This document shows, piece by piece, positions 1 through 64,000 of a stretch of 64,000 bases of DNA. The position numbers and the translations under genes are program-made. Under the pieces are notes generated by a model. It made no database searches. It was not told the origin of the DNA and was given only the letters and a program-made list of their open reading frames with translations. Every line of letters starts with the position of its first letter. The first letter of the stretch is position 1. The DNA is from Agromyces sp. ISL-38 (GTDB lineage Bacteria > Actinomycetota > Actinomycetes > Actinomycetales > Microbacteriaceae): assembly GCF_018613935.1 (NCBI RefSeq), contig NZ_JAGGPF010000007.1:1-64000 (forward strand), in the 5' to 3' direction.

Positions 1-69
1 ACGACCCCTAGAACCCAAGCGATCCGGGGCCCTTCGGCGTTTCCGCGGTCGGAGTGCCGAGGCATCCGC

Positions 70-1059
70 TCAGGCGACGCGTGCCTCACTCATCGCAACG
101 CGTGCTGCGAGCCATTCCGCCTGTCGCTGCCACTGCACGCCCTGCCCGCCCTCGTGCTCGTTGAACGCGTACTCGACGATGTCGGCGGGGGCGCCGTAGT
201 GGTTGCGGGCGGCATAGACGGTCGAGGGCGGGCACACCGGGTCCATGAGCGCGACGGAGAACAACGCGGGCGCCGTCGCGCGCTTGGCGAAGTTGACGCC
301 GTCGAAGTACGAGAGCGTGTTGAACGCCATCGCCGCGGCATCGCGGTGCACCGAGAGGAACCGCACGATCTCCTGGTAGGGGTCGCTGCCGGTGAGTCCG
401 ACGGCATGCTCGAAGTGGCAGAGGAAGGGAACGTCGGGCATCGCCGCGACGAGTCCTTCGGCCAGCCCGGCCGCCGCCAGGGTGATGCCGCCGCCCTGGC
501 TGCCGCCGCACACCGCCACTCGGCTCGGGTCGACCTGCGCGAGCGAACGCACTGCGTCGATGGCGAGCACGGCGTCGGTGAAGACGCGGCGGTAGTAGTA
601 GTCGTGGGGATCGTGGATGCCCCGGGTCATGAAGCCGGGCACCGATGCGCCGCTGCCGTGCGGATCGGGCGTGCCGCCGCCCGAGCCCCACACGCTGCCC
701 TGGCCACGGGTGTCCATGATGAAGTGCGCGTATCCGGATGCCACCCACGCGAGCCGCTCGTGCGGCAGGCCCCGTCCGCCGCCGTAGCCGACGTACTCGA
801 CGACCGCCGGGAGCGGCCCGGATGCTCCCGCCGGCAGCACGAGCCACCCGAGCACCGGGTCTCCGCCGAATCCGCTGAACGTGACGTCGTAGACCTCGAA
901 CGACGAAAGCGGCGAGTCCACACGCGTGAGCCTGGGCGGCGCGGCGAGCGACCGGGACTCGTGCAGCGTCGTCGACCAGAACTCGTCGAAGTCGTCGGGT
1001 TCGGCGACCGCGGGCCGCAGATCGCGGAAGTCCTCGATCGGGGCGTCAATGCGGGGCAC
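70..1059 (-). CDS. CE7-family acetyl esterase (acetylxylan esterase / cephalosporin-C deacetylase type)
   Basis: A 329-residue alpha/beta hydrolase that should remove acetyl groups from xylo-oligosaccharides or similar small esters in the cytoplasm. The three CE7 signatures are visible: RGQG near residue 118, the nucleophile motif GGSQGG with Ser187, and the acid/base residues Asp273 (MDPVCPP) and His302 (NEHEGG). Length matches the family (about 320). The GTG at 1059 is chosen because GGAAGGA lies just upstream and the N-terminus starts directly before the conserved acidic FDEFW region. The reading frame stays open far upstream, but that part has no recognisable protein. A TACGCT box on the minus strand (1106-1111) may be the -10. 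No signal peptide is seen, so the substrate would have to be imported. Confidence 0.88.
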   Translation of the reverse strand: MPRIDAPIEDFRDLRPAVAEPDDFDEFWSTTLHESRSLAAPPRLTRVDSPLSSFEVYDVTFSGFGGDPVLGWLVLPAGASGPLPAVVEYVGYGGGRGLPHERLAWVASGYAHFIMDTRGQGSVWGSGGGTPDPHGSGASVPGFMTRGIHDPHDYYYRRVFTDAVLAIDAVRSLAQVDPSRVAVCGGSQGGGITLAAAGLAEGLVAAMPDVPFLCHFEHAVGLTGSDPYQEIVRFLSVHRDAAAMAFNTLSYFDGVNFAKRATAPALFSVALMDPVCPPSTVYAARNHYGAPADIVEYAFNEHEGGQGVQWQRQAEWLAARVAMSEARVA

Positions 1060-1233
1060 GGCTGGTCCTTCCGTCGATCGGCGTCGGTGGCGTTTTCGAA
1101 AGGCCAGCGTATCCGACCGACCGCGACGCATGTGCCGGCGGTCGAACAACGCGTCAGTGACCGCCCTGATGACTCGGCCCCAACCAGGCGATACGCTCTG
1201 CACTACCATGCGGCCCGAATCGGAGGACACGCG

Positions 1234-1950
1234 ATGAGCCAATCCGTACCGCCGGAACCACCGGCGCAACAGCGTCCGATCACCCGCAGGCCCCTGTTCT
1301 GGCTGATCATCGCCATCGTGTTGCTGCTCATCATTGCGATCGCCATCCTCATCGGCATGGCGCTGGGGTCGACGACGGGCACCGGTCCGACCGCATCGCC
1401 GACGGCGACACCGACGAGCAGCGAGGCGCCGAGCGAGGCGCCCACGTCGACGCCGACTCCGACGGAGTCGGTGGCGCCCGAGACACCGGCTGCCGTAGAG
1501 CTCCCTTCGAGCTGCGACGGCATCTACACGCGCGACTGGTCGGCCGACCTCGCACCTCGCGTGCTGAACCCCGCGTACACGGCTGATCCCGCCAGCGGAT
1601 TCAAGCGATACGGCAGCAACGATGTCGGGCTCGTCACGGTGCTCGAGGCGACGACGGTGCTCGAATGCAACTGGGTTCCCGAGACCAACGCCGGACACGT
1701 GTTCCTGGTCACCGGGGTCGCCACGCTGACGCCCGAGCAGCAATCGAGCACGCTCGACTACCTCGCCGGCACCGACTTCGACTGCTACCAGGAGCTCGAG
1801 GGCACCCGGTGCGTCGTCGAGGGAGCGGAAGGCGGCGAGAACTGGGGCGAATCCCATTTCGTGCGAGAGGGCATCTGGATCGCGACGAGGTGGGGCGGCA
1901 GCGGCCCGAGCGGCTACACGCACGACATCGTGGCGGCGATCTTCGGCTGA
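1234..1950 (+). CDS. Unrecognised membrane-anchored extracellular protein
   Basis: A 238-residue protein I do not recognise. Residues about 20-42 form one strongly hydrophobic segment after a basic, proline-rich start, so it is probably an uncleaved anchor. A Thr/Pro/Ser/Glu-rich linker (about 46-90) follows, then a compact domain of about 150 residues with several cysteines and aromatics, presumably outside the membrane. The start is supported by CGGAGGA upstream. The gene is divergent from the esterase, with a TACGCT box at 1192-1197 as possible -10. Nothing in the sequence reveals a catalytic function; small cell-envelope sensor or binding proteins in actinobacteria share this layout. Confidence 0.7.
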   Translation: MSQSVPPEPPAQQRPITRRPLFWLIIAIVLLLIIAIAILIGMALGSTTGTGPTASPTATPTSSEAPSEAPTSTPTPTESVAPETPAAVELPSSCDGIYTRDWSADLAPRVLNPAYTADPASGFKRYGSNDVGLVTVLEATTVLECNWVPETNAGHVFLVTGVATLTPEQQSSTLDYLAGTDFDCYQELEGTRCVVEGAEGGENWGESHFVREGIWIATRWGGSGPSGYTHDIVAAIFG

Positions 1951-2096
1951 CTGCTGCGGCTGACGCCGACGCCGACGCCGACGCTGACGCCGACACGGCC
2001 TCGCCGTTGCGCGGCGCGGGATCCCGGCGCGCGGCTCGACGCGTTGCTACAGTTGCCGCACCGCGGGTGCGCAGTGCGCCCGGAAGGAGCGCGATC

Positions 2097-3029
2097 ATGA
2101 GCAGCACGACTCCCGGATCCGAGCCGGGCGGCACGGGCGACGCAGAGCGGCCCGTCGACGACGACACCGTCGCAGACGTCGAGCCCGTATCCGACCCAGG
2201 CGCCCCGACGGCTGCGTCCGTGGACTCGGGCGACGGGCCCGACGCGACGGCTCGCCTCGACGCGGCGGTCGAGCGCGCGAAGGCCGAGGCCGCGGCATCC
2301 GATTCGCCCGACACCGATGCGTACTCCGAGCCCGTTGCCGCCGATGCCGTGCGCCGCGAGGCGTACGTGCCCTCGGCGACCATGGCTCCGGGCGCCGCGG
2401 CCGGCGCTGCGACGCTCGCCGAGGAGCCGGCAGGGCCGACTGTGGCGCCCCAGCCCGTCGCACCGCAGACCATCTACGTGCAGGCGCCGACTCCTCCGAA
2501 GCGTCGTGGCAACCGGGGATTCGGGGCGCTCGTGGCCCTCATCGGCACCGTCGTGTTCGCACTGGTCTACGCAGGCGTGGCCTACCTCCTCGTCACGTGG
2601 TACGGGGCGGCCCGCGGCGACGGCGTCCAGGTCTTCACCGAGTTCCTCGCGCGCCCGGTCTTCTGGGTGCCGGTCGTCGCGTTCTTCATCGGCTTCGCCC
2701 TGCTCGCCGCGATCGTGAACCGCGGGGCCTGGTGGTACTACGCGGTCTTCGGCCTGCTGGTCGGCGTCTTCGTGTACTTCGCCTACCTCGGAGGCTCACT
2801 GCTCACGGTCGAAGCATGGACCCTCACGGCCGACGAGGCGGGCGACTTCATCGCCCAGCGCTGGCTCGACCCGTTCGCGATCGCGGCCTTCATCATCGCC
2901 CGCGAGATCCCGATCTGGCTCGGCGGCTGGACCGCCGCGCACGGCCGCACGGTCACCGAACGCAACCGGCTCGCTCGCGAAGCATACGATCGCGAGTTGG
3001 CAGCGGGACCGCAGGCGCAACGGTACTGA
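2097..3029 (+). CDS. Unrecognised four-helix membrane protein with long disordered N-terminus
   Basis: A 310-residue protein. The first 140 residues or so are rich in Ala, Asp, Glu, Pro and Thr and look disordered. The rest has about four hydrophobic segments, beginning at FGALVALIGTVVFALVY. A strong GGAAGGAG ribosome site precedes the ATG. A perfect hairpin follows the stop (3034-3073). I do not recognise the family; the layout (acidic cytoplasmic tail plus small membrane domain) is common among uncharacterised actinobacterial envelope proteins. A TM-proximal stretch PPKRRGNRG gives a positive-inside cue that the N-terminus is cytoplasmic. Confidence 0.65.
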   Translation: MSSTTPGSEPGGTGDAERPVDDDTVADVEPVSDPGAPTAASVDSGDGPDATARLDAAVERAKAEAAASDSPDTDAYSEPVAADAVRREAYVPSATMAPGAAAGAATLAEEPAGPTVAPQPVAPQTIYVQAPTPPKRRGNRGFGALVALIGTVVFALVYAGVAYLLVTWYGAARGDGVQVFTEFLARPVFWVPVVAFFIGFALLAAIVNRGAWWYYAVFGLLVGVFVYFAYLGGSLLTVEAWTLTADEAGDFIAQRWLDPFAIAAFIIAREIPIWLGGWTAAHGRTVTERNRLAREAYDRELAAGPQAQRY

Positions 3030-3033
3030 GCCG

Positions 3034-3073
3034 CCCGGGGCAGGCCGGCGACGGTTCGCCGGCCTGCCCCGGG
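3034..3073 (+). terminator. Perfect 17-bp hairpin after the 310-residue membrane protein
   Basis: Arms 3034-3050 and 3057-3073 are exact reverse complements with a 6-base loop. No T-run follows, as is usual for high-GC actinobacterial terminators. It separates the upstream gene from the T7SS locus. Confidence 0.75.
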
Positions 3074-3114
3074 CTGAATGATCGACGGTCAGCCGCTACG
3101 CTGCTGTGGCGGGG

Positions 3115-3160
3115 ATGGTGAGCCCTCCCCATCGACAGCGCGCCCTCGATCGGATTGGGT
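3115..3160 (+). promoter_or_regulatory. T7SS-locus operator/promoter 1 (degenerate copy)
   Basis: The 18-mer at 3115-3132 fits the pattern ATGGKGA-N4-TSCCCAT shared with three other sites in this locus. At the spacing seen in the others, the -10 position is TTGGGT (3155-3160), a weak match to TANNNT. It lies 35 bases before the RDD-FHA gene, the first gene of the T7SS locus. Confidence 0.45.
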
Positions 3161-3194
3161 TGCGAGACGACCTTTCCAAGCACGAGGAGCGGAT

Positions 3195-4424
3195 GTGAGC
3201 GTCACCCTCGACGTCGACGACGAGCCGACGCCCGGTCTCGACGCCGACGGTCGGCCCGACCCCGCGTATGCGGCGGGCCTCGGCATCCTTCCCGCCCCGG
3301 CGGGTCGGCGCGCGGCCGCCTTCGCGGTCGACGCCGCCATCTGGTGTGTGCTGGCGGCACCCGGCGTGATCGGTGCGTCGCTGCTCCTCGGCGCCGTCAT
3401 CCGCGCCGCCGGAGACGTCACCGTCATCGCCGGCGGCGATCTCGTGCTCCCGCTCGTGCTCACCGGGGCGAGCCAGGGGCTGCTCGTCATCTTCGGGCTC
3501 GTGCAGCTCATCCTTCACGGCCGCAAGGCCCTCACCCTCGGCAAGGCCGCCCTCGGCCTGCGGTCGGTGAACGTCGCGCGGTTGCAGGCGCCGGGGTTCT
3601 GGCGCATCGTGTGGCGCGCCATCGTGCTCTGGGGAGCGCAGGTCGTGCTGCCGCTCGTCGGACCGGCCGTGCTCTTCGCCTCGTCGAAGTGGGACCCCGA
3701 GCAGCGAGGGCGCAGCTGGCTCGATCGGGTGGGCCGGAGCTACGTCATCGACATCCGACGCGGCCTGAACCCGTTCGACGCGAAGGCGCTCCGGCACGCG
3801 CGACGAGCCCTCGCGGCACCGCCGGCCGCCGTCGTCTCGAGGCTGCCGTCGCTTGCCACCGATCGTGGACCCGACGAACACACGTTCATCCCAGCCGCAC
3901 GCTCGAGTTCCGGGGTCGTCTCGGCGGGTGCAGGCGCTGAGTGGGTGCCGCCCGCGATCGGCGGGTCACCAGCCCGAAGCGCGGCGCCTGCCGCGCCGGA
4001 ATCGCGTGGCGTCCAGGCGGGTGGAACGCCGGCGGCCCCGGCGCCGACCCGGCCGACTCCTGCCGCCGCGCCGAGCGAACGGGTGTGGCTGCTCGTCTTC
4101 GACGACGGTACCCAGCTCGAGGCGCCGGCCCGCGGTCTCATCGGCCGCGCGCCCGCTCCACCTTCGGCAGGCGCGCACGCGCTGCTCGTGCCGCTCACCG
4201 ACGAGAGCATGCGCATCTCCAAGACCCACGCTGAGTTCGGAGTGGATGCCGCGGGGTTCTGGATCAGTGATCGCGCCTCGCGCAACGGCACCGCCGTCGA
4301 GTTCCCCGACGGTGCCGCCCGCACGCTCGAGGCCGGCAGTCCCACACGTCTTCCCGCGGGCTCGCGAGTGACGCTCGGCGGCCGGTCCTTCACAATTTCG
4401 TTCGAATCGAGAGGTCGTCGATGA
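3195..4424 (+). CDS. RDD-family membrane protein with C-terminal FHA domain (T7SS locus)
   Basis: A 409-residue protein. After a short acidic start, residues about 35-185 form an RDD-type membrane domain: the opening GRRAAAFAVDAAIW corresponds to the R..D..D signature helix, followed by further hydrophobic helices. An Ala/Pro-rich linker leads to a forkhead-associated domain near the C-terminus, with LIGRAP and SKTHAEF followed by DRASRNGT, the usual phosphothreonine-binding loops. The GTG start has AGGAG six bases upstream. It overlaps the ATPase gene by ATGA, so the two are translationally coupled. Role inferred: a membrane partner of the secretion ATPase whose cytoplasmic FHA domain reads Ser/Thr phosphorylation. 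No kinase gene is present in the window. Confidence 0.82.
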   Translation: MSVTLDVDDEPTPGLDADGRPDPAYAAGLGILPAPAGRRAAAFAVDAAIWCVLAAPGVIGASLLLGAVIRAAGDVTVIAGGDLVLPLVLTGASQGLLVIFGLVQLILHGRKALTLGKAALGLRSVNVARLQAPGFWRIVWRAIVLWGAQVVLPLVGPAVLFASSKWDPEQRGRSWLDRVGRSYVIDIRRGLNPFDAKALRHARRALAAPPAAVVSRLPSLATDRGPDEHTFIPAARSSSGVVSAGAGAEWVPPAIGGSPARSAAPAAPESRGVQAGGTPAAPAPTRPTPAAAPSERVWLLVFDDGTQLEAPARGLIGRAPAPPSAGAHALLVPLTDESMRISKTHAEFGVDAAGFWISDRASRNGTAVEFPDGAARTLEAGSPTRLPAGSRVTLGGRSFTISFESRGRR

Positions 4425-7400
4425 AGCTCAAGCTCGGTCTGCGTCGCCAGTCCGGTGCCCCTGTCGACATCGCGGTGACCGCGGATGCCACGGCGACGGT
4501 CGGCGACGTCGCTCGCACGATCGCCGAGAACGACCCGACCAGGTCGGGGCTGCAAGGCGCGCACGGGCGTGCGCTCACCCTCGCCGTGGCTCCGCCGACG
4601 TCGACCGAGCCGGTGGTGCTGCAACCCGATCTCCTCGTCGCCGACGCGCCGATCGGCTCGGGGTTCAACGCGGCCGTCGTGCTCGACACGGGAAGCACGG
4701 GCGCCGCGAAGTCGAACGTGCCGGCCGCCGCGCTGCAGATCCACAACGGGCCTGAGGCCGGTCGCCGGATCGAGTTGCCTCGGGGCCACTTCGTGATCGG
4801 GCGTGGCACCGGATCCGACCTCGTGGTCGTCGATCCGCTCATGTCCAAACGCCACGCGCGAATCGAGATCGGTGCGACGATCGAGGTCGTCGACCTCAAC
4901 TCGGCCAACGGCGTGCTCGTCGACGGCGGGCTCGTGCAGCGGGTCCGGGTCGTGCCCGGCCAGATCATCGTGCTCGGTGACACCGAAGTCTCGATCGCAC
5001 TGATCCCGTCGGAGAACCCGGCCGACGATCCCGTCCTGGAGCGCGGCGGCGCGCTCATGTTCAATCGATCGCCACGGGTCGAGGCTCGATACCCGGGCAC
5101 GGAGTACCCGCATCCGTCGGTGCCGAACGAGGCCAGCCCCCAGATGTTCCCATGGCCGATGGTCGTCTCACCGATCCTCATGGGCGTCGCGATCTTCGCG
5201 ATCACCGGCCGGGCACTGTCGCTGCTCATCGTGGTCATGTCGCCGCTCATGATGCTCGGCAACTTCATCGGGCAGCGCACGCAGCGCGGGAAGAAGCTGC
5301 TTCAGGAGATCGAGACCTTCGAGACCCAGATCGAGCAACTCGAGGACACGCTCGCCGGGCAGGTCGTCGTCGAGCGGGAACGACGCCATGCCGAGGCTCC
5401 CGCCGTCGCACTCGTCTACGAGCAGGCGATGCGGTTGGGTCCGATGCTCTGGACCCGCCGACCCGAGCACTGGAACGTGCTCTCACTCCGACTCGGAGTC
5501 GGCCGGGGCGTCAGCCGCAACAGCATCCAGGAGTCGAGCGGCAACCAGACAGGCATCGCGACCTACCAGAAGCAGGTCGCGAAGCTGCGTTCGCGATTCG
5601 AATACATCGACGACATTCCGATCGTCGAGATCCTGCCGATCTCGGGTGCGATCGGCATCGCGGGCCCGCAGCATCTCTCCGCCGACGTGATGCGCGGCCT
5701 CGCCGTGCAGCTGTTCGGGCTGCATGCCCCGAACGAGATCATCACCGCCGCGATCGTGGACCCCGCGTGGGCGCGTGAGCTCGAGTGGCTGAAGTGGCTC
5801 CCTCACACGTCGAGCTCGCGCAACCCGTTCGCCGACTTCGCCCTCGCCGACAACCAGTCCACCGGAACCGCACTCCTCAACGCGCTCGAGGAGACGATCA
5901 TCGAACGGCTCTCGGGCACGCCGACCCGGCGGGGCGCCTTGAAGATCGCCGACACCTCGATGGCCATCGGCGCCCAGGTCGGCGAGGCGGTCGAGAAGGT
6001 CACGAGCGCCGGCGCCGGCGACGGCGACATGGCGCTCGTGCTCATCGTCTCGGCCGACGCCCCCGTCGATCGGCCGCGGCTCACCCAACTCATCGAGCGC
6101 GGCGCCGACGCGGGCATCTACACGATCTTCCTCGGACCGACCGTCGAGTCGCTTCCCGCAGCATGCCGCACGTTCGTCGACGCGACGAACGGCCTCGACG
6201 CCGCCCGCGTGGGGTTCGTGCGTGCCGGAGAGGTGTACGAGTCCGTGCGCGTCGAGGGCGTCTCGGCGTCGTACGCCGAGGTCTTCGCGAGACGGCTCGC
6301 GCCCGTCGTCGACGCGAGCACGGTCGCCGAGGATTCGAGCGACCTCCCGCGCAACGTCTCGATGCTCGGCCTCATCGGGCACGAGATCGCCGACAGCCCC
6401 GACAGCGTCATCGAGCGCTGGCGGCAGAACAATTCGATCAACGACCGCTCCGGCGTCCAGTTGCCGAGGCTCAAGCGCTCGGGCACGCTGAAGGCGTTCA
6501 TCGGTCAGGCGAGCCCCGACGCGATGTCGCTCGACCTGCGAACGCAAGGCCCTCACGCGCTCGTGGGTGGAACGACCGGCGCCGGCAAGTCGGAGTTCCT
6601 CCAGGCCTGGGTGCTCGGCATGGCGGCCGAGTACAGCCCCGATCGGGTCACGTTCCTCTTCGTCGACTACAAGGGCGGCTCGGCCTTCGCCGACTGCGTC
6701 GAGCTGCCGCACTGCGTGGGACTCGTGACCGACCTGAGTCCCCATCTGGTGCGCCGCGCCCTCACGAGCCTTCGCGCCGAGCTGCACCACCGCGAGCACC
6801 TCTTCAACCGCAAGAAGGCCAAGGACCTCCTCGAACTCGAGAAGCGCAGGGACCCCGAGACACCGCCCGCCCTCGTGCTCGTCATCGACGAGTTCGCGGC
6901 GCTCGCCGGGGAGGTGCCCGAGTTCGTCGACGGCGTCGTCGACATCGCACAGCGTGGACGCTCGCTCGGCATCCATCTCATCATGGCGACGCAGCGTCCG
7001 GCCGGCGTCATCAAGGACAACCTGCGGGCGAACACGAACCTCAGGGTCGCCCTCCGCATGGCCGATGAGTCCGACTCGCGCGACGTGGTCGGCGACTCGG
7101 TCGCCGGAACGTTCGATCCGTCGATACCGGGGCGCGGCATCGCGAAGACCGGGCCGGGTCGCCTGGTTCCGTTCCAGTCCGCGTATGCGGGCGGATGGAC
7201 CACCGAAGAGGTCGCGAAGGCAGAGGTCCGCGTCGCCGAGCTCCGATTCGGAGCGACCCTTCTCTGGGAGGGGGATGCCGCACCCGAGTCCGACTCGCAC
7301 GACGAGGATCTCGGTCCGAACGACCAGAAGCGGATGGTGCGCTCGTTCATCTCGGCCGCGGCGACGGCCGGCGTGCCGGCGCCGAGGCGGCCATGGCTCG

Positions 7401-8938
7401 ACGACCTGCCGGGCACCGTCGACATCGTCGACCTGCCGGTCGAGGGCGATTCGAAGATCATGCTCGGGCTCGCCGACGTTCCCGCCCGCCAACTGCAGGA
7501 GGCGATGTCGTTCGTACCCGACCGCGACGGCGCGATGCTCGTCTACGGCACGAGCGGGTCTGGCAAGTCGACCGTGCTGCGCACCATTGCGATCGCCGCG
7601 GGAATGCGCCCCGAACTCGGCGACGCCGAGGTGTACGGCCTCGACTTCGGCTCAGGCGCCCTGCGCTCCCTCGAGGCGCTGCCGCACGTCGGCTCGGTCA
7701 TCTCCGGTGACGATCCTGAACGCGTGCAGCGTGTGCTCCGCACGCTGAACGAGATCCTCGACCGACGAGGCAAGGCGTTCAGCGAGGCGAACGCGGCGAG
7801 CCTGACGGAGTACCGGAGGCTCACCGGCATCCGGGAGCCTCGCGTCCTGCTCCTGCTCGACGGCTTCGGACAGTTCAAGGCCGAGTGGGACACCACGACC
7901 GTTCGGATGCCGTTCTACAACGTCTTCATGCGCATCCTCGGTGAAGGGCGTCCACTCGGCGTGCACGCCGTCGCGACGGCGGATCGCGCCGGGGCGGTGC
8001 CAACCGCGGTGAGTGCGAACATCACGAAGCGCATCGTGCTCCGACTCTCGGATGACTCGGCGTACCAGGTGCTCGGAGTGCCCAAGGACGTGCTGAGCGA
8101 ACGCTCGGCGCCGGGGCGCGCGATCGTCGAGGGACTCGAGACGCAGATCGCGGTGCTCGGGGGCACCGCGAACGTCGCCGAGCAGACGAAGGCCCTCGAG
8201 CATCTCGCCGAGCAGCTGCGCGCGGCAGGGGCTCACGAGGCCCCCGCCATCGGTTCCCTGCCGACCTCCTACACGGAGCACGGCCTCCCGGCCGAGCTCG
8301 GCGGCGAGCCCGTGCTCGGCCTCGCCGACGACACGCTCGGGCCCTCGGCGTTCGAGCCGGTCGGCACCTTCATCGTCACGGGTCCACCGCAGAGTGGGAA
8401 GACGACGGCGATGCGCTCGATCGTCAACTCGATGCGGCGATTCGATCCCGGCGTGCGGCTCTTCCACTTCGCGGGCCGGCGTGCGCAGCTCACCGATTAC
8501 GCGCCGTGGATGCGCAGCGCCACCACGATCGACGCGGCGAAGGCACTCGCGAAGGAGCTCATCGAGGTCATCACCGACGAGAGCGTTCCGGGTCGGCTCA
8601 TGGTCGTCGTCGAGGGCGTGCCGCAGTTCGGCGACACCGAGGCCGAGCGGCCGATGAAGGAGATGTTCCAGGCGATCAACCGCAGCGACCACTTCCTCAT
8701 CGGCGACGCCGATGTCTCGCTGCTGTCGAGTGGATTCGGATTCATCGGCGACTTCAAGGCCGGACGCCAGGGCATCGCGCTCAAGCCCGACGCATTCGAC
8801 GGCGACTCGGTGTTCAAGACGCCGTTCCCGAAGGTGAAGCGGGCCGACTCGCCCGAGGGACGCGCGATCTTCGTGCAGAACGGCCGACTCGTCACCGTCC
8901 AGCTCCCGCTCGTCGGCGCCGGCGACGGCGCGCGCTGA
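4421..8938 (+). CDS. Type VII secretion FtsK/SpoIIIE ATPase (EccC/EssC type) with N-terminal FHA domain
   Basis: A 1505-residue membrane ATPase that powers export of WXG100-type proteins. In order: a beta-rich stretch (1-90) that could be ubiquitin-like (YukD/EccD type); an FHA domain (about 105-195, with VIGRGTGSD, SKRHARIE, NSANGV); two hydrophobic helices (about 246-285); and three P-loop ATPase domains. Walker A motifs sit at 716-724 (GGTTGAGKS), 1043-1050 (GTSGSGKS) and 1321-1328 (GPPQSGKT). Only the first has a canonical Walker B (LVLVIDEF). The second has LLLLDGF and the third LMVVVEG, so hydrolysis in the later domains is doubtful, as known for EccC. Single-chain organisation resembles Firmicutes EssC more than split mycobacterial EccCa/EccCb. 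Confidence 0.93.
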   Translation: MKLKLGLRRQSGAPVDIAVTADATATVGDVARTIAENDPTRSGLQGAHGRALTLAVAPPTSTEPVVLQPDLLVADAPIGSGFNAAVVLDTGSTGAAKSNVPAAALQIHNGPEAGRRIELPRGHFVIGRGTGSDLVVVDPLMSKRHARIEIGATIEVVDLNSANGVLVDGGLVQRVRVVPGQIIVLGDTEVSIALIPSENPADDPVLERGGALMFNRSPRVEARYPGTEYPHPSVPNEASPQMFPWPMVVSPILMGVAIFAITGRALSLLIVVMSPLMMLGNFIGQRTQRGKKLLQEIETFETQIEQLEDTLAGQVVVERERRHAEAPAVALVYEQAMRLGPMLWTRRPEHWNVLSLRLGVGRGVSRNSIQESSGNQTGIATYQKQVAKLRSRFEYIDDIPIVEILPISGAIGIAGPQHLSADVMRGLAVQLFGLHAPNEIITAAIVDPAWARELEWLKWLPHTSSSRNPFADFALADNQSTGTALLNALEETIIERLSGTPTRRGALKIADTSMAIGAQVGEAVEKVTSAGAGDGDMALVLIVSADAPVDRPRLTQLIERGADAGIYTIFLGPTVESLPAACRTFVDATNGLDAARVGFVRAGEVYESVRVEGVSASYAEVFARRLAPVVDASTVAEDSSDLPRNVSMLGLIGHEIADSPDSVIERWRQNNSINDRSGVQLPRLKRSGTLKAFIGQASPDAMSLDLRTQGPHALVGGTTGAGKSEFLQAWVLGMAAEYSPDRVTFLFVDYKGGSAFADCVELPHCVGLVTDLSPHLVRRALTSLRAELHHREHLFNRKKAKDLLELEKRRDPETPPALVLVIDEFAALAGEVPEFVDGVVDIAQRGRSLGIHLIMATQRPAGVIKDNLRANTNLRVALRMADESDSRDVVGDSVAGTFDPSIPGRGIAKTGPGRLVPFQSAYAGGWTTEEVAKAEVRVAELRFGATLLWEGDAAPESDSHDEDLGPNDQKRMVRSFISAAATAGVPAPRRPWLDDLPGTVDIVDLPVEGDSKIMLGLADVPARQLQEAMSFVPDRDGAMLVYGTSGSGKSTVLRTIAIAAGMRPELGDAEVYGLDFGSGALRSLEALPHVGSVISGDDPERVQRVLRTLNEILDRRGKAFSEANAASLTEYRRLTGIREPRVLLLLDGFGQFKAEWDTTTVRMPFYNVFMRILGEGRPLGVHAVATADRAGAVPTAVSANITKRIVLRLSDDSAYQVLGVPKDVLSERSAPGRAIVEGLETQIAVLGGTANVAEQTKALEHLAEQLRAAGAHEAPAIGSLPTSYTEHGLPAELGGEPVLGLADDTLGPSAFEPVGTFIVTGPPQSGKTTAMRSIVNSMRRFDPGVRLFHFAGRRAQLTDYAPWMRSATTIDAAKALAKELIEVITDESVPGRLMVVVEGVPQFGDTEAERPMKEMFQAINRSDHFLIGDADVSLLSSGFGFIGDFKAGRQGIALKPDAFDGDSVFKTPFPKVKRADSPEGRAIFVQNGRLVTVQLPLVGAGDGAR

Positions 8939-8963
8939 CGGTCTGCAGGCTCCCTCGGAAGCG

Positions 8964-9010
8964 AATGGGGAGTGCTGCCCATTCGCCATCCGAGTGGGCT
9001 CCGCTACCTT
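8964..9010 (+). promoter_or_regulatory. T7SS-locus operator/promoter 2
   Basis: Palindrome ATGGGGA-GTGC-TGCCCAT, flanked by A and T (8964-8983). The last T is followed 22 bases later by TACCTT (9005-9010), a TANNNT -10. The -35 position at 17-bp spacing (8982-8987, TTCGCC) overlaps the palindrome edge. The first WXG100-like gene starts 52 bases beyond the -10. Confidence 0.7.
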
Positions 9011-9025
9011 GGCATCTGCGGCCCC

Positions 9026-9350
9026 AGTCGGGTCGGTATTCGATCGAGGGAAGGTTTCATCATGGCGGATTTCGGTGCTTCTTACGGCGAGATGGAGGCG
9101 ATGTCGTCGAAGCTCGGTGACGCGCGCGATGACATTCAGGGTCAGCTCGACCAGCTGAAGAGCGCGGTGGACAACCTGCTGGGCAATGACTTCAAGACGC
9201 AGCACGCGTCGGGCAAGTTCGGTCAGGGGTATGAGGAGCTGACGACGGGGCTGAAGTCCGCGGTCGACGGCATCGGTGAGATGGGCGAGGCGCTGCGTGG
9301 CATGATGCAGGCGATCCAGGACCTCGACCAGCAGCTCGCCGGCGGCTGAG
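9026..9350 (+). repeat. 325-bp perfect direct repeat, copy A
   Basis: Bases 9026-9350 are identical by eye to 14934-15258. The repeat covers 36 bases of leader and the whole WXG100-like gene plus one base. Identity stops abruptly at both ends. Confidence 0.95.
9062..9349 (+). CDS. WXG100-family (ESAT-6-like) protein, copy A
   Basis: A 95-residue, cysteine-free, largely helical protein with a helix-turn-helix pattern: helix 1 about 8-40, turn LLGNDF (about 44-49), helix 2 about 60-92. Size and position next to the FtsK ATPase identify it as the small exported T7SS substrate. It departs from the family in two ways. The WxG turn is replaced by LLGN, and there is no clear YxxxD/E export motif near the C-terminus (IQDLDQQL). 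Ribosome site GGGAAGG lies 8 bases upstream. The gene is duplicated without any change at 14970. Dimer formation with itself or with the 108-residue neighbour is expected from the family but not shown. Confidence 0.87.
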   Translation: MADFGASYGEMEAMSSKLGDARDDIQGQLDQLKSAVDNLLGNDFKTQHASGKFGQGYEELTTGLKSAVDGIGEMGEALRGMMQAIQDLDQQLAGG

Positions 9351-9443
9351 TCCGAGTCGGCGCACGGGCGCCGGCCGCACACCCACAGACCCCGAGCAGC
9401 ACAACCACGGACCACCTGACAGAAGGAGCGAGGAGTCGGCGCC

Positions 9444-9770
9444 ATGACGGACGTCAAGATCAGCTATTCCGTGCTGAACGAACTGAACGGCTCGTTGAAG
9501 CAGATCATCGTCGAGCTCGAAGAGGCCTCGAATCGTGCGTCGGCACTCGAGGACGCGATCGGCGACCCTTGCGGCCGCAACGATCTGCGTGAGGCGGCGG
9601 AGGAATTCGAAGACGGCTGGGACGACCGGCGCAAGTTCCTGAAGGAAGACATCGCCAATGTCCAGAAGCACGTCGAGGAGATCGGCAAGGCATGGACCGA
9701 GTGGGACACCGAGGCAGCAGCGAGCCTCGCGGTCGAGGCCAACGAGGCCGAAACGCTGCCTCGAGGATAG
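9444..9770 (+). CDS. Small helical WXG100-like protein of the T7SS locus
   Basis: A 108-residue acidic protein predicted to be two long helices around a short turn at GDPCGRND (about 41-48). Trp residues occur in FEDGWDD and AWTEWDTE. Size, charge and position between a WXG100-like gene and a large T7SS partner suggest a second WXG100-superfamily member, perhaps the heterodimer partner. The canonical WxG motif is not present. AGAAGGAG lies upstream of the ATG. It is followed after 12 bases by the 402-residue gene, so the two are likely co-transcribed. Unlike the neighbouring WXG100-like gene it has no duplicate in the window. Confidence 0.7.
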   Translation: MTDVKISYSVLNELNGSLKQIIVELEEASNRASALEDAIGDPCGRNDLREAAEEFEDGWDDRRKFLKEDIANVQKHVEEIGKAWTEWDTEAAASLAVEANEAETLPRG

Positions 9771-9782
9771 GAAAGGCAAGAC

Positions 9783-10991
9783 ATGTCTGCGGGTGAATCC
9801 CCGAAGGGACGCAGGATCGAGTGGATCGAGGGCAATCCCTCCGACATCGAGACGCGCGGCAATCAGATCGTCGATCTGGGCGACCAGATGATCGGCTCGG
9901 CCGGGGTGCTGAAGGCGGTCGCCGACGGTGCGACCGGCATGGAGGGACTCTCGGTCGAGAAGCTCAAAGACGTGATCGGCGATGTGCATGAGGAGCTCAA
10001 GCTCGCCGGTGAACGCTACTCGCCGACCGGTCACGCGCTCACGAAGTACGCGTCCTCGCTCGAGGAGGTGCAGACCGGACTTCGCAGCATCGTCGACGAT
10101 GCCGAGCACTACTGGCAGCAGTACGGGAACCTTCCCGGATACATCGACGGGCAGCGCCCGGCCATCGGAATGCCCTCACCCGGAAGCCCTGAGTCCACCG
10201 AGCTGGCAGAAGACGACCAGGCGAAGCAGGCCGCCTACGACAAGTGGGAAGAGAAGGCGGAGGCGTTCGACGCCAAGTACGACACCTGGGAGTCGGCGTT
10301 CGAAGACGCCACGAACTCGATCGGCGAGGCGACCGACGGTGGCATCAGCGACAGCTGGAAGGACAACATCGCCGGGTTCGCGGACGTCGCGCTCGACGTC
10401 CTCGCCGTGGCCGGCATCATTCTGGCCGTGCTCGCCATCATCATCGGCGGACCGCTCATCGCCGTTCTCGGCGCGATCGTCGCTCTCGCGACCCTGGCGC
10501 TGACGCTGTACATGAAGGCCTACGGGCGGGCGGACTGGGGCGATGTCGCATGGGCTGTCATCGGCGTCCTGCCGATCGGCAAGCTGGGCAAGTTCGCCGA
10601 GGGCGGGAGCGAAGGAATGAAGGCCTTCATGAAGGGATTCGTCGCGGCCGACGAGTTCGGCGATCTCGCGGGCGTATTCCGAACCGGCTTCAACTCCGGC
10701 GGCCTCACCGCGCTGTCGCGTTTCGGCAATGGCGCCACCGAGGTCTGGAACTTCCAGCGGGCAACTCCTCTCGGCTGGGGTGAGACCCTCGGCCGGTACA
10801 TGGGCTTCGGTTCCGCCGAGGAGCTCGCCGAGGCCGGCGCGCGATCCAATGGCTGGGCCGACATCCTCTCCGGCCACTGGGACGTGAACCTCAAGGGCAC
10901 CGTGGCGAACTCGGTCCAGTTGTACGATCTGCTGTCGGGCGATGAGCCCCCAGTAGACTCGTGGCGCGAACAGCTCGCCCAGAACAGTTGA
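9783..10991 (+). CDS. Large T7SS-associated membrane protein, module 1
   Basis: A 402-residue protein. The first 190 residues are helical and highly conserved in the second module. They open with PKGRRIEWIEG and continue through LGDQMIGSAGVLKAVADGA, a layout like the N-terminal export domains of large T7SS substrates (inference). Residues about 200-245 are hydrophobic, enough for two membrane spans. The C-terminal 150 residues hold small helices and end in VDSWREQLAQNS. No known toxin fold, nuclease or ADP-ribosylation motif is visible, and the C-terminus is conserved between paralogues, unlike polymorphic toxins. It forms a module with the two genes that follow. It could be a secreted pore-like protein or a membrane component of the secretion machine. 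Confidence 0.7.
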   Translation: MSAGESPKGRRIEWIEGNPSDIETRGNQIVDLGDQMIGSAGVLKAVADGATGMEGLSVEKLKDVIGDVHEELKLAGERYSPTGHALTKYASSLEEVQTGLRSIVDDAEHYWQQYGNLPGYIDGQRPAIGMPSPGSPESTELAEDDQAKQAAYDKWEEKAEAFDAKYDTWESAFEDATNSIGEATDGGISDSWKDNIAGFADVALDVLAVAGIILAVLAIIIGGPLIAVLGAIVALATLALTLYMKAYGRADWGDVAWAVIGVLPIGKLGKFAEGGSEGMKAFMKGFVAADEFGDLAGVFRTGFNSGGLTALSRFGNGATEVWNFQRATPLGWGETLGRYMGFGSAEELAEAGARSNGWADILSGHWDVNLKGTVANSVQLYDLLSGDEPPVDSWREQLAQNS

Positions 10992-11034
10992 TCGCCGCGG
11001 CAGAGCGCACCCGTAACCACGTAGAGACGAGCCG

Positions 11035-11643
11035 ATGTCACTGAGAGATGAGTTGATCGGTGCTCCGCGCACGATCCCGCCGTACCAGATCGTGCTGCCG
11101 TCGGGGTGGCGGGAGTATTCTGCGGATGACGCGACCGAGCAGGCGCTCCTCGAGCAGGCGAAGGCCCGGCTGCGTTCGCAGCATCGGCCCGACCTGGCCG
11201 CGCAGCTCACTCACGCCTCGCGTGATGCCTTCGCCAGGATGCGCCAGAGCAGCACGATCGCGTTCTATCTCCAGGCGGATGCACCCGACGAGCAGGTCAT
11301 GCCGATCTCGATCACCGCGTCGCGATTGGTCGCGCCCGACGGCGGCACGCTCGACGCGCAGGTCTCCGACCTCGTTCGCAATCACGGTGCCGAGGCGTTC
11401 AACGACGACATGGTGCTCGTGCGCTGGAAGGTCTCATCGACCAGGCAGCTCGGCGCCGAGCGCGTCGGCACGCTCTCCATCTCGTACCTCGCACCCATCC
11501 CCGGCACGATGCGGCGCGAAGGGCTGCAGTTCGTCGCCGTCATCCTCCACCCTGTCGGGCTCGAGGCGGACGACCCGGCCCTGGTGAAGCTCACCTTCGT
11601 GTGCGACGCCATCATGTCGACCTTCGCTTGGATGCCCGCATGA
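11035..11643 (+). CDS. T7SS-locus partner protein A, module 1
   Basis: A 202-residue soluble protein beginning MSLRDEL, of mixed alpha/beta character. It is clearly homologous to the protein at 13661: both share a PSGW or PAGW segment, the RPDL.AQL helix, RM.S..TIAFY, QVMPISI or QIMPISI, and a C-terminal KL.FVCDAIM. No catalytic motif is evident. It lies between the large membrane protein and another small gene whose start codon overlaps its stop (ATGA at 11640), implying coupled translation and a shared complex. A chaperone role, by analogy of position with EspG in mycobacterial ESX loci, is possible but there is no sequence similarity that I can see. Confidence 0.65.
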   Translation: MSLRDELIGAPRTIPPYQIVLPSGWREYSADDATEQALLEQAKARLRSQHRPDLAAQLTHASRDAFARMRQSSTIAFYLQADAPDEQVMPISITASRLVAPDGGTLDAQVSDLVRNHGAEAFNDDMVLVRWKVSSTRQLGAERVGTLSISYLAPIPGTMRREGLQFVAVILHPVGLEADDPALVKLTFVCDAIMSTFAWMPA

Positions 11644-12269
11644 TCATCGAGATGCAGTTGCCCCCTGGGGCGTGGAGCGGCTTGCCGCGGCAATTCCCGA
11701 CGGGCTCCGGCCAATCGGCCGACGAGTGGTTCGAGGAGCTCGCCCAGGCGTACTCGGCGGAGCATGGCGGCAGTCTCACGTCCGAGCAGGTCGGCGGGCT
11801 TCGCGACCTGGTGGGGGAGGCTCGGGCGCAGATCTCCGATCGCGACGTCGCGACGCTGCTCTTCCGGCCGGTCGGCGCGCCGGTGACCGCCGTGGTCCAC
11901 GTGCAGCTCGCTGCCGCCGAACCAGACACCCGAGACGCGATCGCGCACGCGCTGCTGCCCGACGTGCCGATGGCGCTGCCGCCGAAGATCGGGCCCATAG
12001 AGCACGCGACCTTCGGCACCGGCCACAAGGGCACCTTCCTCTCCGGTGAGCTCCACGACGATCGTGCGGTCGGGGGCACGAGTTACGCGTTCGCCGCCGA
12101 CGGCATCGTGGTGCACGTCTTCACGGGCCCGCTGCCTCCGTTCGTGCTCGGGCTCATCGAGGCCCCCTCGACGAGGTCGTGGCGTCGATGCGACTTCTCG
12201 ACGACGGCACTGCGTAGCGGATGCCGATGGGCAGCAATGCCCATTGGTCGTCTGCCTGAGGCTCGATAG
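11640..12269 (+). CDS. T7SS-locus partner protein B, module 1 (C-terminus probably frameshifted)
   Basis: Reads as 209 residues. Homologous to the product at 14263: both have FP(T)..G.S..EWFE, a helix ending in LR.L(V/I), ATLLFRP or ATILFRP, and MAL.P. The match breaks after GLIEAP. The paralogue continues LDDIVRTIRF, and here the +1 frame encodes LDEVVASMRL directly after a run of five C (12163-12167) and would stop at 12217. One missing C therefore explains the divergent tail, either as a real frameshift or a sequence error. The read-through tail covers the next operator. Start overlaps the upstream stop by ATGA. Function unknown. Confidence 0.62.
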   Translation: MIIEMQLPPGAWSGLPRQFPTGSGQSADEWFEELAQAYSAEHGGSLTSEQVGGLRDLVGEARAQISDRDVATLLFRPVGAPVTAVVHVQLAAAEPDTRDAIAHALLPDVPMALPPKIGPIEHATFGTGHKGTFLSGELHDDRAVGGTSYAFAADGIVVHVFTGPLPPFVLGLIEAPSTRSWRRCDFSTTALRSGCRWAAMPIGRLPEAR

Positions 12270-12272
12270 CGT
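12226..12272 (+). promoter_or_regulatory. T7SS-locus operator/promoter 3
   Basis: Perfect palindrome ATGGGCA-GCAA-TGCCCAT (12227-12244), followed by T at 12245. TAGCGT (12267-12272) starts 22 bases after that T, the same spacing as in the other sites. The -35 position (12244-12249, TTGGTC) overlaps the right arm. It drives the module-2 membrane protein at 12360. Confidence 0.72.
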
Positions 12273-12359
12273 CACAGTGTGGTCGCACTCCGCGGCCGCA
12301 GACCGTGGCCGCACGCAAGGGATCACGGCGGCATCGCACCGAGCCTGGGGAGCACTGAG

Positions 12360-13616
12360 ATGGTCGATTCCCCGAAGGGGCGCAACATCGAGTGGATCGA
12401 GGGCGACCCCGGGGCCATTGCCGAACGCGGAGTGCAGATCGTGCAGCTCGGCGACCAGATGATCGGTTCGGCAGGGGTGCTCAAGGCCGTGGCCGACGGC
12501 GCATCCGGCATGGAAGGGCTCTCGGTCGACAAGCTTCGCGAGGTCGTCGGCGACGTGCACGAGCAGCTCAAGCTCGCCGGCGAGCGGTACACGCCCACCG
12601 GCTGGGCCCTGAGACGGTACGCCGACGTGCTCGACGACGTGCAGCTCGGCCTGCGAGCGCTCGTCGAGGACTGCGAGGCGCACTGGGGCGAGTACAGCCG
12701 GCAGGCGACGATCGTCGGCGATCTCGAGTGGCGGCGCGGGGGCAGCATGCCCGGCGACGCAGGCGCAGGCGAAGCGGACGGGATCGAAGAGGAACTCGGC
12801 ACGGCGACGACGGATCGTGATCGTGCCTACTCCGCGTGGCAGGAGGATGCCGAGGCGTACGACGAACGCTTCGACACCTGGGAAGCTGCCTTCGACCGTG
12901 CGACGAACGAGATCGGCGACGCCACCGACGGCGGGATCAGCGACTCCTGGCGCGACGATGTCGCCGGATTCGCCTCGACCGCGCTCAAGGTGCTGCAGAT
13001 CGCGGGCATGGTGCTCGCGGTGCTCGCCATCATCGTCGGCGGTCCGATCATCGCGTTCCTCGCCACCGTGGTCGGCATCCTCACCCTCATCGCGACGCTC
13101 TACATGAAGTACTACGGTCGGGCGAGCTGGGGCGATGTCGCCGTCGCGGTCATCGGCGTCATCCCGTTCAGCAAGCTCCCGGCGGTCTTCGCGGGCGCAC
13201 CGGGCGCCGGCGGCTCCTTCTTCAAGGCGATGGTGGGCGCCGACGACGCGATCAAGGGCTGGGGACAGTTGTCGTCCGGCTGGCAGGTATTCAGGTCCGG
13301 ATTCAGCACTGCTGGGCTGACCGGCTTCTCCCGGTTCGCGGGCGGCGCGAGCGAGGTCTGGCCGTCGGTGGCCCGACAGATCGGCGACCCCGCGGACTGG
13401 GTCATCCGGAGCGTCGGTGCAGGCGACCACCTCGCGAGCACGCTCGACAACCTTGCGGACCCCGTCAAGTACTGGGACGTCGTCGACGGGCTCATGGCCA
13501 AGCCCTTGTCCGACACGGTGTCGTCGCTTGCAGGAGCCATCTGGGCGCCCTCGGAGCCGGCACCCGACCTCCCCGTAGACTCGTGGCGTGACCAGCTCGC
13601 TGCGAGCACGGCGTGA
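12360..13616 (+). CDS. Large T7SS-associated membrane protein, module 2
   Basis: A 418-residue paralogue of the protein at 9783. The N-terminal 120 residues are nearly collinear (PKGRNIEWIEG, LGDQMIGSAGVLKAVADGA, GDVHEQLKLAGERY.PTG). The middle carries the shared ATDGGISDSW.D sequence. Residues about 202-247 are hydrophobic and the tail ends VDSWRDQLAASTA. The linker around residues 125-160 is different and longer. Start ATG follows GGGGAG; a dedicated operator and -10 lie 90-135 bases upstream, so this module can be transcribed alone. No toxin domain is visible. Two full-length paralogues in one locus suggest a functional pair (heteromer or alternative subunits) rather than one enzyme. Confidence 0.7.
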   Translation: MVDSPKGRNIEWIEGDPGAIAERGVQIVQLGDQMIGSAGVLKAVADGASGMEGLSVDKLREVVGDVHEQLKLAGERYTPTGWALRRYADVLDDVQLGLRALVEDCEAHWGEYSRQATIVGDLEWRRGGSMPGDAGAGEADGIEEELGTATTDRDRAYSAWQEDAEAYDERFDTWEAAFDRATNEIGDATDGGISDSWRDDVAGFASTALKVLQIAGMVLAVLAIIVGGPIIAFLATVVGILTLIATLYMKYYGRASWGDVAVAVIGVIPFSKLPAVFAGAPGAGGSFFKAMVGADDAIKGWGQLSSGWQVFRSGFSTAGLTGFSRFAGGASEVWPSVARQIGDPADWVIRSVGAGDHLASTLDNLADPVKYWDVVDGLMAKPLSDTVSSLAGAIWAPSEPAPDLPVDSWRDQLAASTA

Positions 13617-13660
13617 GCGGCGTGTCGCCGAGTCCCGACGAGAGACGAGATCCGCCCACG

Positions 13661-14266
13661 ATGTCCCTTCGCGACGAGCTCGACCGTTCGCCTGATCTCC
13701 CGCCCGCATGGCGCATCATGCTCCCCGCGGGCTGGGTCGAGCGCGCTCCTGACGCCGAGACCGAGCACGAGCTCACGGCGGCGACGGCCGCGAGGATGCG
13801 AGCCGCCCACCGGCCCGACCTCAACGCGCAGCTTCGGCGGCTCACGCGCGAGGCGTTCGACCGCATGCGCAGCCAGGACACGATCGCGTTCTATCACCAG
13901 GTCGCTGCCGTCGAGGGGCAGATCATGCCGATCTCGATCATCGCCTCGAGGCTTGCGTCTCCGATGGGCGGCCCGCTCGATGATCAGGTCGCGGATCTCA
14001 TCCGCAACCACGGCGCAGAGCCGTTCGACGACGCACGCACCATGATCCGCTGGAGCACCTCATCGACGATGGAATCGGGCGGCGAGCGCATCGGGCTCCG
14101 CGCGATCGGCTATCTCACGCCGGTGCCGCGCACGCATCGGCGAGCGGCGCTCCAGTTCACCGCGGCCATCACCCACCCGGTGGGGCTGGCCGACGACGAC
14201 CCGTCGCTCATCAAGCTCGAGTTCGTGTGTGACGCGATCATGGGCACGTTCGGATGGGCTCAATGA
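13661..14266 (+). CDS. T7SS-locus partner protein A, module 2
   Basis: A 201-residue paralogue of the protein at 11035, beginning MSLRDEL and keeping the RPDL.AQL, TIAFY, QIMPISI and EFVCDAIMGTF segments. An in-frame upstream ATG at 13613 would add 16 residues, but the start at 13661 matches the paralogue exactly. The stop overlaps the next start (ATGA at 14263). It follows its large partner after 44 bases, the same order as module 1. No catalytic residues can be named. Soluble, so it probably works in the cytoplasm with the large protein or the ATPase. Confidence 0.65.
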   Translation: MSLRDELDRSPDLPPAWRIMLPAGWVERAPDAETEHELTAATAARMRAAHRPDLNAQLRRLTREAFDRMRSQDTIAFYHQVAAVEGQIMPISIIASRLASPMGGPLDDQVADLIRNHGAEPFDDARTMIRWSTSSTMESGGERIGLRAIGYLTPVPRTHRRAALQFTAAITHPVGLADDDPSLIKLEFVCDAIMGTFGWAQ

Positions 14267-14907
14267 ACCTCGAGCTGAGCTATCCGGCTGCGAGCTGCTC
14301 GATACTGCCGCGAACCTTCCCGACGCCCGACGGAGCGAGTGAGGCCGAGTGGTTCGAGGCGATCGGGAGCCAGTACGCCGAGTCACAGGGCGAGCTCGAC
14401 GACATCCGACGCGAGTCGCTCCGACGCATCCTCGAGCGAAAGCGCCGCGACGTGCTCCCAGCAGACGAAGCGACGATCCTGTTCCGGCCCACGATCCTCC
14501 CGGTCTTCGTCACGATCCATGTGCAGGCGTTCGAGCGGACCGGCGCCGAGGTGGAGGCGCTCGTCGAGCGGGTGGGCATGCCCGAGACCACGATGGCGCT
14601 TCGGCCCCGCGTGGATCGATTCCCGAGCGAACTGCTCGGCGAGGGCCGCAAGGCCGCGTTCGTCGCGGCGGTCGCCGCCGACGACACGATGGCCGGATTC
14701 AGCTATCTCTTCGCCGATGCGCGCCGCGTGGTCAGTGTCTTCACCGCGCCCGCGACTCCGACGGCCCTCGGCATCCTCGAGCCGATCCTCGACGACATCG
14801 TGCGCACGATCCGGTTCGCTCCAGCGGATGCACCTGCACCCTCGACGACGCACCCCGAGACCGAATGGGGAGTGCTGCCCATTGGCCCTCCGGGGGGCCC
14901 CGCGTAG
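14263..14907 (+). CDS. T7SS-locus partner protein B, module 2
   Basis: A 214-residue paralogue of the protein at 11640 with an intact C-terminus: ATILFRPTILPVFVTIHVQ, then MALRPRVDRF and LGILEPILDDIVRTIRF. The start is set by the ATGA overlap with the upstream stop. Its last 14 codons run through the fourth T7SS operator (read as EWGVLPIG), so protein tail and promoter share DNA. No enzyme motif or membrane segment is seen. This copy is the reference against which the frameshift in module 1 is recognised. Confidence 0.65.
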   Translation: MNLELSYPAASCSILPRTFPTPDGASEAEWFEAIGSQYAESQGELDDIRRESLRRILERKRRDVLPADEATILFRPTILPVFVTIHVQAFERTGAEVEALVERVGMPETTMALRPRVDRFPSELLGEGRKAAFVAAVAADDTMAGFSYLFADARRVVSVFTAPATPTALGILEPILDDIVRTIRFAPADAPAPSTTHPETEWGVLPIGPPGGPA

Positions 14908-14910
14908 TGT
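14864..14910 (+). promoter_or_regulatory. T7SS-locus operator/promoter 4
   Basis: Palindrome at 14864-14883 is identical to that at 8964-8983. TAGTGT (14905-14910) begins 22 bases after its last T. The -35 position is TTGGCC (14882-14887). It lies inside the 3' end of the preceding gene and precedes WXG100-like copy B. The bases between operator and repeat differ from copy A, so the 20-mer is conserved independently of the 325-bp repeat. Confidence 0.7.
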
Positions 14911-14933
14911 GAATCGAGCAAACGGTCCGATCG

Positions 14934-15258
14934 AGTCGGGTCGGTATTCGATCGAGGGAAGGTTTCATCATGGCGGATTTCGGTGCTTCTTACGGCGAGA
15001 TGGAGGCGATGTCGTCGAAGCTCGGTGACGCGCGCGATGACATTCAGGGTCAGCTCGACCAGCTGAAGAGCGCGGTGGACAACCTGCTGGGCAATGACTT
15101 CAAGACGCAGCACGCGTCGGGCAAGTTCGGTCAGGGGTATGAGGAGCTGACGACGGGGCTGAAGTCCGCGGTCGACGGCATCGGTGAGATGGGCGAGGCG
15201 CTGCGTGGCATGATGCAGGCGATCCAGGACCTCGACCAGCAGCTCGCCGGCGGCTGAG
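14934..15258 (+). repeat. 325-bp perfect direct repeat, copy B
   Basis: Identical by eye to 9026-9350, same orientation, offset 5908 bases. Recombination between copies would remove the segment from the end of copy A to the end of copy B and leave one intact WXG100-like gene. Confidence 0.95.
14970..15257 (+). CDS. WXG100-family (ESAT-6-like) protein, copy B
   Basis: A 95-residue protein identical at every residue and base to the product at 9062, with the same leader and GGGAAGG ribosome site. Helix-turn-helix with the turn at LLGNDF in place of WxG and no clear C-terminal YxxxD/E. It closes the T7SS locus and is followed by a strong hairpin (15273-15300), so it forms a single-gene unit under its own operator. 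Two identical genes under separate promoters may raise dosage of the substrate, with identity held by gene conversion; that is inference. Confidence 0.87.
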   Translation: MADFGASYGEMEAMSSKLGDARDDIQGQLDQLKSAVDNLLGNDFKTQHASGKFGQGYEELTTGLKSAVDGIGEMGEALRGMMQAIQDLDQQLAGG

Positions 15259-15272
15259 CACAGGCAAGGGCG

Positions 15273-15300
15273 ACGGGGACGGGCTTCGGCTCGTCCCCGT
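15273..15300 (+). terminator. Hairpin terminator closing the T7SS locus
   Basis: Twelve-base arms 15273-15284 and 15289-15300 around a TTCG tetraloop, with one G-T pair, followed by TGTCGTGTCG. Placed 15 bases after the WXG100-like copy B stop. Confidence 0.85.
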
Positions 15301-15352
15301 TGTCGTGTCGCCGGGCCATACGCCCGTGGGCACAGACCGCGATGCCGCTTGC

Positions 15353-15358
15353 TAACGT
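15353..15358 (+). promoter_or_regulatory. -10 box of leaderless gene
   Basis: TAACGT, 7 bases before the ATG at 15366. Confidence 0.5.
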
Positions 15359-15365
15359 GGAACGA

Positions 15366-16280
15366 ATGGGGAGCCCGATGAGCGCGATGGAATGGGTCGA
15401 GACATCCGGCGAGCGCGGGGAGACACCCGAGCAGCTCGCCGCACTCGAGCGGGCCGCGTTCAGTGCGTACCCCGCGCTGCTCGAGGTCGTCGACCGGCAG
15501 GCCCGGGAGTTCGCCTCCGAGGCCGCCGGCATCGGCGCATCCCACGATCGCGATGCCCTCGCGGCAAAGCTCGCGGCACATCGTCGGCAGACGGTCGCCT
15601 CCCGGGTGCCGGGTATCGTGCGCTTCCTCCTCGGTGCGGCGGTGCTCCTCGGGCCCGTCATCGCATTCGCGCTCATCCTCGTACGCAGGGCCTTTCCGCT
15701 GGCGGATTCGATCGAGGTCGGCGGGATGCTGCAACTCATCGCCGGCGGCGCGGCGCTCGTCTCGCTCGTCGCCCTGCTCATCGACCGTCGACCGCTCGCG
15801 CTGGGCCAGCAGGTGCTCGACGGGGCGGCCATCGTCGCGGTCCTGACCGTCGTGCTCGCAGCATGGCAGACGACGGCGTCGCCAGAGATCGCCGGGTCGA
15901 ACGCCGGGAGCTGGATCGTGGCCGACGTCGTCGGCGCGCTCGCGATCATCGCACTCAACGTCGGCGAGCGCACGATGCGATCACGATCGCGTTCGGCGTT
16001 CGAACGCGGCATCGTCGAGGTTCGAGAGCGGCTTGCGGCACACGACCTCGAACTCTCCGCCGCCTACGCCATGCGGTTCGACGCGATCACCCGGGCGGTC
16101 GATGCGCTCCCGCTCGAGCAGCGCCGGGGAATGCTCGACGATCGCGATGCCGCGATCGAGCGACTCGTGGCGTCGGCGCGCCTGCGGCGGTCATCGGCCG
16201 ATCACGTGATGAACCTCCGGCTCGGCGAGTTGTGCCTCCAAGGAGCAGCGCGGTCGCCCCGGGCGGCGACGCCCTCGTGA
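15366..16280 (+). CDS. Unrecognised membrane protein downstream of the T7SS locus
   Basis: A 304-residue protein. Residues 1-80 are acidic and helical. Four hydrophobic helices follow (from VPGIVRFLLGAAVLLGPVIAF to GSWIVADVVGALAIIAL), then an Arg-rich, soluble helical tail. TAACGT at 15353-15358 ends 7 bases before the ATG at 15366, which would make the transcript leaderless. A second ATG at 15378 with GGGGAG upstream is a possible alternative. I do not recognise the family. Its place after the terminator suggests it is separate from the T7SS locus, though a link cannot be excluded. Confidence 0.65.
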   Translation: MGSPMSAMEWVETSGERGETPEQLAALERAAFSAYPALLEVVDRQAREFASEAAGIGASHDRDALAAKLAAHRRQTVASRVPGIVRFLLGAAVLLGPVIAFALILVRRAFPLADSIEVGGMLQLIAGGAALVSLVALLIDRRPLALGQQVLDGAAIVAVLTVVLAAWQTTASPEIAGSNAGSWIVADVVGALAIIALNVGERTMRSRSRSAFERGIVEVRERLAAHDLELSAAYAMRFDAITRAVDALPLEQRRGMLDDRDAAIERLVASARLRRSSADHVMNLRLGELCLQGAARSPRAATPS

Positions 16281-16294
16281 TCGGCGCACGAGCG

Positions 16295-16300
16295 TAGGGT
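16295..16300 (+). promoter_or_regulatory. -10 box of leaderless gene
   Basis: TAGGGT, 6 bases before the ATG at 16307. Confidence 0.55.
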
Positions 16301-16306
16301 CGGAGC

Positions 16307-16783
16307 ATGGAGGAATCCCGCCGGCGCGCCTGGGTCGTGGCCGCGTTCGCCGCGGCCCTCTATCTCGCGCTCGTCGTGTGCGCCTACGGATTCGGGAGCC
16401 TGCTCACCGACGCGGAGGTGATCCCGAGCGGCGCCGCGGGCCCCTTCGTCGGGCCGGCCGCCGTCGGGGCATCCGTCGCGGCCCTCCTTCTCTCTCTGGC
16501 CAGGGGGCTGCGAACGCCCTCCGCGATGCTCACGACCGTGCTCCTCGCGGCGCTCTGGACCTGGCTTTCCGCGGTCGTGGTGGCGACCATCGGATACGCC
16601 ATCGTGACGGGCACCGTCCTCGCGAGCCTCATCTTCGGGCTCGGCTTCGGCGTGAGCCTCTTCGGGCTCCTGATCCCGGCCTGCGCGGCACTCGTGGCGT
16701 TGCTCGCCTTCCTCGTGGCGCAAGCGCAATCGGGTGGAGCGCGCCGCCCCCGCTGGCCGTGGGAGCGCGACGAAGAGGAGTGA
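16307..16783 (+). CDS. Small four-helix membrane protein
   Basis: A 158-residue protein, almost entirely four hydrophobic helices with short loops, ending in a basic then acidic tail (RRPRWPWERDEEE). It resembles the small uncharacterised membrane proteins often found near the str operon in actinobacteria, but I cannot assign a function. TAGGGT ends 6 bases upstream of the ATG, so translation is probably leaderless. It lies 26 bases after the preceding gene and 72 bases before the next, each with its own -10 box. Confidence 0.65.
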   Translation: MEESRRRAWVVAAFAAALYLALVVCAYGFGSLLTDAEVIPSGAAGPFVGPAAVGASVAALLLSLARGLRTPSAMLTTVLLAALWTWLSAVVVATIGYAIVTGTVLASLIFGLGFGVSLFGLLIPACAALVALLAFLVAQAQSGGARRPRWPWERDEEE

Positions 16784-16843
16784 CGTCCGGTTCGCGGCGC
16801 GCCAGCCGAAGCACGGATCGATGTGCCCGGATGCCCCGGGCAG

Positions 16844-16849
16844 TATCGT
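16844..16849 (+). promoter_or_regulatory. -10 box of leaderless gene
   Basis: TATCGT, 6 bases before the GTG at 16856. Confidence 0.55.
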
Positions 16850-16855
16850 GAACGC

Positions 16856-17503
16856 GTGGAGGGTTCCGTCGAGGCGCGCGTCAGCCACGAGGTCGACCGC
16901 TGGCTCGCCTGGCTGCCGCGATGGCGGCCGGGCACTCATCGCGCCCGCGTGCGGCTCTGCACGAGGTGCTTCGGCTCGCCGATCCTCGCCGCGGCCGGAC
17001 TCGACGTCGACGTGCCGCATCCGGTGCAGCACGCGTTCTCGATGCGCATGAAGGGCATCGTCGACGCCGCCGTCGACGACTACACGGCGCGCAACCTGCC
17101 GATGCTCCATCGCGAGATCCGTCTCGCCGAGGAGCGCAAGGCGCGCCGGCCGTATCGCGCGGGGGAGGGGCTCGATCCCGAGTTCCTCGGACTCGACCTC
17201 GACCCCGAGCCGTTGCCCGACCAGCCGTTCCTCTTCACCCTGACCGGACTGGAGGCGGATGTCGCAGCCGCGACGAACGAGCCGCCGCCCCGCCCCTTCA
17301 CCCTCGAGGAGAAGGACGCGCTCCGCGAGGAGGTCCGGCTCGCCGACGAGTTCGCGAAGCAGCTCGGGCGTCGCATCTGCGTCGAGCTCGCCCAGCACCG
17401 CCACCGCATCGGCGAGGCCGTCGTCGAGTTCGTGGAGCCGCAGGTCGAGGAGCTCCTCGCCGACCTCGATCGGGAGCTCGACGCGCCGGGCTGGCCGGGC
17501 TGA
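16856..17503 (+). CDS. Unrecognised soluble protein upstream of the str operon
   Basis: A 215-residue soluble protein. It has one CxxC pair (LCTRC, near residue 36), a central acidic/proline stretch (LGLDLDPEPLPDQP), and a long C-terminal helical part rich in Glu and Arg. One CxxC alone does not make a zinc site. I do not recognise the family. The GTG is chosen because TATCGT ends 6 bases upstream, the leaderless pattern seen at several genes here; an in-frame ATG at 16823 lacks a ribosome site. Confidence 0.55.
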   Translation: MEGSVEARVSHEVDRWLAWLPRWRPGTHRARVRLCTRCFGSPILAAAGLDVDVPHPVQHAFSMRMKGIVDAAVDDYTARNLPMLHREIRLAEERKARRPYRAGEGLDPEFLGLDLDPEPLPDQPFLFTLTGLEADVAAATNEPPPRPFTLEEKDALREEVRLADEFAKQLGRRICVELAQHRHRIGEAVVEFVEPQVEELLADLDRELDAPGWPG

Positions 17504-17556
17504 GCGGGGGCACGTGCCCGGCGCCCGAGCGGGCCGCTCGTGGCATCCGTCGTCAT

Positions 17557-17585
17557 TTGACCGGATGACACCCGACGACTACTAT
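17557..17585 (+). promoter_or_regulatory. str operon promoter
   Basis: TTGACC (17557-17562), 17-base spacer, TACTAT (17580-17585). This is the best sigma-70-like match in the window and predicts a leader of about 230 bases before rpsL. Confidence 0.82.
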
Positions 17586-17589
17586 TGAC

Positions 17590-17823
17590 CGGGTGTGCGC
17601 GTTGACGCGCGCTTGAACCGTGCCCGAGGCGGCGCAATGCCCAAGTGGCACGTGCCGAACGGCACGCACAGGTTCGCACAAGTCGCACACTGCAAGGGTC
17701 GCCCACTGGGCAGGCCCCCACGGCATACCCACCATCTCACAGGCGCTGCAGCTCTGCAGTGCCGGTGGGTCATGATGTGAAATTCATCACGCTGTCACCG
17801 TGCAGCAATAACAAGGAGAAGCA
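17590..17823 (+). promoter_or_regulatory. Structured leader of the str operon
   Basis: The 320-base gap 17504-17823 holds the promoter and this leader, with no supported gene. Within it, CGTGCC-GAAC-GGCACG can pair at about 17651. A larger two-part hairpin spans 17727-17770: ACCCACC pairs with GGTGGGT, enclosing GGCGCTGCAG-CT-CTGCAGTGCC with one G-U pair. It may be a protein-binding or attenuation element; no known family is recognised. Confidence 0.5.
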
Positions 17824-18198
17824 GTGCCAACCATTCAGCAGTTGGTCCGCAAGGGTCGCTCGCCGAAGGTCACCAAGACCAAGGCTCCCGCCCTGAAGGC
17901 CAACCCCCAGCAGCGCGGCGTGTGCACGCGTGTGTACACCACCACCCCGAAGAAGCCGAACTCGGCGCTCCGCAAGGTCGCCCGTGTGAAGCTCTCGAAC
18001 GGCACCGAGGTCACCGCCTACATCCCCGGCGAGGGCCACAACCTCCAGGAGCACTCGATGGTGCTCGTGCGCGGCGGTCGAGTGAAAGACCTCCCCGGTG
18101 TGCGCTACAAGATCATCCGCGGCGCGCTCGACACGCAGGCCGTGAAGAACCGCAAGCAGGCCCGTAGCCGTTACGGCGCGAAGATGGAGAAGAAGTAA
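17824..18198 (+). CDS. rpsL: 30S ribosomal protein S12
   Basis: A 124-residue decoding-centre protein of the small subunit. It has the [11 protein letters not shown] loop and the [13 protein letters not shown] loop. Lys43 and Lys88, the positions changed in streptomycin resistance, are both lysine, so the allele looks sensitive. GTG start after AAGGAG. The stop shares one base with the rpsG start (TAATG). Confidence 0.98.
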
Positions 18199-18668
18199 TG
18201 CCTCGCAAGGGACCCGCTCCGAAGCGCCCCGTCGTCGCCGACCCCGTCTACAGCTCGCCGGTCGTCAGCCAGCTCGTCAACAAGATCCTCATCGACGGCA
18301 AGAAGGACCTCGCGCAGCGCATCGTCTACGAGGCGCTCTCCAACGTCGCCGAGAAGAACGGCCAGGACGCCGTCGCCACCCTCAAGAAGGCGCTCGACAA
18401 CGTGCGCCCCACCCTCGAGGTGCGGTCGCGCCGCGTCGGCGGCTCGACCTACCAGGTCCCCGTCGAGGTCAAGCCTCACCGCGCCAACACCCTGGCCCTC
18501 CGCTGGCTCACCAGCTACGCCAAGGCTCGTCGCGAGAAGACCATGACCGAGCGCCTCACCAACGAGATCCTCGATGCTTCCAACGGCCTCGGCGCCGCAG
18601 TGAAGCGTCGCGAAGACACGCACAAGATGGCCGAGTCGAACCGCGCCTTCGCCCACTACCGCTGGTAA
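18198..18668 (+). CDS. rpsG: 30S ribosomal protein S7
   Basis: A 156-residue primary 16S rRNA-binding protein that nucleates the 30S head. Full length, with PRKGPAPKR start and typical [13 protein letters not shown] and [15 protein letters not shown] segments. One-base overlap with rpsL. A perfect 15-bp hairpin follows in the gap before fusA. Confidence 0.98.
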
Positions 18669-18673
18669 TGGCA

Positions 18674-18711
18674 GAGCGGATGCCGCGGCCCGCAGCCCGC
18701 GGCATCCGCTC
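18674..18711 (+). terminator. Hairpin between rpsG and fusA
   Basis: Arms 18674-18688 and 18697-18711 are exact 15-base complements, loop 8 bases, no T-run. As fusA follows with no obvious promoter, it may be a partial terminator or processing site. Confidence 0.55.
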
Positions 18712-18752
18712 ACCCCACCCCTTCCGTTCCTGAACCTCCCGGAGGAACCCCC

Positions 18753-20867
18753 GTGGCACAAGACGTGCTCACCGACCTGAGCAAGGTCCGCAACATCGGC
18801 ATCATGGCGCACATCGATGCCGGCAAGACCACCACCACTGAGCGCATCCTGTTCTACACGGGCGTCAACCACAAGATCGGCGAGACCCACGACGGCGCCT
18901 CGACGACCGACTGGATGGAACAGGAGAAGGAGCGCGGCATCACGATCACGTCTGCCGCCGTCACCTGCTTCTGGAACAAGAACCAGATCAACATCATCGA
19001 CACCCCCGGCCACGTCGACTTCACGGTCGAGGTCGAGCGCTCGCTTCGCGTGCTCGACGGTGCCGTCGCCGTCTTCGACGGCAAGGAGGGCGTCGAGCCC
19101 CAGTCAGAGACCGTCTGGCGCCAGGCCGACAAGTACAACGTCCCGCGCATCTGCTTCGTCAACAAGATGGACAAGCTCGGCGCCGACTTCTACTTCACGG
19201 TCGAGACGATCATCAAGCGCCTCGGCGCCAAGCCGCTCGTGCTCCAGCTCCCGATCGGCTCCGAGTCGAACTTCGAGGGCGTCATCGACATCATCGAGAT
19301 GCGCGCGCTCACGTGGCGTGGAGACGCCAAGGGCGACGTGCAGATGGGTGCGAAGTACGCCATCGAGGAGATCCCGGCCGATCTCAAGGACAAGGCCGAC
19401 GAGTACCGTCAGATGCTCCTCGAGACCGTCGCCGAGACCGACGACGTGCTGCTCGAGAAGTTCTTCGGCGGCGAGGAGCTCACCGTCGCAGAGATCAAGG
19501 GCGCGATCCGCAAGCTCACGATCAACTCCGAGATCTACCCCGTGCTCTGCGGTTCGGCGTTCAAGAACCGCGGCGTGCAGCCGATGCTCGACGCCGTGAT
19601 CGACTTCCTCCCGTCCCCGCTCGACGTGCCGGCCATCGAGGCCCACGACCCGCGCGACGAGGAGAAGGTCATCCTCCGTCACCCCGACGCCAACGACCCC
19701 TTCGCGGCACTCGCGTTCAAGGTCGCGGTGCACCCGTTCTTCGGGCGCCTCACCTACATCCGCGTGTACTCGGGTCACCTCGACTCCGGTGCCCAGGTCA
19801 TCAACTCGACCAAGGGCAAGAAGGAGCGCATCGGCAAGATCTTCCAGATGCACGCCAACAAGGAGAACCCGGTCGACTCGGTCACCGCTGGCAACATCTA
19901 CGCGGTGATCGGCCTCAAGGACACGACCACGGGCGACACGCTGAGCGACCCCGACAAGCAGGTCGTGCTCGAGTCGATGACGTTCCCGGCGCCCGTGATC
20001 GAGGTGGCCATCGAGCCGAAGACCAAGGCCGACCAGGAGAAGCTGGGCACTGCGATCCAGAAGCTCGCCGAGGAAGACCCGACGTTCCGCACCGAGCTGA
20101 ACGTCGACACGGGCCAGACCGTCATCAAGGGCATGGGCGAGCTGCACCTCGACATCCTCGTCGACCGCATGAAGCGGGAGTTCAAGGTCGAGGCGAACGT
20201 GGGCAAGCCGCAGGTGGCCTACCGCGAGACCATCAAGCGGGCTGTCGAGAAGCACGACTACACCCACAAGAAGCAGACGGGTGGGTCGGGCCAGTTCGCG
20301 AAGATCCAGTTCGCGCTCGAGCCCCTCGAGATCACGGCCGACAAGCCGTACGAGTTCGAGAACAAGGTCTCCGGCGGCCGCATCCCGCGCGAATACATCC
20401 CCTCGGTCGACGCCGGCTTCCAGGACGCGATGCAGTACGGCATCCTGGCCGGCTACCCCATGGTCGGCGTCAAGGGCATCCTGCTCGACGGTGCGGCCCA
20501 CGACGTCGACTCCTCGGAGATGGCGTTCAAGATCGCCGGCTCGATGGGCTTCAAGGAAGCCGCTCGCAAGGCGAACCCCGTGCTGCTCGAACCGCTGATG
20601 TCCGTCGAGGTCCGTACTCCTGAGGAGTACATGGGCGACGTCATCGGCGACCTGAACTCGCGTCGCGGCCAGATCCAGTCCATGGAGGATGCCGCCGGCG
20701 TGAAGGTCGTGCGTGCGCACGTCCCGCTCTCGGAGATGTTCGGATACATCGGCGACCTTCGGTCGAAGACCTCTGGTCGCGCGGTGTACTCGATGGAGTT
20801 CCAGAGCTACGCGGAGGTCCCGAAGGCTGTCGCCGACGAGATCGTCCAGAAGAACAAGGGCGAGTGA
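18753..20867 (+). CDS. fusA: Translation elongation factor G
   Basis: A 704-residue GTPase that moves tRNA and mRNA after peptide-bond formation. G1 is AHIDAGKTT (about 19-27), G3 DTPGHVDF and G4 NKMD, followed by domains II-V. Length is normal. GTG start after GGAGGA. Third gene of the str operon, 84 bases after rpsG. Confidence 0.98.
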
Positions 20868-20996
20868 GTTCCTAGGAGCTCTGGCCCTCCGACGCACGAG
20901 CCAGCCGGTTCGCGTAACATATCAACGAAACCCCGTAGCACACCGGTCGCAATCCAGCGCCCGGGGTTCCTACACGAGTCCTGAGGAGGACCCACA

Positions 20997-22190
20997 GTGG
21001 CTAAGGCCAAGTTCGAGCGGACCAAGCCGCACGTCAACATCGGAACGATCGGTCACGTTGACCACGGCAAGACGACGCTCACCGCGGCGATCTCGAAGGT
21101 GCTCGCCGACAAGTTCCCGTCGGCCACCAACGTGAAGCGCGACTTCGCGTCGATCGACTCGGCTCCTGAAGAGCGTCAGCGCGGCATCACGATCAACATC
21201 TCGCACGTCGAGTACGAGACGCCGAAGCGCCACTACGCGCACGTCGACGCCCCGGGTCACGCCGACTACATCAAGAACATGATCACCGGTGCGGCGCAGA
21301 TGGACGGCGCGATCCTCGTGGTCGCGGCGACCGACGGCCCGATGGCTCAGACGCGTGAGCACGTGCTGCTCGCGAAGCAGGTCGGCGTGCCCTACCTGCT
21401 CGTCGCGCTCAACAAGGCCGACATGGTCGACGACGAGGAGATCCTCGAGCTCGTCGAGCTCGAGGTCCGCGAGCTGCTCTCGAGCCAGGGCTTCGATGGC
21501 GACAACGCTCCGGTTGTTCGCGTCTCGGGCCTCAAGGCCCTCGAAGGCGACGAGAAGTGGACCCAGTCGGTCCTCGACCTCATGGACGCCGTCGACGAGT
21601 CGATCCCCGACCCGGTGCGCGACAAGGACAAGCCCTTCCTCATGCCGATCGAGGACGTCTTCACGATCACCGGTCGTGGAACCGTCGTCACGGGCCGCGC
21701 CGAGCGTGGCACGCTGAAGATCAACTCCGAGGTCGAGATCGTCGGCATCCGCCCGACGCAGAAGACCACGGTCACCGGCATCGAGATGTTCCACAAGCAG
21801 CTCGACGAGGCATGGGCCGGCGAGAACTGCGGCCTCCTCCTCCGTGGCACCAAGCGTGAAGACGTGGAGCGCGGCCAGGTCGTCGTCGCTCCCGGTTCGG
21901 TCACCCCGCACACGAACTTCGAGGGCACCGCGTACATCCTCTCCAAAGAGGAGGGCGGTCGTCACAACCCGTTCTACGCGAACTACCGTCCGCAGTTCTA
22001 CTTCCGCACCACCGACGTCACCGGCGTCATCACGCTGCCCGAGGGCACCGAGATGGTCATGCCCGGCGACACCACCGACATGGTCGTCGAGCTGATCCAG
22101 CCGATCGCCATGGAAGAGGGCCTCGGCTTCGCCATCCGTGAGGGTGGTCGCACTGTCGGCGCCGGTACGGTCACGAAGATCATCAAGTAA
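20997..22190 (+). CDS. tuf: Translation elongation factor Tu
   Basis: A 397-residue GTPase that carries aminoacyl-tRNA to the ribosome. Motifs [17 protein letters not shown] and NKAD are intact. GTG start after GAGGAGG. A 129-base gap from fusA contains TAACAT (20925-20930) as a possible secondary -10, but no good -35. Ends the str operon; a UUCG-capped terminator follows. Confidence 0.98.
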
Positions 22191-22242
22191 CACCGCTCGC
22201 TGAGGGCCGCGCTCGCGCGACCTGCCTCGAGTACACCGACAG

Positions 22243-22266
22243 GGGTCGGGCCTTCGGGCCCGGCCC
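22243..22266 (+). terminator. str operon terminator
   Basis: Ten-base arms (one G-U) around a TTCG loop, then TTCGTCGTT. Located 53 bases after the tuf stop. Confidence 0.85.
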
Positions 22267-22351
22267 TTCGTCGTTGCCAGACGTCGTCGGGCGCGGCATG
22301 GCGTGTGACGCCTACACCATCCGCAATTCGCGCCCCACCCCCCGATCGGGT

Positions 22352-22357
22352 TACGCT
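22352..22357 (+). promoter_or_regulatory. -10 box of leaderless acyltransferase gene
   Basis: TACGCT, 7 bases before the ATG at 22365. Confidence 0.5.
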
Positions 22358-22364
22358 GGATCGA

Positions 22365-23567
22365 ATGGCTTCACCCCCCACGTCGCCTCGCTCCACCGTC
22401 CGGCCCGAGATTCAAGCTCTCCGGGCCGTGGCTGTTGGCGCTGTGGTGCTCCACCACGGGTGGCCGGCGGTGGCGCCGGCGGGCTATATGGGCGTCGACG
22501 TGTTCTTCGTCGTGTCGGGCTTCCTCATCACCGGACTCCTGCTGCGCGACGCCGAATCGGCCGGTCGGGTCTCGCTCAAGCGCTTCTACGAGCGTCGCGC
22601 CCGACGCATCCTGCCCGCCGCGGTCGCGACGCTGCTCGCCGTGGCGGTGCTCACACTCATGTTCGTGCCGCAGCGCGAATGGTCGGGGTTCTTCCGCGAG
22701 ATCGTCCCCAGCACGCTCTATGTCGAGAACTGGCAGCTCGCGGCCGACTCGCAGAACCCCGCACGGGACGACCTGCGCTCCACGCCGGTGCAGCACTTCT
22801 GGTCGCTCTCGGTGGAGGAGCAGTTCTACCTCGTCTGGCCGTTCCTCGTGGTCGGCTCCCTGTGGTTCGCTCGCATGCGGGGCGCGAGCGTGCGAACCGT
22901 CGCCGCCGTCGCACTCGCCGTGGTCACCGTCGCCTCATTCGCCTTCGCCATCGCGCTGACGGCAGCCGACCACAACCTCGCCTACTTCTCGACGCTCGCC
23001 CGCGGCTGGGAGTTCGGCATCGGCGGACTGCTGGCCCTCGTGGCAGCGCCGGCCGGGCGCGAACGGCTGCGCAGCGCGGTCTCCTGGCTCGGCATCGCGC
23101 TGATCGTCGTGCCGATCGTCACGTTCACCGACGTCACGGTCTTCCCGGGCTGGATCGCGATGATCCCGGTGGCCGGAACGCTCGCCGTCATCTGGGCCGG
23201 GATGCCGCGAACCTCGTGGTCCACCGCACGGCTCGCGGGGCTGCGGCACGTGCAATGGGTGGGCGACGTCTCGTACTCGCTCTACCTCTGGCACTGGCCG
23301 GTGTTCATGTTCGTGCCGTACATCACCGGCGTGCCGAGCCCACCGTGGCTCATGGTGCTGCTCGTCGGCCTCAGCGTCGCGATCGCCGGGCTGTCGAAGC
23401 GGTGGATCGAGGATCCCTTCCGGATCCCCAGGCCGGATGCCAGGGTGCGGCGGCCGGCGGTCATCCTCGGCGGCCTCGGGGTCGCAGCGGCACTGCTCCT
23501 CGTCACCGGGTTCACGGCGCCGCAGGTCGCCGCGAACGCGGTGACGACCCACCACGGATCCAGGTGA
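22365..23567 (+). CDS. Acyltransferase-3 family membrane protein (OafA/YrhL type)
   Basis: A 400-residue, ten-helix membrane acyltransferase likely to add acetyl or other acyl groups to cell-surface glycans. Family motifs are present: RPEIQALRAVAV at the start, GVDVFFVVSGFLIT, the FYERRARRILPA loop, VQHFWSLSVEEQFYLVWP, and SYSLYLWHWPV. Many actinobacterial members carry a C-terminal SGNH esterase domain of about 250 residues. Here the protein ends soon after the last helix (TTHHGSR), so it is the short, stand-alone form. The ATG at 22365 is supported by TACGCT ending 7 bases upstream. It converges on the osmC-like gene, 11 bases apart. Confidence 0.88.
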   Translation: MASPPTSPRSTVRPEIQALRAVAVGAVVLHHGWPAVAPAGYMGVDVFFVVSGFLITGLLLRDAESAGRVSLKRFYERRARRILPAAVATLLAVAVLTLMFVPQREWSGFFREIVPSTLYVENWQLAADSQNPARDDLRSTPVQHFWSLSVEEQFYLVWPFLVVGSLWFARMRGASVRTVAAVALAVVTVASFAFAIALTAADHNLAYFSTLARGWEFGIGGLLALVAAPAGRERLRSAVSWLGIALIVVPIVTFTDVTVFPGWIAMIPVAGTLAVIWAGMPRTSWSTARLAGLRHVQWVGDVSYSLYLWHWPVFMFVPYITGVPSPPWLMVLLVGLSVAIAGLSKRWIEDPFRIPRPDARVRRPAVILGGLGVAAALLLVTGFTAPQVAANAVTTHHGSR

Positions 23568-23578
23568 TGCCGAGCAGC

Positions 23579-24031
23579 TCAGGCCGGGGTGCCGTCGATG
23601 GTGGTCTCGAGGTCGATGCTGTCGTGCACGCTGCGAGCCACGGTGCATCCGCGGTCGATCGCTTTCGACATGATGTCGATGAGCGCGCTTCGTTCCGACT
23701 CGGCGAGACCCGAGAGGTCGACGAGGAGCTCTTCGTCGATGCGGAGATAGCGGTTCTCCTTGTGGTCGCTCGTCCCGTGCGCCCAGATCGTGATCGCGTA
23801 GTCCTCGCCGAGACGCCGGGCGGCGACCCGGTCGGAGCTCATGCCCGCACACCCGACGAGCGCGAGCTTCAGCAGCTCGCCCGGCGTGAAGTGCCCCTCC
23901 GCCTCGACAGGGCCGATGCGCACGGTCGAACCGCGTTCGTTCATCCCCTCGTAGGTGCGGGTTCCGGTGCGTGTCACGGAGACGCTGCCCGGTCCGATGT
24001 GCGCGCTGACCTGGTGCGCGTGCTCAGGCAT
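23579..24031 (-). CDS. OsmC/Ohr-family protein
   Basis: A 150-residue protein of the OsmC superfamily, thiol peroxidases that reduce organic hydroperoxides. The two expected cysteines are present: LVGCAGMSSDR (Cys61) and DRGCTVARSV (Cys129). The RTGTRTYEG and FTPGELLKLAL segments are also typical. GGGAGG lies 5 bases before the ATG. Length and sequence suit the generic OsmC group more than Ohr. It stands alone, converging with the acyltransferase. Confidence 0.82.
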   Translation of the reverse strand: MPEHAHQVSAHIGPGSVSVTRTGTRTYEGMNERGSTVRIGPVEAEGHFTPGELLKLALVGCAGMSSDRVAARRLGEDYAITIWAHGTSDHKENRYLRIDEELLVDLSGLAESERSALIDIMSKAIDRGCTVARSVHDSIDLETTIDGTPA

Positions 24032-24142
24032 GTGGCCTCCCGTCGGTGGTGTGGACTTCGATTCCATCACGTGCTGCGAGGGCACGCGGCATCCGCTCAC
24101 CTGCCGCAGAGCTGTGAACGGCGGCGGCGCGACACGCCCGGG

Positions 24143-24171
24143 TTGCATGAAGGGCCGGACTGTGGCAAACT
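24143..24171 (+). promoter_or_regulatory. Probable S10 operon promoter
   Basis: TTGCAT (24143-24148), 17-base spacer, CAAACT (24166-24171). The -10 is a partial match. It would give a leader of about 375 bases before rpsJ. Confidence 0.5.
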
Positions 24172-24177
24172 CGTTGA

Positions 24178-24553
24178 GTTCAACATTTCGAACGCGTGCC
24201 CGAGTGCGCGCCGATCGGATCACTGCCAGGCAGTGCATAGTCACCCAGCTCCACGGAGCGAAAAGGGGTCAGGCTAGGCCGCGGGTAGCAGAACACAACT
24301 GAGCCGACAACCACAAGATATGGGCCTTTGCCTGCAAAGGCACTGGTATGTCTGCGCCCGGGCCAACGCCCGAGTGCGGCGGTCGGCCGGGGGCACGAAG
24401 GTCGAGCGTGTCGAGACCACCACGTCCAGGTGGTTTCGACAGGCTCGATCACCGGCCTTTGACAGCAGAACAGTGGTGCTTCACACGGAGTAGCTACGCG
24501 GCGTCCAATGCCTTGGAAGGGGTATGACGCCTTGACAGAGAGAGAGTCAGCAG
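24178..24553 (+). promoter_or_regulatory. Long S10 leader region
   Basis: The gene-free stretch 24032-24553 holds the promoter above, a perfect hairpin GCCTTTGC-CT-GCAAAGGC (24324-24341), a dispersed palindrome (24401-24450) and no supported gene. A long structured leader before rpsJ fits autogenous control of the S10 operon, known from other bacteria; the effector here is unknown. Confidence 0.4.
24401..24450. repeat. Dispersed palindromic repeat, copy 1
   Basis: Left arm 24401-24421 and right arm 24429-24450 pair with about three mismatches. The core GTTTCGACAGGCTCGA is shared, with small changes, by the element at 34157-34204. Confidence 0.6.
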
Positions 24554-24862
24554 ATGGCGGGACAAAAGATCCGCATTCGACTGAAGTCGTATGACCACGA
24601 GGTCATCGACACCTCGGCGCGAAAGATCGTCGACACGGTGACCCGCGCGGGCGCCACGGTCGTCGGCCCCGTGCCGCTTCCCACCGAGAAGAACGTGGTG
24701 TGCGTCATCCGTTCGCCCCACAAGTACAAGGACAGCCGCGAGCACTTCGAGATGCGCACCCACAAGCGTCTCATCGACATCGTGGACCCGACGCCCAAGG
24801 CCGTCGACTCGCTCATGCGTCTCGACCTCCCGGCCGACGTCAACATCGAGATCAAGCTCTGA
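24554..24862 (+). CDS. rpsJ: 30S ribosomal protein S10
   Basis: A 102-residue protein of the 30S head, also the NusE antitermination factor. [15 protein letters not shown] start and normal length. First gene of the S10 operon. Confidence 0.98.
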
Positions 24863-24870
24863 GGTAACTG

Positions 24871-25527
24871 ATGTCCACCGCTACCAAGAACGTGAAGGGA
24901 CTGCTCGGCACCAAGCTGGGCATGACCCAGGTGTGGGATGAGAACAACCAGCTCGTCCCCGTCACCGTCATCGAGATCGCGCCGAACGTCGTGACGCAGC
25001 TGCGCACGCCCGAGAAGGACGGCTACGACGCCATCCAGATCGCCGCCGGCGCCATCGACCCGCGCAAGGTCACCAAGCCGGCCGCCGGTCACTTCCGTGA
25101 GGCGGGCGTCACGCCTCGCCGTCACCTCGCCGAGGTTCGTACCGCGGATGCCGCGACCTACGAGCTCGGCCAGGAGCTCACGGTCGACGCCACCTTCGCA
25201 GCCGGCCAGCTCGTCGACGTCGTCGGCACGAGCAAGGGCAAGGGCTTCGCGGGTGTCATGAAGCGCCACAACTTCAAGGGCGTCTCCGCTTCGCACGGTT
25301 CGCACCGCAACCACCGCAAGCCCGGCTCGATCGGTGCTTCGTCGACCCCCAGCCGTGTCTTCAAGGGCATGCGCATGGCCGGTCGCATGGGTGGCGAGCG
25401 CGTCACCGTGCTGAACCTCCGCGTGCACGCCGTCGACGCCGAGAAGGGCCTGCTGCTCGTCAAGGGCGCGGTTCCCGGTGCTCGCGGCCGTCTCGTTTTC
25501 GTCCGCAACGCAGTGAAGGGGGCGTAG
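24871..25527 (+). CDS. rplC: 50S ribosomal protein L3
   Basis: A 218-residue early-assembly 23S rRNA-binding protein. Typical [14 protein letters not shown] start and the [29 protein letters not shown] loop approaching the peptidyl transferase centre. Eight bases after rpsJ. Confidence 0.98.
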
Positions 25528-25531
25528 CTCC

Positions 25532-26188
25532 ATGGCTACCGTCAACACCCTCGACGTTCTCGACGTGACCGGCAAGAAGTCCGGCACCGTCGAGCTGCCC
25601 GCCGAGCTCTTCGACGTGCAGACCAACGTCCCGCTCATCCACCAGGTCGTCGTCGCGCAGCTCGCTGCCGCCCGTCAGGGCACGCACAAGACGAAGACCC
25701 GCGGTGAGGTCTCCGGCGCCGGTCGCAAGCCCTTCAAGCAGAAGGGCACCGGCCGCGCCCGCCAGGGTTCGATCCGCGCACCGCAGATGACCGGCGGTGG
25801 CGTCGTCCACGGCCCGCAGCCGCGTGACTACTCGCAGCGCACCCCCAAGAAGATGATCGCTGCGGCGCTCCTCGGCTCGCTCTCCGACCGCGCACGCGGC
25901 GGCCGCATCCACGTCGTCGAGACGTTCGCGGCGAGCGAGACCCCGAAGACGAAGGACGCCATCGCGCTCCTCGGCGCGATCGCGCCGGCCAAGCGCTTCC
26001 TCGTCGTGGTCGCTCGCGGCGAAGAGCTCAGCGAGCGCGCCGTCCGCAACATCCCGACCGTGCACTCGCTGCGCGTCGACCAGCTGAACGCCTACGACGT
26101 GCTCGTCTCCGACGACATCGTCTTCAGCACGGCTGCACTCGAGGCGTTCATCGCCTCGAAGGCGAAGAAGGAAGAGGTCTCGGCATGA
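25532..26188 (+). CDS. rplD: 50S ribosomal protein L4
   Basis: A 218-residue exit-tunnel protein with the long loop [25 protein letters not shown] reaching the tunnel constriction. In E. coli L4 also represses its own operon through the leader; whether it does here is unknown. Overlaps rplW by ATGA. Confidence 0.98.
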
Positions 26189-26487
26189 GCGCCGCGCACA
26201 ACAAGGACCCGCGTGACATCGTCATCGCGCCGGTCGTCTCGGAGAAGAGCTACGGCCTGATCGACGAGGGCAAGTACACGTTCATCGTGGACCCCCGCTC
26301 GAACAAGACCGAGATCAAGCTCGCCATCGAGAAGATCTTCAACGTCCAGGTGGCGTCGATCAACACCCTGAACCGTCAGGGCAAGACCCGCCGCACCCGC
26401 TTCGGCATCGGCAAGCGCAAGGACACCAAGCGCGCGATCGTCACCCTCAAGTCCGGCTCGATCGACATCTTCACGGCTGTCGGCTAG
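26185..26487 (+). CDS. rplW: 50S ribosomal protein L23
   Basis: A 100-residue protein at the tunnel exit, docking site for trigger factor and [18 protein letters not shown] and normal length. Start fixed by the ATGA overlap with rplD. Confidence 0.98.
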
Positions 26488-26506
26488 GGAGCAGAGGAAA
26501 CACACT

Positions 26507-27346
26507 ATGGCTATTCGTAAGTACAAGCCCACGACTCCGGGTCGTCGCGGTTCGTCGGTTGCCGACTTCGCGGAGATCACTCGTTCGACCCCCGAGAAGT
26601 CGCTGCTCCGCCCGCTATCGAAGACCGGTGGCCGCAACAACCAGGGCCGCATCACGACGCGTCACATCGGTGGTGGCCACAAGCGCCAGTACCGCGTGAT
26701 CGACTTCCGTCGCAATGACAAGGACGGCGTGCCGGCCAAGGTCGCTCACATCGAGTACGACCCCAACCGCACCGCCCGCATCGCGCTCATCCACTTCGTG
26801 GACGGCACGAAGCGCTACATCCTCGCGCCGAACAAGCTCCAGCAGGGCGACGCGATCGAGTCGGGCCCCGGCGCCGACATCAAGCCGGGCAACAACCTCC
26901 CGCTGCGCAACATCCCCACCGGTACCGTGATCCACGCGATCGAGCTCCGCCCCGGCGGCGGTGCCAAGATGGCCCGCTCGGCCGGTGCATCCGTTCGCCT
27001 CGTGGCGAAAGACGGCCCCTACGCCCAGCTGCGTCTGCCCTCGGGCGAGATCCGCAACGTCGACGCGCGCTGCCGCGCGACCGTCGGCGAGGTCGGCAAC
27101 GCCGAGCAGTCGAACATCAACTGGGGCAAGGCCGGCCGCAAGCGCTGGAAGGGCGTCCGCCCGACCGTCCGTGGTGTCGCAATGAACCCCGTCGACCACC
27201 CGCACGGTGGTGGTGAGGGCAAGACCTCCGGTGGTCGCCACCCGGTCAGCCCCTGGGGCCAGTCCGAGGGACGCACCCGTCGCCCCAACAAGGAGAGCGA
27301 CAAGCTCATCGTCCGTCGTCGCACCGTCGGCAAGAAGCGCAAGTAG
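26507..27346 (+). CDS. rplB: 50S ribosomal protein L2
   Basis: A 279-residue protein near the peptidyl transferase centre. The conserved C-terminal [25 protein letters not shown] region, including the His needed for activity in other bacteria, is intact. Confidence 0.98.
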
Positions 27347-27358
27347 GAGTAGAAGAAG

Positions 27359-27640
27359 ATGCCGCGCAGTCTCAAGAAGGGCCCCTTCGTCGACGACCAC
27401 CTGCTTCGCAAGGTCGTTACGCAGAACGAAGCCGGTTCCAAGAACGTCATCAAGACCTGGTCACGCCGATCGATGATCATCCCGGCGATGCTGGGTCACA
27501 CGATCGCCGTGCACGACGGTCGCAAGCACATCCCGGTGTTCGTCACCGAGACCATGGTGGGCCACAAGCTCGGAGAGTTCGCCCCCACCCGCACCTTCCG
27601 TGGACACGTGAAGGACGACAAGAAGGGCCGTCGCCGCTGA
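27359..27640 (+). CDS. rpsS: 30S ribosomal protein S19
   Basis: A 93-residue head protein. [14 protein letters not shown] start and [14 protein letters not shown] near the end. Normal length. Confidence 0.98.
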
Positions 27641-27666
27641 CGCGGTGACGTGAAGGAGGAGAAGAA

Positions 27667-28032
27667 ATGGTGGAGTCGATCGCACGCGTGCGACACATCC
27701 GCGTCACCCCCCAGAAGGCTCGTCGCGTCGTCAACCTGATCCGCGGCAAGCAGGCTCAGGAGGCCTTGGCCATCCTGAAGTTCGCACCCCAGGGTGCGAG
27801 CGAGCCGGTGTACAAGCTCGTCGCCTCGGCCATCGCGAACGCTCGCGTCAAGGCCGATGCCTCGAACACCTACCTGGACGAGCAGGACCTGTACATCAGC
27901 CGCGCATTCGTCGATGAGGGCACCACCCTCAAGCGATTCCAGCCGCGCGCGCAGGGTCGTGCGTTCCGCATCAACAAGCGCACGAGCCACATCACCGTTG
28001 TGCTCGCCACGCCCGAGGAGGGTACGAAGTAA
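27667..28032 (+). CDS. rplV: 50S ribosomal protein L22
   Basis: A 121-residue exit-tunnel protein with the [17 protein letters not shown] start region and the loop ending in [20 protein letters not shown]. The stop shares one base with rpsC (TAATG). Confidence 0.98.
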
Positions 28033-28784
28033 TGGGTCAGAAGGTAAACCCGTACGGCTTCCGTCTCGGCATCACCACCGACCATGTGTCGCGGTGGTTC
28101 TCCGACTCGACGAAGCACGGTCAGCGCTACTCCGACTACCTGGCAGAGGACATCAAGATCCGTCGCCTGCTGCAGACGTCGCTCGACCGCGCGGGAGTCT
28201 CGCGCATCGAGATCGAGCGCACCCGCGACCGCGTCCGCGTGGACATCCACACGGCGCGTCCCGGCATCGTGATCGGCCGCCGCGGCGCCGAGGCCGAGCG
28301 CATCCGCTCGGACCTCGAGAAGCTCAGCGGCAAGCAGATCCAGCTCAACATCCTCGAGGTGAAGAACCCCGAGGCCGACGCCCAGCTCGTCGCCCAGGGC
28401 ATCGCCGAGCAGCTCTCCGCCCGCGTGGCCTTCCGCCGCGCGATGCGCAAGGGCCTGCAGGGCGCCCAGCGCGCCGGCGCCAAGGGTGTCCGCATTCAGG
28501 TCTCCGGCCGCCTCGGCGGCGCCGAGATGAGCCGTTCGGAGTTCTACCGCGAAGGCCGTGTGCCCCTGCACACTCTCCGCGCGAACATCGACTACGGCTT
28601 CTACGAGGCGAAGACCACCTTCGGCCGCATCGGCGTGAAGGTCTGGATCTACAAGGGCGACATCACCAACAAGGAGCTTGCCCGCGAGCAGGCCAGCCAG
28701 AAGTCGTCGCGCCCCGAGCGCACTGACCGTCCCCGCCGTGCGCCCAAGGCGCAGGAGCCGGTGGCAGCAGGAGTTGAGGCATAA
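28032..28784 (+). CDS. rpsC: 30S ribosomal protein S3
   Basis: A 250-residue mRNA-entry protein. [13 protein letters not shown] start, KH domain with [13 protein letters not shown]. The C-terminal tail (about 215-250) is rich in Arg, Pro and Ala. Confidence 0.98.
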
Positions 28785-28786
28785 CC

Positions 28787-29206
28787 ATGTTGATTCCCCG
28801 TCGAGTCAAGTACCGCAAGCAGCACCACCCCGGCCGTTCGGGCCAGGCGACCGGTGGCACGAAGGTCACCTTCGGTGAGTACGGCATCCAGGCCCTGACG
28901 CCCGCGTATGTGACGAACCGTCAGATCGAGTCCGCTCGTATCGCGATGACCCGTCACATCAAGCGTGGCGGCAAGGTGTGGATCAACATCTACCCCGACC
29001 GTCCGCTCACGAAGAAGCCCGCCGAGACCCGCATGGGTTCCGGTAAGGGTTCGCCCGAGTGGTGGGTCGCCAACGTCAAGCCGGGCCGGGTCCTCTTCGA
29101 GGTCTCGGGTGTCTCCGAGGAACTCGCTCGTGAGGCCATGACCCGTGCAATCCACAAGCTGCCCCTCAAGGCACGCATCATCAAGCGCGAGGAGGGCGAC
29201 GCATAA
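28787..29206 (+). CDS. rplP: 50S ribosomal protein L16
   Basis: A 139-residue A-site region protein. [18 protein letters not shown] start and [14 protein letters not shown] loop. One-base overlap with rpmC (TAATG). Confidence 0.98.
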
Positions 29207-29535
29207 TGGCCGTCGGAACCAAGGAGCTCACCCCGGTCGAGCTCGACACGTTTGAAGACGAGCGACTCCTCGATGAGCTGAAGAAGGCCAAGGAAGAGCT
29301 GTTCAACCTGCGCTTCCAGTCGGCCACCGGTCAGCTCGAGAGCCACGGCCGCCTCCGCGCGGTCAAGCGAGACATCGCCCGCATCTACACGGTCATCCGT
29401 GAGCGCGAACTCGGCATCCGGGCCACGCCCGCGCCGGTCGAGGCTCCGGCCAAGGCCGAGAAGAAGACGAAGAAGGCCAAGACTGCGGCATCCGAGGATG
29501 TCGCAGCCGAGGCCGCAGAGACGAAGGAGGCCTGA
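29206..29535 (+). CDS. rpmC: 50S ribosomal protein L29 with extended C-terminus
   Basis: A 109-residue protein. The L29 core ([21 protein letters not shown], then [18 protein letters not shown]) ends near residue 70. About 38 residues of Ala, Lys and Glu-rich sequence follow, longer than the usual 60-75-residue protein. The tail is probably disordered. Confidence 0.95.
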
Positions 29536-29537
29536 TC

Positions 29538-29843
29538 ATGGCTGAGACCAAGAAGGCTGCAGAGGCCGAGGTCGCCGAGTCGGCCGAACTCGTCCGCGGT
29601 TACCGCAAGGTTCGCCGCGGCTACGTGACCAGCGACAAGATGGACAAGACCATCGTCGTCGAGGTCGAAGACCGCGTGAAGCACCCGCTCTACGGCAAGG
29701 TGATGCGCCGCTCCTCCAAGGTGAAGGCACACGACGAGCTGAACACCGCCGGCATCGGCGACCTCGTCGTGATCAGCGAGACCCGGCCCCTCAGCGCCAC
29801 CAAGCGCTGGCGCCTCGTCGAGATCGTCGAGAAGGCCAAGTAA
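29538..29843 (+). CDS. rpsQ: 30S ribosomal protein S17
   Basis: A 101-residue protein with an acidic, Ala-rich N-terminal extension of about 20 residues before the core [22 protein letters not shown]. The start is supported by its two-base distance from the rpmC stop. Confidence 0.96.
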
Positions 29844-29875
29844 GCCTCGCGCTTGCTTGAGAGAAGGAGTTAGAA

Positions 29876-30244
29876 GTGCTTCAGCAGGAATCACGAGTCA
29901 AGGTCGCCGACAACACCGGCGCCAAAGAGCTGCTCACGATCCGCGTCCTCGGTGGCTCGAAGCGTCGGTATGCCGGTCTCGGCGACACCATCGTCGCGAC
30001 CGTCAAAGACGCCATCCCCGGCGGCAACGTGAAGAAGGGCGATGTGGTCAAGGCCGTCATCGTCCGCACCGTGAAGGAGACCCGTCGTTCCGACGGTTCC
30101 TACATCAAGTTCGACGAGAACGCCGCGGTGATCCTCAAGAACGACGGTGACCCCCGTGGCACCCGAATCTTCGGACCGGTCGGTCGCGAGCTTCGCGACA
30201 AGAAGTTCATGAAGATCATCTCGCTGGCACCGGAGGTTATCTAG
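29876..30244 (+). CDS. rplN: 50S ribosomal protein L14
   Basis: A 122-residue intersubunit-bridge protein. GTG start after [26 protein letters not shown] start and normal length. Confidence 0.98.
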
Positions 30245-30246
30245 TC

Positions 30247-30606
30247 ATGGCCAACATCAAGAAGGGTGACCTCGTGCAGGTCATCTCGGGCCGCAGCCAG
30301 GCCCGCGGCGGAGACCGCGGCAAGCAGGGCAAGGTGCTCGAGGTGATCGTCGCCGAGAACCGCGTCGTCGTCGAGGGCATCAACTTCGTCACGAAGCACG
30401 TTCGCGTCGGCCAGACGCAGCGCGGCTCGAAGACGGGCGGCATCGAGACCCACGAAGCACCGATCCACGTCTCGAACGTGGCGCTCGTGGACCCCGAGTC
30501 GAAGAAGCCGACCCGCGTCGGCTTCCGCACCGAGACCGTGACGAAGGACGGCGTCGAGAAGACCGTCCGCGTCCGCTACGCCAAGAAGTCAGGTAAGGAC
30601 CTGTAA
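30247..30606 (+). CDS. rplX: 50S ribosomal protein L24
   Basis: A 119-residue assembly initiator with a KOW motif ([26 protein letters not shown]). Slightly longer than the usual 105 residues. Stop and rplE start overlap by one base. Confidence 0.97.
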
Positions 30607-31193
30607 TGACCGATACGGCAACGCAGGCTGGCAAAATCCAGCCGCGACTGAAGACCAAGTACCGGACCGAGATCTCGAAGGCTCTCACCGAGGAGCACGG
30701 CTACACCAACGTGCACCAGGTGCCGGGTCTCGTGAAGATCGTCGTGAACATGGGCGTCGGTGAGGCAGCCCGCGATGGCAAGGTCATCGACGGCGCGATC
30801 GCCGACCTCACGAAGATCACGGGCCAGAAGCCGCAGGTCACCAAGGCCCGCAAGTCCATCGCGCAGTTCAAGCTGCGCGAGGGCCAGCCGATCGGCGCAC
30901 ACGTGACGCTTCGCGGCGACCGCATGTGGGAGTTCCTCGACCGCCTGCTCTCGCTCGCGCTCCCGCGCATCCGGGACTTCCGCGGCCTGTCGGAGAAGCA
31001 GTTCGACGGCAACGGCAACTACACCTTCGGTCTCACGGAGCAGTCCGTGTTCCACGAGATCGACCAGGACAAGATCGACCGCGTTCGCGGCATGGACATC
31101 ACTGTGGTGACCACCGCCAAGAACGACGAAGAAGGACGCGCGCTGCTCAAGCAGCTCGGGTTCCCCTTCCGGTCGAGCGAACCCTCCAGCTGA
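30606..31193 (+). CDS. rplE: 50S ribosomal protein L5
   Basis: A 195-residue 5S rRNA-binding protein. [32 protein letters not shown] and typical C-terminus. The 87 bases that follow hold no rpsN/rpsZ, which often sits here. Confidence 0.98.
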
Positions 31194-31280
31194 ACCGGAC
31201 CGGGGCATCCGCCCCGGCCACACCACAGGTCGGCGTCCGTGGAACGGGCGTCGAAACCTGGTGAACGATAGGAAATACCC

Positions 31281-31679
31281 ATGACGATGACCGACCCGGT
31301 CGCTGACATGCTGACCCGCTTGCGGAACGCGAACTCCGCGCACCACGACTCCGTCTCGATGCCCAATTCGAAGCTCAAGGCGCACATCGCCGAGATCCTG
31401 AAGAACGAGGGCTACATCGCCGACTTCGAGATCACCGACGCACGCGTCGGCAAGACCCTCACGCTGCAGCTGAAGTTCGGCCCGAACCGCGAGCGTTCGA
31501 TCGCCGGCATCAAGCGCGTGTCGAAGCCCGGCCTTCGCGTCTACGCGAAGTCGACCGAGCTGCCCAACGTGCTCGGCGGCCTCGGCGTCGCGATCCTGTC
31601 CACCTCCAGCGGTCTGCTCACCGACCGCCAGGCCGAGAAGAAGGGCGTGGGTGGGGAAGTCCTCGCCTACGTGTGGTAG
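31281..31679 (+). CDS. rpsH: 30S ribosomal protein S8
   Basis: A 132-residue 16S rRNA-binding protein and, in E. coli, regulator of the spc operon. [17 protein letters not shown] start and GGEVLAYVW end. Confidence 0.98.
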
Positions 31680-31683
31680 TTCC

Positions 31684-32220
31684 ATGTCACGAATCGGACG
31701 ACTTCCCATCGACATCCCCGCGGGTGTCGACGTCACGGTCGACGGCCTGGCCGTCACCGTCAAGGGCCCGAAGGGTGAGCTCGCGCTCACCGTCGCGAAC
31801 CCCATCGAGGTGAAGATCGAGGACAACCAGGTGCTCGTCACCCGGCCCGACGACGAGCGCAACTCGCGTTCGCTGCACGGTCTCACCCGCACGCTCATCG
31901 CGAACCAGATCATCGGCGTCACGCAGGGCTACACCAAGGGCCTCGAGATCGTCGGCACCGGATACCGCGTCGCCCAGAAGGGTTCGTCGGTCGAGTTCGC
32001 GCTCGGCTTCTCGCACCCTGTGGTCGTCGAGCCCCCGGCCGGCATCACGCTGACCGTCGAGGGAAACAACAAGATCACGGTCGCCGGCATCGACAAGCAG
32101 GCCGTCGGCGAGACCGCCGCGAACATCCGCAAGATCAAGAAGCCCGAGCCCTACAAGGGCAAGGGCATCCGCTACGCCGGCGAGGTCGTGCGTCGCAAGG
32201 CCGGAAAGTCAGGTAAGTAA
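31684..32220 (+). CDS. rplF: 50S ribosomal protein L6
   Basis: A 178-residue protein near the factor-binding site. The ATG at 31684 (MSRIGRLPI) is chosen over an in-frame upstream ATG inside rpsH because it matches the family start. C-terminus [14 protein letters not shown] is standard. Confidence 0.98.
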
Positions 32221-32222
32221 TC

Positions 32223-32582
32223 ATGGCTGTGAAGACCAAGACGGCTGCGCGTTCGCGCCGCCACACCCGCCTTCGCAAGAAGGTCGTCGGAACCGAGCTG
32301 CGTCCGCGCCTCGTCGTCACGCGTTCGGCCCGCCACGTCTTCGTGCAGGTCGTCGACGACGCCGTGGGTCGTACCCTCGCGTCCGCATCCACCATGGAGG
32401 CCGACCTCCGAACCTTCGACGGTGACAAGACCGCCAAGGCCAAGAAGGTCGGCGAACTCGTGGCCGAGCGTGCGAAGGAGGCCGGCATCGAGGCGGTCGT
32501 CTTCGACCGCGGAGGCAACAAGTACGCCGGTCGTGTCGCAGCCATCGCAGATGGCGCGCGAGAGGCGGGGCTGAGCCTGTGA
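32223..32582 (+). CDS. rplR: 50S ribosomal protein L18
   Basis: A 119-residue 5S rRNA-binding protein. [13 protein letters not shown] and the [24 protein letters not shown] end. Overlaps rpsE by GTGA. Confidence 0.98.
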
Positions 32583-33280
32583 CCGACAACAAGAAGGAGA
32601 ACGAGGTGGCTGCAGTGGCAGAGGCACCCGTGGAGACCGCCGCCGCGAGCGAGGTCCCCCAGAACGAGCCGCGCGAGGCCCGTCGTGGCAGCCGCGACCG
32701 TGGACCGAGCCGTGACCGCGGTGGCCGTGACGCCGAGAAGAGCCAGTTCCTCGAGCGCGTCGTGACCATCAACCGCGTGTCGAAGGTCGTCAAGGGCGGC
32801 CGTCGCTTCAGCTTCACGGCGCTCGTCGTCGTGGGCGATGGCAACGGTCTCGTCGGCGTCGGCTACGGCAAGGCGCGCGAGGTCCCGACCGCGATCTCGA
32901 AGGGCGTCGAAGAGGCGAAGAAGAACTTCTTCCGCGTGCCTCGCGTCGGCGGCAGCATCCCGCACCCCGTGCAGGGTGAGGCAGCCGCCGGTGTCGTGCT
33001 CCTGCGTCCGGCCGCGCCCGGTACCGGCGTCATCGCCGGTGGTCCGGTGCGTGCCGTGCTCGAGTGCGCCGGCATCCACGACGTCCTGAGCAAGTCGCTC
33101 GGTTCGTCGAACACGATCAACATCGTGCACGCCACGGTCGCGGCGCTGTCGCAGCTCGAAGAGCCGCGCGCAGTCGCAGCCCGTCGTGGCCTCGACTACG
33201 ACCAGGTCGCTCCGGCGCGCCTGATCCGTGCCGAGGCAGCGGCGGCCGAGGCGGCCGCAGCAGCGAAGGCAGGTGCGTGA
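32579..33280 (+). CDS. rpsE: 30S ribosomal protein S5 with N-terminal extension
   Basis: A 233-residue protein. The S5 core starts near residue 60 ([21 protein letters not shown]). The 55 residues before it are acidic/Ala-rich then Arg-rich ([15 protein letters not shown]). The core loop [20 protein letters not shown] is intact. GTG start fixed by the GTGA overlap with rplR; one-base overlap with rpmD. Confidence 0.97.
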
Positions 33281-33462
33281 TGGCACAGCTCAAGGTGACC
33301 CAGATCAAGTCCAAGGTGAGCGAGAAGCAGTACCAGCGCGACACGCTGCGCAGCCTCGGACTCAAGCGAATCGGCCAGTCGGTCGTTCGCGAGGACACCC
33401 CGCAGAACCGCGGCTACGTGAACACCGTCGCCCACCTCGTGAAGGTTGAGGAGATTGACTAA
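33280..33462 (+). CDS. rpmD: 50S ribosomal protein L30
   Basis: A 60-residue protein, [10 protein letters not shown] start and [12 protein letters not shown] end. Its start overlaps the rpsE stop (TGATG) and its stop overlaps the rplO start (TAATG). Confidence 0.97.
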
Positions 33463-34136
33463 TGGCTGACGAGAAGAACGACGACGCCGTGGCCCCCAAG
33501 AAGGCCCCGGCCAAGAAGGCGCCGGCCAAGGCCACCGCCGACAAGGCTGAGAAGGCACCCGCGAAGAAGGCACCTGCCAAGGCCGCTGCCGCGAAGACCG
33601 ACGACGCGAAGGCCGACAAGGCCCCCGCGAAGAAGGCCCCCGCGAAGGCAGCGTCCACCAAGAAGGCAGCTGCCAAGGCGGATGTCGCCGAGAAGCGCGA
33701 GCAGGTGCTGAAGGTGCACCACCTCCGCCCGGCTCCCGGCGCCAAGAAGGACAAGACCCGCGTCGGTCGCGGTGAGGGTTCGAAGGGCAAGACCGCCGGT
33801 CGCGGCACCAAGGGCTCGAAGGCCCGCGGCAACATCCGCCCCGGCTTCGAGGGCGGGCAGCTTCCGTACCACATGCGTGCGCCGAAGCTCCGCGGCTTCA
33901 AGAACCCGTTCCGTGTCGAGTACCAGGTCGTGAACCTGCAGAAGCTCGCCGAGCTGTACCCGAAGGGCGGCGACGTCACCGTCGCCGATCTCGTCGAGAA
34001 GGGCGCCGTCCGCAAGAACGAGCTCGTCAAGGTGCTCGGCAACGGCGACATCGCCGTGAAGCTGAACGTCGCGGTCGATAAGGTCTCCGGCTCAGCAGAG
34101 CAGAAGATCGTCGCCGCCGGCGGCTCGGTCAAGTAG
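33462..34136 (+). CDS. rplO: 50S ribosomal protein L15 with long Lys/Ala/Pro N-terminal extension
   Basis: A 224-residue protein, against about 145 for typical L15. The core starts near residue 80 ([15 protein letters not shown], then [19 protein letters not shown]). The first 75 residues consist mainly of repeated PAKKAPAK-type units interrupted by acidic spots, like the tails of H1-like or actinobacterial HU proteins. The start is supported by the TAATG junction with rpmD. The tail is probably disordered and could bind rRNA or DNA. Confidence 0.95.
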
Positions 34137-34156
34137 GACTGCACCACCGATTGCCC

Positions 34157-34204
34157 GAGCCTGTCGGGACCTCGCGTATGATTCACGGGGGTCTCGACAG
34201 GCTC
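34157..34204. repeat. Dispersed palindromic repeat, copy 2
   Basis: Arms 34157-34171 and 34190-34204 are 15-base complements with one mismatch; core GGTCTCGACAGGCTC. TATGAT lies in the loop (34177-34182) and could be a -10 for secY, but no -35 is placed well. Confidence 0.62.
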
Positions 34205-34249
34205 GAGCCGCATATGGACTGACTCCACGACGGAGCAACAGGAGGACGA

Positions 34250-35572
34250 GTGTTCAACGCCATCGGGCGGATCTTCCGCACGCCGGATCTTCGCCGCAAG
34301 ATCGGATTCACGCTGGGCATCGTCGCCCTGTTCCGCCTCGGTTCCTTCATTCCGGCACCCTTCGTGGACTTCGGCAATGTACAGGCGTGCCTCGCGGCCA
34401 ACCAGAACGGCGCGGCGGGTCTGTACGACCTCGTCAACCTCTTCTCGGGCGGCGCGCTGCTGCAGCTGTCGATCTTCGCGCTCGGCATCATGCCGTACAT
34501 CACCGCGTCGATCATCGTGCAGCTGCTGCGCGTGGTGATCCCACACTTCGAGACCCTCTACAAGGAGGGCCAGGCCGGCCAGGGCCGCCTCACCCAGTAC
34601 ACGCGCTACCTCACCATCGCGCTCGGCGTGCTGCAGTCGACGACCCTCATCACGGTGGCCCGTTCCGGCGCACTGTTCCCGCAGGGCGCCACGGAGTGCT
34701 CGCAGCTCATCACGAACGATGCGTGGTACGCGATCCTGCTCATGGTCATCACCATGACCGCCGGCACCGGGCTCATCATGTGGATGGGCGAGCTCATCAC
34801 CGAGCGCGGCATCGGCAACGGCATGTCGCTGCTGATCTTCACGTCGATCGCGGCGCGGTTCCCCGACTCGCTCTGGTCGATCGCGCAGGCGCGCGGCTTC
34901 GACATCTTCGCCCTCGTGCTCGCCATCGGCCTCGTGATCGTCGTCGCAGTGGTGTTCGTCGAGCAGTCGCAGCGGCGCATTCCAGTGCAGTACGCGAAGC
35001 GCATGGTGGGACGGCGCACGTACGGCGGCAACAACACCTACATCCCGATCAAGGTCAACATGGCCGGCGTCGTGCCCGTCATCTTCGCCTCCTCGCTGTT
35101 GTACCTGCCGGCGCTCATCGCCCAGTTCAACCAGCCGGCCGCCGGTGAGACGCCGCAGGCGTGGGTCGCGTGGGTCACGAACAACCTCACGCAGGGCGAC
35201 CACCCGCTCTACATGCTCATGTACTTCCTCCTCATCGTCGGGTTCACGTACTTCTACGTGGCGATCACGTTCAATCCCGACGAAGTCTCCGAGAACATGA
35301 AGAAGTACGGCGGGTTCATCCCCGGCATCCGCGCGGGCCGCCCCACGGCCGAGTACCTCGACTACGTGCTCACCCGCATCACGCTGCCCGGCTCGCTCTA
35401 CCTCGGTGTTATCGCGCTCATCCCGCTGATCGCGCTGGCCTTCGTGGGAGCGAACGCGAACTTCCCGTTCGGCGGCGCCTCGATCCTGATCATCGTGGGT
35501 GTCGGCCTCGAGACCGTGAAGCAGATCGACGCCCAGCTCCAGCAGCGGCACTACGAAGGACTCCTCCGATGA
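34250..35572 (+). CDS. secY: Preprotein translocase subunit SecY
   Basis: A 440-residue, ten-helix core of the Sec translocon. FNAIGRIFRTPDLRRKIGFT start, LQLSIFALGIMPYITASIIVQLL, and the QRRIPVQYAKRMVGRRTYGG cytoplasmic loop contacting SecA and ribosome. GTG start after AGGAGG. Overlaps adk by ATGA. Confidence 0.98.
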   Translation: MFNAIGRIFRTPDLRRKIGFTLGIVALFRLGSFIPAPFVDFGNVQACLAANQNGAAGLYDLVNLFSGGALLQLSIFALGIMPYITASIIVQLLRVVIPHFETLYKEGQAGQGRLTQYTRYLTIALGVLQSTTLITVARSGALFPQGATECSQLITNDAWYAILLMVITMTAGTGLIMWMGELITERGIGNGMSLLIFTSIAARFPDSLWSIAQARGFDIFALVLAIGLVIVVAVVFVEQSQRRIPVQYAKRMVGRRTYGGNNTYIPIKVNMAGVVPVIFASSLLYLPALIAQFNQPAAGETPQAWVAWVTNNLTQGDHPLYMLMYFLLIVGFTYFYVAITFNPDEVSENMKKYGGFIPGIRAGRPTAEYLDYVLTRITLPGSLYLGVIALIPLIALAFVGANANFPFGGASILIIVGVGLETVKQIDAQLQQRHYEGLLR

Positions 35573-36192
35573 CGGGGTCGGGCGTGTCCGCCCGATTCCT
35601 CATCGTGGGCCCGCAGGGCTCCGGCAAGGGCACGCAGGGCGTACTCGTCGCCGAGGCGTTCGGGATCCCCTCGGTTTCGACCGGCGACGTGTTCCGTGCG
35701 AACATCTCGGGCGGCACCGAGCTCGGCCAGAAGGTGAAGTCGATCGTCGAGGCGGGCGATCTCGTGCCCGACGAGCTCACCACCGAGCTCGTGCGCGATC
35801 GGCTCTCGCAGCCCGATGCCGCACTGGGCTTCCTGCTCGACGGCTACCCGCGCAATCAGGGCCAGCTCGACGATCTCGACGAGTTCCTCCGCTCCCGCGG
35901 CGAGTCCCTCGACGCGGTCATCGAGCTCATCGTCCCCCGTGACGAGAGCGTACGCCGGCTCCACCAGCGCGCAGTCGAACAGGGTCGCAACGACGACACC
36001 GAAGAGATCATCGCCAATCGTCTCGCGATCTACGAGCGCGAGACGGCGCCGATCCTCGGCGTCTATCGCGATCGCGGCATCGTCGCCGAGATCGATGGCG
36101 TCGGCTCGCTCGACGAGGTCACCGCCCGCATCTTCGCGGCCCTCGCCGACCGTGGCTTCAAGCCGGTGGCCGACGCCGCCGCGAGCGCCTGA
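35569..36192 (+). CDS. adk: Adenylate kinase
   Basis: A 207-residue enzyme converting ATP and AMP to two ADP. P-loop GPQGSGKGT near residue 14, STGDVFRANI for AMP and LLDGYPRNQGQ. It has a short LID (HQRAVEQGRNDDTEE) without zinc cysteines, the usual actinobacterial form. ATG at 35569 overlaps the secY stop; a GTG at 35584 is an alternative. Confidence 0.96.
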   Translation: MTGSGVSARFLIVGPQGSGKGTQGVLVAEAFGIPSVSTGDVFRANISGGTELGQKVKSIVEAGDLVPDELTTELVRDRLSQPDAALGFLLDGYPRNQGQLDDLDEFLRSRGESLDAVIELIVPRDESVRRLHQRAVEQGRNDDTEEIIANRLAIYERETAPILGVYRDRGIVAEIDGVGSLDEVTARIFAALADRGFKPVADAAASA

Positions 36193-36201
36193 ACCGAGTT
36201 C

Positions 36202-37029
36202 GTGTTCAAGCGCTCCGTCTACAAGTCCCCGGTCGAACTCCGCGCCATGCGTGCGGCGGGCGCCGCGACGGCCGCGGCGCTCGCTGAGGCGCGGCGCCTG
36301 CTGCAGCCGGGTGCGATGCCGCTCGAGCTCGACGCCGCCGCTGAGCGAGTCATCCGCGGCCTCGGCGGCCGGCCGAACTTCCAGCTCGTGCCCGGCTACC
36401 GGCACACCCTGTGCATCTCGGTCGACGACGACGTCGTGCATGGCATCCCCGGCGAACGTCCGTTCCGCCCAGGCGACATCGTCTCGGTCGACGGCGGCGC
36501 GGAGGTCGACGGCTGGAACGGCGATTCGGCGTTCACCGTCGTGCTGGCCGACCCGTCGAGACCCCACGTGGTCGAGGCACGCGAGCAGCTCTCCGCGGTC
36601 ACCGAGCGCGCCCTCTGGCGCGGAATCGCCACGCTCGCCGGTGCGGCGCACCTGAATGAGGTCGGCGCCGCGATCGAGGACTCCGTGCGTGATGAGGGCG
36701 AGTACGGCATCCTGACCGACTACGTCGGCCATGGCATCGGTCGCTCGATGCATGAGGAGCCTCCGGTCTTCAACTACCGGGTCGACCGGCGAGGCATCCC
36801 GGTGAAGCCGGGGCTCGTCGTTGCGATCGAGCCGATGATCGTCGCCGGCGCCGTCGACACCTTCGTGCGCGACGACGAGTGGACGGTCACCACCGCCGAC
36901 GGAGCGGATGCCGCGCACTGGGAACATTCCGTCGCCGTGCACGAGGCCGGCATCTGGGTGCTCACCGCCGAAGACGGGGGCGCTGCGGGGCTCGAGCCCT
37001 ACGGCGTGCGTCCTGTTCCGATTCCCTGA
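36202..37029 (+). CDS. map: Methionine aminopeptidase, type I
   Basis: A 275-residue metalloprotease that removes the initiator methionine. Ligand and active-site segments are all visible: HTLCISVDDDVVHGIP, VDGGAEVDGWNGDSAFT, GHGIGRSMHEEP, VVAIEPM and WEHSVAVHE. GTG start, 9 bases after adk. In most actinobacteria infA follows at once; here a mannitol PTS island intervenes. Confidence 0.97.
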   Translation: MFKRSVYKSPVELRAMRAAGAATAAALAEARRLLQPGAMPLELDAAAERVIRGLGGRPNFQLVPGYRHTLCISVDDDVVHGIPGERPFRPGDIVSVDGGAEVDGWNGDSAFTVVLADPSRPHVVEAREQLSAVTERALWRGIATLAGAAHLNEVGAAIEDSVRDEGEYGILTDYVGHGIGRSMHEEPPVFNYRVDRRGIPVKPGLVVAIEPMIVAGAVDTFVRDDEWTVTTADGADAAHWEHSVAVHEAGIWVLTAEDGGAAGLEPYGVRPVPIP

Positions 37030-37045
37030 GTCGCCGCGACACCGC

Positions 37046-38971
37046 TCAGGGCTCCATGAGGTGCGCGAGCTCGACGAGGAGACCGGGGTAGTCCCGCGCC
37101 CCGTGCACGAGGCGCTGCACGTTCTCGCGTTCCGAGAACGCCTCGACGAACTGGTCGAACACGTCTTGGAACTCGGCCCGCCCCGCTTCCGAGAACGCGA
37201 TGAGCGCGACGACGTTCACGCGCGCCCCCGCCCAGTCGAGCGGCGTCTCGTCGATGGCGATCGCGATCGCGGTGCGCTTGGCCGTCATGGTCATCGCGTG
37301 CGGCACGGCGAGCTGCTCGGTGAAGGCAGTCGACGACATTCGTTCGCGTTCGATCGCTCCCTCGACGTAGGCCTGGTCGATCACGTCCTGCGCGATCATG
37401 CGGTCGCCGAGCGAACGGATGACGCCCTCGCGGTCGAGGCCGCGCATCCCGCGCACGAACAGTTCGGGCGCGATGTAGCGGGAGAGCGATGCAGCGAGAC
37501 GGCCACGTCGTCGTGCCCGCCGGATGCGCCCGATCTCGCTGCGCACGCGGTCGAGGTCGCCCTCCGTCGGAAACGGTGCGACCAGCACGAGGCGCTCGAC
37601 CGGCATCGCCGGCTCGACCACCGAGATCACGAGCTCTGCGGGCAGTGAAGCCCACTCGACGTCGGCATGGTCGATGAGCGAGACGAGTTCGAGATCGTCG
37701 CCGAAGGCCGCCCTGATGCGCGCCGCGAGGGCGGTGTGCACGTCATGGTAGGCGGGCGCGACGATGGCCGCCCGGACCCGCTCGTCGACCGCCCTGCGCC
37801 GGTCGAGGTTCGCGCCGACGTGCATGGCGATGTAGGCGATCTCGTCGTCGTTCACGACGATGCCCTCGGTGCGCTGCAACTCGCTCGCGATGTAGACGGC
37901 GAGGTCGTAGATGAGCGGATACGCCGACTTGATCGTGGTCGTCAGGGGATTGCGGGAATAGCGCTGTTCCTGGGCCCTGGCCACGAGGTTGTCGACGTGC
38001 AGCGCGAGGCGTTCGACGAAGTCGCCGTCGTCGAGCTCGATGAGGTACTCGGCGGCCGCCCGTGCGACGATGGCCCGCACGAGGCCGACGCGGGCGGACT
38101 GCGGCGCGGCAGCGGCATCCGTCGTCGCCGATGACGTCGTTCGCGTCGCCGCACGCGTCTGCAGGAGGCGCGCGAGGTGGCCGAGCTCCGCCTCGCCGAT
38201 CGAGATGCCGAAGTGCTCGCCGATGAGCCGGTCGAGCAGGAGCACGAGGCGCCCGCGGTCGTCGGCGGCTGCATCGGTGTCGGCTCGAGCGCTGCGGTCG
38301 GGCACGGCATCGTCGGCGTCGAGCGGATGGTCGCGGGCGACCCGGTCGAGGGCGATCGCGATGTGCAGGAGCACGTCGTTGAGCCCGTACTCGTTCGGGG
38401 CGAACCCGGCCTCGGCGAGTCCCGTCACGAGCGCGCCGCGGAACGCGGGAAGCTCGGGGAAGGTCGACCGGAGTTCGTCGAGCTCGAGCATGCCGCGCGC
38501 GGACTCCTCGCGGAACAACACCCCGAGCAGCCGTCGCCTCGCGGACTCCGGCCCCGTGAGCGAGACTCGCGGCCCGGTGCGCACGAGGCTGAGCGCCGAT
38601 CCGTCGAGGCGTGTGCGGATGCGGCCGAGGTCCGACTCGATCGTCGATTCGCTCACGTGGAGGTCGGCCGCCGCCTCGAACACGTCGAGGCCGTCGTCGG
38701 CGTCGATGAGCGAGCGGATGACGCGAGCCGCTCGGGCGGCGGGGGAGACGTCGCTCGGGGCGAGCGCGCCACGTGCAGCCCAAGCGGATCGGTCGAGCCG
38801 ATAACCGAGCGGACCCGACACGATGACCGGCCCGCCGGTGGAGTTCGCCTGCGCGACGTAACTGCGGATGGTGCGCGCCGTGACGCCCAGCCGGTCGGCG
38901 AGCGCCCCGGCCGTCGTCCAGTCGTGCTCGCGAGCGAGGACCTCGACGAGTCGCTCCCACTTCTCGGCCAC
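37046..38971 (-). CDS. mtlR: Mannitol-type PTS transcriptional regulator (MtlR/BglG-like, PRD domains plus EIIA)
   Basis: A 641-residue regulator. In order: an HTH domain (LADRLGVTARTIRSYV), a second helical region (DLHVSESTIESDLGRIRTRL), two PRD domains (LLHIAIALDR and IAYIAMHVGANLDRRR hold the phosphorylatable His), an EIIB-like domain, and a mannitol-class EIIA domain with His in TEQLAVPHAMT. The EIIB-like part reads IVAPAYHDVHTALAARI without the usual phospho-Cys. GTG at 38971 has GGAG upstream; a TTG at 39028 is possible but lacks a ribosome site. Divergent from the PTS genes, so it likely controls them according to mannitol PTS phosphorylation. Confidence 0.85.
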   Translation of the reverse strand: MAEKWERLVEVLAREHDWTTAGALADRLGVTARTIRSYVAQANSTGGPVIVSGPLGYRLDRSAWAARGALAPSDVSPAARAARVIRSLIDADDGLDVFEAAADLHVSESTIESDLGRIRTRLDGSALSLVRTGPRVSLTGPESARRRLLGVLFREESARGMLELDELRSTFPELPAFRGALVTGLAEAGFAPNEYGLNDVLLHIAIALDRVARDHPLDADDAVPDRSARADTDAAADDRGRLVLLLDRLIGEHFGISIGEAELGHLARLLQTRAATRTTSSATTDAAAAPQSARVGLVRAIVARAAAEYLIELDDGDFVERLALHVDNLVARAQEQRYSRNPLTTTIKSAYPLIYDLAVYIASELQRTEGIVVNDDEIAYIAMHVGANLDRRRAVDERVRAAIVAPAYHDVHTALAARIRAAFGDDLELVSLIDHADVEWASLPAELVISVVEPAMPVERLVLVAPFPTEGDLDRVRSEIGRIRRARRRGRLAASLSRYIAPELFVRGMRGLDREGVIRSLGDRMIAQDVIDQAYVEGAIERERMSSTAFTEQLAVPHAMTMTAKRTAIAIAIDETPLDWAGARVNVVALIAFSEAGRAEFQDVFDQFVEAFSERENVQRLVHGARDYPGLLVELAHLMEP

Positions 38972-39198
38972 GCAATGCTCCAGGGTCGGCGCCCGCGCCA
39001 CGCGGCGCCGAGCGGTGCTGCCAGTCAACCACCCGGGGCGGGTCGAGGAAGCCTTCTGCAGCGGATTTTCCGGGGGTGCGGAAGCGGATCTGCTGGAGGC
39101 CGGACGTGCACGGGCGCAGAATCGTCAGTGATCGCGGCACACGCCGCGGCCGACACGATCAACGGAGACCGCGAAGCGGCCGGGCGAGGAGGTGCGAG

Positions 39199-39510
39199 GT
39201 GCGAATCATCGTCGTCTGCGGCGCCGGCGCGTCGAGCACGTTCATCGCCCACCGGATCCGCACGGCCGCAGCGGCCCGCGGACTCGACGTCGAGGCGAAG
39301 GCCACGAGCGAGTCCCAACTGGATGCCGCACTCGACGGGGCCGACGTACTGCTCATCGGCGCGCACCTCGCCGAACGAGTCGGCCAGCTGCGCGACCGCG
39401 CGGCCGCGGCATCCGTACCGATCGCGATCCTGCCCGAGAGCGCCGCAGCTGCGCTCGACGGCGAGGATGCCCTCGACCTGGCCCTCGAGTTCGCTGGGGC
39501 CGGATCGTGA
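39199..39510 (+). CDS. Small PTS EIIB-like protein (lactose/cellobiose type)
   Basis: A 103-residue protein with an N-terminal phosphocysteine loop VVCGAGASSTFIAHRI (Cys7), as in EIIB of the lactose/chitobiose family, followed by an alternating alpha/beta fold of the right size. No EIIC or EIIA of that family is in the window. First gene of the PTS operon, GTG after GAGGAGG. It may be a phosphate sink or signalling subunit for the divergent regulator, whose own EIIB-like domain lacks Cys; this is inference. Confidence 0.78.
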   Translation: MRIIVVCGAGASSTFIAHRIRTAAAARGLDVEAKATSESQLDAALDGADVLLIGAHLAERVGQLRDRAAAASVPIAILPESAAAALDGEDALDLALEFAGAGS

Positions 39511-39601
39511 ACCAGAACGCGGCACCCGCCGCCCCCTCGTCGCCCGCGGCGGGGGGATATGGTGAACGAGGGAACGGACGCCAGCGACGGAGACCGGAAT
39601 C

Positions 39602-39868
39602 ATGGTGGAACGCACAGTTCGAATCGGATCGACGCACGGCCTGCACGCGAGGCCTGCCAAACTCTTCACCCAAGCCGTCGCCTCGTCGGGGGCAGCTGTC
39701 ACGATCAGCAAGTCTGGCGGCACCCCCGTCAACGCTGCGAGCATTCTCGCGGTCATCGCACAGGGCATCGACCACGGAGACGACGTCACGATCGTCGTCG
39801 ACGGCGGCGACGAGCACGTCGTGCTCGACCGCTTGGTCGAGCTGCTCAGCACCGACCACGACGAATAG
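39602..39868 (+). CDS. ptsH: PTS phosphocarrier protein HPr
   Basis: An 88-residue protein that passes phosphate from EI to sugar-specific EIIA. His15 lies in GLHARPA; the second site corresponds to Ser47 in NAASILAV. C-terminus slightly longer than usual. TATGGT at 39558-39563 may be a local -10. Followed by ptsI. Confidence 0.96.
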   Translation: MVERTVRIGSTHGLHARPAKLFTQAVASSGAAVTISKSGGTPVNAASILAVIAQGIDHGDDVTIVVDGGDEHVVLDRLVELLSTDHDE

Positions 39869-39910
39869 CGCGGGGCATCCGTCTCCCTTCCAACCGCTGG
39901 AGGAAGGCGA

Positions 39911-41593
39911 ATGATGAACATCACGGGTACGGGCATCGGGCAAGGCGTCGCGGTCGGGCCGGTCGTGCGAATGGCCGAACGACTGCCCGAACCGGTCGAC
40001 CGGCCGAGTCACCTCGACCCCGAGCGCGAGGGCGAACGGGCGAGGGCGTCGCTCTCGGTCGTCGCCGCGGAGCTCGCGAGTCGCGGTGCGAAGGCGGGCG
40101 GCGCCGCGCAGGACGTGCTCGAGGCGCAAGCCATGATGGCCGAGGACCCGAGCCTCATCGACGAGGTCACGACGCGGCTCGCGACCGGCAAGACCGCCGA
40201 GCGCGCGGTGTACGAGGCGTTCGCCTCGTACCGCGACCTGCTCGCCGGCATGGGCGGTTACATGGCCGAACGTGCCACCGACCTCGACGACATCTCGCAG
40301 CGGGTCATCGCACACCTGCTGAAGCTGCCGGCGCCGGGAGTGCCGAGCCCGGGGCATCCGTTCATCCTCGTGGCGCGCGATCTCGCGCCGGCCGACACGG
40401 CCACGCTCGACCTCGACCAGGTGCTCGGGCTCGTGACCGTCGACGGCGGCCCCACCTCGCACACCGCGATCCTCGCCCGCGAGAAGTCGATCGTCGCGAT
40501 CGTGGGAGCAGCGGATGCCGCGAGCCTCGCCGACGGCGACACCGTCGTCGTCGACGCCGAGAACGGACTCGTCGTCACCGAACCATCGCCCGCGGCGATC
40601 GCGGAGGCGCAGGAGCGCATCGCCGAACGCGCCGCCCGCCTCGCCGCCCCGGTCTCGCCGGGAGCGCTCGCCGACGGCACGCCGGTGTCGCTGCTCGCGA
40701 ACCTCGGATCGGCCGACGGCGCCGCCGAAGCTCTACGACTCGGTGCCGAGGGTGTCGGGCTCTTCCGCACCGAGTTCCTGTTCCTCGATGCCGACAGCGC
40801 GCCGAGCGTGCTCGACCAGCAGCAGCTCTACACGAAGCTGCTCACCGCGTTCGCCGGGAGGAAGGTCGTTGTTCGGGTGCTCGACGCCGGGGCCGACAAG
40901 CCCCTCTCGTTCCTGAACGACGCTCCCGAGGAGAACCCGGCACTCGGCCTGCGCGGCATCCGTGCCCTGCGGCACGCCGAGGTGATCCTGCGTGAGCAGC
41001 TCACCGCGCTCGCCGCGGCCGACGCGGCAACCGACGCCGAGCTCTGGGTCATGGCGCCGATGATCGCCACCGTCGAGGAGACCGAGTACTTCACGCGGCT
41101 CGCCGGCGAGCTCGGCATCAGGGTCGCGGGCGTCATGGTCGAGGTGCCGTCTGCGGCGCTCCTCGCCCGGCAGGTGCTCGCGCACGCCGCCTTCGCTTCG
41201 ATCGGCACGAACGACCTCACCCAGTACACGATGGCGGCAGACCGGTTGCTCGGCACCGTCGCGAAGCTGCAGGACCCGTGGCATCCCGCGGTTCTCAAGC
41301 TCATCGCCGAAGTCGGCCGCGCCGGCATCGAACTCGGCAAGCCGGTCGGCATCTGCGGCGAGGCCGCCGCCGACCCACTGCTCGCCGTCGTGCTCGTGGG
41401 CCTCGGCGCCACGAGCCTGTCGATGTCGCCATCGGCACTCGCAGATGTCCGCGCCTCCCTCGCGCGGTACAGCCAGGACGACGCGAAGGCGCTCGCCCAG
41501 GCAGCCCTGGCCGCTGAGGGAGCGGCCGAAGCCAAGCAGGCGGCACAGGCCGCCGCATCTTCACTCACCCCGACCGGCACCCGAGTGCCGTAA
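39911..41593 (+). CDS. ptsI: PTS enzyme I (phosphoenolpyruvate-protein phosphotransferase)
   Basis: A 560-residue enzyme that takes phosphate from PEP. Phospho-His184 is in GGPTSHTAILARE; Cys482 in VGICGEAAAD and the GTNDLTQYTMAADR segment form the PEP site. Two consecutive ATG codons (39911, 39914) follow GGAGGAAGG. Normal length. Located between ptsH and mtlA, so general and mannitol PTS components are encoded together. Confidence 0.96.
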   Translation: MMNITGTGIGQGVAVGPVVRMAERLPEPVDRPSHLDPEREGERARASLSVVAAELASRGAKAGGAAQDVLEAQAMMAEDPSLIDEVTTRLATGKTAERAVYEAFASYRDLLAGMGGYMAERATDLDDISQRVIAHLLKLPAPGVPSPGHPFILVARDLAPADTATLDLDQVLGLVTVDGGPTSHTAILAREKSIVAIVGAADAASLADGDTVVVDAENGLVVTEPSPAAIAEAQERIAERAARLAAPVSPGALADGTPVSLLANLGSADGAAEALRLGAEGVGLFRTEFLFLDADSAPSVLDQQQLYTKLLTAFAGRKVVVRVLDAGADKPLSFLNDAPEENPALGLRGIRALRHAEVILREQLTALAAADAATDAELWVMAPMIATVEETEYFTRLAGELGIRVAGVMVEVPSAALLARQVLAHAAFASIGTNDLTQYTMAADRLLGTVAKLQDPWHPAVLKLIAEVGRAGIELGKPVGICGEAAADPLLAVVLVGLGATSLSMSPSALADVRASLARYSQDDAKALAQAALAAEGAAEAKQAAQAAASSLTPTGTRVP

Positions 41594-41618
41594 CCCACTC
41601 AGTAGGAGAGGCACCATC

Positions 41619-43115
41619 ATGACATCGACGTCACCCACGACGAAGCGGCCTGGGGGAGCACGCGTCGCCGTCCAGCGTTTCGGAACATTCCTCAGCGGCA
41701 TGATCATGCCGAACATCGCCGCGTTCATCGCCTGGGGCTTCATCACCGCGTTCTTCATCCCCACTGGATGGACGCCGAACGAGACCCTGGCCTCCATGGT
41801 CGGTCCCATGATCATCTACATGCTTCCGCTGCTCATCGCGAACATGGGCGGTCGCATGGTGTACGACACCCGTGGCGGTGTCGTCGCGGTCATCGCCACC
41901 ATGGGCGTGATCGTCGGAACTACCATTCCGATGTTCCTCGGAGCCATGATCATGGGGCCCCTCGCAGCGTGGATCATGAAGCACATCGACCGGATCTGGG
42001 AAGGCAAGATCAAGGCCGGCTTCGAGATGCTGGTCAACAACTTCTCCGCGGGAATCGTCGGTGCACTGCTCGCTCTGGCCGGATTCTTCGGGTTCGGACC
42101 AGCGGTGACCGTGGTGAGCGATGCGCTCGGTGGGGCGGTCGGCTGGCTCGTTCAGGTCGGGCTGCTCCCGCTCCTCAGCATCATCGTGGAGCCCGCGAAG
42201 ATCCTCTTCCTGAACAACGCGATCAATCACGGTGTGTTCACTCCGCTCGGCAGCTCCGAAGCCCTCGAGCAGGGCAAGTCGATCCTGTTCCTCATCGAGG
42301 CGAACCCTGGTCCTGGGCTCGGCATCCTCCTCGCCTTCTCGGTGTTCGGCATCGGACTGGCTCGGGCGAGCGCTCCCGGAGCGATCATCATCCAGTTCCT
42401 CGGCGGCATCCACGAGATCTACTTCCCCTACGTGCTGATGAAGCCGATGCTCCTGCTTGCAGTGATCGCGGGCGGCATGACCGGTGTCGCGACGAACGTG
42501 GCCTTCGGGAGCGGCTTGCGTGCCCCGGCCTCCCCCGGAAGCATCTTCGCCGTCCTGCTCCAGACCGCCCCGGACAGTTACTTGGGCGTCGTCCTGTCCG
42601 TCGTGCTCGCGGCATCCGTCTCGTTCTTCATCGCCTCGATCATCCTCCGCGCGAGCCGGAAGCGCGACCTGGCGACCGGTGGTGGCGACCTGGCGGCAGC
42701 CGTGGCACAGACCGAGACGAACAAAGGCAAGTCGAGCGACGTGCTGTCGGGTCTCACTGCCGCTGGCGTCGCCGCCGGCGCCGGACTCATCGAGGAGGGC
42801 GAGCAGGCCGCGTTCGATCGCAAGCCGGTCCACTCGATCATCTTCGCCTGCGACGCGGGCATGGGTTCGAGCGCGATGGGCGCGACGGTGCTGCGCAACA
42901 AGATCAAGAAGGCGGGCATCGACAGCGTCACGGTCACGAACAAGGCGATCGCGAACCTCACCGACGACGTCGACCTCGTGATCACGCACCAGGACCTCAC
43001 CGACCGCGCGAAGCTGCAGTCCCCGAGCGCCGTGCACGTGTCGGTGGAGAACTTCATGAACTCGCCGAAGTACGACGAGATCGTGAACCTGCTCGAATCC
43101 GAGGGCGTGCGCTGA
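41619..43115 (+). CDS. mtlA: Mannitol-specific PTS EIICB component
   Basis: A 498-residue permease. The EIIC part (about 15-345) has FGTFLSGMIMPNIAAFIAWG, NNAINHGVFTPLG and GGIHEIYFPY, the mannitol-family signatures. A linker leads to EIIB with Cys411 in FACDAGMGSSAMGA. The EIIA domain that is fused in E. coli MtlA is absent and supplied by the next gene. AGGAGAGG precedes the ATG. Confidence 0.96.
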   Translation: MTSTSPTTKRPGGARVAVQRFGTFLSGMIMPNIAAFIAWGFITAFFIPTGWTPNETLASMVGPMIIYMLPLLIANMGGRMVYDTRGGVVAVIATMGVIVGTTIPMFLGAMIMGPLAAWIMKHIDRIWEGKIKAGFEMLVNNFSAGIVGALLALAGFFGFGPAVTVVSDALGGAVGWLVQVGLLPLLSIIVEPAKILFLNNAINHGVFTPLGSSEALEQGKSILFLIEANPGPGLGILLAFSVFGIGLARASAPGAIIIQFLGGIHEIYFPYVLMKPMLLLAVIAGGMTGVATNVAFGSGLRAPASPGSIFAVLLQTAPDSYLGVVLSVVLAASVSFFIASIILRASRKRDLATGGGDLAAAVAQTETNKGKSSDVLSGLTAAGVAAGAGLIEEGEQAAFDRKPVHSIIFACDAGMGSSAMGATVLRNKIKKAGIDSVTVTNKAIANLTDDVDLVITHQDLTDRAKLQSPSAVHVSVENFMNSPKYDEIVNLLESEGVR

Positions 43116-43140
43116 GCCGCGCACAACTGGCATCCGAAAG

Positions 43141-43172
43141 CCACGGCGGTCTCCGATCAGGAACCGCCGTGG
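43141..43172 (+). terminator. Intercistronic hairpin between mtlA and mtlF
   Basis: CCACGGCGGT (43141-43150) pairs exactly with 43163-43172 across a 12-base loop, no T-run. Since mtlF lies 47 bases downstream, it may be a partial terminator or mRNA-end stabiliser. Confidence 0.55.
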
Positions 43173-43218
43173 TCTTCGGCCGTCAACGCAGACCACTCGA
43201 GAAGAAGGAGAAGTTGTT

Positions 43219-43659
43219 ATGACCGAAGAGATCCTCCCGGCCGGCAACGTCCGTGTCGCCACCCGCGTCGCGAGCCGCGACGACGCGATCCGCGAAGCGG
43301 GTTCGATCCTCGTGGAGGTCGGCGCCGTCGATCCGGCCTACGTCGACTCGATGCTGGATCGCGAGGGCTCGGTCTCGACATACATGGGCAACTTCCTCGC
43401 CATCCCGCACGGCACGAACGAGGCGAAAGACAAGATCCGCCGTTCGGCGCTCTCGGTGATCCGCTACGACGAGCCGGTCGACTGGGGCGGCGAGGACGCG
43501 CGGTTCGTCGTCGGCATCGCCGGCATCGAGAACGAGCACCTCGAGATCCTCTCGAAGATCGCGATCATCTTCTCCGACGACGACGCCGTGCAGCGGCTCG
43601 TCGAGGCCCGGTCGGCCGATGAGCTGCACGCCCTGCTGTCCGAGGTCAACGAGCCGTGA
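43219..43659 (+). CDS. mtlF: Mannitol-specific PTS EIIA component
   Basis: A 146-residue phosphocarrier. Active His64 in [12 protein letters not shown]; normal length for a stand-alone mannitol EIIA. Takes phosphate from HPr and passes it to Cys411 of MtlA. GAAGGAG upstream of the ATG. Overlaps mtlD by GTGA. Confidence 0.96.
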
Positions 43660-44807
43660 AGGCCGTTCACTTCGGCGCCGGCAACATCGGGCGCGGCTTC
43701 GTCGGCCTCCTCCTCCACGAGGCGGGCTACGAGATCGTGTTCGCCGACGTCAACGCGACGCTCATCGACGACCTCGCGGCATCCGACCACTACACGGTGC
43801 ACGAGGTCGGCGCCGGAGCGCGCGACCGCATCGTCGACCGGTACCGGGCCGTCAACAGTGCCACGGATGCCGCGGTGCTCGCCGCCGAGCTCGCCGACGC
43901 CGATCTCGTGACCACCGCCGTCGGCCCCACGATCCTGCGCTTCATCGCCCCGCACCTCATCGCGGCGCTGCGGGCGAGGCCGGCGGACGCCGGGCCGCTC
44001 GCGATCATGGCGTGCGAGAACGCGATCAACGCCACCGACCTGCTGCGCGACGAAATCGCGTCGCTCTCGAGCGCGGAGGAGTGGCCGTCGATCGCCGCGC
44101 GTGCGGTGTTCGCGAACACCGCCGTCGACCGCATCGTGCCGGCCCAAGCGCCCGACGCGGGTCTCGACGTGACCGTCGAGACGTTCTTCGAGTGGGCGAT
44201 CGAGCGGCAGCCGTTCGGCTCGGTCGCTCCCGAGATCCCCGGCGCGCACTTCGTCGCCGATCTCGCGCCGTATATCGAACGCAAGCTCTTCACGGTGAAC
44301 ACGGGCCATGCGGCCACGGCGTACTTCGGGCGCCGTGCCGGACACGAACGCATCAGCGAGGCGCTCGCCGACCCCGTGGTCGCGGTCGCGGTCGAACAGG
44401 TGCTCGGGGAGACGTCGACCCTCATCGTCCGCAAGCACGGCTTCACCGAGGACGAGCAAGCGGCGTATCGGGCCACGATCCTCGAGCGATTCCGGAATCC
44501 CGAGCTGCCCGACACCGTCGAGCGCGTCGGACGTCAGCCGCTGCGCAAGCTCGGCCGGCATGAGCGGTTCATCGGCCCGGCGGCGGAGCTCGCCGAGCAC
44601 GGGCACCCCGTCGACGGCCTGCTCGCTGCCGTCGGCGCCGCGCTCCGTTTCGACGTGGAATCCGATCCCGAGAGCGTCGAGTTGCAGGAGCTGCTGCGCT
44701 CGCGGGAGGCCGCGGCGTTCGTGCACGAGGTCACGGGCATCTCCGCGGGGCATCCGCTCGAGCAGGGGCTCGTCGCCGAGGTCACACGCGTCAAGGCCGC
44801 GGGGTGA
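43656..44807 (+). CDS. mtlD: Mannitol-1-phosphate 5-dehydrogenase
   Basis: A 383-residue NAD-dependent enzyme giving fructose 6-phosphate. Rossmann motif [13 protein letters not shown] (about 5-17), [11 protein letters not shown], and the active-site Lys in [15 protein letters not shown] start is fixed by the GTGA overlap with mtlF. Last gene of the mannitol island. Confidence 0.96.
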
Positions 44808-44860
44808 CGACCGGGCGGCGGCCCCCGCGGCCCCGACTGGCGAACCTGCCCGGAATCACC

Positions 44861-44866
44861 TATAGT
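44861..44866 (+). promoter_or_regulatory. infA/alpha operon promoter (-10)
   Basis: TATAGT at 44861-44866; the -35 position at 17 bp is TGGCGA, a weak match. Leader of about 100 bases to infA. Confidence 0.55.
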
Positions 44867-44970
44867 TGATCCTTGGTGTTTGCACGCCTGCTTCGGCATG
44901 CCCGACGAGTGATCGTCGGTCGCGAACACATCGCACGACCAGCATCCCAACTCCAAGCGATAGTGAGGCT

Positions 44971-45192
44971 ATGGCCAAGAAAGACGGCGTCATCGAGATC
45001 GAAGGTTCGGTCGTCGAGGCCCTCCCGAACGCGATGTTCCGGGTGGAACTCACGAACGGTCACAAGGTCCTCGCGCACATCTCAGGAAAGATGCGCCAGC
45101 ACTACATCCGCATCCTCCCCGAGGACCGCGTGATCGTGGAACTGAGCCCATACGACCTGACGCGCGGCCGCATCGTCTACCGCTACAAGTAA
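44971..45192 (+). CDS. infA: Translation initiation factor IF-1
   Basis: A 73-residue OB-fold protein that binds the ribosomal A site during initiation. [13 protein letters not shown] start, [19 protein letters not shown], end RGRIVYRYK. The ATG at 44971 gives exactly the family length. Confidence 0.98.
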
Positions 45193-45260
45193 GGGCTGCT
45201 CGGAAAGTAACGGCCCGCGGCATCCCGCAGGTACGAAGACAGCGAATCCTAGGAACAACA

Positions 45261-45374
45261 ATGAAGGTCAACCCCAGCGTCAAGCGCATCTGCGACAAGT
45301 GCAAGGTCATCCGTCGCCACGGCAATGTCATGGTGATCTGCGAGAACCCGCGCCACAAGCAGCGCCAGGGTTGA
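45261..45374 (+). CDS. rpmJ: 50S ribosomal protein L36
   Basis: A 37-residue zinc protein. Cys11, Cys14, Cys27 and His32 form the zinc site ([13 protein letters not shown]). AGGAAC precedes the ATG. Its stop lies inside a strong hairpin. Confidence 0.97.
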
Positions 45375-45406
45375 TCGCGCGCGACGCGCAGCGTCGCGCC
45401 GATCAA
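45371..45406 (+). terminator. Hairpin at the rpmJ stop codon
   Basis: Arms 45371-45387 and 45391-45406 pair with a single bulged base across a 3-base loop (TTGATCG at the outer left, CGATCAA at the outer right). No T-run. May end or attenuate infA-rpmJ transcription. Confidence 0.6.
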
Positions 45407-45447
45407 GGTTGAGTAGCCCCGCCCTTCCGGCGCGGCGTATCGAAACC
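45407..45447. repeat. Imperfect palindrome, second dispersed-repeat type
   Basis: GGTTGAGTAGCC at 45407-45418 and GGCGTATCGAAACC at 45434-45447 pair imperfectly around a GC loop. From memory, similar GTTGAGTAG / TATCGAAAC palindromes recur between genes in Microbacteriaceae; this is not verified here. Confidence 0.45.
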
Positions 45448-45584
45448 CCCTGTCGGACACAACTGAACACCGCATTCGGCAACACCAGAACCGCGGCATC
45501 TCTGATGCCTCGGGGACACCTCGGGTCGGAGGCCCGGGCACCGGTGTTGCTCCACACCTCCACTTCAATTCAGGAGAAGCCAAC

Positions 45585-45965
45585 ATGGCACGTCTGGCAG
45601 GAGTCGACATCCCGCGCGAGAAGCGCGTGGAGATCGCACTGACCTACATCTACGGCGTCGGCCGCACGCGAGCGCTCACGACGCTCGCGGACACCGGTAT
45701 CGACGGCAACATCCGCGTGAAGGATCTCAGCGACGAGCAGCTCGTCGCCCTCCGCGACTACATCGAAGGCAACTTCAAGGTCGAGGGTGACCTCCGCCGT
45801 GAGGTGGCAGCCGACATCCGCCGCAAGGTCGAGATCGGATCGTACGAGGGCATCCGCCACCGTCGCGGTCTCCCGGTCCGCGGCCAGCGCACCAAGACCA
45901 ACGCTCGTACCCGCAAGGGCCCGAAGCGCACCGTTGCCGGCAAGAAGAAGCCCGGCCGCAAGTAA
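45585..45965 (+). CDS. rpsM: 30S ribosomal protein S13
   Basis: A 126-residue head protein. [13 protein letters not shown] start, [22 protein letters not shown] end region. Normal length. AGGAGA upstream. Confidence 0.98.
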
Positions 45966-45995
45966 CCGCTCGTTCGCCAGAACTAGGAGATTTCA

Positions 45996-46394
45996 ATGGC
46001 AGCACCCAAGGCGGCTACTCGCAAGCCGCGCAAGAAGGAAAAGAAGAACATCGCCGTGGGCCAGGCCCACATCAAGTCGACGTTCAACAACACGATCGTC
46101 TCGATCACCGACACCAACGGTGCCGTGATCAGCTGGGCCTCCTCCGGTGGCGTCGGCTTCAAGGGTTCGCGCAAGTCGACCCCGTTCGCCGCACAGCTCG
46201 CCGCCGAGTCGGCCGCGCGCCAGGCGCAGGAGCACGGCATGAAGAAGGTCGACGTCTTCGTCAAGGGCCCCGGCTCCGGCCGTGAGACCGCGATCCGTTC
46301 GCTCCAGGCCGCGGGCCTCGAGGTCGGCAGCATCAACGACGTGACGCCCCAGGCGCACAACGGATGCCGCCCGCCCAAGCGTCGCCGCGTCTGA
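45996..46394 (+). CDS. rpsK: 30S ribosomal protein S11
   Basis: A 132-residue platform protein. [15 protein letters not shown] and [16 protein letters not shown] are typical. rpsD, often next, is absent; rpoA follows after 130 bases. Confidence 0.98.
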
Positions 46395-46408
46395 TTCTCC
46401 GCTCCGGT

Positions 46409-46438
46409 GGTCGAACGCTGCTGAGGCATCGTTCGACC
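46409..46438 (+). terminator. Hairpin between rpsK and rpoA
   Basis: GGTCGAACG (46409-46417) pairs exactly with 46430-46438 over a 12-base loop. Possibly a partial terminator or processing site. Confidence 0.4.
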
Positions 46439-46524
46439 CCCGGGGCATCCGTTCTCTCCACAACTCAAGATCCTCGTACCTCGCAAGTGTCATATAGCGG
46501 ACACTCTGCCGAAAGGAATCCACA

Positions 46525-47511
46525 GTGCTGATCGCACAGCGCCCGACGCTCACCGAAGAGAACATCTCGGAGTTCCGTTCGCGTTTCGTGATCGAGCCCC
46601 TCGAGCCGGGCTTCGGTTACACCCTGGGCAACTCGCTCCGTCGCACCCTCCTCTCCTCGATCCCCGGCGCAGCCGTGACGAGCATCCGCATCGACGGCGT
46701 GCTCCACGAGTTCTCGACGGTTCCGGGCGTGAAGGAGGATGTCACCGAGATCATCCTCAACATCAAGAGCCTCGTCGTCTCGAGCGAGCACGACGAGCCG
46801 ATCACCGCCTACCTGCGCAAGCAGGGCGCCGGTGAGGTCACCGCCGCCGACATCTCGGCTCCGGCCGGCGTCGAGGTGCACAACCCCGGGCTCGTCATCG
46901 CAACGCTCAACGACTCGGCGAAGTTCGAACTCGAGCTCACGATCGAGCGCGGCCGCGGCTACGTCTCGGCCAGCCAGAACCGCAACGAGTACAGCGAAGC
47001 CGGCCAGATCCCGGTCGACTCGATCTACTCACCGGTGCTCAAGGTCACCTACCGCGTCGAGGCCACCCGTGCCGGCGAGCGCACCGACTTCGACCGCCTC
47101 GTGGTCGACGTCGAGACGAAGTCGGCCATCACCCCGCGTGACGCGATCGCGTCGGCGGGCCGCACGCTCACCGAGCTGTTCGGTCTCGCCCGCGAGCTCA
47201 ACACCGCGGCAGAGGGCATCGAGATCGGCCCCGCGCCGGTCGACGCCGTGCTCTCCAGCGAGCTCTCGATCCCGATCGAAGACCTCGACCTGTCGGTGCG
47301 CAGCTACAACTGCCTGAAGCGCGAGGGCATCAACACCGTGTCCGAGCTCGTCGCGCTCTCGGAGTCGCAGCTCATGAACATCCGCAACTTCGGTCAGAAG
47401 TCGGTGGATGAGGTCAAGGACAAGCTCACCGAGATGGGGCTGTCGCTCAAGGATTCGGTTCCCGGATTCGACGGCGCCCACTTCTACACGGGCTTCGACG
47501 ACGAGAGCTGA
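46525..47511 (+). CDS. rpoA: RNA polymerase alpha subunit
   Basis: A 328-residue subunit. N-terminal assembly domain ([28 protein letters not shown]) and C-terminal DNA/activator-binding domain ([19 protein letters not shown], then [15 protein letters not shown]). GTG start after GAAAGGA. Confidence 0.98.
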
Positions 47512-47566
47512 CGCCGGCCGAGCCGGCCGCCGCACCCACCCCCCTGACTACTGGAGATAACGAACC

Positions 47567-48106
47567 ATGCCGAAGCCCACGAAGGGCCCCCGCCTCGGAG
47601 GCGGACCCGCCCACGAGCGGTTGATGCTCGCGAACCTCGCCGCTGCGTTGTTCACGCACAAGCGAATCACCACGACCGAGACGAAGGCCAAGCGCCTGCG
47701 TCCGCTCGCCGAACGACTCGTCACCTTCGGGAAGCGCGGCGACCTGCACGCGCGCCGTCGCGTGCTCGGCGTCATCGGCGACAAGACGGTCGTGCACGAG
47801 CTGTTCACGGTCATCGCGCCGCAGGTGGCCGACCGTGAGGGCGGCTACACCCGCATCACGAAGATCGGCAACCGCAAGGGCGACAATGCCCCCATGGCCG
47901 TCATCGAGCTCGTGCTCGAGCCCGTGACCCCGAAGCAGCGCGCGGCGAAGCCCGCCGCCGCTTCGGCGCCGGTCGTCGACGAGGCGCCGGTCGAGGAGAC
48001 CGCCGCCGAGGAGACCCCCGCCGAGGTCGTGACCGAGGCGGAAGCCGCGGTCGACGAGGCCGCGGGTTCCGAGGCAGCTGCCGAGGAGTCGGCCGAGGCC
48101 AAGTAG
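47567..48106 (+). CDS. rplQ: 50S ribosomal protein L17 with acidic C-terminal tail
   Basis: A 179-residue protein. The core ends near residue 120 ([16 protein letters not shown]). About 60 residues rich in Ala and Glu follow, absent from the usual 118-125-residue protein. Last gene of the alpha operon, followed by a perfect terminator. Confidence 0.96.
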
Positions 48107-48120
48107 TCTCGACACGTTCA

Positions 48121-48156
48121 CGAAGGGCCCCGGTGCACGAGCACCGGGGCCCTTCG
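48121..48156 (+). terminator. Alpha operon terminator
   Basis: Perfect 16-base arms 48121-48136 and 48141-48156 with loop ACGA, followed by TCATT. Confidence 0.92.
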
Positions 48157-48194
48157 TCATTCCGCTCGCGCCACCGCTGTCGTGCCGGCGAGGA

Positions 48195-48899
48195 TCAGCT
48201 CGCGCGTCTCTCCTCGAGGGTCGGGGTCTCGAGCGCGCGCCGAGTGATGAGGCGGACTGCGATGGCGATGACCCATGCCCAGAAGATGAAGTACGGGATG
48301 ATCCAGATCCAGCCCTCCCAGGCGTAGCGCACTGCGATCAGGCCGGCCCCGCCGCCGATCGCCCACCAGCCCCACCACGCGGGGAGTACGCGGCCGGCGA
48401 GCAGCACCCACCCGCTCGCGATCGCGAAGCTGCCGACTGCCAGCCAGGTGTTCGCGAAGCCGAGGTTGCCGAGATCGAAGGCGAAGGCGGCGACGCCCGG
48501 GTCGAGCTCCTGGCCGCGGTTGCCGGCGGCCTCCCAGCTCGCGTCGATGACCCCGTAGGCCGCGACGACCGTGCCCGAGACGAGGGCGACGATGGAACGC
48601 CAGGCCGGCTCTCCCTCGACGCGCCGCAGCAGTGTGGTGAAGCCGACCACGAACCACAGGAAGGCCAGCATGCCGATCGACGCGGTGGCTTCGGCCGCGG
48701 CGATCCACGGCGTATCGGCATTCCGGAAGAACTCCGCGGCCTCCTCATTCGTGGCGTCGAAGGCCGGCTCGCCCAATGTCGAGATCGCGATGATCGGCGC
48801 GAAGAGGAGGACGACGGCGACGATCGCAGTGACGCCGGTGGTCCTGGCGAGGCCGCGCCACCGCTCGGGTGTGGTGCTTGGCGTGGAGTGATCGGTCAT
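48195..48899 (-). CDS. Unrecognised six-helix membrane protein
   Basis: A 234-residue membrane protein with about six hydrophobic helices and a Trp-rich last third (PAWWGWWAIGGG, EGWIWIIPYFIFWAW). The cytoplasmic C-terminus is Arg-rich. No known motif. Convergent with the alpha operon and divergent from truA. AGGAGATC lies upstream of the ATG. Confidence 0.65.
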   Translation of the reverse strand: MTDHSTPSTTPERWRGLARTTGVTAIVAVVLLFAPIIAISTLGEPAFDATNEEAAEFFRNADTPWIAAAEATASIGMLAFLWFVVGFTTLLRRVEGEPAWRSIVALVSGTVVAAYGVIDASWEAAGNRGQELDPGVAAFAFDLGNLGFANTWLAVGSFAIASGWVLLAGRVLPAWWGWWAIGGGAGLIAVRYAWEGWIWIIPYFIFWAWVIAIAVRLITRRALETPTLEERRAS

Positions 48900-48945
48900 G
48901 GCGATCTCCTGTCGTCGTCGACCTCTCCAGTATGGCGCGACAGCC

Positions 48946-48951
48946 TAGGCT
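48946..48951 (+). promoter_or_regulatory. -10 box of leaderless truA
   Basis: TAGGCT, 6 bases before the GTG at 48958. Confidence 0.55.
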
Positions 48952-48957
48952 GGTGCG

Positions 48958-49923
48958 GTGAACGATCGAGCGGATGCCGCAGCCGACCCCGAAGCCGCGA
49001 GCAACGTCGACACCGAGGCATCCGTCGTCCGACTTCGCATGGGCATCGCCTACGACGGCACCGACTTCAACGGTTGGAGCAGCCAGCCGGGGCTGCGCAC
49101 GGTGCAGGGAGTGCTCGAGGAGGCGCTCGCGACGCTGTTCCGCAGGGCAGGCGTGGCACCGCGGCTCACCGTCGCCGGGCGCACCGACGCCGGGGTGCAT
49201 GCGCTGGGGCAGGTGGCCCATGTCGACGTGCCACTCGAGGCGCTCGCCGCCGTGACCCGGTCGCGCCACGGCCGCCCGGCTGAGCCGGCGAGCCCCGAGG
49301 GAGTGCTCGCCCGGCGCATCAATGGAATCCTCGGCAGCGACGCCGACGTCGTCGTGACCGGCATCGATCGGGCGCCGAGCGGGTTCGACGCGCGGTTCTC
49401 CGCCGCGTGGCGGAGGTACGAGTACCGCGTGGCCGATGCATCCGCTCGCCGCAACCCGCTCGACCGCCGTCGCACGGTCGTCATCCACCGTGCGCTCGAC
49501 GAGTCGGCGATGAACGCCGCCGCGGGCATGCTCGTCGGTCTCCACGATTTCGCGGCGTACTGCAAGCCGCGCGAGGGGGCCACGACGATCCGCACGTTGC
49601 AGTCCTACCGGTGGCAGCGACGTGACGACGGGGTGCTGGTGGCGACGCTGCGGGCCGACGCGTTCTGCCATTCGATGGTGCGCGCGGTCGTCGGTGCGAT
49701 CGTCGCGGTGGGGGAGGGCAAGCTCGACGTCGGCGCGCCCGCCGAGCTGCTGCATGCAGGGGAGCGCACGAGCGCGTTCACGGTGATGCCCGCGAAGGGG
49801 CTCGTGCTGGCCGAGGTCGGGTACCCCGACAACGACGAGCTCGAGGCGAGGGCGGCGCAGACGAGGGCACGTCGCCGGTTGCATGTGCAGCCCGACCTGC
49901 CCGACGCGGACGAGCTGGAATGA
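48958..49923 (+). CDS. truA: tRNA pseudouridine(38-40) synthase
   Basis: A 321-residue enzyme modifying the tRNA anticodon stem-loop. The catalytic Asp is in GRTDAGVHALGQVAH; AYDGTDFNGW and FCHSMVRAVVGA are conserved. It has a short acidic N-terminal extension and an insertion around RSRHGRPAEPASPEG. GTG start with TAGGCT six bases upstream, leaderless. Confidence 0.96.
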   Translation: MNDRADAAADPEAASNVDTEASVVRLRMGIAYDGTDFNGWSSQPGLRTVQGVLEEALATLFRRAGVAPRLTVAGRTDAGVHALGQVAHVDVPLEALAAVTRSRHGRPAEPASPEGVLARRINGILGSDADVVVTGIDRAPSGFDARFSAAWRRYEYRVADASARRNPLDRRRTVVIHRALDESAMNAAAGMLVGLHDFAAYCKPREGATTIRTLQSYRWQRRDDGVLVATLRADAFCHSMVRAVVGAIVAVGEGKLDVGAPAELLHAGERTSAFTVMPAKGLVLAEVGYPDNDELEARAAQTRARRRLHVQPDLPDADELE

Positions 49924-49952
49924 TTCCGTGCGCGGAGCGCGCCGCGCCGCGA

Positions 49953-49982
49953 TTGGACGCCCGCTGGTCTGTCGGCTAAGCT
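49953..49982 (+). promoter_or_regulatory. rplM-rpsI promoter
   Basis: TTGGAC (49953-49958), 18-base spacer, TAAGCT (49977-49982). Leader of about 130 bases to rplM. Confidence 0.65.
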
Positions 49983-50117
49983 TGCACTTTGGTGTCGTCG
50001 ACTGCGTCGGCATCCGAAGATGAGCCCTCCACCCGGGCGTTCGTCTCGCATCGCGAACGAACTCCCGAACGGAGTGGGATTCACGAACCCCTCACTCGAT
50101 CAGAAAGCAGCACTTCC

Positions 50118-50564
50118 GTGACGCGCACCTTTACTCCAAAGTCGAACGACATCCAGCGCGACTGGGTCGTCATCGACGCAACCGACATCGTGCTCGGCCG
50201 CCTCGCCAGCCACGCCGCAACCCTGCTGCGTGGCAAGCACAAGGCGATCTTCGCGAACCACGTCGACACCGGCGACTTCGTGATCATCGTGAACGCCGAC
50301 AAGGTGGCCCTCACCGGCCAGAAGCTCGAGCAGAAGAAGGCCTACCGCCACTCCGGATACCCGGGTGGTCTCACGGCCGTCAGCTACGCCGAGCTCCTCG
50401 AGAAGAACCCCGTCCGCGCCGTCGAGAAGGCGATCCGCGGCATGCTCCCGAAGAACTCGCTCGGTCGCGCCCAGCTCAAGAAGCTGAAGGTGTACACCGG
50501 CCCGGAGCACCCGCACGCGGCCCAGCAGCCGAAGCCGTACACCCTCACCCAGGTCGCCCAGTAA
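50118..50564 (+). CDS. rplM: 50S ribosomal protein L13
   Basis: A 148-residue early-assembly protein. [16 protein letters not shown] and [20 protein letters not shown] are typical. GTG at 50118 is chosen to match family length; the open frame upstream to 49989 is the leader. Confidence 0.97.
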
Positions 50565-50607
50565 TTCCGGCGCACTCGACGTTCTCGAAATAAGGATTCA
50601 CACCACC

Positions 50608-51093
50608 ATGGCGAAGATCGCAGACCAGATCGAAGCGGCTCCCGAGAGCTACACCACCGAGAGCACCCCTGAGGCTGCTCCCAGCACCCCCCGTCGCGTG
50701 CTCAACGTGGGCGGCGCGGCTGTCGGCCGTCGCAAGCAGGCCATCGCCCGCGTGCGTCTCGTTCCCGGCGCCGGGAGCATCACGGTCAACGGCCGTGAGT
50801 TCGCGGCCTACTTCCCGAACAAGCTGCACCAGCAGCTCATCACCGACCCCTTCACGGTGCTCGAGCTCACGGGCTCGTACGACGTGGTCGCGAAGATCAC
50901 GGGCGGCGGCCCCTCGGGCCAGGCCGGCGCACTGCGCCTCGCGATCGCTCGTGCGCTGAACGAGATCGACCGGGAGAACAACCGCGCCAGCCTGAAGAAG
51001 GCCGGCTTCCTCACCCGCGACGCCCGCGTGATCGAACGCAAGAAGGCCGGCCTGAAGAAGGCGCGCAAGGCTCCTCAGTTCTCGAAGCGCTGA
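50608..51093 (+). CDS. rpsI: 30S ribosomal protein S9
   Basis: A 161-residue protein with an acidic N-terminal extension of about 30 residues, then the core [17 protein letters not shown]. The C-terminal [12 protein letters not shown], reaching the P site, is intact. Confidence 0.97.
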
Positions 51094-51116
51094 CGCGCTC
51101 GGGTTCGGTCCACTCG

Positions 51117-52490
51117 ATGCCTCGGCTCTTCGGAACCGACGGGGTCCGGGGTCTGGCCAACCGTGAACTCACGGCTGACCTGGCCCTGGGCCTCGCCCAG
51201 GCGGCCGCCGCCGTCCTCACTCGCGGTCGCCACGCCGACGAGCTCCGCGCCGCGGGTCGACGTCCGGTTGCCGTGGTCGCGCGCGACCCCCGCGTCTCAG
51301 GTGAGTTCCTCACCGCCGCGGTGTCGGCCGGTCTCGCCAGCTCGGGTGTCGACGTGCTCGACGCCGGCGTCATCCCCACGCCCGCGACCGCGTACCTGAT
51401 CGACAGCATCGGCGCGGACTTCGGCGTGATGATCTCGGCGTCGCACAACCCTGCGCCCGACAACGGCATCAAGTTCTTCTCGTTCGGCGGCACGAAGCTC
51501 CCCGACGAGGTCGAGGATCGCATCGAGTCCTTCCTCGGCCGTCCCAAGCTCGCGCCGATCGGCGACGGCGTCGGCCGCATCCGCCGTTTCGCCGACGCCG
51601 AAGACCGGTACGTCGTGCACCTGCTCGGCACGTTGCCGCACCGGCTCGACGGACTCCACGTCGTGCTCGATTGCGCGCACGGCGCTGCGGCAGGGGTGTC
51701 GCCCGAGACGTTCCGCGACGCGGGCGCCCGCGTCACCGTCATCGGCGCCGATCCCGATGGCATGAACATCAACGACGGGGTCGGTTCGACGCACCTCGGT
51801 CCGCTCCAGGCCGCCGTGGTCGAGCACGGCGCCGACCTCGGCATCGCGCACGACGGCGACGCCGACCGCTGCCTCGCCGTCGACGCGAACGGCGACATCA
51901 TCGACGGCGACAAGATCATGGCGATCCTCGCGGTGTCGATGCACGAGCGCGGCAAGCTCACCGACGACACCCTCGTGGTCACCGTCATGTCGAACCTCGG
52001 CCTCCGGCGCGCGATGGCCGAACGAGGCATCCGCGTCATCGAGACGAAGGTCGGCGACCGCTACGTGCTCGAAGCACTCGCGGCCGAGGGCCTCGCGCTC
52101 GGCGGCGAGCAGTCGGGCCACGTCATCATGACCGAGTACGCGACCACCGGCGATGGCGTGCTCACCGGACTCCATCTCGCCGCCGAGATGGCGCGCACCG
52201 GCAAGACCCTCGCCGAGCTCGCCTCGGTAATGACGGTCTACCCGCAAGTGCTCGTGAACGTGCGCGACGTCGACCACCATGCCCTCGGCGACGATGCCGA
52301 GATCGCCGCGGCGGTCGCCGCCGTCGAAGCCGAACTGGGCGACTCGGGCCGTGTGCTGCTTCGCCCCTCGGGCACCGAGCCGATGGTGCGCGTGATGGTC
52401 GAGGCCGCCGAGCAGGCGACAGCCGAGCACCATGCCGCGGTCCTCGCCGACGTCGTGCGTCTTCGACTCGCGAACGGCAACGCCGCCTGA
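51117..52490 (+). CDS. glmM: Phosphoglucosamine mutase
   Basis: A 457-residue enzyme converting glucosamine 6-phosphate to glucosamine 1-phosphate for peptidoglycan. [11 protein letters not shown] start, phosphoserine Ser109 in [13 protein letters not shown], metal site DGDADR, and GGEQSGH substrate loop. With glmS nearby it covers two steps to UDP-GlcNAc. Confidence 0.97.
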
Positions 52491-52521
52491 CCCGCCTGAG
52501 TGGCGGCGCCGGACTGCGGCG

Positions 52522-53478
52522 CTAGAGCTTGCGCAGCAGCACGCTCGACACCGAGTGGTCGGGGCTCTTGCGGAGCACGAGCGTGGCGCGTGACCTGGTG
52601 GGGCGGATGTTCTGCAGCAGGTTCGGCTCGTTGATCGCATGCCAGATCTCGCGTGCGCGAGCGCGCGCCTGGTCTTCGGTGAGGCTCGCGAAGCGATGGA
52701 AGTACGAGCGCGGGTTCGCGAACGCGCCGCGCTGGAGCTTCAGGAACCGCTCCTCGTACCAGCAGGCGATGTCGCTCGTGCGCGCGTCGACGTAGATCGT
52801 GAAGTCGAAGAGGTCGCTCACGGCGAGGCGATGGCCGGGGCCGGGCGGCTGCAACACGTTGAGCCCCTCGACGATGAGCACGTCTGGGCGGCGCACGGTG
52901 ACCTGGGCATCGGGGACGATGTCGTAGGCGAGGTGCGAGTAGAACGGCGCCTTCACCTCGGCGGCCCCGGCCTTCACCTCGCTCACGAAGCGCAAGAGCG
53001 CTCGCCGGTCATAGGACTCGGGGAATCCCTTGCGGTCCATGAGTCCGCGCCGCTCGAGCTCGGCATTCGGGAAGAGGAACCCGTCGGTCGTGATGAGCTC
53101 CACCCGCGGCGTGTGCTCCCAGCGGGCGAGGAGCTCGCGCAGGAGCCTCGCGATCGTGGACTTGCCGACCGCGACCGAGCCGGCGACGCCGATCACGAAC
53201 GGCGTCGACTCGAACCGCTCGCGAAGGAACTCGCTCGTGACCTTGTGCAGCGACTTCGTGCCGCCCACGTAGAGGTTGAGCAGTCGGCTGAGCGGGAGGT
53301 AGACCTCGTTGACCTCGCGAAGGTCGAGCGGCTCGCCGAGGCCGCGGAGTTGCACGATCTCGGTCTCGCGGAGCGGTGCCGGCATCGACGGTGCGAGGGC
53401 GGCCCAGTCAGCCCGATCGAGTTCGATGAACGGCGAACTCTGGGGTGCCTGCGACGACGACAGGTTCTGATCGGGCAC
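52522..53478 (-). CDS. coaA: Pantothenate kinase, type I
   Basis: A 318-residue kinase for the first step of CoA synthesis. P-loop [12 protein letters not shown] near residues 97-108, [18 protein letters not shown]. Two adjacent GTG codons (53481, 53478) could start; TAGACT on the minus strand (53490-53485) ends six bases before 53478, which fits the leaderless pattern. Divergent from glmS. Confidence 0.95.
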
Positions 53479-53484
53479 CACGTC

Positions 53485-53490
53485 AGTCTA
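53485..53490 (-). promoter_or_regulatory. -10 box of leaderless coaA
   Basis: TAGACT on the minus strand, 6 bases before the GTG at 53478. Confidence 0.5.
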
Positions 53491-53548
53491 GTGTCGGCAA
53501 GATCACCTGCGCGGTGGGCTGCGCGGCGGGCACCCAGCTCGCCCCGGA

Positions 53549-53554
53549 TAGAAT
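53549..53554 (+). promoter_or_regulatory. -10 box of leaderless glmS
   Basis: TAGAAT, 7 bases before the ATG at 53562. Confidence 0.6.
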
Positions 53555-53561
53555 CGAGCGC

Positions 53562-55412
53562 ATGTGTGGAATCGTTGGATACGTCGGTGAGCGAAGCAGC
53601 ATCGACGTCCTCATGGGAGGCCTTCGTCGCCTCGAGTATCGCGGCTACGACTCGGCTGGAGTGGCGATCGTCGACGACGACGGAACCATCGAGACCGCGA
53701 AGCGCGCCGGAAAACTGCAGATCCTCGCCGACGAGCTCGAGGCGCATCCGCTGCACCGCGGTGGCACGGGCATCGGCCACACCCGCTGGGCGACGCACGG
53801 CGGCCCCACTGATGGCAATGCGCACCCGCACCTGGGTGACGACGGCCGGCTCGCCCTCATTCACAACGGCATCATCGAGAACTTCGCCGAGCTGAAAGAC
53901 GAACTGCTCGCCGAAGGCTACGAGTTCGCGAGTGAGACCGACACCGAGGTCGCCGCCGTGCTCCTCGGCCGCGAGTACCGCGCGAAGGGCGACCTTCGCG
54001 AGGCCTTCCGCACGACGGTCGCCCGCCTCGACGGCGCTTTCACCCTGCTCGCCGTGCACCGCGACGAGCCCGGCCTCGTCGTCGGCGCCCGCCGCAACTC
54101 GCCGCTCGTGATCGGCCTCGGCGAGGGAGAGAACTTCCTGGGCTCGGATGTCGCGGCCTTCGTCGAGTACACGAAGCGTGCCGTGGCCATCGGCCAGGAC
54201 CAGATCGTCTCGATCACGGCCGACGGCGTCGACGTGACCGACTTCGACGGCGAGCCGGTCGAGGTCGAGCCGTTCGACGTGGCGTGGGACGCCTCCGCCG
54301 CCGAGAAGGGCGGCTGGTCGTCGTTCATGCGCAAAGAGGTGTCGGAGCAGCCCGAGGCGGTCGCGAACACGCTCCTCGGCCGCATCGTCGACGGTGCCGT
54401 CGTCATCCCCGAGCTCGCGGACTTCGGAGACGAGGAGCTTCGCAGCATCCGTCGCATCACCGTGATCGCGTGCGGCACCGCCGCGTACGCCGGCATGGTC
54501 GCGAAGTATGCGATCGAGCAGTGGGCCCGCGTGCCCGTCGAGGTGGAGCTGAGCCACGAGTTCCGCTACCGCGAGCCGGTGCTCGACCCCGAAACCCTCG
54601 TGGTGTCGGTCAGCCAGTCGGGCGAGACCATGGACACGCTCATGGCCGTGAAGTACGCGCGGGAGCAGGGCGCGCGCACGATCTCGATCTGCAACACCCA
54701 GGGCGCCACGATCCCGCGCGAGTCCGACGCCGTGGTCTACACCCATGCCGGCCCCGAGGTCGCCGTAGCGTCGACGAAGGCCTTCGTCGCGCAGATCGCC
54801 GCCCTCTACCTCTTCGGCCTGCACCTCGCCCGGGTTCGCGGCACGCTCTCGCCCGAGCAGCTCGCAGTCCAGCTCGCCGAGCTCCAGGCGGTGCCCGACA
54901 AGCTCCAGACGGTGCTCGGGCAGGCTGAGCGCGTCGGCGAGCTCGCGCACTGGATGGCCGACACCCGCTCGGTGCTCTTCCTTGGCCGCCACGTGGGCTA
55001 TCCGATCGCGCTCGAGGGCGCGCTCAAGCTCAAGGAGCTCGCCTACATCCACGCCGAGGGCTTCGCGGCCGGCGAACTCAAGCACGGGCCGATCGCCCTC
55101 ATCGAGCCAGGCCAGCCGGTCTTCGTCGTCGTGCCGAGCCCGCGCGGCTCTGCGGCGCTGCACCCGAAGGTGGTCTCGAACATCCAGGAGATCCGGGCTC
55201 GCGGCGCACGCGTGATCGCGATCGCCGAGGCGGGGGATGCCGCGGTGCTGCCGTACGCCGACGAGGTGCTGCGCATTCCGCTCGCGGCCCCGCTCTTCGA
55301 GCCGCTCCTCGCGGTCGTGCCGTTGCAGATCTTCGCGATGGAGCTGGCGCAGGCGAAGGGTCTCGACGTCGACCAGCCCCGCAATCTCGCGAAGTCCGTG
55401 ACGGTCGAGTAG
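53562..55412 (+). CDS. glmS: Glutamine-fructose-6-phosphate aminotransferase (isomerising)
   Basis: A 616-residue enzyme making glucosamine 6-phosphate. Cys2 is the glutaminase nucleophile (MCGIVGYVG); GNAHPH and two SIS isomerase domains (SVSQSGETMDT, ASTKAF) follow. C-terminus NLAKSVTVE is standard. The leaderless start leaves no room for a glmS ribozyme. Confidence 0.97.
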   Translation: MCGIVGYVGERSSIDVLMGGLRRLEYRGYDSAGVAIVDDDGTIETAKRAGKLQILADELEAHPLHRGGTGIGHTRWATHGGPTDGNAHPHLGDDGRLALIHNGIIENFAELKDELLAEGYEFASETDTEVAAVLLGREYRAKGDLREAFRTTVARLDGAFTLLAVHRDEPGLVVGARRNSPLVIGLGEGENFLGSDVAAFVEYTKRAVAIGQDQIVSITADGVDVTDFDGEPVEVEPFDVAWDASAAEKGGWSSFMRKEVSEQPEAVANTLLGRIVDGAVVIPELADFGDEELRSIRRITVIACGTAAYAGMVAKYAIEQWARVPVEVELSHEFRYREPVLDPETLVVSVSQSGETMDTLMAVKYAREQGARTISICNTQGATIPRESDAVVYTHAGPEVAVASTKAFVAQIAALYLFGLHLARVRGTLSPEQLAVQLAELQAVPDKLQTVLGQAERVGELAHWMADTRSVLFLGRHVGYPIALEGALKLKELAYIHAEGFAAGELKHGPIALIEPGQPVFVVVPSPRGSAALHPKVVSNIQEIRARGARVIAIAEAGDAAVLPYADEVLRIPLAAPLFEPLLAVVPLQIFAMELAQAKGLDVDQPRNLAKSVTVE

Positions 55413-55437
55413 CACGGCGACGAGGCCGGAGGCAGTC

Positions 55438-55833
55438 GTGATCTCGGGAATCGGCATCGACGTGGTCGACATCGGGCGTTTCGAGCGCTCGCTCGCCCGA
55501 ACTCCCGCCTTGCTCGAGCGATTGTTCGCCGAGAGCGAACGAGGGCGGGCGCCTCGATCGCTTGCCGCGCGGTTCGCCGCGAAGGAAGCTCTCATCAAGG
55601 CGCTCGGCGGGCACGCGGTCATCCGCTGGCACGACATGCAGATCGTGCAAGACGACGAGGGCAATCCCGATTTCCTGCTCGCCGGCGCCCTCGCCGAGCA
55701 TGTCGAGGCACTCGGCATCGCACGAGTCCACCTCTCGATGAGCCACGACGCCGGTCTCGCGAGCGCCTTCGTCGTGCTCGAGGGAGCCGACACCGCCGAG
55801 CCGCCAGCACGTTCGAGTGCCGGCGATGAGTGA
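55438..55833 (+). CDS. acpS: Holo-[acyl-carrier-protein] synthase
   Basis: A 131-residue enzyme that attaches phosphopantetheine to ACP, using the CoA made downstream of CoaA. GIGIDVVDIGRFE and RFAAKEALIKAL hold the metal-binding Asp and Glu. GTG after GGAGG. Overlaps alr by 8 bases. Confidence 0.94.
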   Translation: MISGIGIDVVDIGRFERSLARTPALLERLFAESERGRAPRSLAARFAAKEALIKALGGHAVIRWHDMQIVQDDEGNPDFLLAGALAEHVEALGIARVHLSMSHDAGLASAFVVLEGADTAEPPARSSAGDE

Positions 55834-56968
55834 GACGCCGGGCGCACCACGCTCCTTCCGGGAGGCGGTCGTCGACCTCGCCGCGATCCGGGCCAATGTC
55901 GCTGCACTCGCAGCGCACGTCGCGCCCGCGTTGTCGATGGCGGTCGTCAAGGCCGATGCCTACGGCCACGGCGCCGTGCCGGTGGCTCGGGCGGCCCTCG
56001 ACGGCGGAGCAGACTGGCTCGGGGCGGCCGACGTCGATGAGGCGATCGCACTCCGCGACGCCGGCATCACGGCGCCGCTGCTCGCCTGGCTCCACGATCC
56101 CGGCGCCGGGTTCGCGCCGGCGATCGAGCGCGACATCGACCTCGGCGTCTCGTCGCTCGAGCAGCTGCACGAGATCGTGCGGGCTGCGGCATCCGTCGAC
56201 AGGATCGCGGCGGTGCACCTGAAGATCGACACCGGACTCAGCCGCAACGGCGTCGCACCCTCGAACTGGGAGCGCGTCGTCGGGGCCGCCGCAGAGCTCG
56301 AGCGCCACGGCCGGCTGCGCGTGCGCGGTGTGTTCAGCCACCTCGCGAACGCCTCGCCCGCCGAGGATGCCGCACAACTGGCCGCTTTCGAGCGGGCGCT
56401 CGACGCGGCATCCGCAGCTGGCCTCACCCCTGAGCTGCGCCACCTCGCCTCGACCGCGGCCGCGTTGCGCCTGCCCGAGGCACGGTTCGACCTCGTGCGG
56501 CTCGGCATCGGCATCTATGGAGTGCCGCCGTACGGCGACGGCACCACGGCCGCCGACCTCGGCCTCGTTCCCGCGATGACGCTGCGGGGCAGGGTCGTGG
56601 CCGTGCGGCGCATCGAGGCGGGCACCGGCGCGTCGTACGGCCATGCTTGGCGCGCCGAACACGCCACGACGCTCGCACTCGTGCCGCTCGGCTATGCCGA
56701 CGGGGTGCCGCGGCAGGCGTCGAACCGAGCGGAGGTGTGGCTCGCGGGCGCGCGCCGGCCGGTGGTGGGCCGTATCGCGATGGACCAGTTCCTCGTCGAC
56801 GTCGGCGATGCCCCGGTCGCCGTCGGCGACGAGGTCGTGCTCTTCGGCGACCCGTCGTCGGGAGCACCGTCCGCCGATGACTGGGCCGACGCCGCCGACA
56901 CGATCGGCTACGAGATCGTCACCCGCATCGGCGCGCGAGTGCCGCGCCGCTACGTGGGCGGCGCGTGA
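55826..56968 (+). CDS. alr: Alanine racemase
   Basis: A 380-residue PLP enzyme making D-alanine for peptidoglycan. Lys42 in VVKADAYGHG binds PLP; the second base Tyr is in GASYGHAWRAEH. ATG at 55826 overlaps the acpS stop; an in-frame GTG at 55817 is a weaker alternative. Confidence 0.96.
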   Translation: MSETPGAPRSFREAVVDLAAIRANVAALAAHVAPALSMAVVKADAYGHGAVPVARAALDGGADWLGAADVDEAIALRDAGITAPLLAWLHDPGAGFAPAIERDIDLGVSSLEQLHEIVRAAASVDRIAAVHLKIDTGLSRNGVAPSNWERVVGAAAELERHGRLRVRGVFSHLANASPAEDAAQLAAFERALDAASAAGLTPELRHLASTAAALRLPEARFDLVRLGIGIYGVPPYGDGTTAADLGLVPAMTLRGRVVAVRRIEAGTGASYGHAWRAEHATTLALVPLGYADGVPRQASNRAEVWLAGARRPVVGRIAMDQFLVDVGDAPVAVGDEVVLFGDPSSGAPSADDWADAADTIGYEIVTRIGARVPRRYVGGA

Positions 56969-57492
56969 TGCGCCTCGAGGTGCCGACCGCTGAAGACATG
57001 GAGACGTTCGGCCGTGAGCTCGGCGGCGTGCTCCGCACCGGCGACCTCGTCGTGCTCACCGGCCCGCTCGGGGCGGGCAAGACGACGCTCACACGCGGCA
57101 TCGGCGCCGGCCTGGGCGTGCGAGGGCCGGTGCAGAGCCCCACGTTCGTGCTCGCCCGAACGCACCCGAGCCTCGTCGGCGGGCCGCCGCTCGTGCACGT
57201 CGACGCCTACCGGCTCGGCAGCGCCGCACAGCTCGACGACCTCGACCTCGACTTCGACCACGCGGTCGTCGTGGCGGAGTGGGGCGCGGGCCTCCTCGAC
57301 GACGTGAGCGAGTCATGGCTCGAGATCACGATCGACCGGCCGACCGGCGCGAGTGCAGCGACGCCGACGCTCGACGATGACGATGACGATGACGATGACG
57401 AGGATGAGCTCGAGGCCGACGAGCCGCGCACGCTGACGGTGACCGGCCACGGCCGCCGCTGGGCAGGCACTGCCTATGTCGACGGGCCATAG
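56968..57492 (+). CDS. tsaE: tRNA t6A biosynthesis ATPase TsaE with poly-Asp insertion
   Basis: A 174-residue ATPase needed for t6A37 formation with TsaB and TsaD. P-loop TGPLGAGKTT near 31-40, SPTFVL, HVDAYRL and VVVAEWG are family motifs. Between the core and the last strand sits an insertion with nine Asp in a row (136-144), encoded by a GACGAT hexamer repeat. Start overlaps the alr stop (TGATG); a GTG at 56965 is also possible. Confidence 0.93.
   Translation: MRLEVPTAEDMETFGRELGGVLRTGDLVVLTGPLGAGKTTLTRGIGAGLGVRGPVQSPTFVLARTHPSLVGGPPLVHVDAYRLGSAAQLDDLDLDFDHAVVVAEWGAGLLDDVSESWLEITIDRPTGASAATPTLDDDDDDDDDEDELEADEPRTLTVTGHGRRWAGTAYVDGP
57373..57399 (+). repeat. GACGAT hexamer microsatellite inside tsaE
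   Basis: Four GACGAT units plus GAC, in frame as Asp codons. Confidence 0.9.
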
Positions 57493-57495
57493 GCT
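57490..57495 (+). promoter_or_regulatory. -10 box of leaderless tsaB
   Basis: TAGGCT, 6 bases before the ATG at 57502, overlapping the tsaE stop codon. Confidence 0.55.
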
Positions 57496-57501
57496 GGATC
57501 C

Positions 57502-58122
57502 ATGCTCCTCGCCATCGACACCTCGACAGGCACGAGCGTCGCCGTCGTCGACCGCGACGGCGGCATTCTCGCCGAGGTCGGCACCGACGACTCCATGCGG
57601 CACGCCGAAGTCGTCGGCGGCTTCATCCGCGACGCGCTCGCCGAGGCGGGTGTGCCGCCGGGCCGGCTCTCCGGCGTCGCCGCAGGCATGGGCCCCGGGC
57701 CGTTCACCGGGCTTCGCGTCGGCATTGCGGCCGCGCACGCGTTCGCGCTCGGCATCGGCAGGCCGTTCATCCCGGTCGTCAGCCATGATGCCGTGGCATG
57801 GTCCTGGTATCACGCCGGCGGCACGGGCGGGCTGCAGGTCGTGACCGACGCGCGACGCCGCGAGTTCGCCGTGAGCGAGTACGACGGGCTCGACGCCGAC
57901 GACCTGCCCGTGCGACTCACCGGGCCCGAGCTCGTGCCGCGCGACGCGGTGCCCGCTGCCCGCGGCATCCGCTTCGACGCCCATCTCGTGCCGGCCGGCG
58001 CCATCGGCATGCTCGCCGAGCTCGCGTTCGCCGCCGGGCGCCTGCCGCTCGCGGCCGATGCGCCGTTGTATCTCAGGGCACCCGACGTCACGCCGTCCGC
58101 CCGGAAGCGAGTGCTGCGATGA
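57502..58122 (+). CDS. tsaB: tRNA t6A biosynthesis protein TsaB
   Basis: A 206-residue ASKHA-fold scaffold partner of TsaD. LLAIDTSTGTSVAVVD start and GMGPGPFTGLRVG loop. It has its own leaderless -10 although close to tsaE. Overlaps rimI by ATGA. Confidence 0.94.
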   Translation: MLLAIDTSTGTSVAVVDRDGGILAEVGTDDSMRHAEVVGGFIRDALAEAGVPPGRLSGVAAGMGPGPFTGLRVGIAAAHAFALGIGRPFIPVVSHDAVAWSWYHAGGTGGLQVVTDARRREFAVSEYDGLDADDLPVRLTGPELVPRDAVPAARGIRFDAHLVPAGAIGMLAELAFAAGRLPLAADAPLYLRAPDVTPSARKRVLR

Positions 58123-58760
58123 GCGTGCTGATGCGCCGCGCGAAGGTTGAAGACCTTGACGCGATCATGCGACTCGAGCGCGCGACGTTCGTCACCGATG
58201 CCTGGCCCGAAGATGCGATGCGCCGAGAGCTCGAGAGCCCCCACGGCTACTACCTCGTCGCCGTCGACGACGCGCCGGCGCCCGTGCCCGAGACCGACGA
58301 GAGCGACGCGCCGGATGCCGCGGGCGCGACGATCGACGGAACCTCGGGTGGTTCGGCCCGGCCGGTGCGTCCGCCCGTCGGCCTGCTCGGATACGCGGGC
58401 CTGCTCGCCCCCGCCGGAAGCGGGCAAGGCGACATCCAGACCATCGCGGTGGCGCCCGCAGCGCGGGGCATGGGCCTCGGACGCGGCCTCATGCACGCGC
58501 TCATCACCCAGGCCCGGCGCCGTCACGTCGCCGAGCTGTTCCTCGAGGTGCGTGCCGACAACGCGATCGCGCGGGCGCTCTACGACTCGCTCGGATTCCG
58601 GCAGATCGGCGTGCGGCGCGGCTACTACCAGCCCGACGGGGTCGACGCGATCACGATGCGACTCGAGGTGCCGGCCGCAGTGACGCGGCCCGCGGCATCC
58701 GGTGCCCACGCAGCGCTCGGGATCCAGCCGCGCCGCGCCGACGCAGGGGAAGCGCGATGA
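58119..58760 (+). CDS. rimI: Ribosomal-protein-alanine N-acetyltransferase RimI-like
   Basis: A 213-residue GNAT enzyme, probably acetylating the N-terminus of S18. [20 protein letters not shown] is the acetyl-CoA loop, and [18 protein letters not shown] the last conserved part. An Asp/Pro/Ala-rich insertion of about 40 residues (55-92) and a C-terminal extension make it longer than the usual 150. Its start overlaps tsaB and its stop overlaps tsaD. Confidence 0.92.
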
Positions 58761-59809
58761 ACCGCAGCCGGCCCCTCGTGCTCGGCATCGAGACCTCGTG
58801 CGACGAGACGGGCGTGGGCATCGTGCGCGGCACGACCCTGCTCGCGAACGCCATCGCCTCGTCCATGGAGGAGCACGCGCGCTACGGCGGCGTCGTGCCC
58901 GAGGTCGCCGCGCGGGCGCACCTCGAAGCGCTCGGCCCGGCGATCGGCACCGCGCTCGACGAGGCTGGCGTCGCGCTCGGCGAGCTCGATGCGATCGCCG
59001 TCACCAACGGCCCGGGCCTCGCGGGCGCCCTCATGGTCGGCGTGGGAGCAGCGAAAGCCCTCGCCCTCTCGCTCGACGTGCCGATCTACGCCGTGAACCA
59101 CCTCGTCGGCCACGTCGGCGCCGACCTGCTCGACGACGAGGCGCCGCTCGAGACCCCGACGATCGCGCTGCTCGTCTCGGGCGGTCACACCTCGCTGCTG
59201 CTCGTGCGCGACCTCGTCTCCGACGTCGAGTTGCTCGGCGAGACGATCGACGATGCTGCGGGTGAGGCGTTCGACAAGGTCGCGCGCGTGCTCGGCCTGC
59301 CGTATCCCGGCGGACCCGAGATCGACCGGGCCGCGATCGGCGGCGACCCGGCGGCGATCCGGTTCCCGCGCGGGCTCACGCACCCGAAAGACCTCGCCGC
59401 GCATCGCTACGACTTCAGCTTCTCGGGGTTGAAGACCGCCGTCGCGCGCTGGGTCGAACAGCGTGAGGCGGCCGGCGAGCCCGTGCCGCTCGAAGACGTC
59501 GCCGCGAGCTTTCGCGAAGCCGTCGTCGACGTGCTCGTCGGCAAGGCCGTCGCCGCGTGCGCCGACCTCGGAGTGCCCCGGCTCCTGCTCGGAGGCGGCG
59601 TCGTCGCCAACGCCCGGCTCCGCGAGGTGGCCGAAGCGCGAGCGGATGCCGCGGGCATCGCACTGCGCGTGCCGCCCCTCTCGCTCTGCACCGACAACGG
59701 CGCCATGATCGCAGCGCTCGGCGCCCAACTCGTGATGGCAGGCCACGCCCCGTCTGAGCTCGGTTTCGGCGCGGATTCGACGCTGCCCGTCACCGAAATC
59801 CAAGCGTGA
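58757..59809 (+). CDS. tsaD: tRNA t6A37 threonylcarbamoyltransferase TsaD
   Basis: A 350-residue catalytic subunit. [15 protein letters not shown] start, the metal-binding histidines in [10 protein letters not shown], and [13 protein letters not shown]. Normal length. ATGA overlap with rimI. The tsaE-tsaB-rimI-tsaD order is the standard bacterial cluster. Confidence 0.97.
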
Positions 59810-59947
59810 CCGTGCCGAGTGCGATCCTGTGCATCATGCGGGCGCCACGATAGTGTGAACTCGAAGACGCCGGATTCGCCAGTCGGCACCGGCTCTGTGC
59901 GTGCGCCACAGACGGCGTGCGCTGACCACAGCATTGAGGGGACCATC

Positions 59948-60349
59948 GTGACCGATCCGAACACTCCCGAGCCCGGAGCACCGGTGCCGCCCGTGCCGCC
60001 GGCCACACCTCCCGCGCCCGGATACAGCGCGCCGCCACCGGCCGCTCCGGCCTACGGCCAGGCCGATTCCGCCTACGGCCAGCCCGCCACCGGCAAGACC
60101 AACACGCTCGCGATCGTCTCCCTCGTGGCATCCCTCGTCGGTTTCGCGACGGGCGTCGGATTCATCGCGGGCATCATCTGCGGACACATCTCACTCGGCC
60201 AGATCAAGAAGACCGGCGAGCAGGGCCGCGGCCTCGCGCTCGCCGGCGTCATCATCGGCTACATCGGCATCGTGCTCTCGATCATCGTCGTCATCGTCGT
60301 GATCGCCGGGCTCGCCGCCCTCTACTCCACCGGTGTCACGTCGTATTGA
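59948..60349 (+). CDS. DUF4190-like small membrane protein
   Basis: A 133-residue protein: a Pro/Ala-rich N-terminal 45 residues with YGQ repeats, then two hydrophobic helices separated by ICGHISLGQIKKTGEQGRGLALAGVIIGYIGI. The GHI.LGQIK..GEQGRG loop is the hallmark of the DUF4190 family. GTG after GAGGGGA. First of three similar small membrane proteins in a row; function unknown. Confidence 0.75.
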   Translation: MTDPNTPEPGAPVPPVPPATPPAPGYSAPPPAAPAYGQADSAYGQPATGKTNTLAIVSLVASLVGFATGVGFIAGIICGHISLGQIKKTGEQGRGLALAGVIIGYIGIVLSIIVVIVVIAGLAALYSTGVTSY

Positions 60350-60391
60350 GCGCGTGCCAGCAGAACACGACCACGAAGAAGGGCGAATGCC

Positions 60392-61045
60392 ATGAGTGAT
60401 CCGAAAAACCCCGAAGACGTTCCCGAGGTGCCGGGAACGCCTGAGGTGCCCGAGGTGCCGGCCGCGCCCGAGTCGCCGGTCTCGGCTGCCGATGCCGACG
60501 CGGCTGAGCCGCTCGCGAGCGGGCCCGAGGTGCCCGAGGTGCCGTCTGCTCCCGAGCCGCCTGCAGCGCCTGAGCCGCCCGCACCGCCCGCACCTCCGGC
60601 TCCGCCGGAGCCGCCGAGCTACGGTTCCGCCACCCCGCCGCCTCCGCCGCCCGCGGCCCCCGGCTACGGGATGCCGTCCGATCAGCCCGCAGGCGCTGCA
60701 TACGGCGCACCGGCGCAGCCCGGCTATGCGGCGCCCGCCTACGGCACCACGCCCAGCAAGCCCACACCGGTGTACAGCCTCATCTCGCTGATCGCCGGCA
60801 TCATCGGCCTCGTGGGCTTCTTCGTGGTCTTCATCCCGTTCGTCGGCGGCATCATGCAGCTGTTCATCCCGGCGGCTGCCGTCGTGCTCGGTTTCATCGG
60901 CAAGAGGAAGGAACCGGCGGCCAAGGGCATGTGGCTCACCGGCATCATCCTCGGCTTCGTCGGAATCGCCATCGGCCTGCTTTCACTGCTCCTGTGGGCC
61001 ATCGCCTTCGCGAGCATCGGAACGATGGACGGCTACACGTACTGA
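60392..61045 (+). CDS. Proline-rich small membrane protein (DUF4190-like)
   Basis: A 217-residue protein. Residues 1-125 are very rich in Pro, Glu and Ala with PEVP and PAPP repeats, then YG-containing repeats. Two or three hydrophobic helices follow, separated by LGFIGKRKEPAAKGMWLTGIILGF, a variant of the loop in the previous protein. The N-terminus is probably a disordered cytoplasmic domain. Function unknown. Confidence 0.7.
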   Translation: MSDPKNPEDVPEVPGTPEVPEVPAAPESPVSAADADAAEPLASGPEVPEVPSAPEPPAAPEPPAPPAPPAPPEPPSYGSATPPPPPPAAPGYGMPSDQPAGAAYGAPAQPGYAAPAYGTTPSKPTPVYSLISLIAGIIGLVGFFVVFIPFVGGIMQLFIPAAAVVLGFIGKRKEPAAKGMWLTGIILGFVGIAIGLLSLLLWAIAFASIGTMDGYTY

Positions 61046-61055
61046 TGAGGCACTC

Positions 61056-61532
61056 ATGACCGAGCGTGAGGGGGTTTCGCCTGAGGGCGGGACCCCCGAT
61101 CGCTTCGAACCGGAAGATCCGCTCGCGCCGTTCCAGCCGGCCGAGCCGACCTTCCGCGTCGACCCGACCGTGCGCGAGTTCGAGGTGCCGTTCGACACCG
61201 GGCAGCTGCGCTCGCTCTCGACCGGCCAGCTCCTCGTCGTGCATCGGCCCGGGGGCGACGAGGCCGATGCCGTCGAGGAGCAGACCCAGCGCCGGGTGTA
61301 CAGCTGGGTCGCCGCCGTCGCCGGCACGATGGGCGCCATCGCATCGCTCTTCGTGGGTTGGATGCTGCCGCTGTCCATCGCCGCGATCGTCTTCGGCGTG
61401 CTGGGCCTGCGCCGAGAGGAGGAGGGCCGCACCCTCGCCTTCGTGGGCATCGGCACCGGCCTCGCGGGACTCGTGTTCTCGGCGGTGTGGATCGGCTACT
61501 ACGCGATCGTGTTCGGCGCACTGCCCGCTTGA
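61056..61532 (+). CDS. Small two- to three-helix membrane protein
   Basis: A 158-residue protein with an acidic cytoplasmic half (residues 1-75, including FEVPFDTGQLRSLSTGQL) and a C-terminal part of hydrophobic helices. The loop LRREEEGRTLAFVGIGTG resembles the DUF4190 arrangement. Follows the previous gene after 10 bases, so likely co-transcribed. Function unknown. Confidence 0.65.
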   Translation: MTEREGVSPEGGTPDRFEPEDPLAPFQPAEPTFRVDPTVREFEVPFDTGQLRSLSTGQLLVVHRPGGDEADAVEEQTQRRVYSWVAAVAGTMGAIASLFVGWMLPLSIAAIVFGVLGLRREEEGRTLAFVGIGTGLAGLVFSAVWIGYYAIVFGALPA

Positions 61533-61609
61533 GCCACCCACGCGCTTGCCGGAAGAGGCGCCAGAGGCGCCAGAGCCGCCGCCAGCGCCGGCAGAAGTCG
61601 CCAGCGTCG

Positions 61610-62797
61610 CTAGAGTCGCTCCACGAGCAGCGCGACGTGCCGGCCGAGCTCGCGGGTGAGCACGATCGTCGCCGACTCGTCGCCGCGCAGCTTCAGCCGC
61701 GTGCGGAGCGCCGCCGGGTCGACGTCGATCCCGCGCTTCTTGATCTCGAGCGTGCCGACGTGCCGCGCCTGTAGTGCCTGCCGCAACTGCCGCTCGTCGG
61801 CGGGAAGCCGTTCGAGCACCCGGAACCCTCGCGCGAAGGGCGAGTCGAACGGCGCGTCTGCCGTGAGGTAGGCGATGCCGGCACTCGCCATCCATGCGCC
61901 GTTCGCGCGGGCGAGGTCGCCGATCAGGCGCGCACGGATGACGGAGCCGTCGGGTTCGTAGAGGTAGTCGCCGATCGGGCCGGTCGGAGCATCCTCGCTG
62001 TCGGCCGGAGCCGTGAGCTCATGGGCGGCATCGCCGCGGATCACGAGCGCCGCGCGGCGGATGCCCGGGCGCGCCAGCTGGCCGAGCCACACGCCGAGCT
62101 CCACCACGTCGCCGTCGAGCGACACCCACTGCGCCTCGGCTTCGGCCGGGATGACGTCGCGGTCGGTGCCCGGGCCGAGCTTGACGCCCACCGGCATCCG
62201 CGCGGCGAGGCCGAACGCGAAATCGAGCGAGGGGGAGTAGTCGGCGGCATCCGAGATGCGTCGCGTCGTGCCTCCGGTCGTGGTCCGGCGTGCCGGATCG
62301 AGCCAGGCGCCGCCGATGCCGCCGAGCGGCACGTCTTCGGCGCGCGCGTGCAGCACCTGTACCCGCGAGAAGGGCGTGAGGTTGTACGCGGCGATCGCGG
62401 CGGTGACCTCGTCGGCTTCGGCGGCCGTCACCTCGAGATCGATCGCGGCCATCGCGAGCGCGTCGCCGCCGATGCCGCAGCCGAGGTCGGCCACGTGCGT
62501 GATGCCGGCGCGTGAGAAGCGGCCGGCGTGCAGGGCGGCGACCCTGAGCCGCGTCGCCTGCTCGAGGCCGGTCTCGGTGAAGAGCATGCGCGAGGCGAAC
62601 TCGCCGAACTTCGCACGGGCCTTCGCGCGCAGCTTCGACTGGCTGAGCACGGTGGCGACGAGACCGGACGGATGCCCCTCGCGGCGCAGCCGCGCGACCG
62701 TCTTCACGATGTCGGCCTTCGAGTCCCAGGCGGGCAGGCCGTCGAGGAGCCTGAGGCCCTCTGGCGAGAGCAGTTCGACGAGCTCGGCGCGATCCAC
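61610..62797 (-). CDS. Class I SAM-dependent methyltransferase (THUMP-like domain at C-terminus)
   Basis: A 395-residue protein. SAM motif VADLGCGIGGDALAMA near residue 103, acidic AAEADEV after it, and WLDPARRT as motif IV. The C-terminal third (RLPADERQLRQALQARHVGTLEIKKRGIDVDPAALR) matches the THUMP-like domain found in related actinobacterial proteins. Likely an RNA or protein methyltransferase; substrate unknown. GTG start with TAGCGT on the minus strand (62809-62804) six bases upstream, leaderless. Confidence 0.85.
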   Translation of the reverse strand: MDRAELVELLSPEGLRLLDGLPAWDSKADIVKTVARLRREGHPSGLVATVLSQSKLRAKARAKFGEFASRMLFTETGLEQATRLRVAALHAGRFSRAGITHVADLGCGIGGDALAMAAIDLEVTAAEADEVTAAIAAYNLTPFSRVQVLHARAEDVPLGGIGGAWLDPARRTTTGGTTRRISDAADYSPSLDFAFGLAARMPVGVKLGPGTDRDVIPAEAEAQWVSLDGDVVELGVWLGQLARPGIRRAALVIRGDAAHELTAPADSEDAPTGPIGDYLYEPDGSVIRARLIGDLARANGAWMASAGIAYLTADAPFDSPFARGFRVLERLPADERQLRQALQARHVGTLEIKKRGIDVDPAALRTRLKLRGDESATIVLTRELGRHVALLVERL

Positions 62798-62803
62798 CCG
62801 GCC

Positions 62804-62809
62804 ACGCTA
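62804..62809 (-). promoter_or_regulatory. -10 box of leaderless methyltransferase gene
   Basis: TAGCGT on the minus strand, 6 bases before the GTG at 62797. Confidence 0.55.
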
Positions 62810-62827
62810 GCACCCACATCCGTGCGC

Positions 62828-62852
62828 TGGCACTCGCGTTGCATGAGTGCCA
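62828..62852. promoter_or_regulatory. CIRCE-like operator 1 (HrcA)
   Basis: TGGCACTC-N9-GAGTGCCA, a perfect inverted repeat that departs from the CIRCE consensus TTAGCACTC-N9-GAGTGCTAA only in the outer bases. It covers the -35 of groES. Confidence 0.8.
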
Positions 62853-62867
62853 AATCCTGCCTAGACT
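62839..62867 (+). promoter_or_regulatory. groES promoter
   Basis: TTGCAT (62839-62844), 17-base spacer, TAGACT (62862-62867). Confidence 0.75.
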
Positions 62868-62871
62868 CGTC

Positions 62872-62898
62872 TTAGCACTCTCGCTTTGAGGGTGCTAA
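62872..62898. promoter_or_regulatory. CIRCE operator 2 (HrcA)
   Basis: TTAGCACTC-N9-GGGTGCTAA, one mismatch to consensus, placed over the expected transcription start. Confidence 0.9.
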
Positions 62899-62926
62899 AC
62901 AGTCTTCGTCAAGAAAGAGGTCAAAC

Positions 62927-63223
62927 GTGTCGGTTTCCATCAAGCCGCTCGAGGATCGCATCGTCATCAAGCAGGTCGACGCCGAGCAGACCACCGCGTC
63001 AGGTCTCGTCATCCCCGACACTGCCAAGGAGAAGCCCCAAGAGGGCGAGGTCGTGGCCGTGGGCCCCGGTCGCATCGATGACAACGGCAATCGCATCCCG
63101 CTCGACGTCGCAGTCGGCGACAAGGTGATCTACTCCAAGTACGGCGGCACCGAGGTCAAGTTCGGCGGCGACGACCTGCTCGTGCTCTCGGCCCGCGACG
63201 TGCTCGCGGTCGTCGTTCGCTAG
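62927..63223 (+). CDS. groES: Co-chaperonin GroES
   Basis: A 98-residue lid of the GroEL chamber. [29 protein letters not shown], with the mobile loop at 17-32. GTG start after AAGAGG. Two HrcA operators upstream imply heat-shock induction. groEL is not adjacent; a terminator and a transporter gene follow. Confidence 0.97.
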
Positions 63224-63239
63224 GCGACACGATTCGTTC

Positions 63240-63272
63240 GAGGCCCGGATGCCCCTGCGGCATCCGGGCCTC
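63240..63272 (+). terminator. groES terminator
   Basis: Perfect 14-base arms 63240-63253 and 63259-63272, loop 5 bases, followed by TTCGTATG. Confidence 0.9.
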
Positions 63273-63308
63273 TTCGTATGCCGGGCCGCGGATGCCTGCA
63301 GCCCGGCG

Positions 63309-63314
63309 TAGTCT
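63309..63314 (+). promoter_or_regulatory. -10 box of leaderless rarD
   Basis: TAGTCT, 6 bases before the GTG at 63321. Confidence 0.55.
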
Positions 63315-63320
63315 GTGCTG

Positions 63321-64000
63321 GTGTCAACCCGTTCCGACGTCTCGGCCCGTGCGAACCTCACGCCCGCATCGGGCGTGAGCCGCTCCGGACTCGTCTTCGC
63401 GGTCAGCGCCTACGGGCTCTGGGGCTTCCTCCCCGTCTACTTCATCGCGCTCGCACCCACGGGCCCCTTCGAGGTCGTCGGATGGCGCGTGCTGCTCTCG
63501 CTCGTGTTCTGTGCCCTGCTCATCACGGTCATGCGCGCCTGGCGACCGTTCGTCACGATCCTGCGCGATCGCCGCGCGGTGCTCACGATGGCCATCGCGG
63601 GCGTGCTCATCTTCGTCAACTGGCAGACCTATGTCTACGCCACCCTGAGCGGACAGGTCGTCGAGGCCGCGCTCGGCTACTTCATCAATCCGATCGTCAC
63701 GGTCTTCCTCGGCGTGCTCGTCTTGCGCGAGCGCCTCAATGTGACGCAGTGGGTGGCCGTCGGCATCAGCATCGTCGCCGTCGTCGTGCTCGCCTTCGGC
63801 TACGGGCAGCTGCCGTGGATCGCACTCGTGCTCGCGTTCTCGTTCGGCTTCTACGGCCTCATCAAGAAGCGCGTCGGGCCCAAGGTCGACGCGGTCTCGG
63901 GACTCACCCTCGAGACCGCCTGGCTCGCGCCGCTCGCCGTCGTGCAGCTCGTGTTCGTGTCGATGACCACCGGGCTCACGATCGGCACGGTGAGCGGCTG
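63321..64000 (+). CDS. rarD: EamA/RarD-family transporter (partial, runs off window)
   Basis: The first 226 codons of a ten-helix drug/metabolite-type transporter. RarD signatures are visible: AYGLWGFLPVYFIAL, GWRVLLSL, FVNWQTYVYATLSGQVVEAALGYFINPIVTVFLGVLVLRERL and FGFYGLIKKRVG. The GTG is chosen because TAGTCT ends six bases upstream. RarD proteins are about 300 residues, so the last quarter is missing. Substrate unknown. Confidence 0.88.
   Translation, partial: MSTRSDVSARANLTPASGVSRSGLVFAVSAYGLWGFLPVYFIALAPTGPFEVVGWRVLLSLVFCALLITVMRAWRPFVTILRDRRAVLTMAIAGVLIFVNWQTYVYATLSGQVVEAALGYFINPIVTVFLGVLVLRERLNVTQWVAVGISIVAVVVLAFGYGQLPWIALVLAFSFGFYGLIKKRVGPKVDAVSGLTLETAWLAPLAVVQLVFVSMTTGLTIGTVSG

What the first reader, a model, noticed from the sequence alone, without database searches (positions are those of the whole stretch)
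3195..8938. FHA domains on both the RDD membrane protein and the ATPase
Two translationally coupled genes each carry a phosphothreonine-binding FHA domain, one C-terminal and one N-terminal. The ATPase begins with a possible ubiquitin-like stretch, so YukD/EccD-like, FHA and ATPase functions may be fused. EccB, EccD, EccE and mycosin are not in the window. This suggests a stripped-down system gated by Ser/Thr kinase signalling.
Basis: partly seen in the sequence, partly recalled or inferred. Interest (0 to 1): 0.58.

Follow-up and report, generated by a model that had tools for sequence, protein, structure and literature searches.

The report
Ubiquitin-like domain fused to secretion motor
A soil-type actinobacterium carries a protein-secretion motor whose front end combines a ubiquitin-like domain with a phosphate-reading domain; [quoted passage not shown]

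Summary
An RDD membrane protein with a C-terminal FHA domain (3195-4424) overlaps by ATGA a 1505-residue EssC/EccC-type ATPase (4421-8938). Its residues 1-90 are predicted as a ubiquitin-like beta-grasp (AlphaFold2 pLDDT 90-92; EccD ubiquitin-like domains among the best structural matches), followed by an FHA domain with phosphothreonine-binding residues conserved, two hydrophobic segments and three FtsK-type ATPase domains. WXG100 and effector-like genes follow.

"Stripped-down" is wrong. Searches found no EccB, EccD, EssB or separate YukD in the genome, but contig C2 has a PP2C phosphatase, FHA protein, catalytic-looking transmembrane Ser/Thr kinase, Ig-repeat giant, MoxR, DUF58 and transglutaminase. 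In 31 of 67 related loci with enough flank, kinase, phosphatase and envelope genes sit beside the same ATPase. The kinases' cytoplasmic linkers carry a threonine-specific [DE]xT(V/I/L/M)xR motif, plausible FHA docking sites.

Best reading: an unnamed actinobacterial T7SS variant, resembling T7SSd/e of Garrett 2024 but with the ubiquitin-like part fused to the ATPase; its kinase/envelope gene set resembles the bifidobacterial PFNA operon, not linked to T7SS in the passages I read. Kinase gating is inferred, not shown.

The parts
3195..4424 (+). RDD membrane protein with C-terminal FHA domain (409 aa, GTG start)
   Evidence: Pfam RDD and FHA above cut-offs; FHA keeps GR, SxxH and NG residues (sequence); an RDD+FHA reading frame on the ATPase's strand in 45 of 80 related loci
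4421..8938 (+). Ubl-FHA-TM-FtsK x3 ATPase (1505 aa)
   Evidence: NCBIfam EssC 522 bits (cut-off 778), EccCa 331 (509), EccCb 309 (347), i.e. homologous but below each of these cut-offs; Walker A at residues 717, 1043 and 1321
4421..4690 (+). Ubiquitin-like (beta-grasp) domain, residues 1-90
   Evidence: AlphaFold2 pLDDT 89.8-92; VIA-align Z 8.3 to the EccD1 ubiquitin-like domain 4kv2, 78 aligned, rmsd 2.4
4724..5002 (+). FHA domain, residues ~102-194, phosphothreonine-binding residues kept
   Evidence: G127 53/53, R128 52/53, S142 52/53, H145 53/53, N163 52/53, G164 53/53; closest folds GarA, FhaA (TB39.8) and OdhI
5147..5236 (+). Two hydrophobic segments (residues 243-272), putative transmembrane hairpin
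   Evidence: Kyte-Doolittle scan
9062..9349 (+). WXG100 protein (EsxA/TsxA-like), copy 1
   Evidence: PF06013 40.8 bits, cut-off 27.3; NCBIfam WXG100_ESAT6 31.3 bits, below its cut-off 44.85
9444..9770 (+). Small partner protein (108 aa) between WXG100 and effector
   Evidence: family c4, found in 16 of 41 neighbourhoods; no Pfam family above cut-off
9783..10991 (+). Effector-like protein 1 (402 aa, one hydrophobic segment)
   Evidence: family c3, in 16 of 41 neighbourhoods; member L043:11557-12903 matches PF21725 T7SS_signal at 31.6 bits, cut-off 27; the window's own protein has no such hit
11035..11643 (+). Accessory protein of the effector cassette (202 aa; chaperone or immunity, undecided)
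   Evidence: family c10 in 6 of 41 neighbourhoods, alignment A6
11601..12269 (+). Second accessory protein of the cassette (222 aa)
   Evidence: position in the cassette, matching that of 14254-14907 in cassette 2
12357..13616 (+). Effector-like protein 2, paralogue of 9783-10991 (start uncertain; frame open from 12279)
   Evidence: about 69% nucleotide identity to cassette 1; same family c3
13658..14266 (+). Accessory protein, 56% identical to 11035-11643
14254..14907 (+). Second accessory protein of cassette 2
   Evidence: position
14970..15257 (+). WXG100 protein copy 2
   Evidence: same PF06013 score as copy 1; 93.7% nucleotide identity over about 398 bases

Best explanation
The locus encodes the motor and cargo of a type VII secretion system of an unnamed actinobacterial variant. 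Shown by sequence and model: the ATPase is an EssC/EccC-type three-domain motor whose N-terminus carries a ubiquitin-like domain of the kind other T7SS supply as EsaB/YukD or as part of EccD, then one FHA domain with the phosphothreonine residues kept; the overlapping RDD-FHA gene carries a second one; a PP2C-FHA-kinase-c13-Ig giant-MoxR-DUF58-transglutaminase module is encoded elsewhere in the genome, and related modules lie next to the ATPase in many relatives. Inferred: (1) the transmembrane kinase phosphorylates threonines of the repeated [DE]xT(V/I/L/M)xR motif in its cytoplasmic linker; (2) these dock the FHA domains of the ATPase and of RDD-FHA, assembling or activating the motor at the membrane, where T7SSb uses the EssB pseudokinase against the FHA domains of EssC; (3) PP2C resets it; (4) the fused ubiquitin-like domain packs on the cytoplasmic motor as EccD's does; (5) the Ig giant and transglutaminase serve passage or anchoring in the wall; (6) WXG100 and the two effector-like proteins are the cargo.
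For: Fold of residues 1-90; FHA residues near-invariant in 53 ATPases and FHA fold nearest to GarA, FhaA and OdhI. Kinase module in the own genome. Among 67 of 80 related loci with at least 7 kb upstream held, 30 have kinase, PP2C, c13 and at least one of MoxR/DUF58/transglutaminase, 31 have these without counting c13; 32 have the kinase, 49 at least one envelope gene, 17 none of them. Co-occurrence in 120 genomes of the family: c13 in 31 of 35 with the close ATPase against 11 of 85 without. HxDxxxxN and DFG in 35 of 35 kinases. [DE]xT(V/I/M/L)xR after the kinase domain: 31 observed, 1.1 expected, maximum 6 in 500 shuffles, in 26 of 35 kinases; all 31 lie between kinase domain and the strongest hydrophobic segment (31 observed, 0.7 expected, maximum 4), none after it, and the serine form is absent from that linker (S(V/I/M/L)xR 0 observed, 3.7 expected). 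Not enriched in the kinase domains (T(V/I/M/L)xR 2 observed, 8.8 expected). The own C2 kinase has four [DE]xTxxR sites, two of them of the strict motif.
Against: No binding, phosphorylation or secretion was tested. In the window's genome the kinase module is on another contig and could serve another machine; a second kinase module with its own EccC-like ATPase without visible FHA sits on C19. 17 of 67 loci show no kinase, PP2C, c13 or envelope gene in the flank held, including the Agromyces locus L086 and several Microbacterium loci close to the window. The motif count treats related kinases as independent, and the pattern was refined after looking at sequences (a first pattern gave 26 against 3.4; TVVR alone 2 against 0.5). 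That FHA domains would read TxxR is recalled, not tested. A known substrate of the bifidobacterial kinase Pkb2 is the MoxR ATPase (PMC6803598 passage), so the kinase may have other targets. Profile comparison with three EccD/EsaB domains is weak (probability 12%, E 0.0024), PF08817 YukD hits only 5 of 53 members (best E 0.0043), no Foldseek match reached E 0.001 for the 95-residue model, and other beta-grasp proteins (a toluene-monooxygenase subunit, talin) score as high as EccD.
Confidence: 0.62

Rival explanations
1. The ATPase is a T7SS motor, but its FHA domain is a phospho-independent protein-protein module as presumed for T7SSb EssC; the kinase module belongs to cell-envelope signalling and is a neighbour by operon history only.
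For: The T7SSb FHA-pseudokinase contact is presumed not to depend on phosphorylation (PMC11217815; YukC-YukB contact in PMC9600267 passages). In the window's genome the kinase is on another contig, and 17 of 67 relatives show no module gene nearby.
Against: Phosphothreonine-binding residues are near-invariant, whereas PMC11217815 reports them lacking in T7SSb EssC; the kinases look catalytic; adjacency, co-occurrence and the linker motif.
Confidence: 0.2
2. It is a member of T7SSd (Garrett 2024), already described, with a minor domain gain.
For: Actinomycetota, WXG100, FHA-bearing ATPase with conserved phosphothreonine motif, kinase, Ig-rich giant and few parts (PMC11217815).
Against: T7SSd is reported without any ubiquitin-like protein. 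A more EssC-like ATPase from another actinobacterial genome (L193), possibly T7SSd-like, groups with EssC and away from the window in a 40-row tree (long-branch warning). It also misses the Ubl profile, but so do several of L062-L070, which look ubiquitin-like by eye, so that point is weak. No RDD protein occurs in the paper's main text. Not tested: real TsdC sequences.
Confidence: 0.12
3. The ATPase is not a protein exporter but a DNA- or envelope-related FtsK-like pump that happens to neighbour WXG100 genes.
For: FtsK/HerA family membership; no secretion data exist; only 23 of 67 related loci matched the window's WXG100 protein in the flank.
Against: EssC/EccC models outscore FtsK by a wide margin (522, 331 and 309 against 54.7 bits); WXG100 and effector-like genes directly downstream.
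Confidence: 0.06

Closest known systems
T7SSd and T7SSe (Garrett, Higginson and Palmer 2024, PMC11217815; abstract, sections 5, 7, 8, 9, 16 and passages seen)
   Same: WXG100 protein, FHA-bearing EssC-type ATPase with conserved phosphothreonine motif, transmembrane Ser/Thr kinase, Ig-rich giant; PP2C and separate FHA protein as in T7SSe
   Different: Ubiquitin-like part fused to the ATPase N-terminus (none in T7SSd, separate TseB in T7SSe); RDD-FHA partner; MoxR, DUF58 and transglutaminase beside the ATPase in relatives; no DUF6382 hit in the FHA proteins scanned
T7SSb (EssC/YukB with EsaB, EssA, EssB, EsaA)
   Same: N-terminal globular domains ahead of two hydrophobic segments and three ATPase domains; an FHA in the second position
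   Different: First domain beta-grasp instead of FHA; EssB not found in the genome; catalytic-looking kinase instead of pseudokinase
T7SSa/ESX (EccB-C-D-E, MycP)
   Same: Motor family; EccD carries a similar beta-grasp (4kv2, 6umm, 7b9f); a genus relative, G123, has EccB and EccD near MoxR-DUF58-transglutaminase-FHA-PP2C genes
   Different: No EccB or EccD found in the genome; FHA on the ATPase
PFNA operon of Bifidobacterium (PMC8430577 and PMC6803598, passages seen)
   Same: Gene list: pkb2 kinase, fn3 protein, MoxR AAA-ATPase, DUF58, transglutaminase, prpC phosphatase, FHA gene, as at the C2 locus
   Different: Described as host-signal sensing; 'type VII' and 'FtsK' occur in neither text. 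No bifidobacterial sequence was compared, and linkage of a T7SS ATPase to it was not tested. PMC12067865 (passages) notes that the mycobacterial moxR operon resembles it too, so such cassettes may not be T7SS-specific

Membership tests
T7SS (any type) | EccC/EssC-type FtsK/SpoIIIE ATPase with membrane segment | tested here: met
   three P-loop domains, two hydrophobic segments
T7SS (any type) | WXG100 protein encoded with it | tested here: met
   two copies, PF06013 40.8 bits each
T7SS (any type) | Secretion of the WXG100 protein | not testable with these tools
   needs an experiment
T7SSa/ESX | EccB and EccD | tested here: not met
   0 matches in G000; genome 92.9% complete
T7SSa/ESX | EccE and mycosin | tested here: inconclusive
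   EccE one borderline match, not followed to the end; mycosin-like subtilase 272 bits against a cut-off of 278.75, not adjacent
T7SSb | EssC by NCBIfam TIGR03928 | tested here: not met
   522 bits against a cut-off of 778
T7SSb | EssB/YukC pseudokinase and separate EsaB/YukD | tested here: not met
   0 matches in G000 for PF10140 and PF08817
T7SSb | EssA and EsaA | not tested
   no search run
T7SSd | FHA-bearing ATPase with conserved phosphothreonine motif | tested here: met
T7SSd | No ubiquitin-like protein associated | tested here: not met
   beta-grasp fused to the ATPase
T7SSd | Transmembrane Ser/Thr kinase (TsdD) | tested here: met
   C2 locus, Pkinase 119.4 bits, hydrophobic segment after the kinase domain; not adjacent in this genome; homology to TsdD itself not compared
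T7SSd | TsdI: Ig-rich giant with signal peptide and C-terminal TM helix | tested here: inconclusive
   Big_9 in eight stretches; hydrophobic N-terminus, no TM helix in the last residues printed; no predictor run, TsdI not compared
T7SSd | TsdH | not tested
   no sequence at hand
PFNA cluster | kinase, fn3-type giant, MoxR, DUF58, transglutaminase in this order | tested here: met
   gene content and order at L082-L083 of the own genome, with c13 between kinase and giant; fn3 itself only 21.4 bits against a cut-off of 25; no bifidobacterial sequence compared

The most novel reading that the evidence does not exclude
A distinct, widespread actinobacterial T7SS class exists in which the ubiquitin-like subunit has been fused to the motor in place of EssC's first FHA domain, and in which a real kinase with a threonine-motif linker, a PP2C phosphatase and several FHA proteins switch the motor by phosphorylation. 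The PFNA operon of bifidobacteria and similar MoxR-DUF58-transglutaminase cassettes would be the regulatory and envelope half of such secretion systems, not free-standing host-sensing operons.
Probability: 0.5. Interest if true: 0.75.

Novelty: new variant of a known kind. Interest (0 to 1): 0.62.

Why it matters
EsaB/YukD is essential for T7SSb, but PMC11217815 calls its precise role unclear; a natural fusion to the motor says where it may act and makes that testable in one polypeptide. FHA domains with the phosphothreonine residues kept, a catalytic-looking kinase and a threonine-specific linker motif turn the question of phospho-gated T7SS into a simple binding assay. It also offers a secretion context for the kinase-FHA-PP2C-MoxR-DUF58-transglutaminase genes seen beside this ATPase in many Actinomycetota, and perhaps for the bifidobacterial PFNA operon. 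Iyer et al. [quoted passage not shown] if the domain here is YukD-related, this family is an exception.

Tried and rejected
ESX elsewhere in the genome: rejected on EccB and EccD. Direct link of the Ubl to YukD by sequence alone: weak, so structure was used. C19 locus as the partner: it has its own ATPase without visible FHA, and its kinase has one [DE]xTxxR site against four in the C2 kinase. Of two other kinases on C11, one has one such site and the other none; the further kinase match on C22 and a third on C11 were not looked at. C18 WXG100/EspC-like gene: not near a T7SS ATPase, not followed. EccE match L223: I read the wrong frame and left it. Role of the 200-aa cassette proteins: one small protein of a relative's cassette is near LpqN (20.0 bits, cut-off 22.4), so chaperone against immunity is undecided. 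The supplements of PMC11217815 were not available, so a listing of such proteins there cannot be excluded. Neighbourhood gene calls come from a home-made GC-frame caller that misses or misframes some genes (for example the C2 kinase, found by frame reading; several genes of L042 were called on the opposite strand to the ATPase, and L056 showed no ATPase). The tree was built by a quick method on 40 chosen rows, not on all.
Full report
Observation. The window is contig C23:1-64000 of a 3.72 Mb, 24-contig, 92.9% complete genome. The nearest named relatives of the ATPase are Agromyces (74% and 73% identity in the best segment), so the organism is probably Agromyces or close to it (inference). RDD-FHA runs from GTG 3195 to 4424 and the ATPase from 4421 to 8938, sharing ATGA. 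Pfam supports RDD, both FHA domains and three FtsK stretches.

Residues 1-90. Pfam finds nothing on the window's own sequence. A profile of 24 N-termini finds redesigned ubiquitin in the PDB, E 9e-4. AlphaFold2 on the window plus 52 related sequences gives pLDDT 92.0 for residues 1-205 and 89.8 for 1-95, with main elements strand-strand-helix-strand-strand. Foldseek's 50 best rows are mostly ubiquitin and ubiquitin-like proteins, EccD of ESX-5 and ESX-3 among them, but none has E below 0.001. VIA-align gives Z 9.0 to a toluene-monooxygenase subunit (84 aligned, rmsd 2.6), 8.3 to the EccD1 ubiquitin-like domain (78, 2.4), 8.3 to talin (88, 3.0) and 8.2 to ESX-3 EccD (83, 2.9); rows within 1 of each other are tied, so this gives the fold, not the family. 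Among 53 members Pfam gives YukD in 5 (best E 0.0043), TmoB in 3, OTU1_UBXL in 3, UBX in 2 and ubiquitin in 1, but also unrelated weak names such as Flagellin_IN in 3. A profile comparison with three EccD/EsaB domains is weak. I conclude ubiquitin-like fold; common descent with YukD/EccD is likely but not proven.

FHA. Residues that contact phosphothreonine in known FHA domains (labels recalled) are kept: G127 53/53, R128 52/53, S142 52/53, H145 53/53, N163 52/53, G164 53/53. The nearest folds are GarA, FhaA and OdhI.

Distribution. In 120 genomes of the family, 111 have some match at E 1e-30, which includes many short FtsK-like matches; by my reading of the table 35 have a match of 1000 bits or more. 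In a phylum draw, 25 of 197 genomes match at E 1e-70. Ubl-like N-termini are also readable by eye in most of the about 33% identical ATPases L062-L070, where the profile is weak or silent. A quick 40-row tree puts the window's family apart from an EccC (L207) and from a pair of EssC (L208) and L193, with long-branch warnings.

The missing parts. A kinase query from a relative (L035) finds six matches in the own genome, two of them close: C2:190803 (54%) and C19:50016 (49%). Around C2 lie PP2C, FHA, kinase, a 241-aa protein with an FHA-like start by eye (c13; no Pfam hit), an Ig-repeat giant, MoxR, DUF58 and transglutaminase. Around C19 lie kinase, PP2C, FHA, giant, MoxR, DUF58, transglutaminase and an ATPase of about 1000 aa without visible FHA. 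In 67 of 80 related loci with at least 7 kb upstream: kinase 32, PP2C 33, c13 33, at least one envelope gene 49; kinase, PP2C and envelope 31, with c13 also 30; none in 17. RDD and FHA lie in one same-strand frame in 45 of 80, short contigs counted. Across 120 family genomes c13 is present in 31 of 35 with the close ATPase and in 11 of 85 without; Fisher p is about 3e-15, but the genomes are related and thresholds were set after seeing the table. With a wider ATPase set (59 genomes) it is 39 of 59 against 3 of 61.

Motif. In 35 kinases (34 from related loci, and C2) the motif HxDxxxxN and DFG are present. After the kinase domain, [DE]xT(V/I/L/M)xR occurs 31 times against 1.1 expected (500 shuffles, maximum 6), in 26 of 35. 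Split at the strongest hydrophobic segment (34 of 35 kinases have one of 1.8 or more), all 31 fall in the cytoplasmic linker (0.7 expected, maximum 4) and none after it; 25 distinct six-residue forms occur; S(V/I/L/M)xR occurs 0 times there against 3.7 expected. The kinase domains are not enriched in T(V/I/L/M)xR (2 against 8.8). An earlier pattern gave 26 against 3.4, while TVVR alone gave 2 against 0.5. That these are FHA docking sites is inference.

Cargo. Two WXG100 genes with the same Pfam score start 5.9 kb apart, 93.7% identical in DNA, around two effector-like genes (family c3) and paired 200-aa accessory genes. A c3 relative matches the Pfam T7SS secretion signal. The window's own c3 proteins have no Pfam or NCBIfam hit that reaches a cut-off.

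Literature. Garrett 2024 (PMC11217815; abstract, sections 5, 7, 8, 9, 16 and passages) defines T7SSc-j. T7SSd is actinobacterial, has kinase and Ig giant, and is said to lack a ubiquitin-like protein; 'RDD' and 'Microbacter' do not occur in its main text. [quoted passage not shown] PMC9600267 (passages) reports that the YukC pseudokinase domain copurifies with the FHA region of YukB. Two PFNA papers (PMC8430577 and PMC6803598, passages) do not contain 'type VII' or 'FtsK'; the former describes the cluster in 71 of 86 bifidobacterial species, the latter reports that Pkb2 phosphorylates the MoxR-type ATPase. PMC12067865 (passages) likens the mycobacterial moxR operon to PFNA. PMC3482391 (passages) treats T7SS toxins without this architecture in what I saw. 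Searches in which I saw no description of this fusion: (mostly listings); the library lacks most subscription papers and all bioRxiv preprints.

Verdict. A real secretion-type locus that appears to be an undescribed T7SS variant with a fused ubiquitin-like domain, common in Actinomycetota. Motor identity and fusion are well supported (about 0.9, my estimate); kinase gating is a good but untested inference (about 0.6).

Noticed in passing
L202 (G123:C1:1843001-1862900): A genus relative has EccB and EccD (EccD with a YukD domain), WXG100 genes and, on the other strand, MoxR-DUF58-transglutaminase-FHA-PP2C genes, so a similar module accompanies a T7SSa-like locus.
   Followed up: partly
L193:14902-15153: A separate 83-aa protein that looks ubiquitin-like by eye, about 5 kb downstream of an EssC-like ATPase in an unnamed actinobacterial genome (possibly T7SSd-like), where T7SSd is reported to lack one.
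   Followed up: no
G000:C24:65942-66895 (L218): Mycosin-like subtilase at 272 bits (cut-off 278.75) beside an enolase-like gene; each of the 13 genomes of the genus in the draw (own included) has a best match of about 257-272 bits. Possible unlinked T7SS protease.
   Followed up: partly
G000:C19:35600-53600 (L080, L215): Second EccC-like ATPase of about 1000 aa without visible FHA, with its own transglutaminase, DUF58, MoxR, 1958-aa giant, kinase, PP2C and FHA genes; no EccB or WXG100 match on that contig.
   Followed up: partly
window 9062-15257: Tandem effector cassettes (about 69% DNA identity) flanked by two WXG100 copies that are far more alike (93.7%), which suggests gene conversion or selection on WXG100.
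   Followed up: partly
window 17824-22190 and L035, L040, L042: The locus lies just upstream of the rpsL-rpsG-fusA-tuf genes (names recalled from sequence); some relatives keep this place, suggesting a fixed chromosomal, vertically inherited system.
   Followed up: no
G000:C18:88071-88343 (L084): Third WXG100/EspC-like gene (61.3 bits for WXG100), next to what look by eye like a sensor kinase and ABC-transporter genes, far from any T7SS ATPase seen.
   Followed up: no
window 2097-3029: Membrane protein of a family (c9) found in 9 of 41 neighbourhoods, without a Pfam family above cut-off; it may be a further component or only a conserved neighbour.
   Followed up: no
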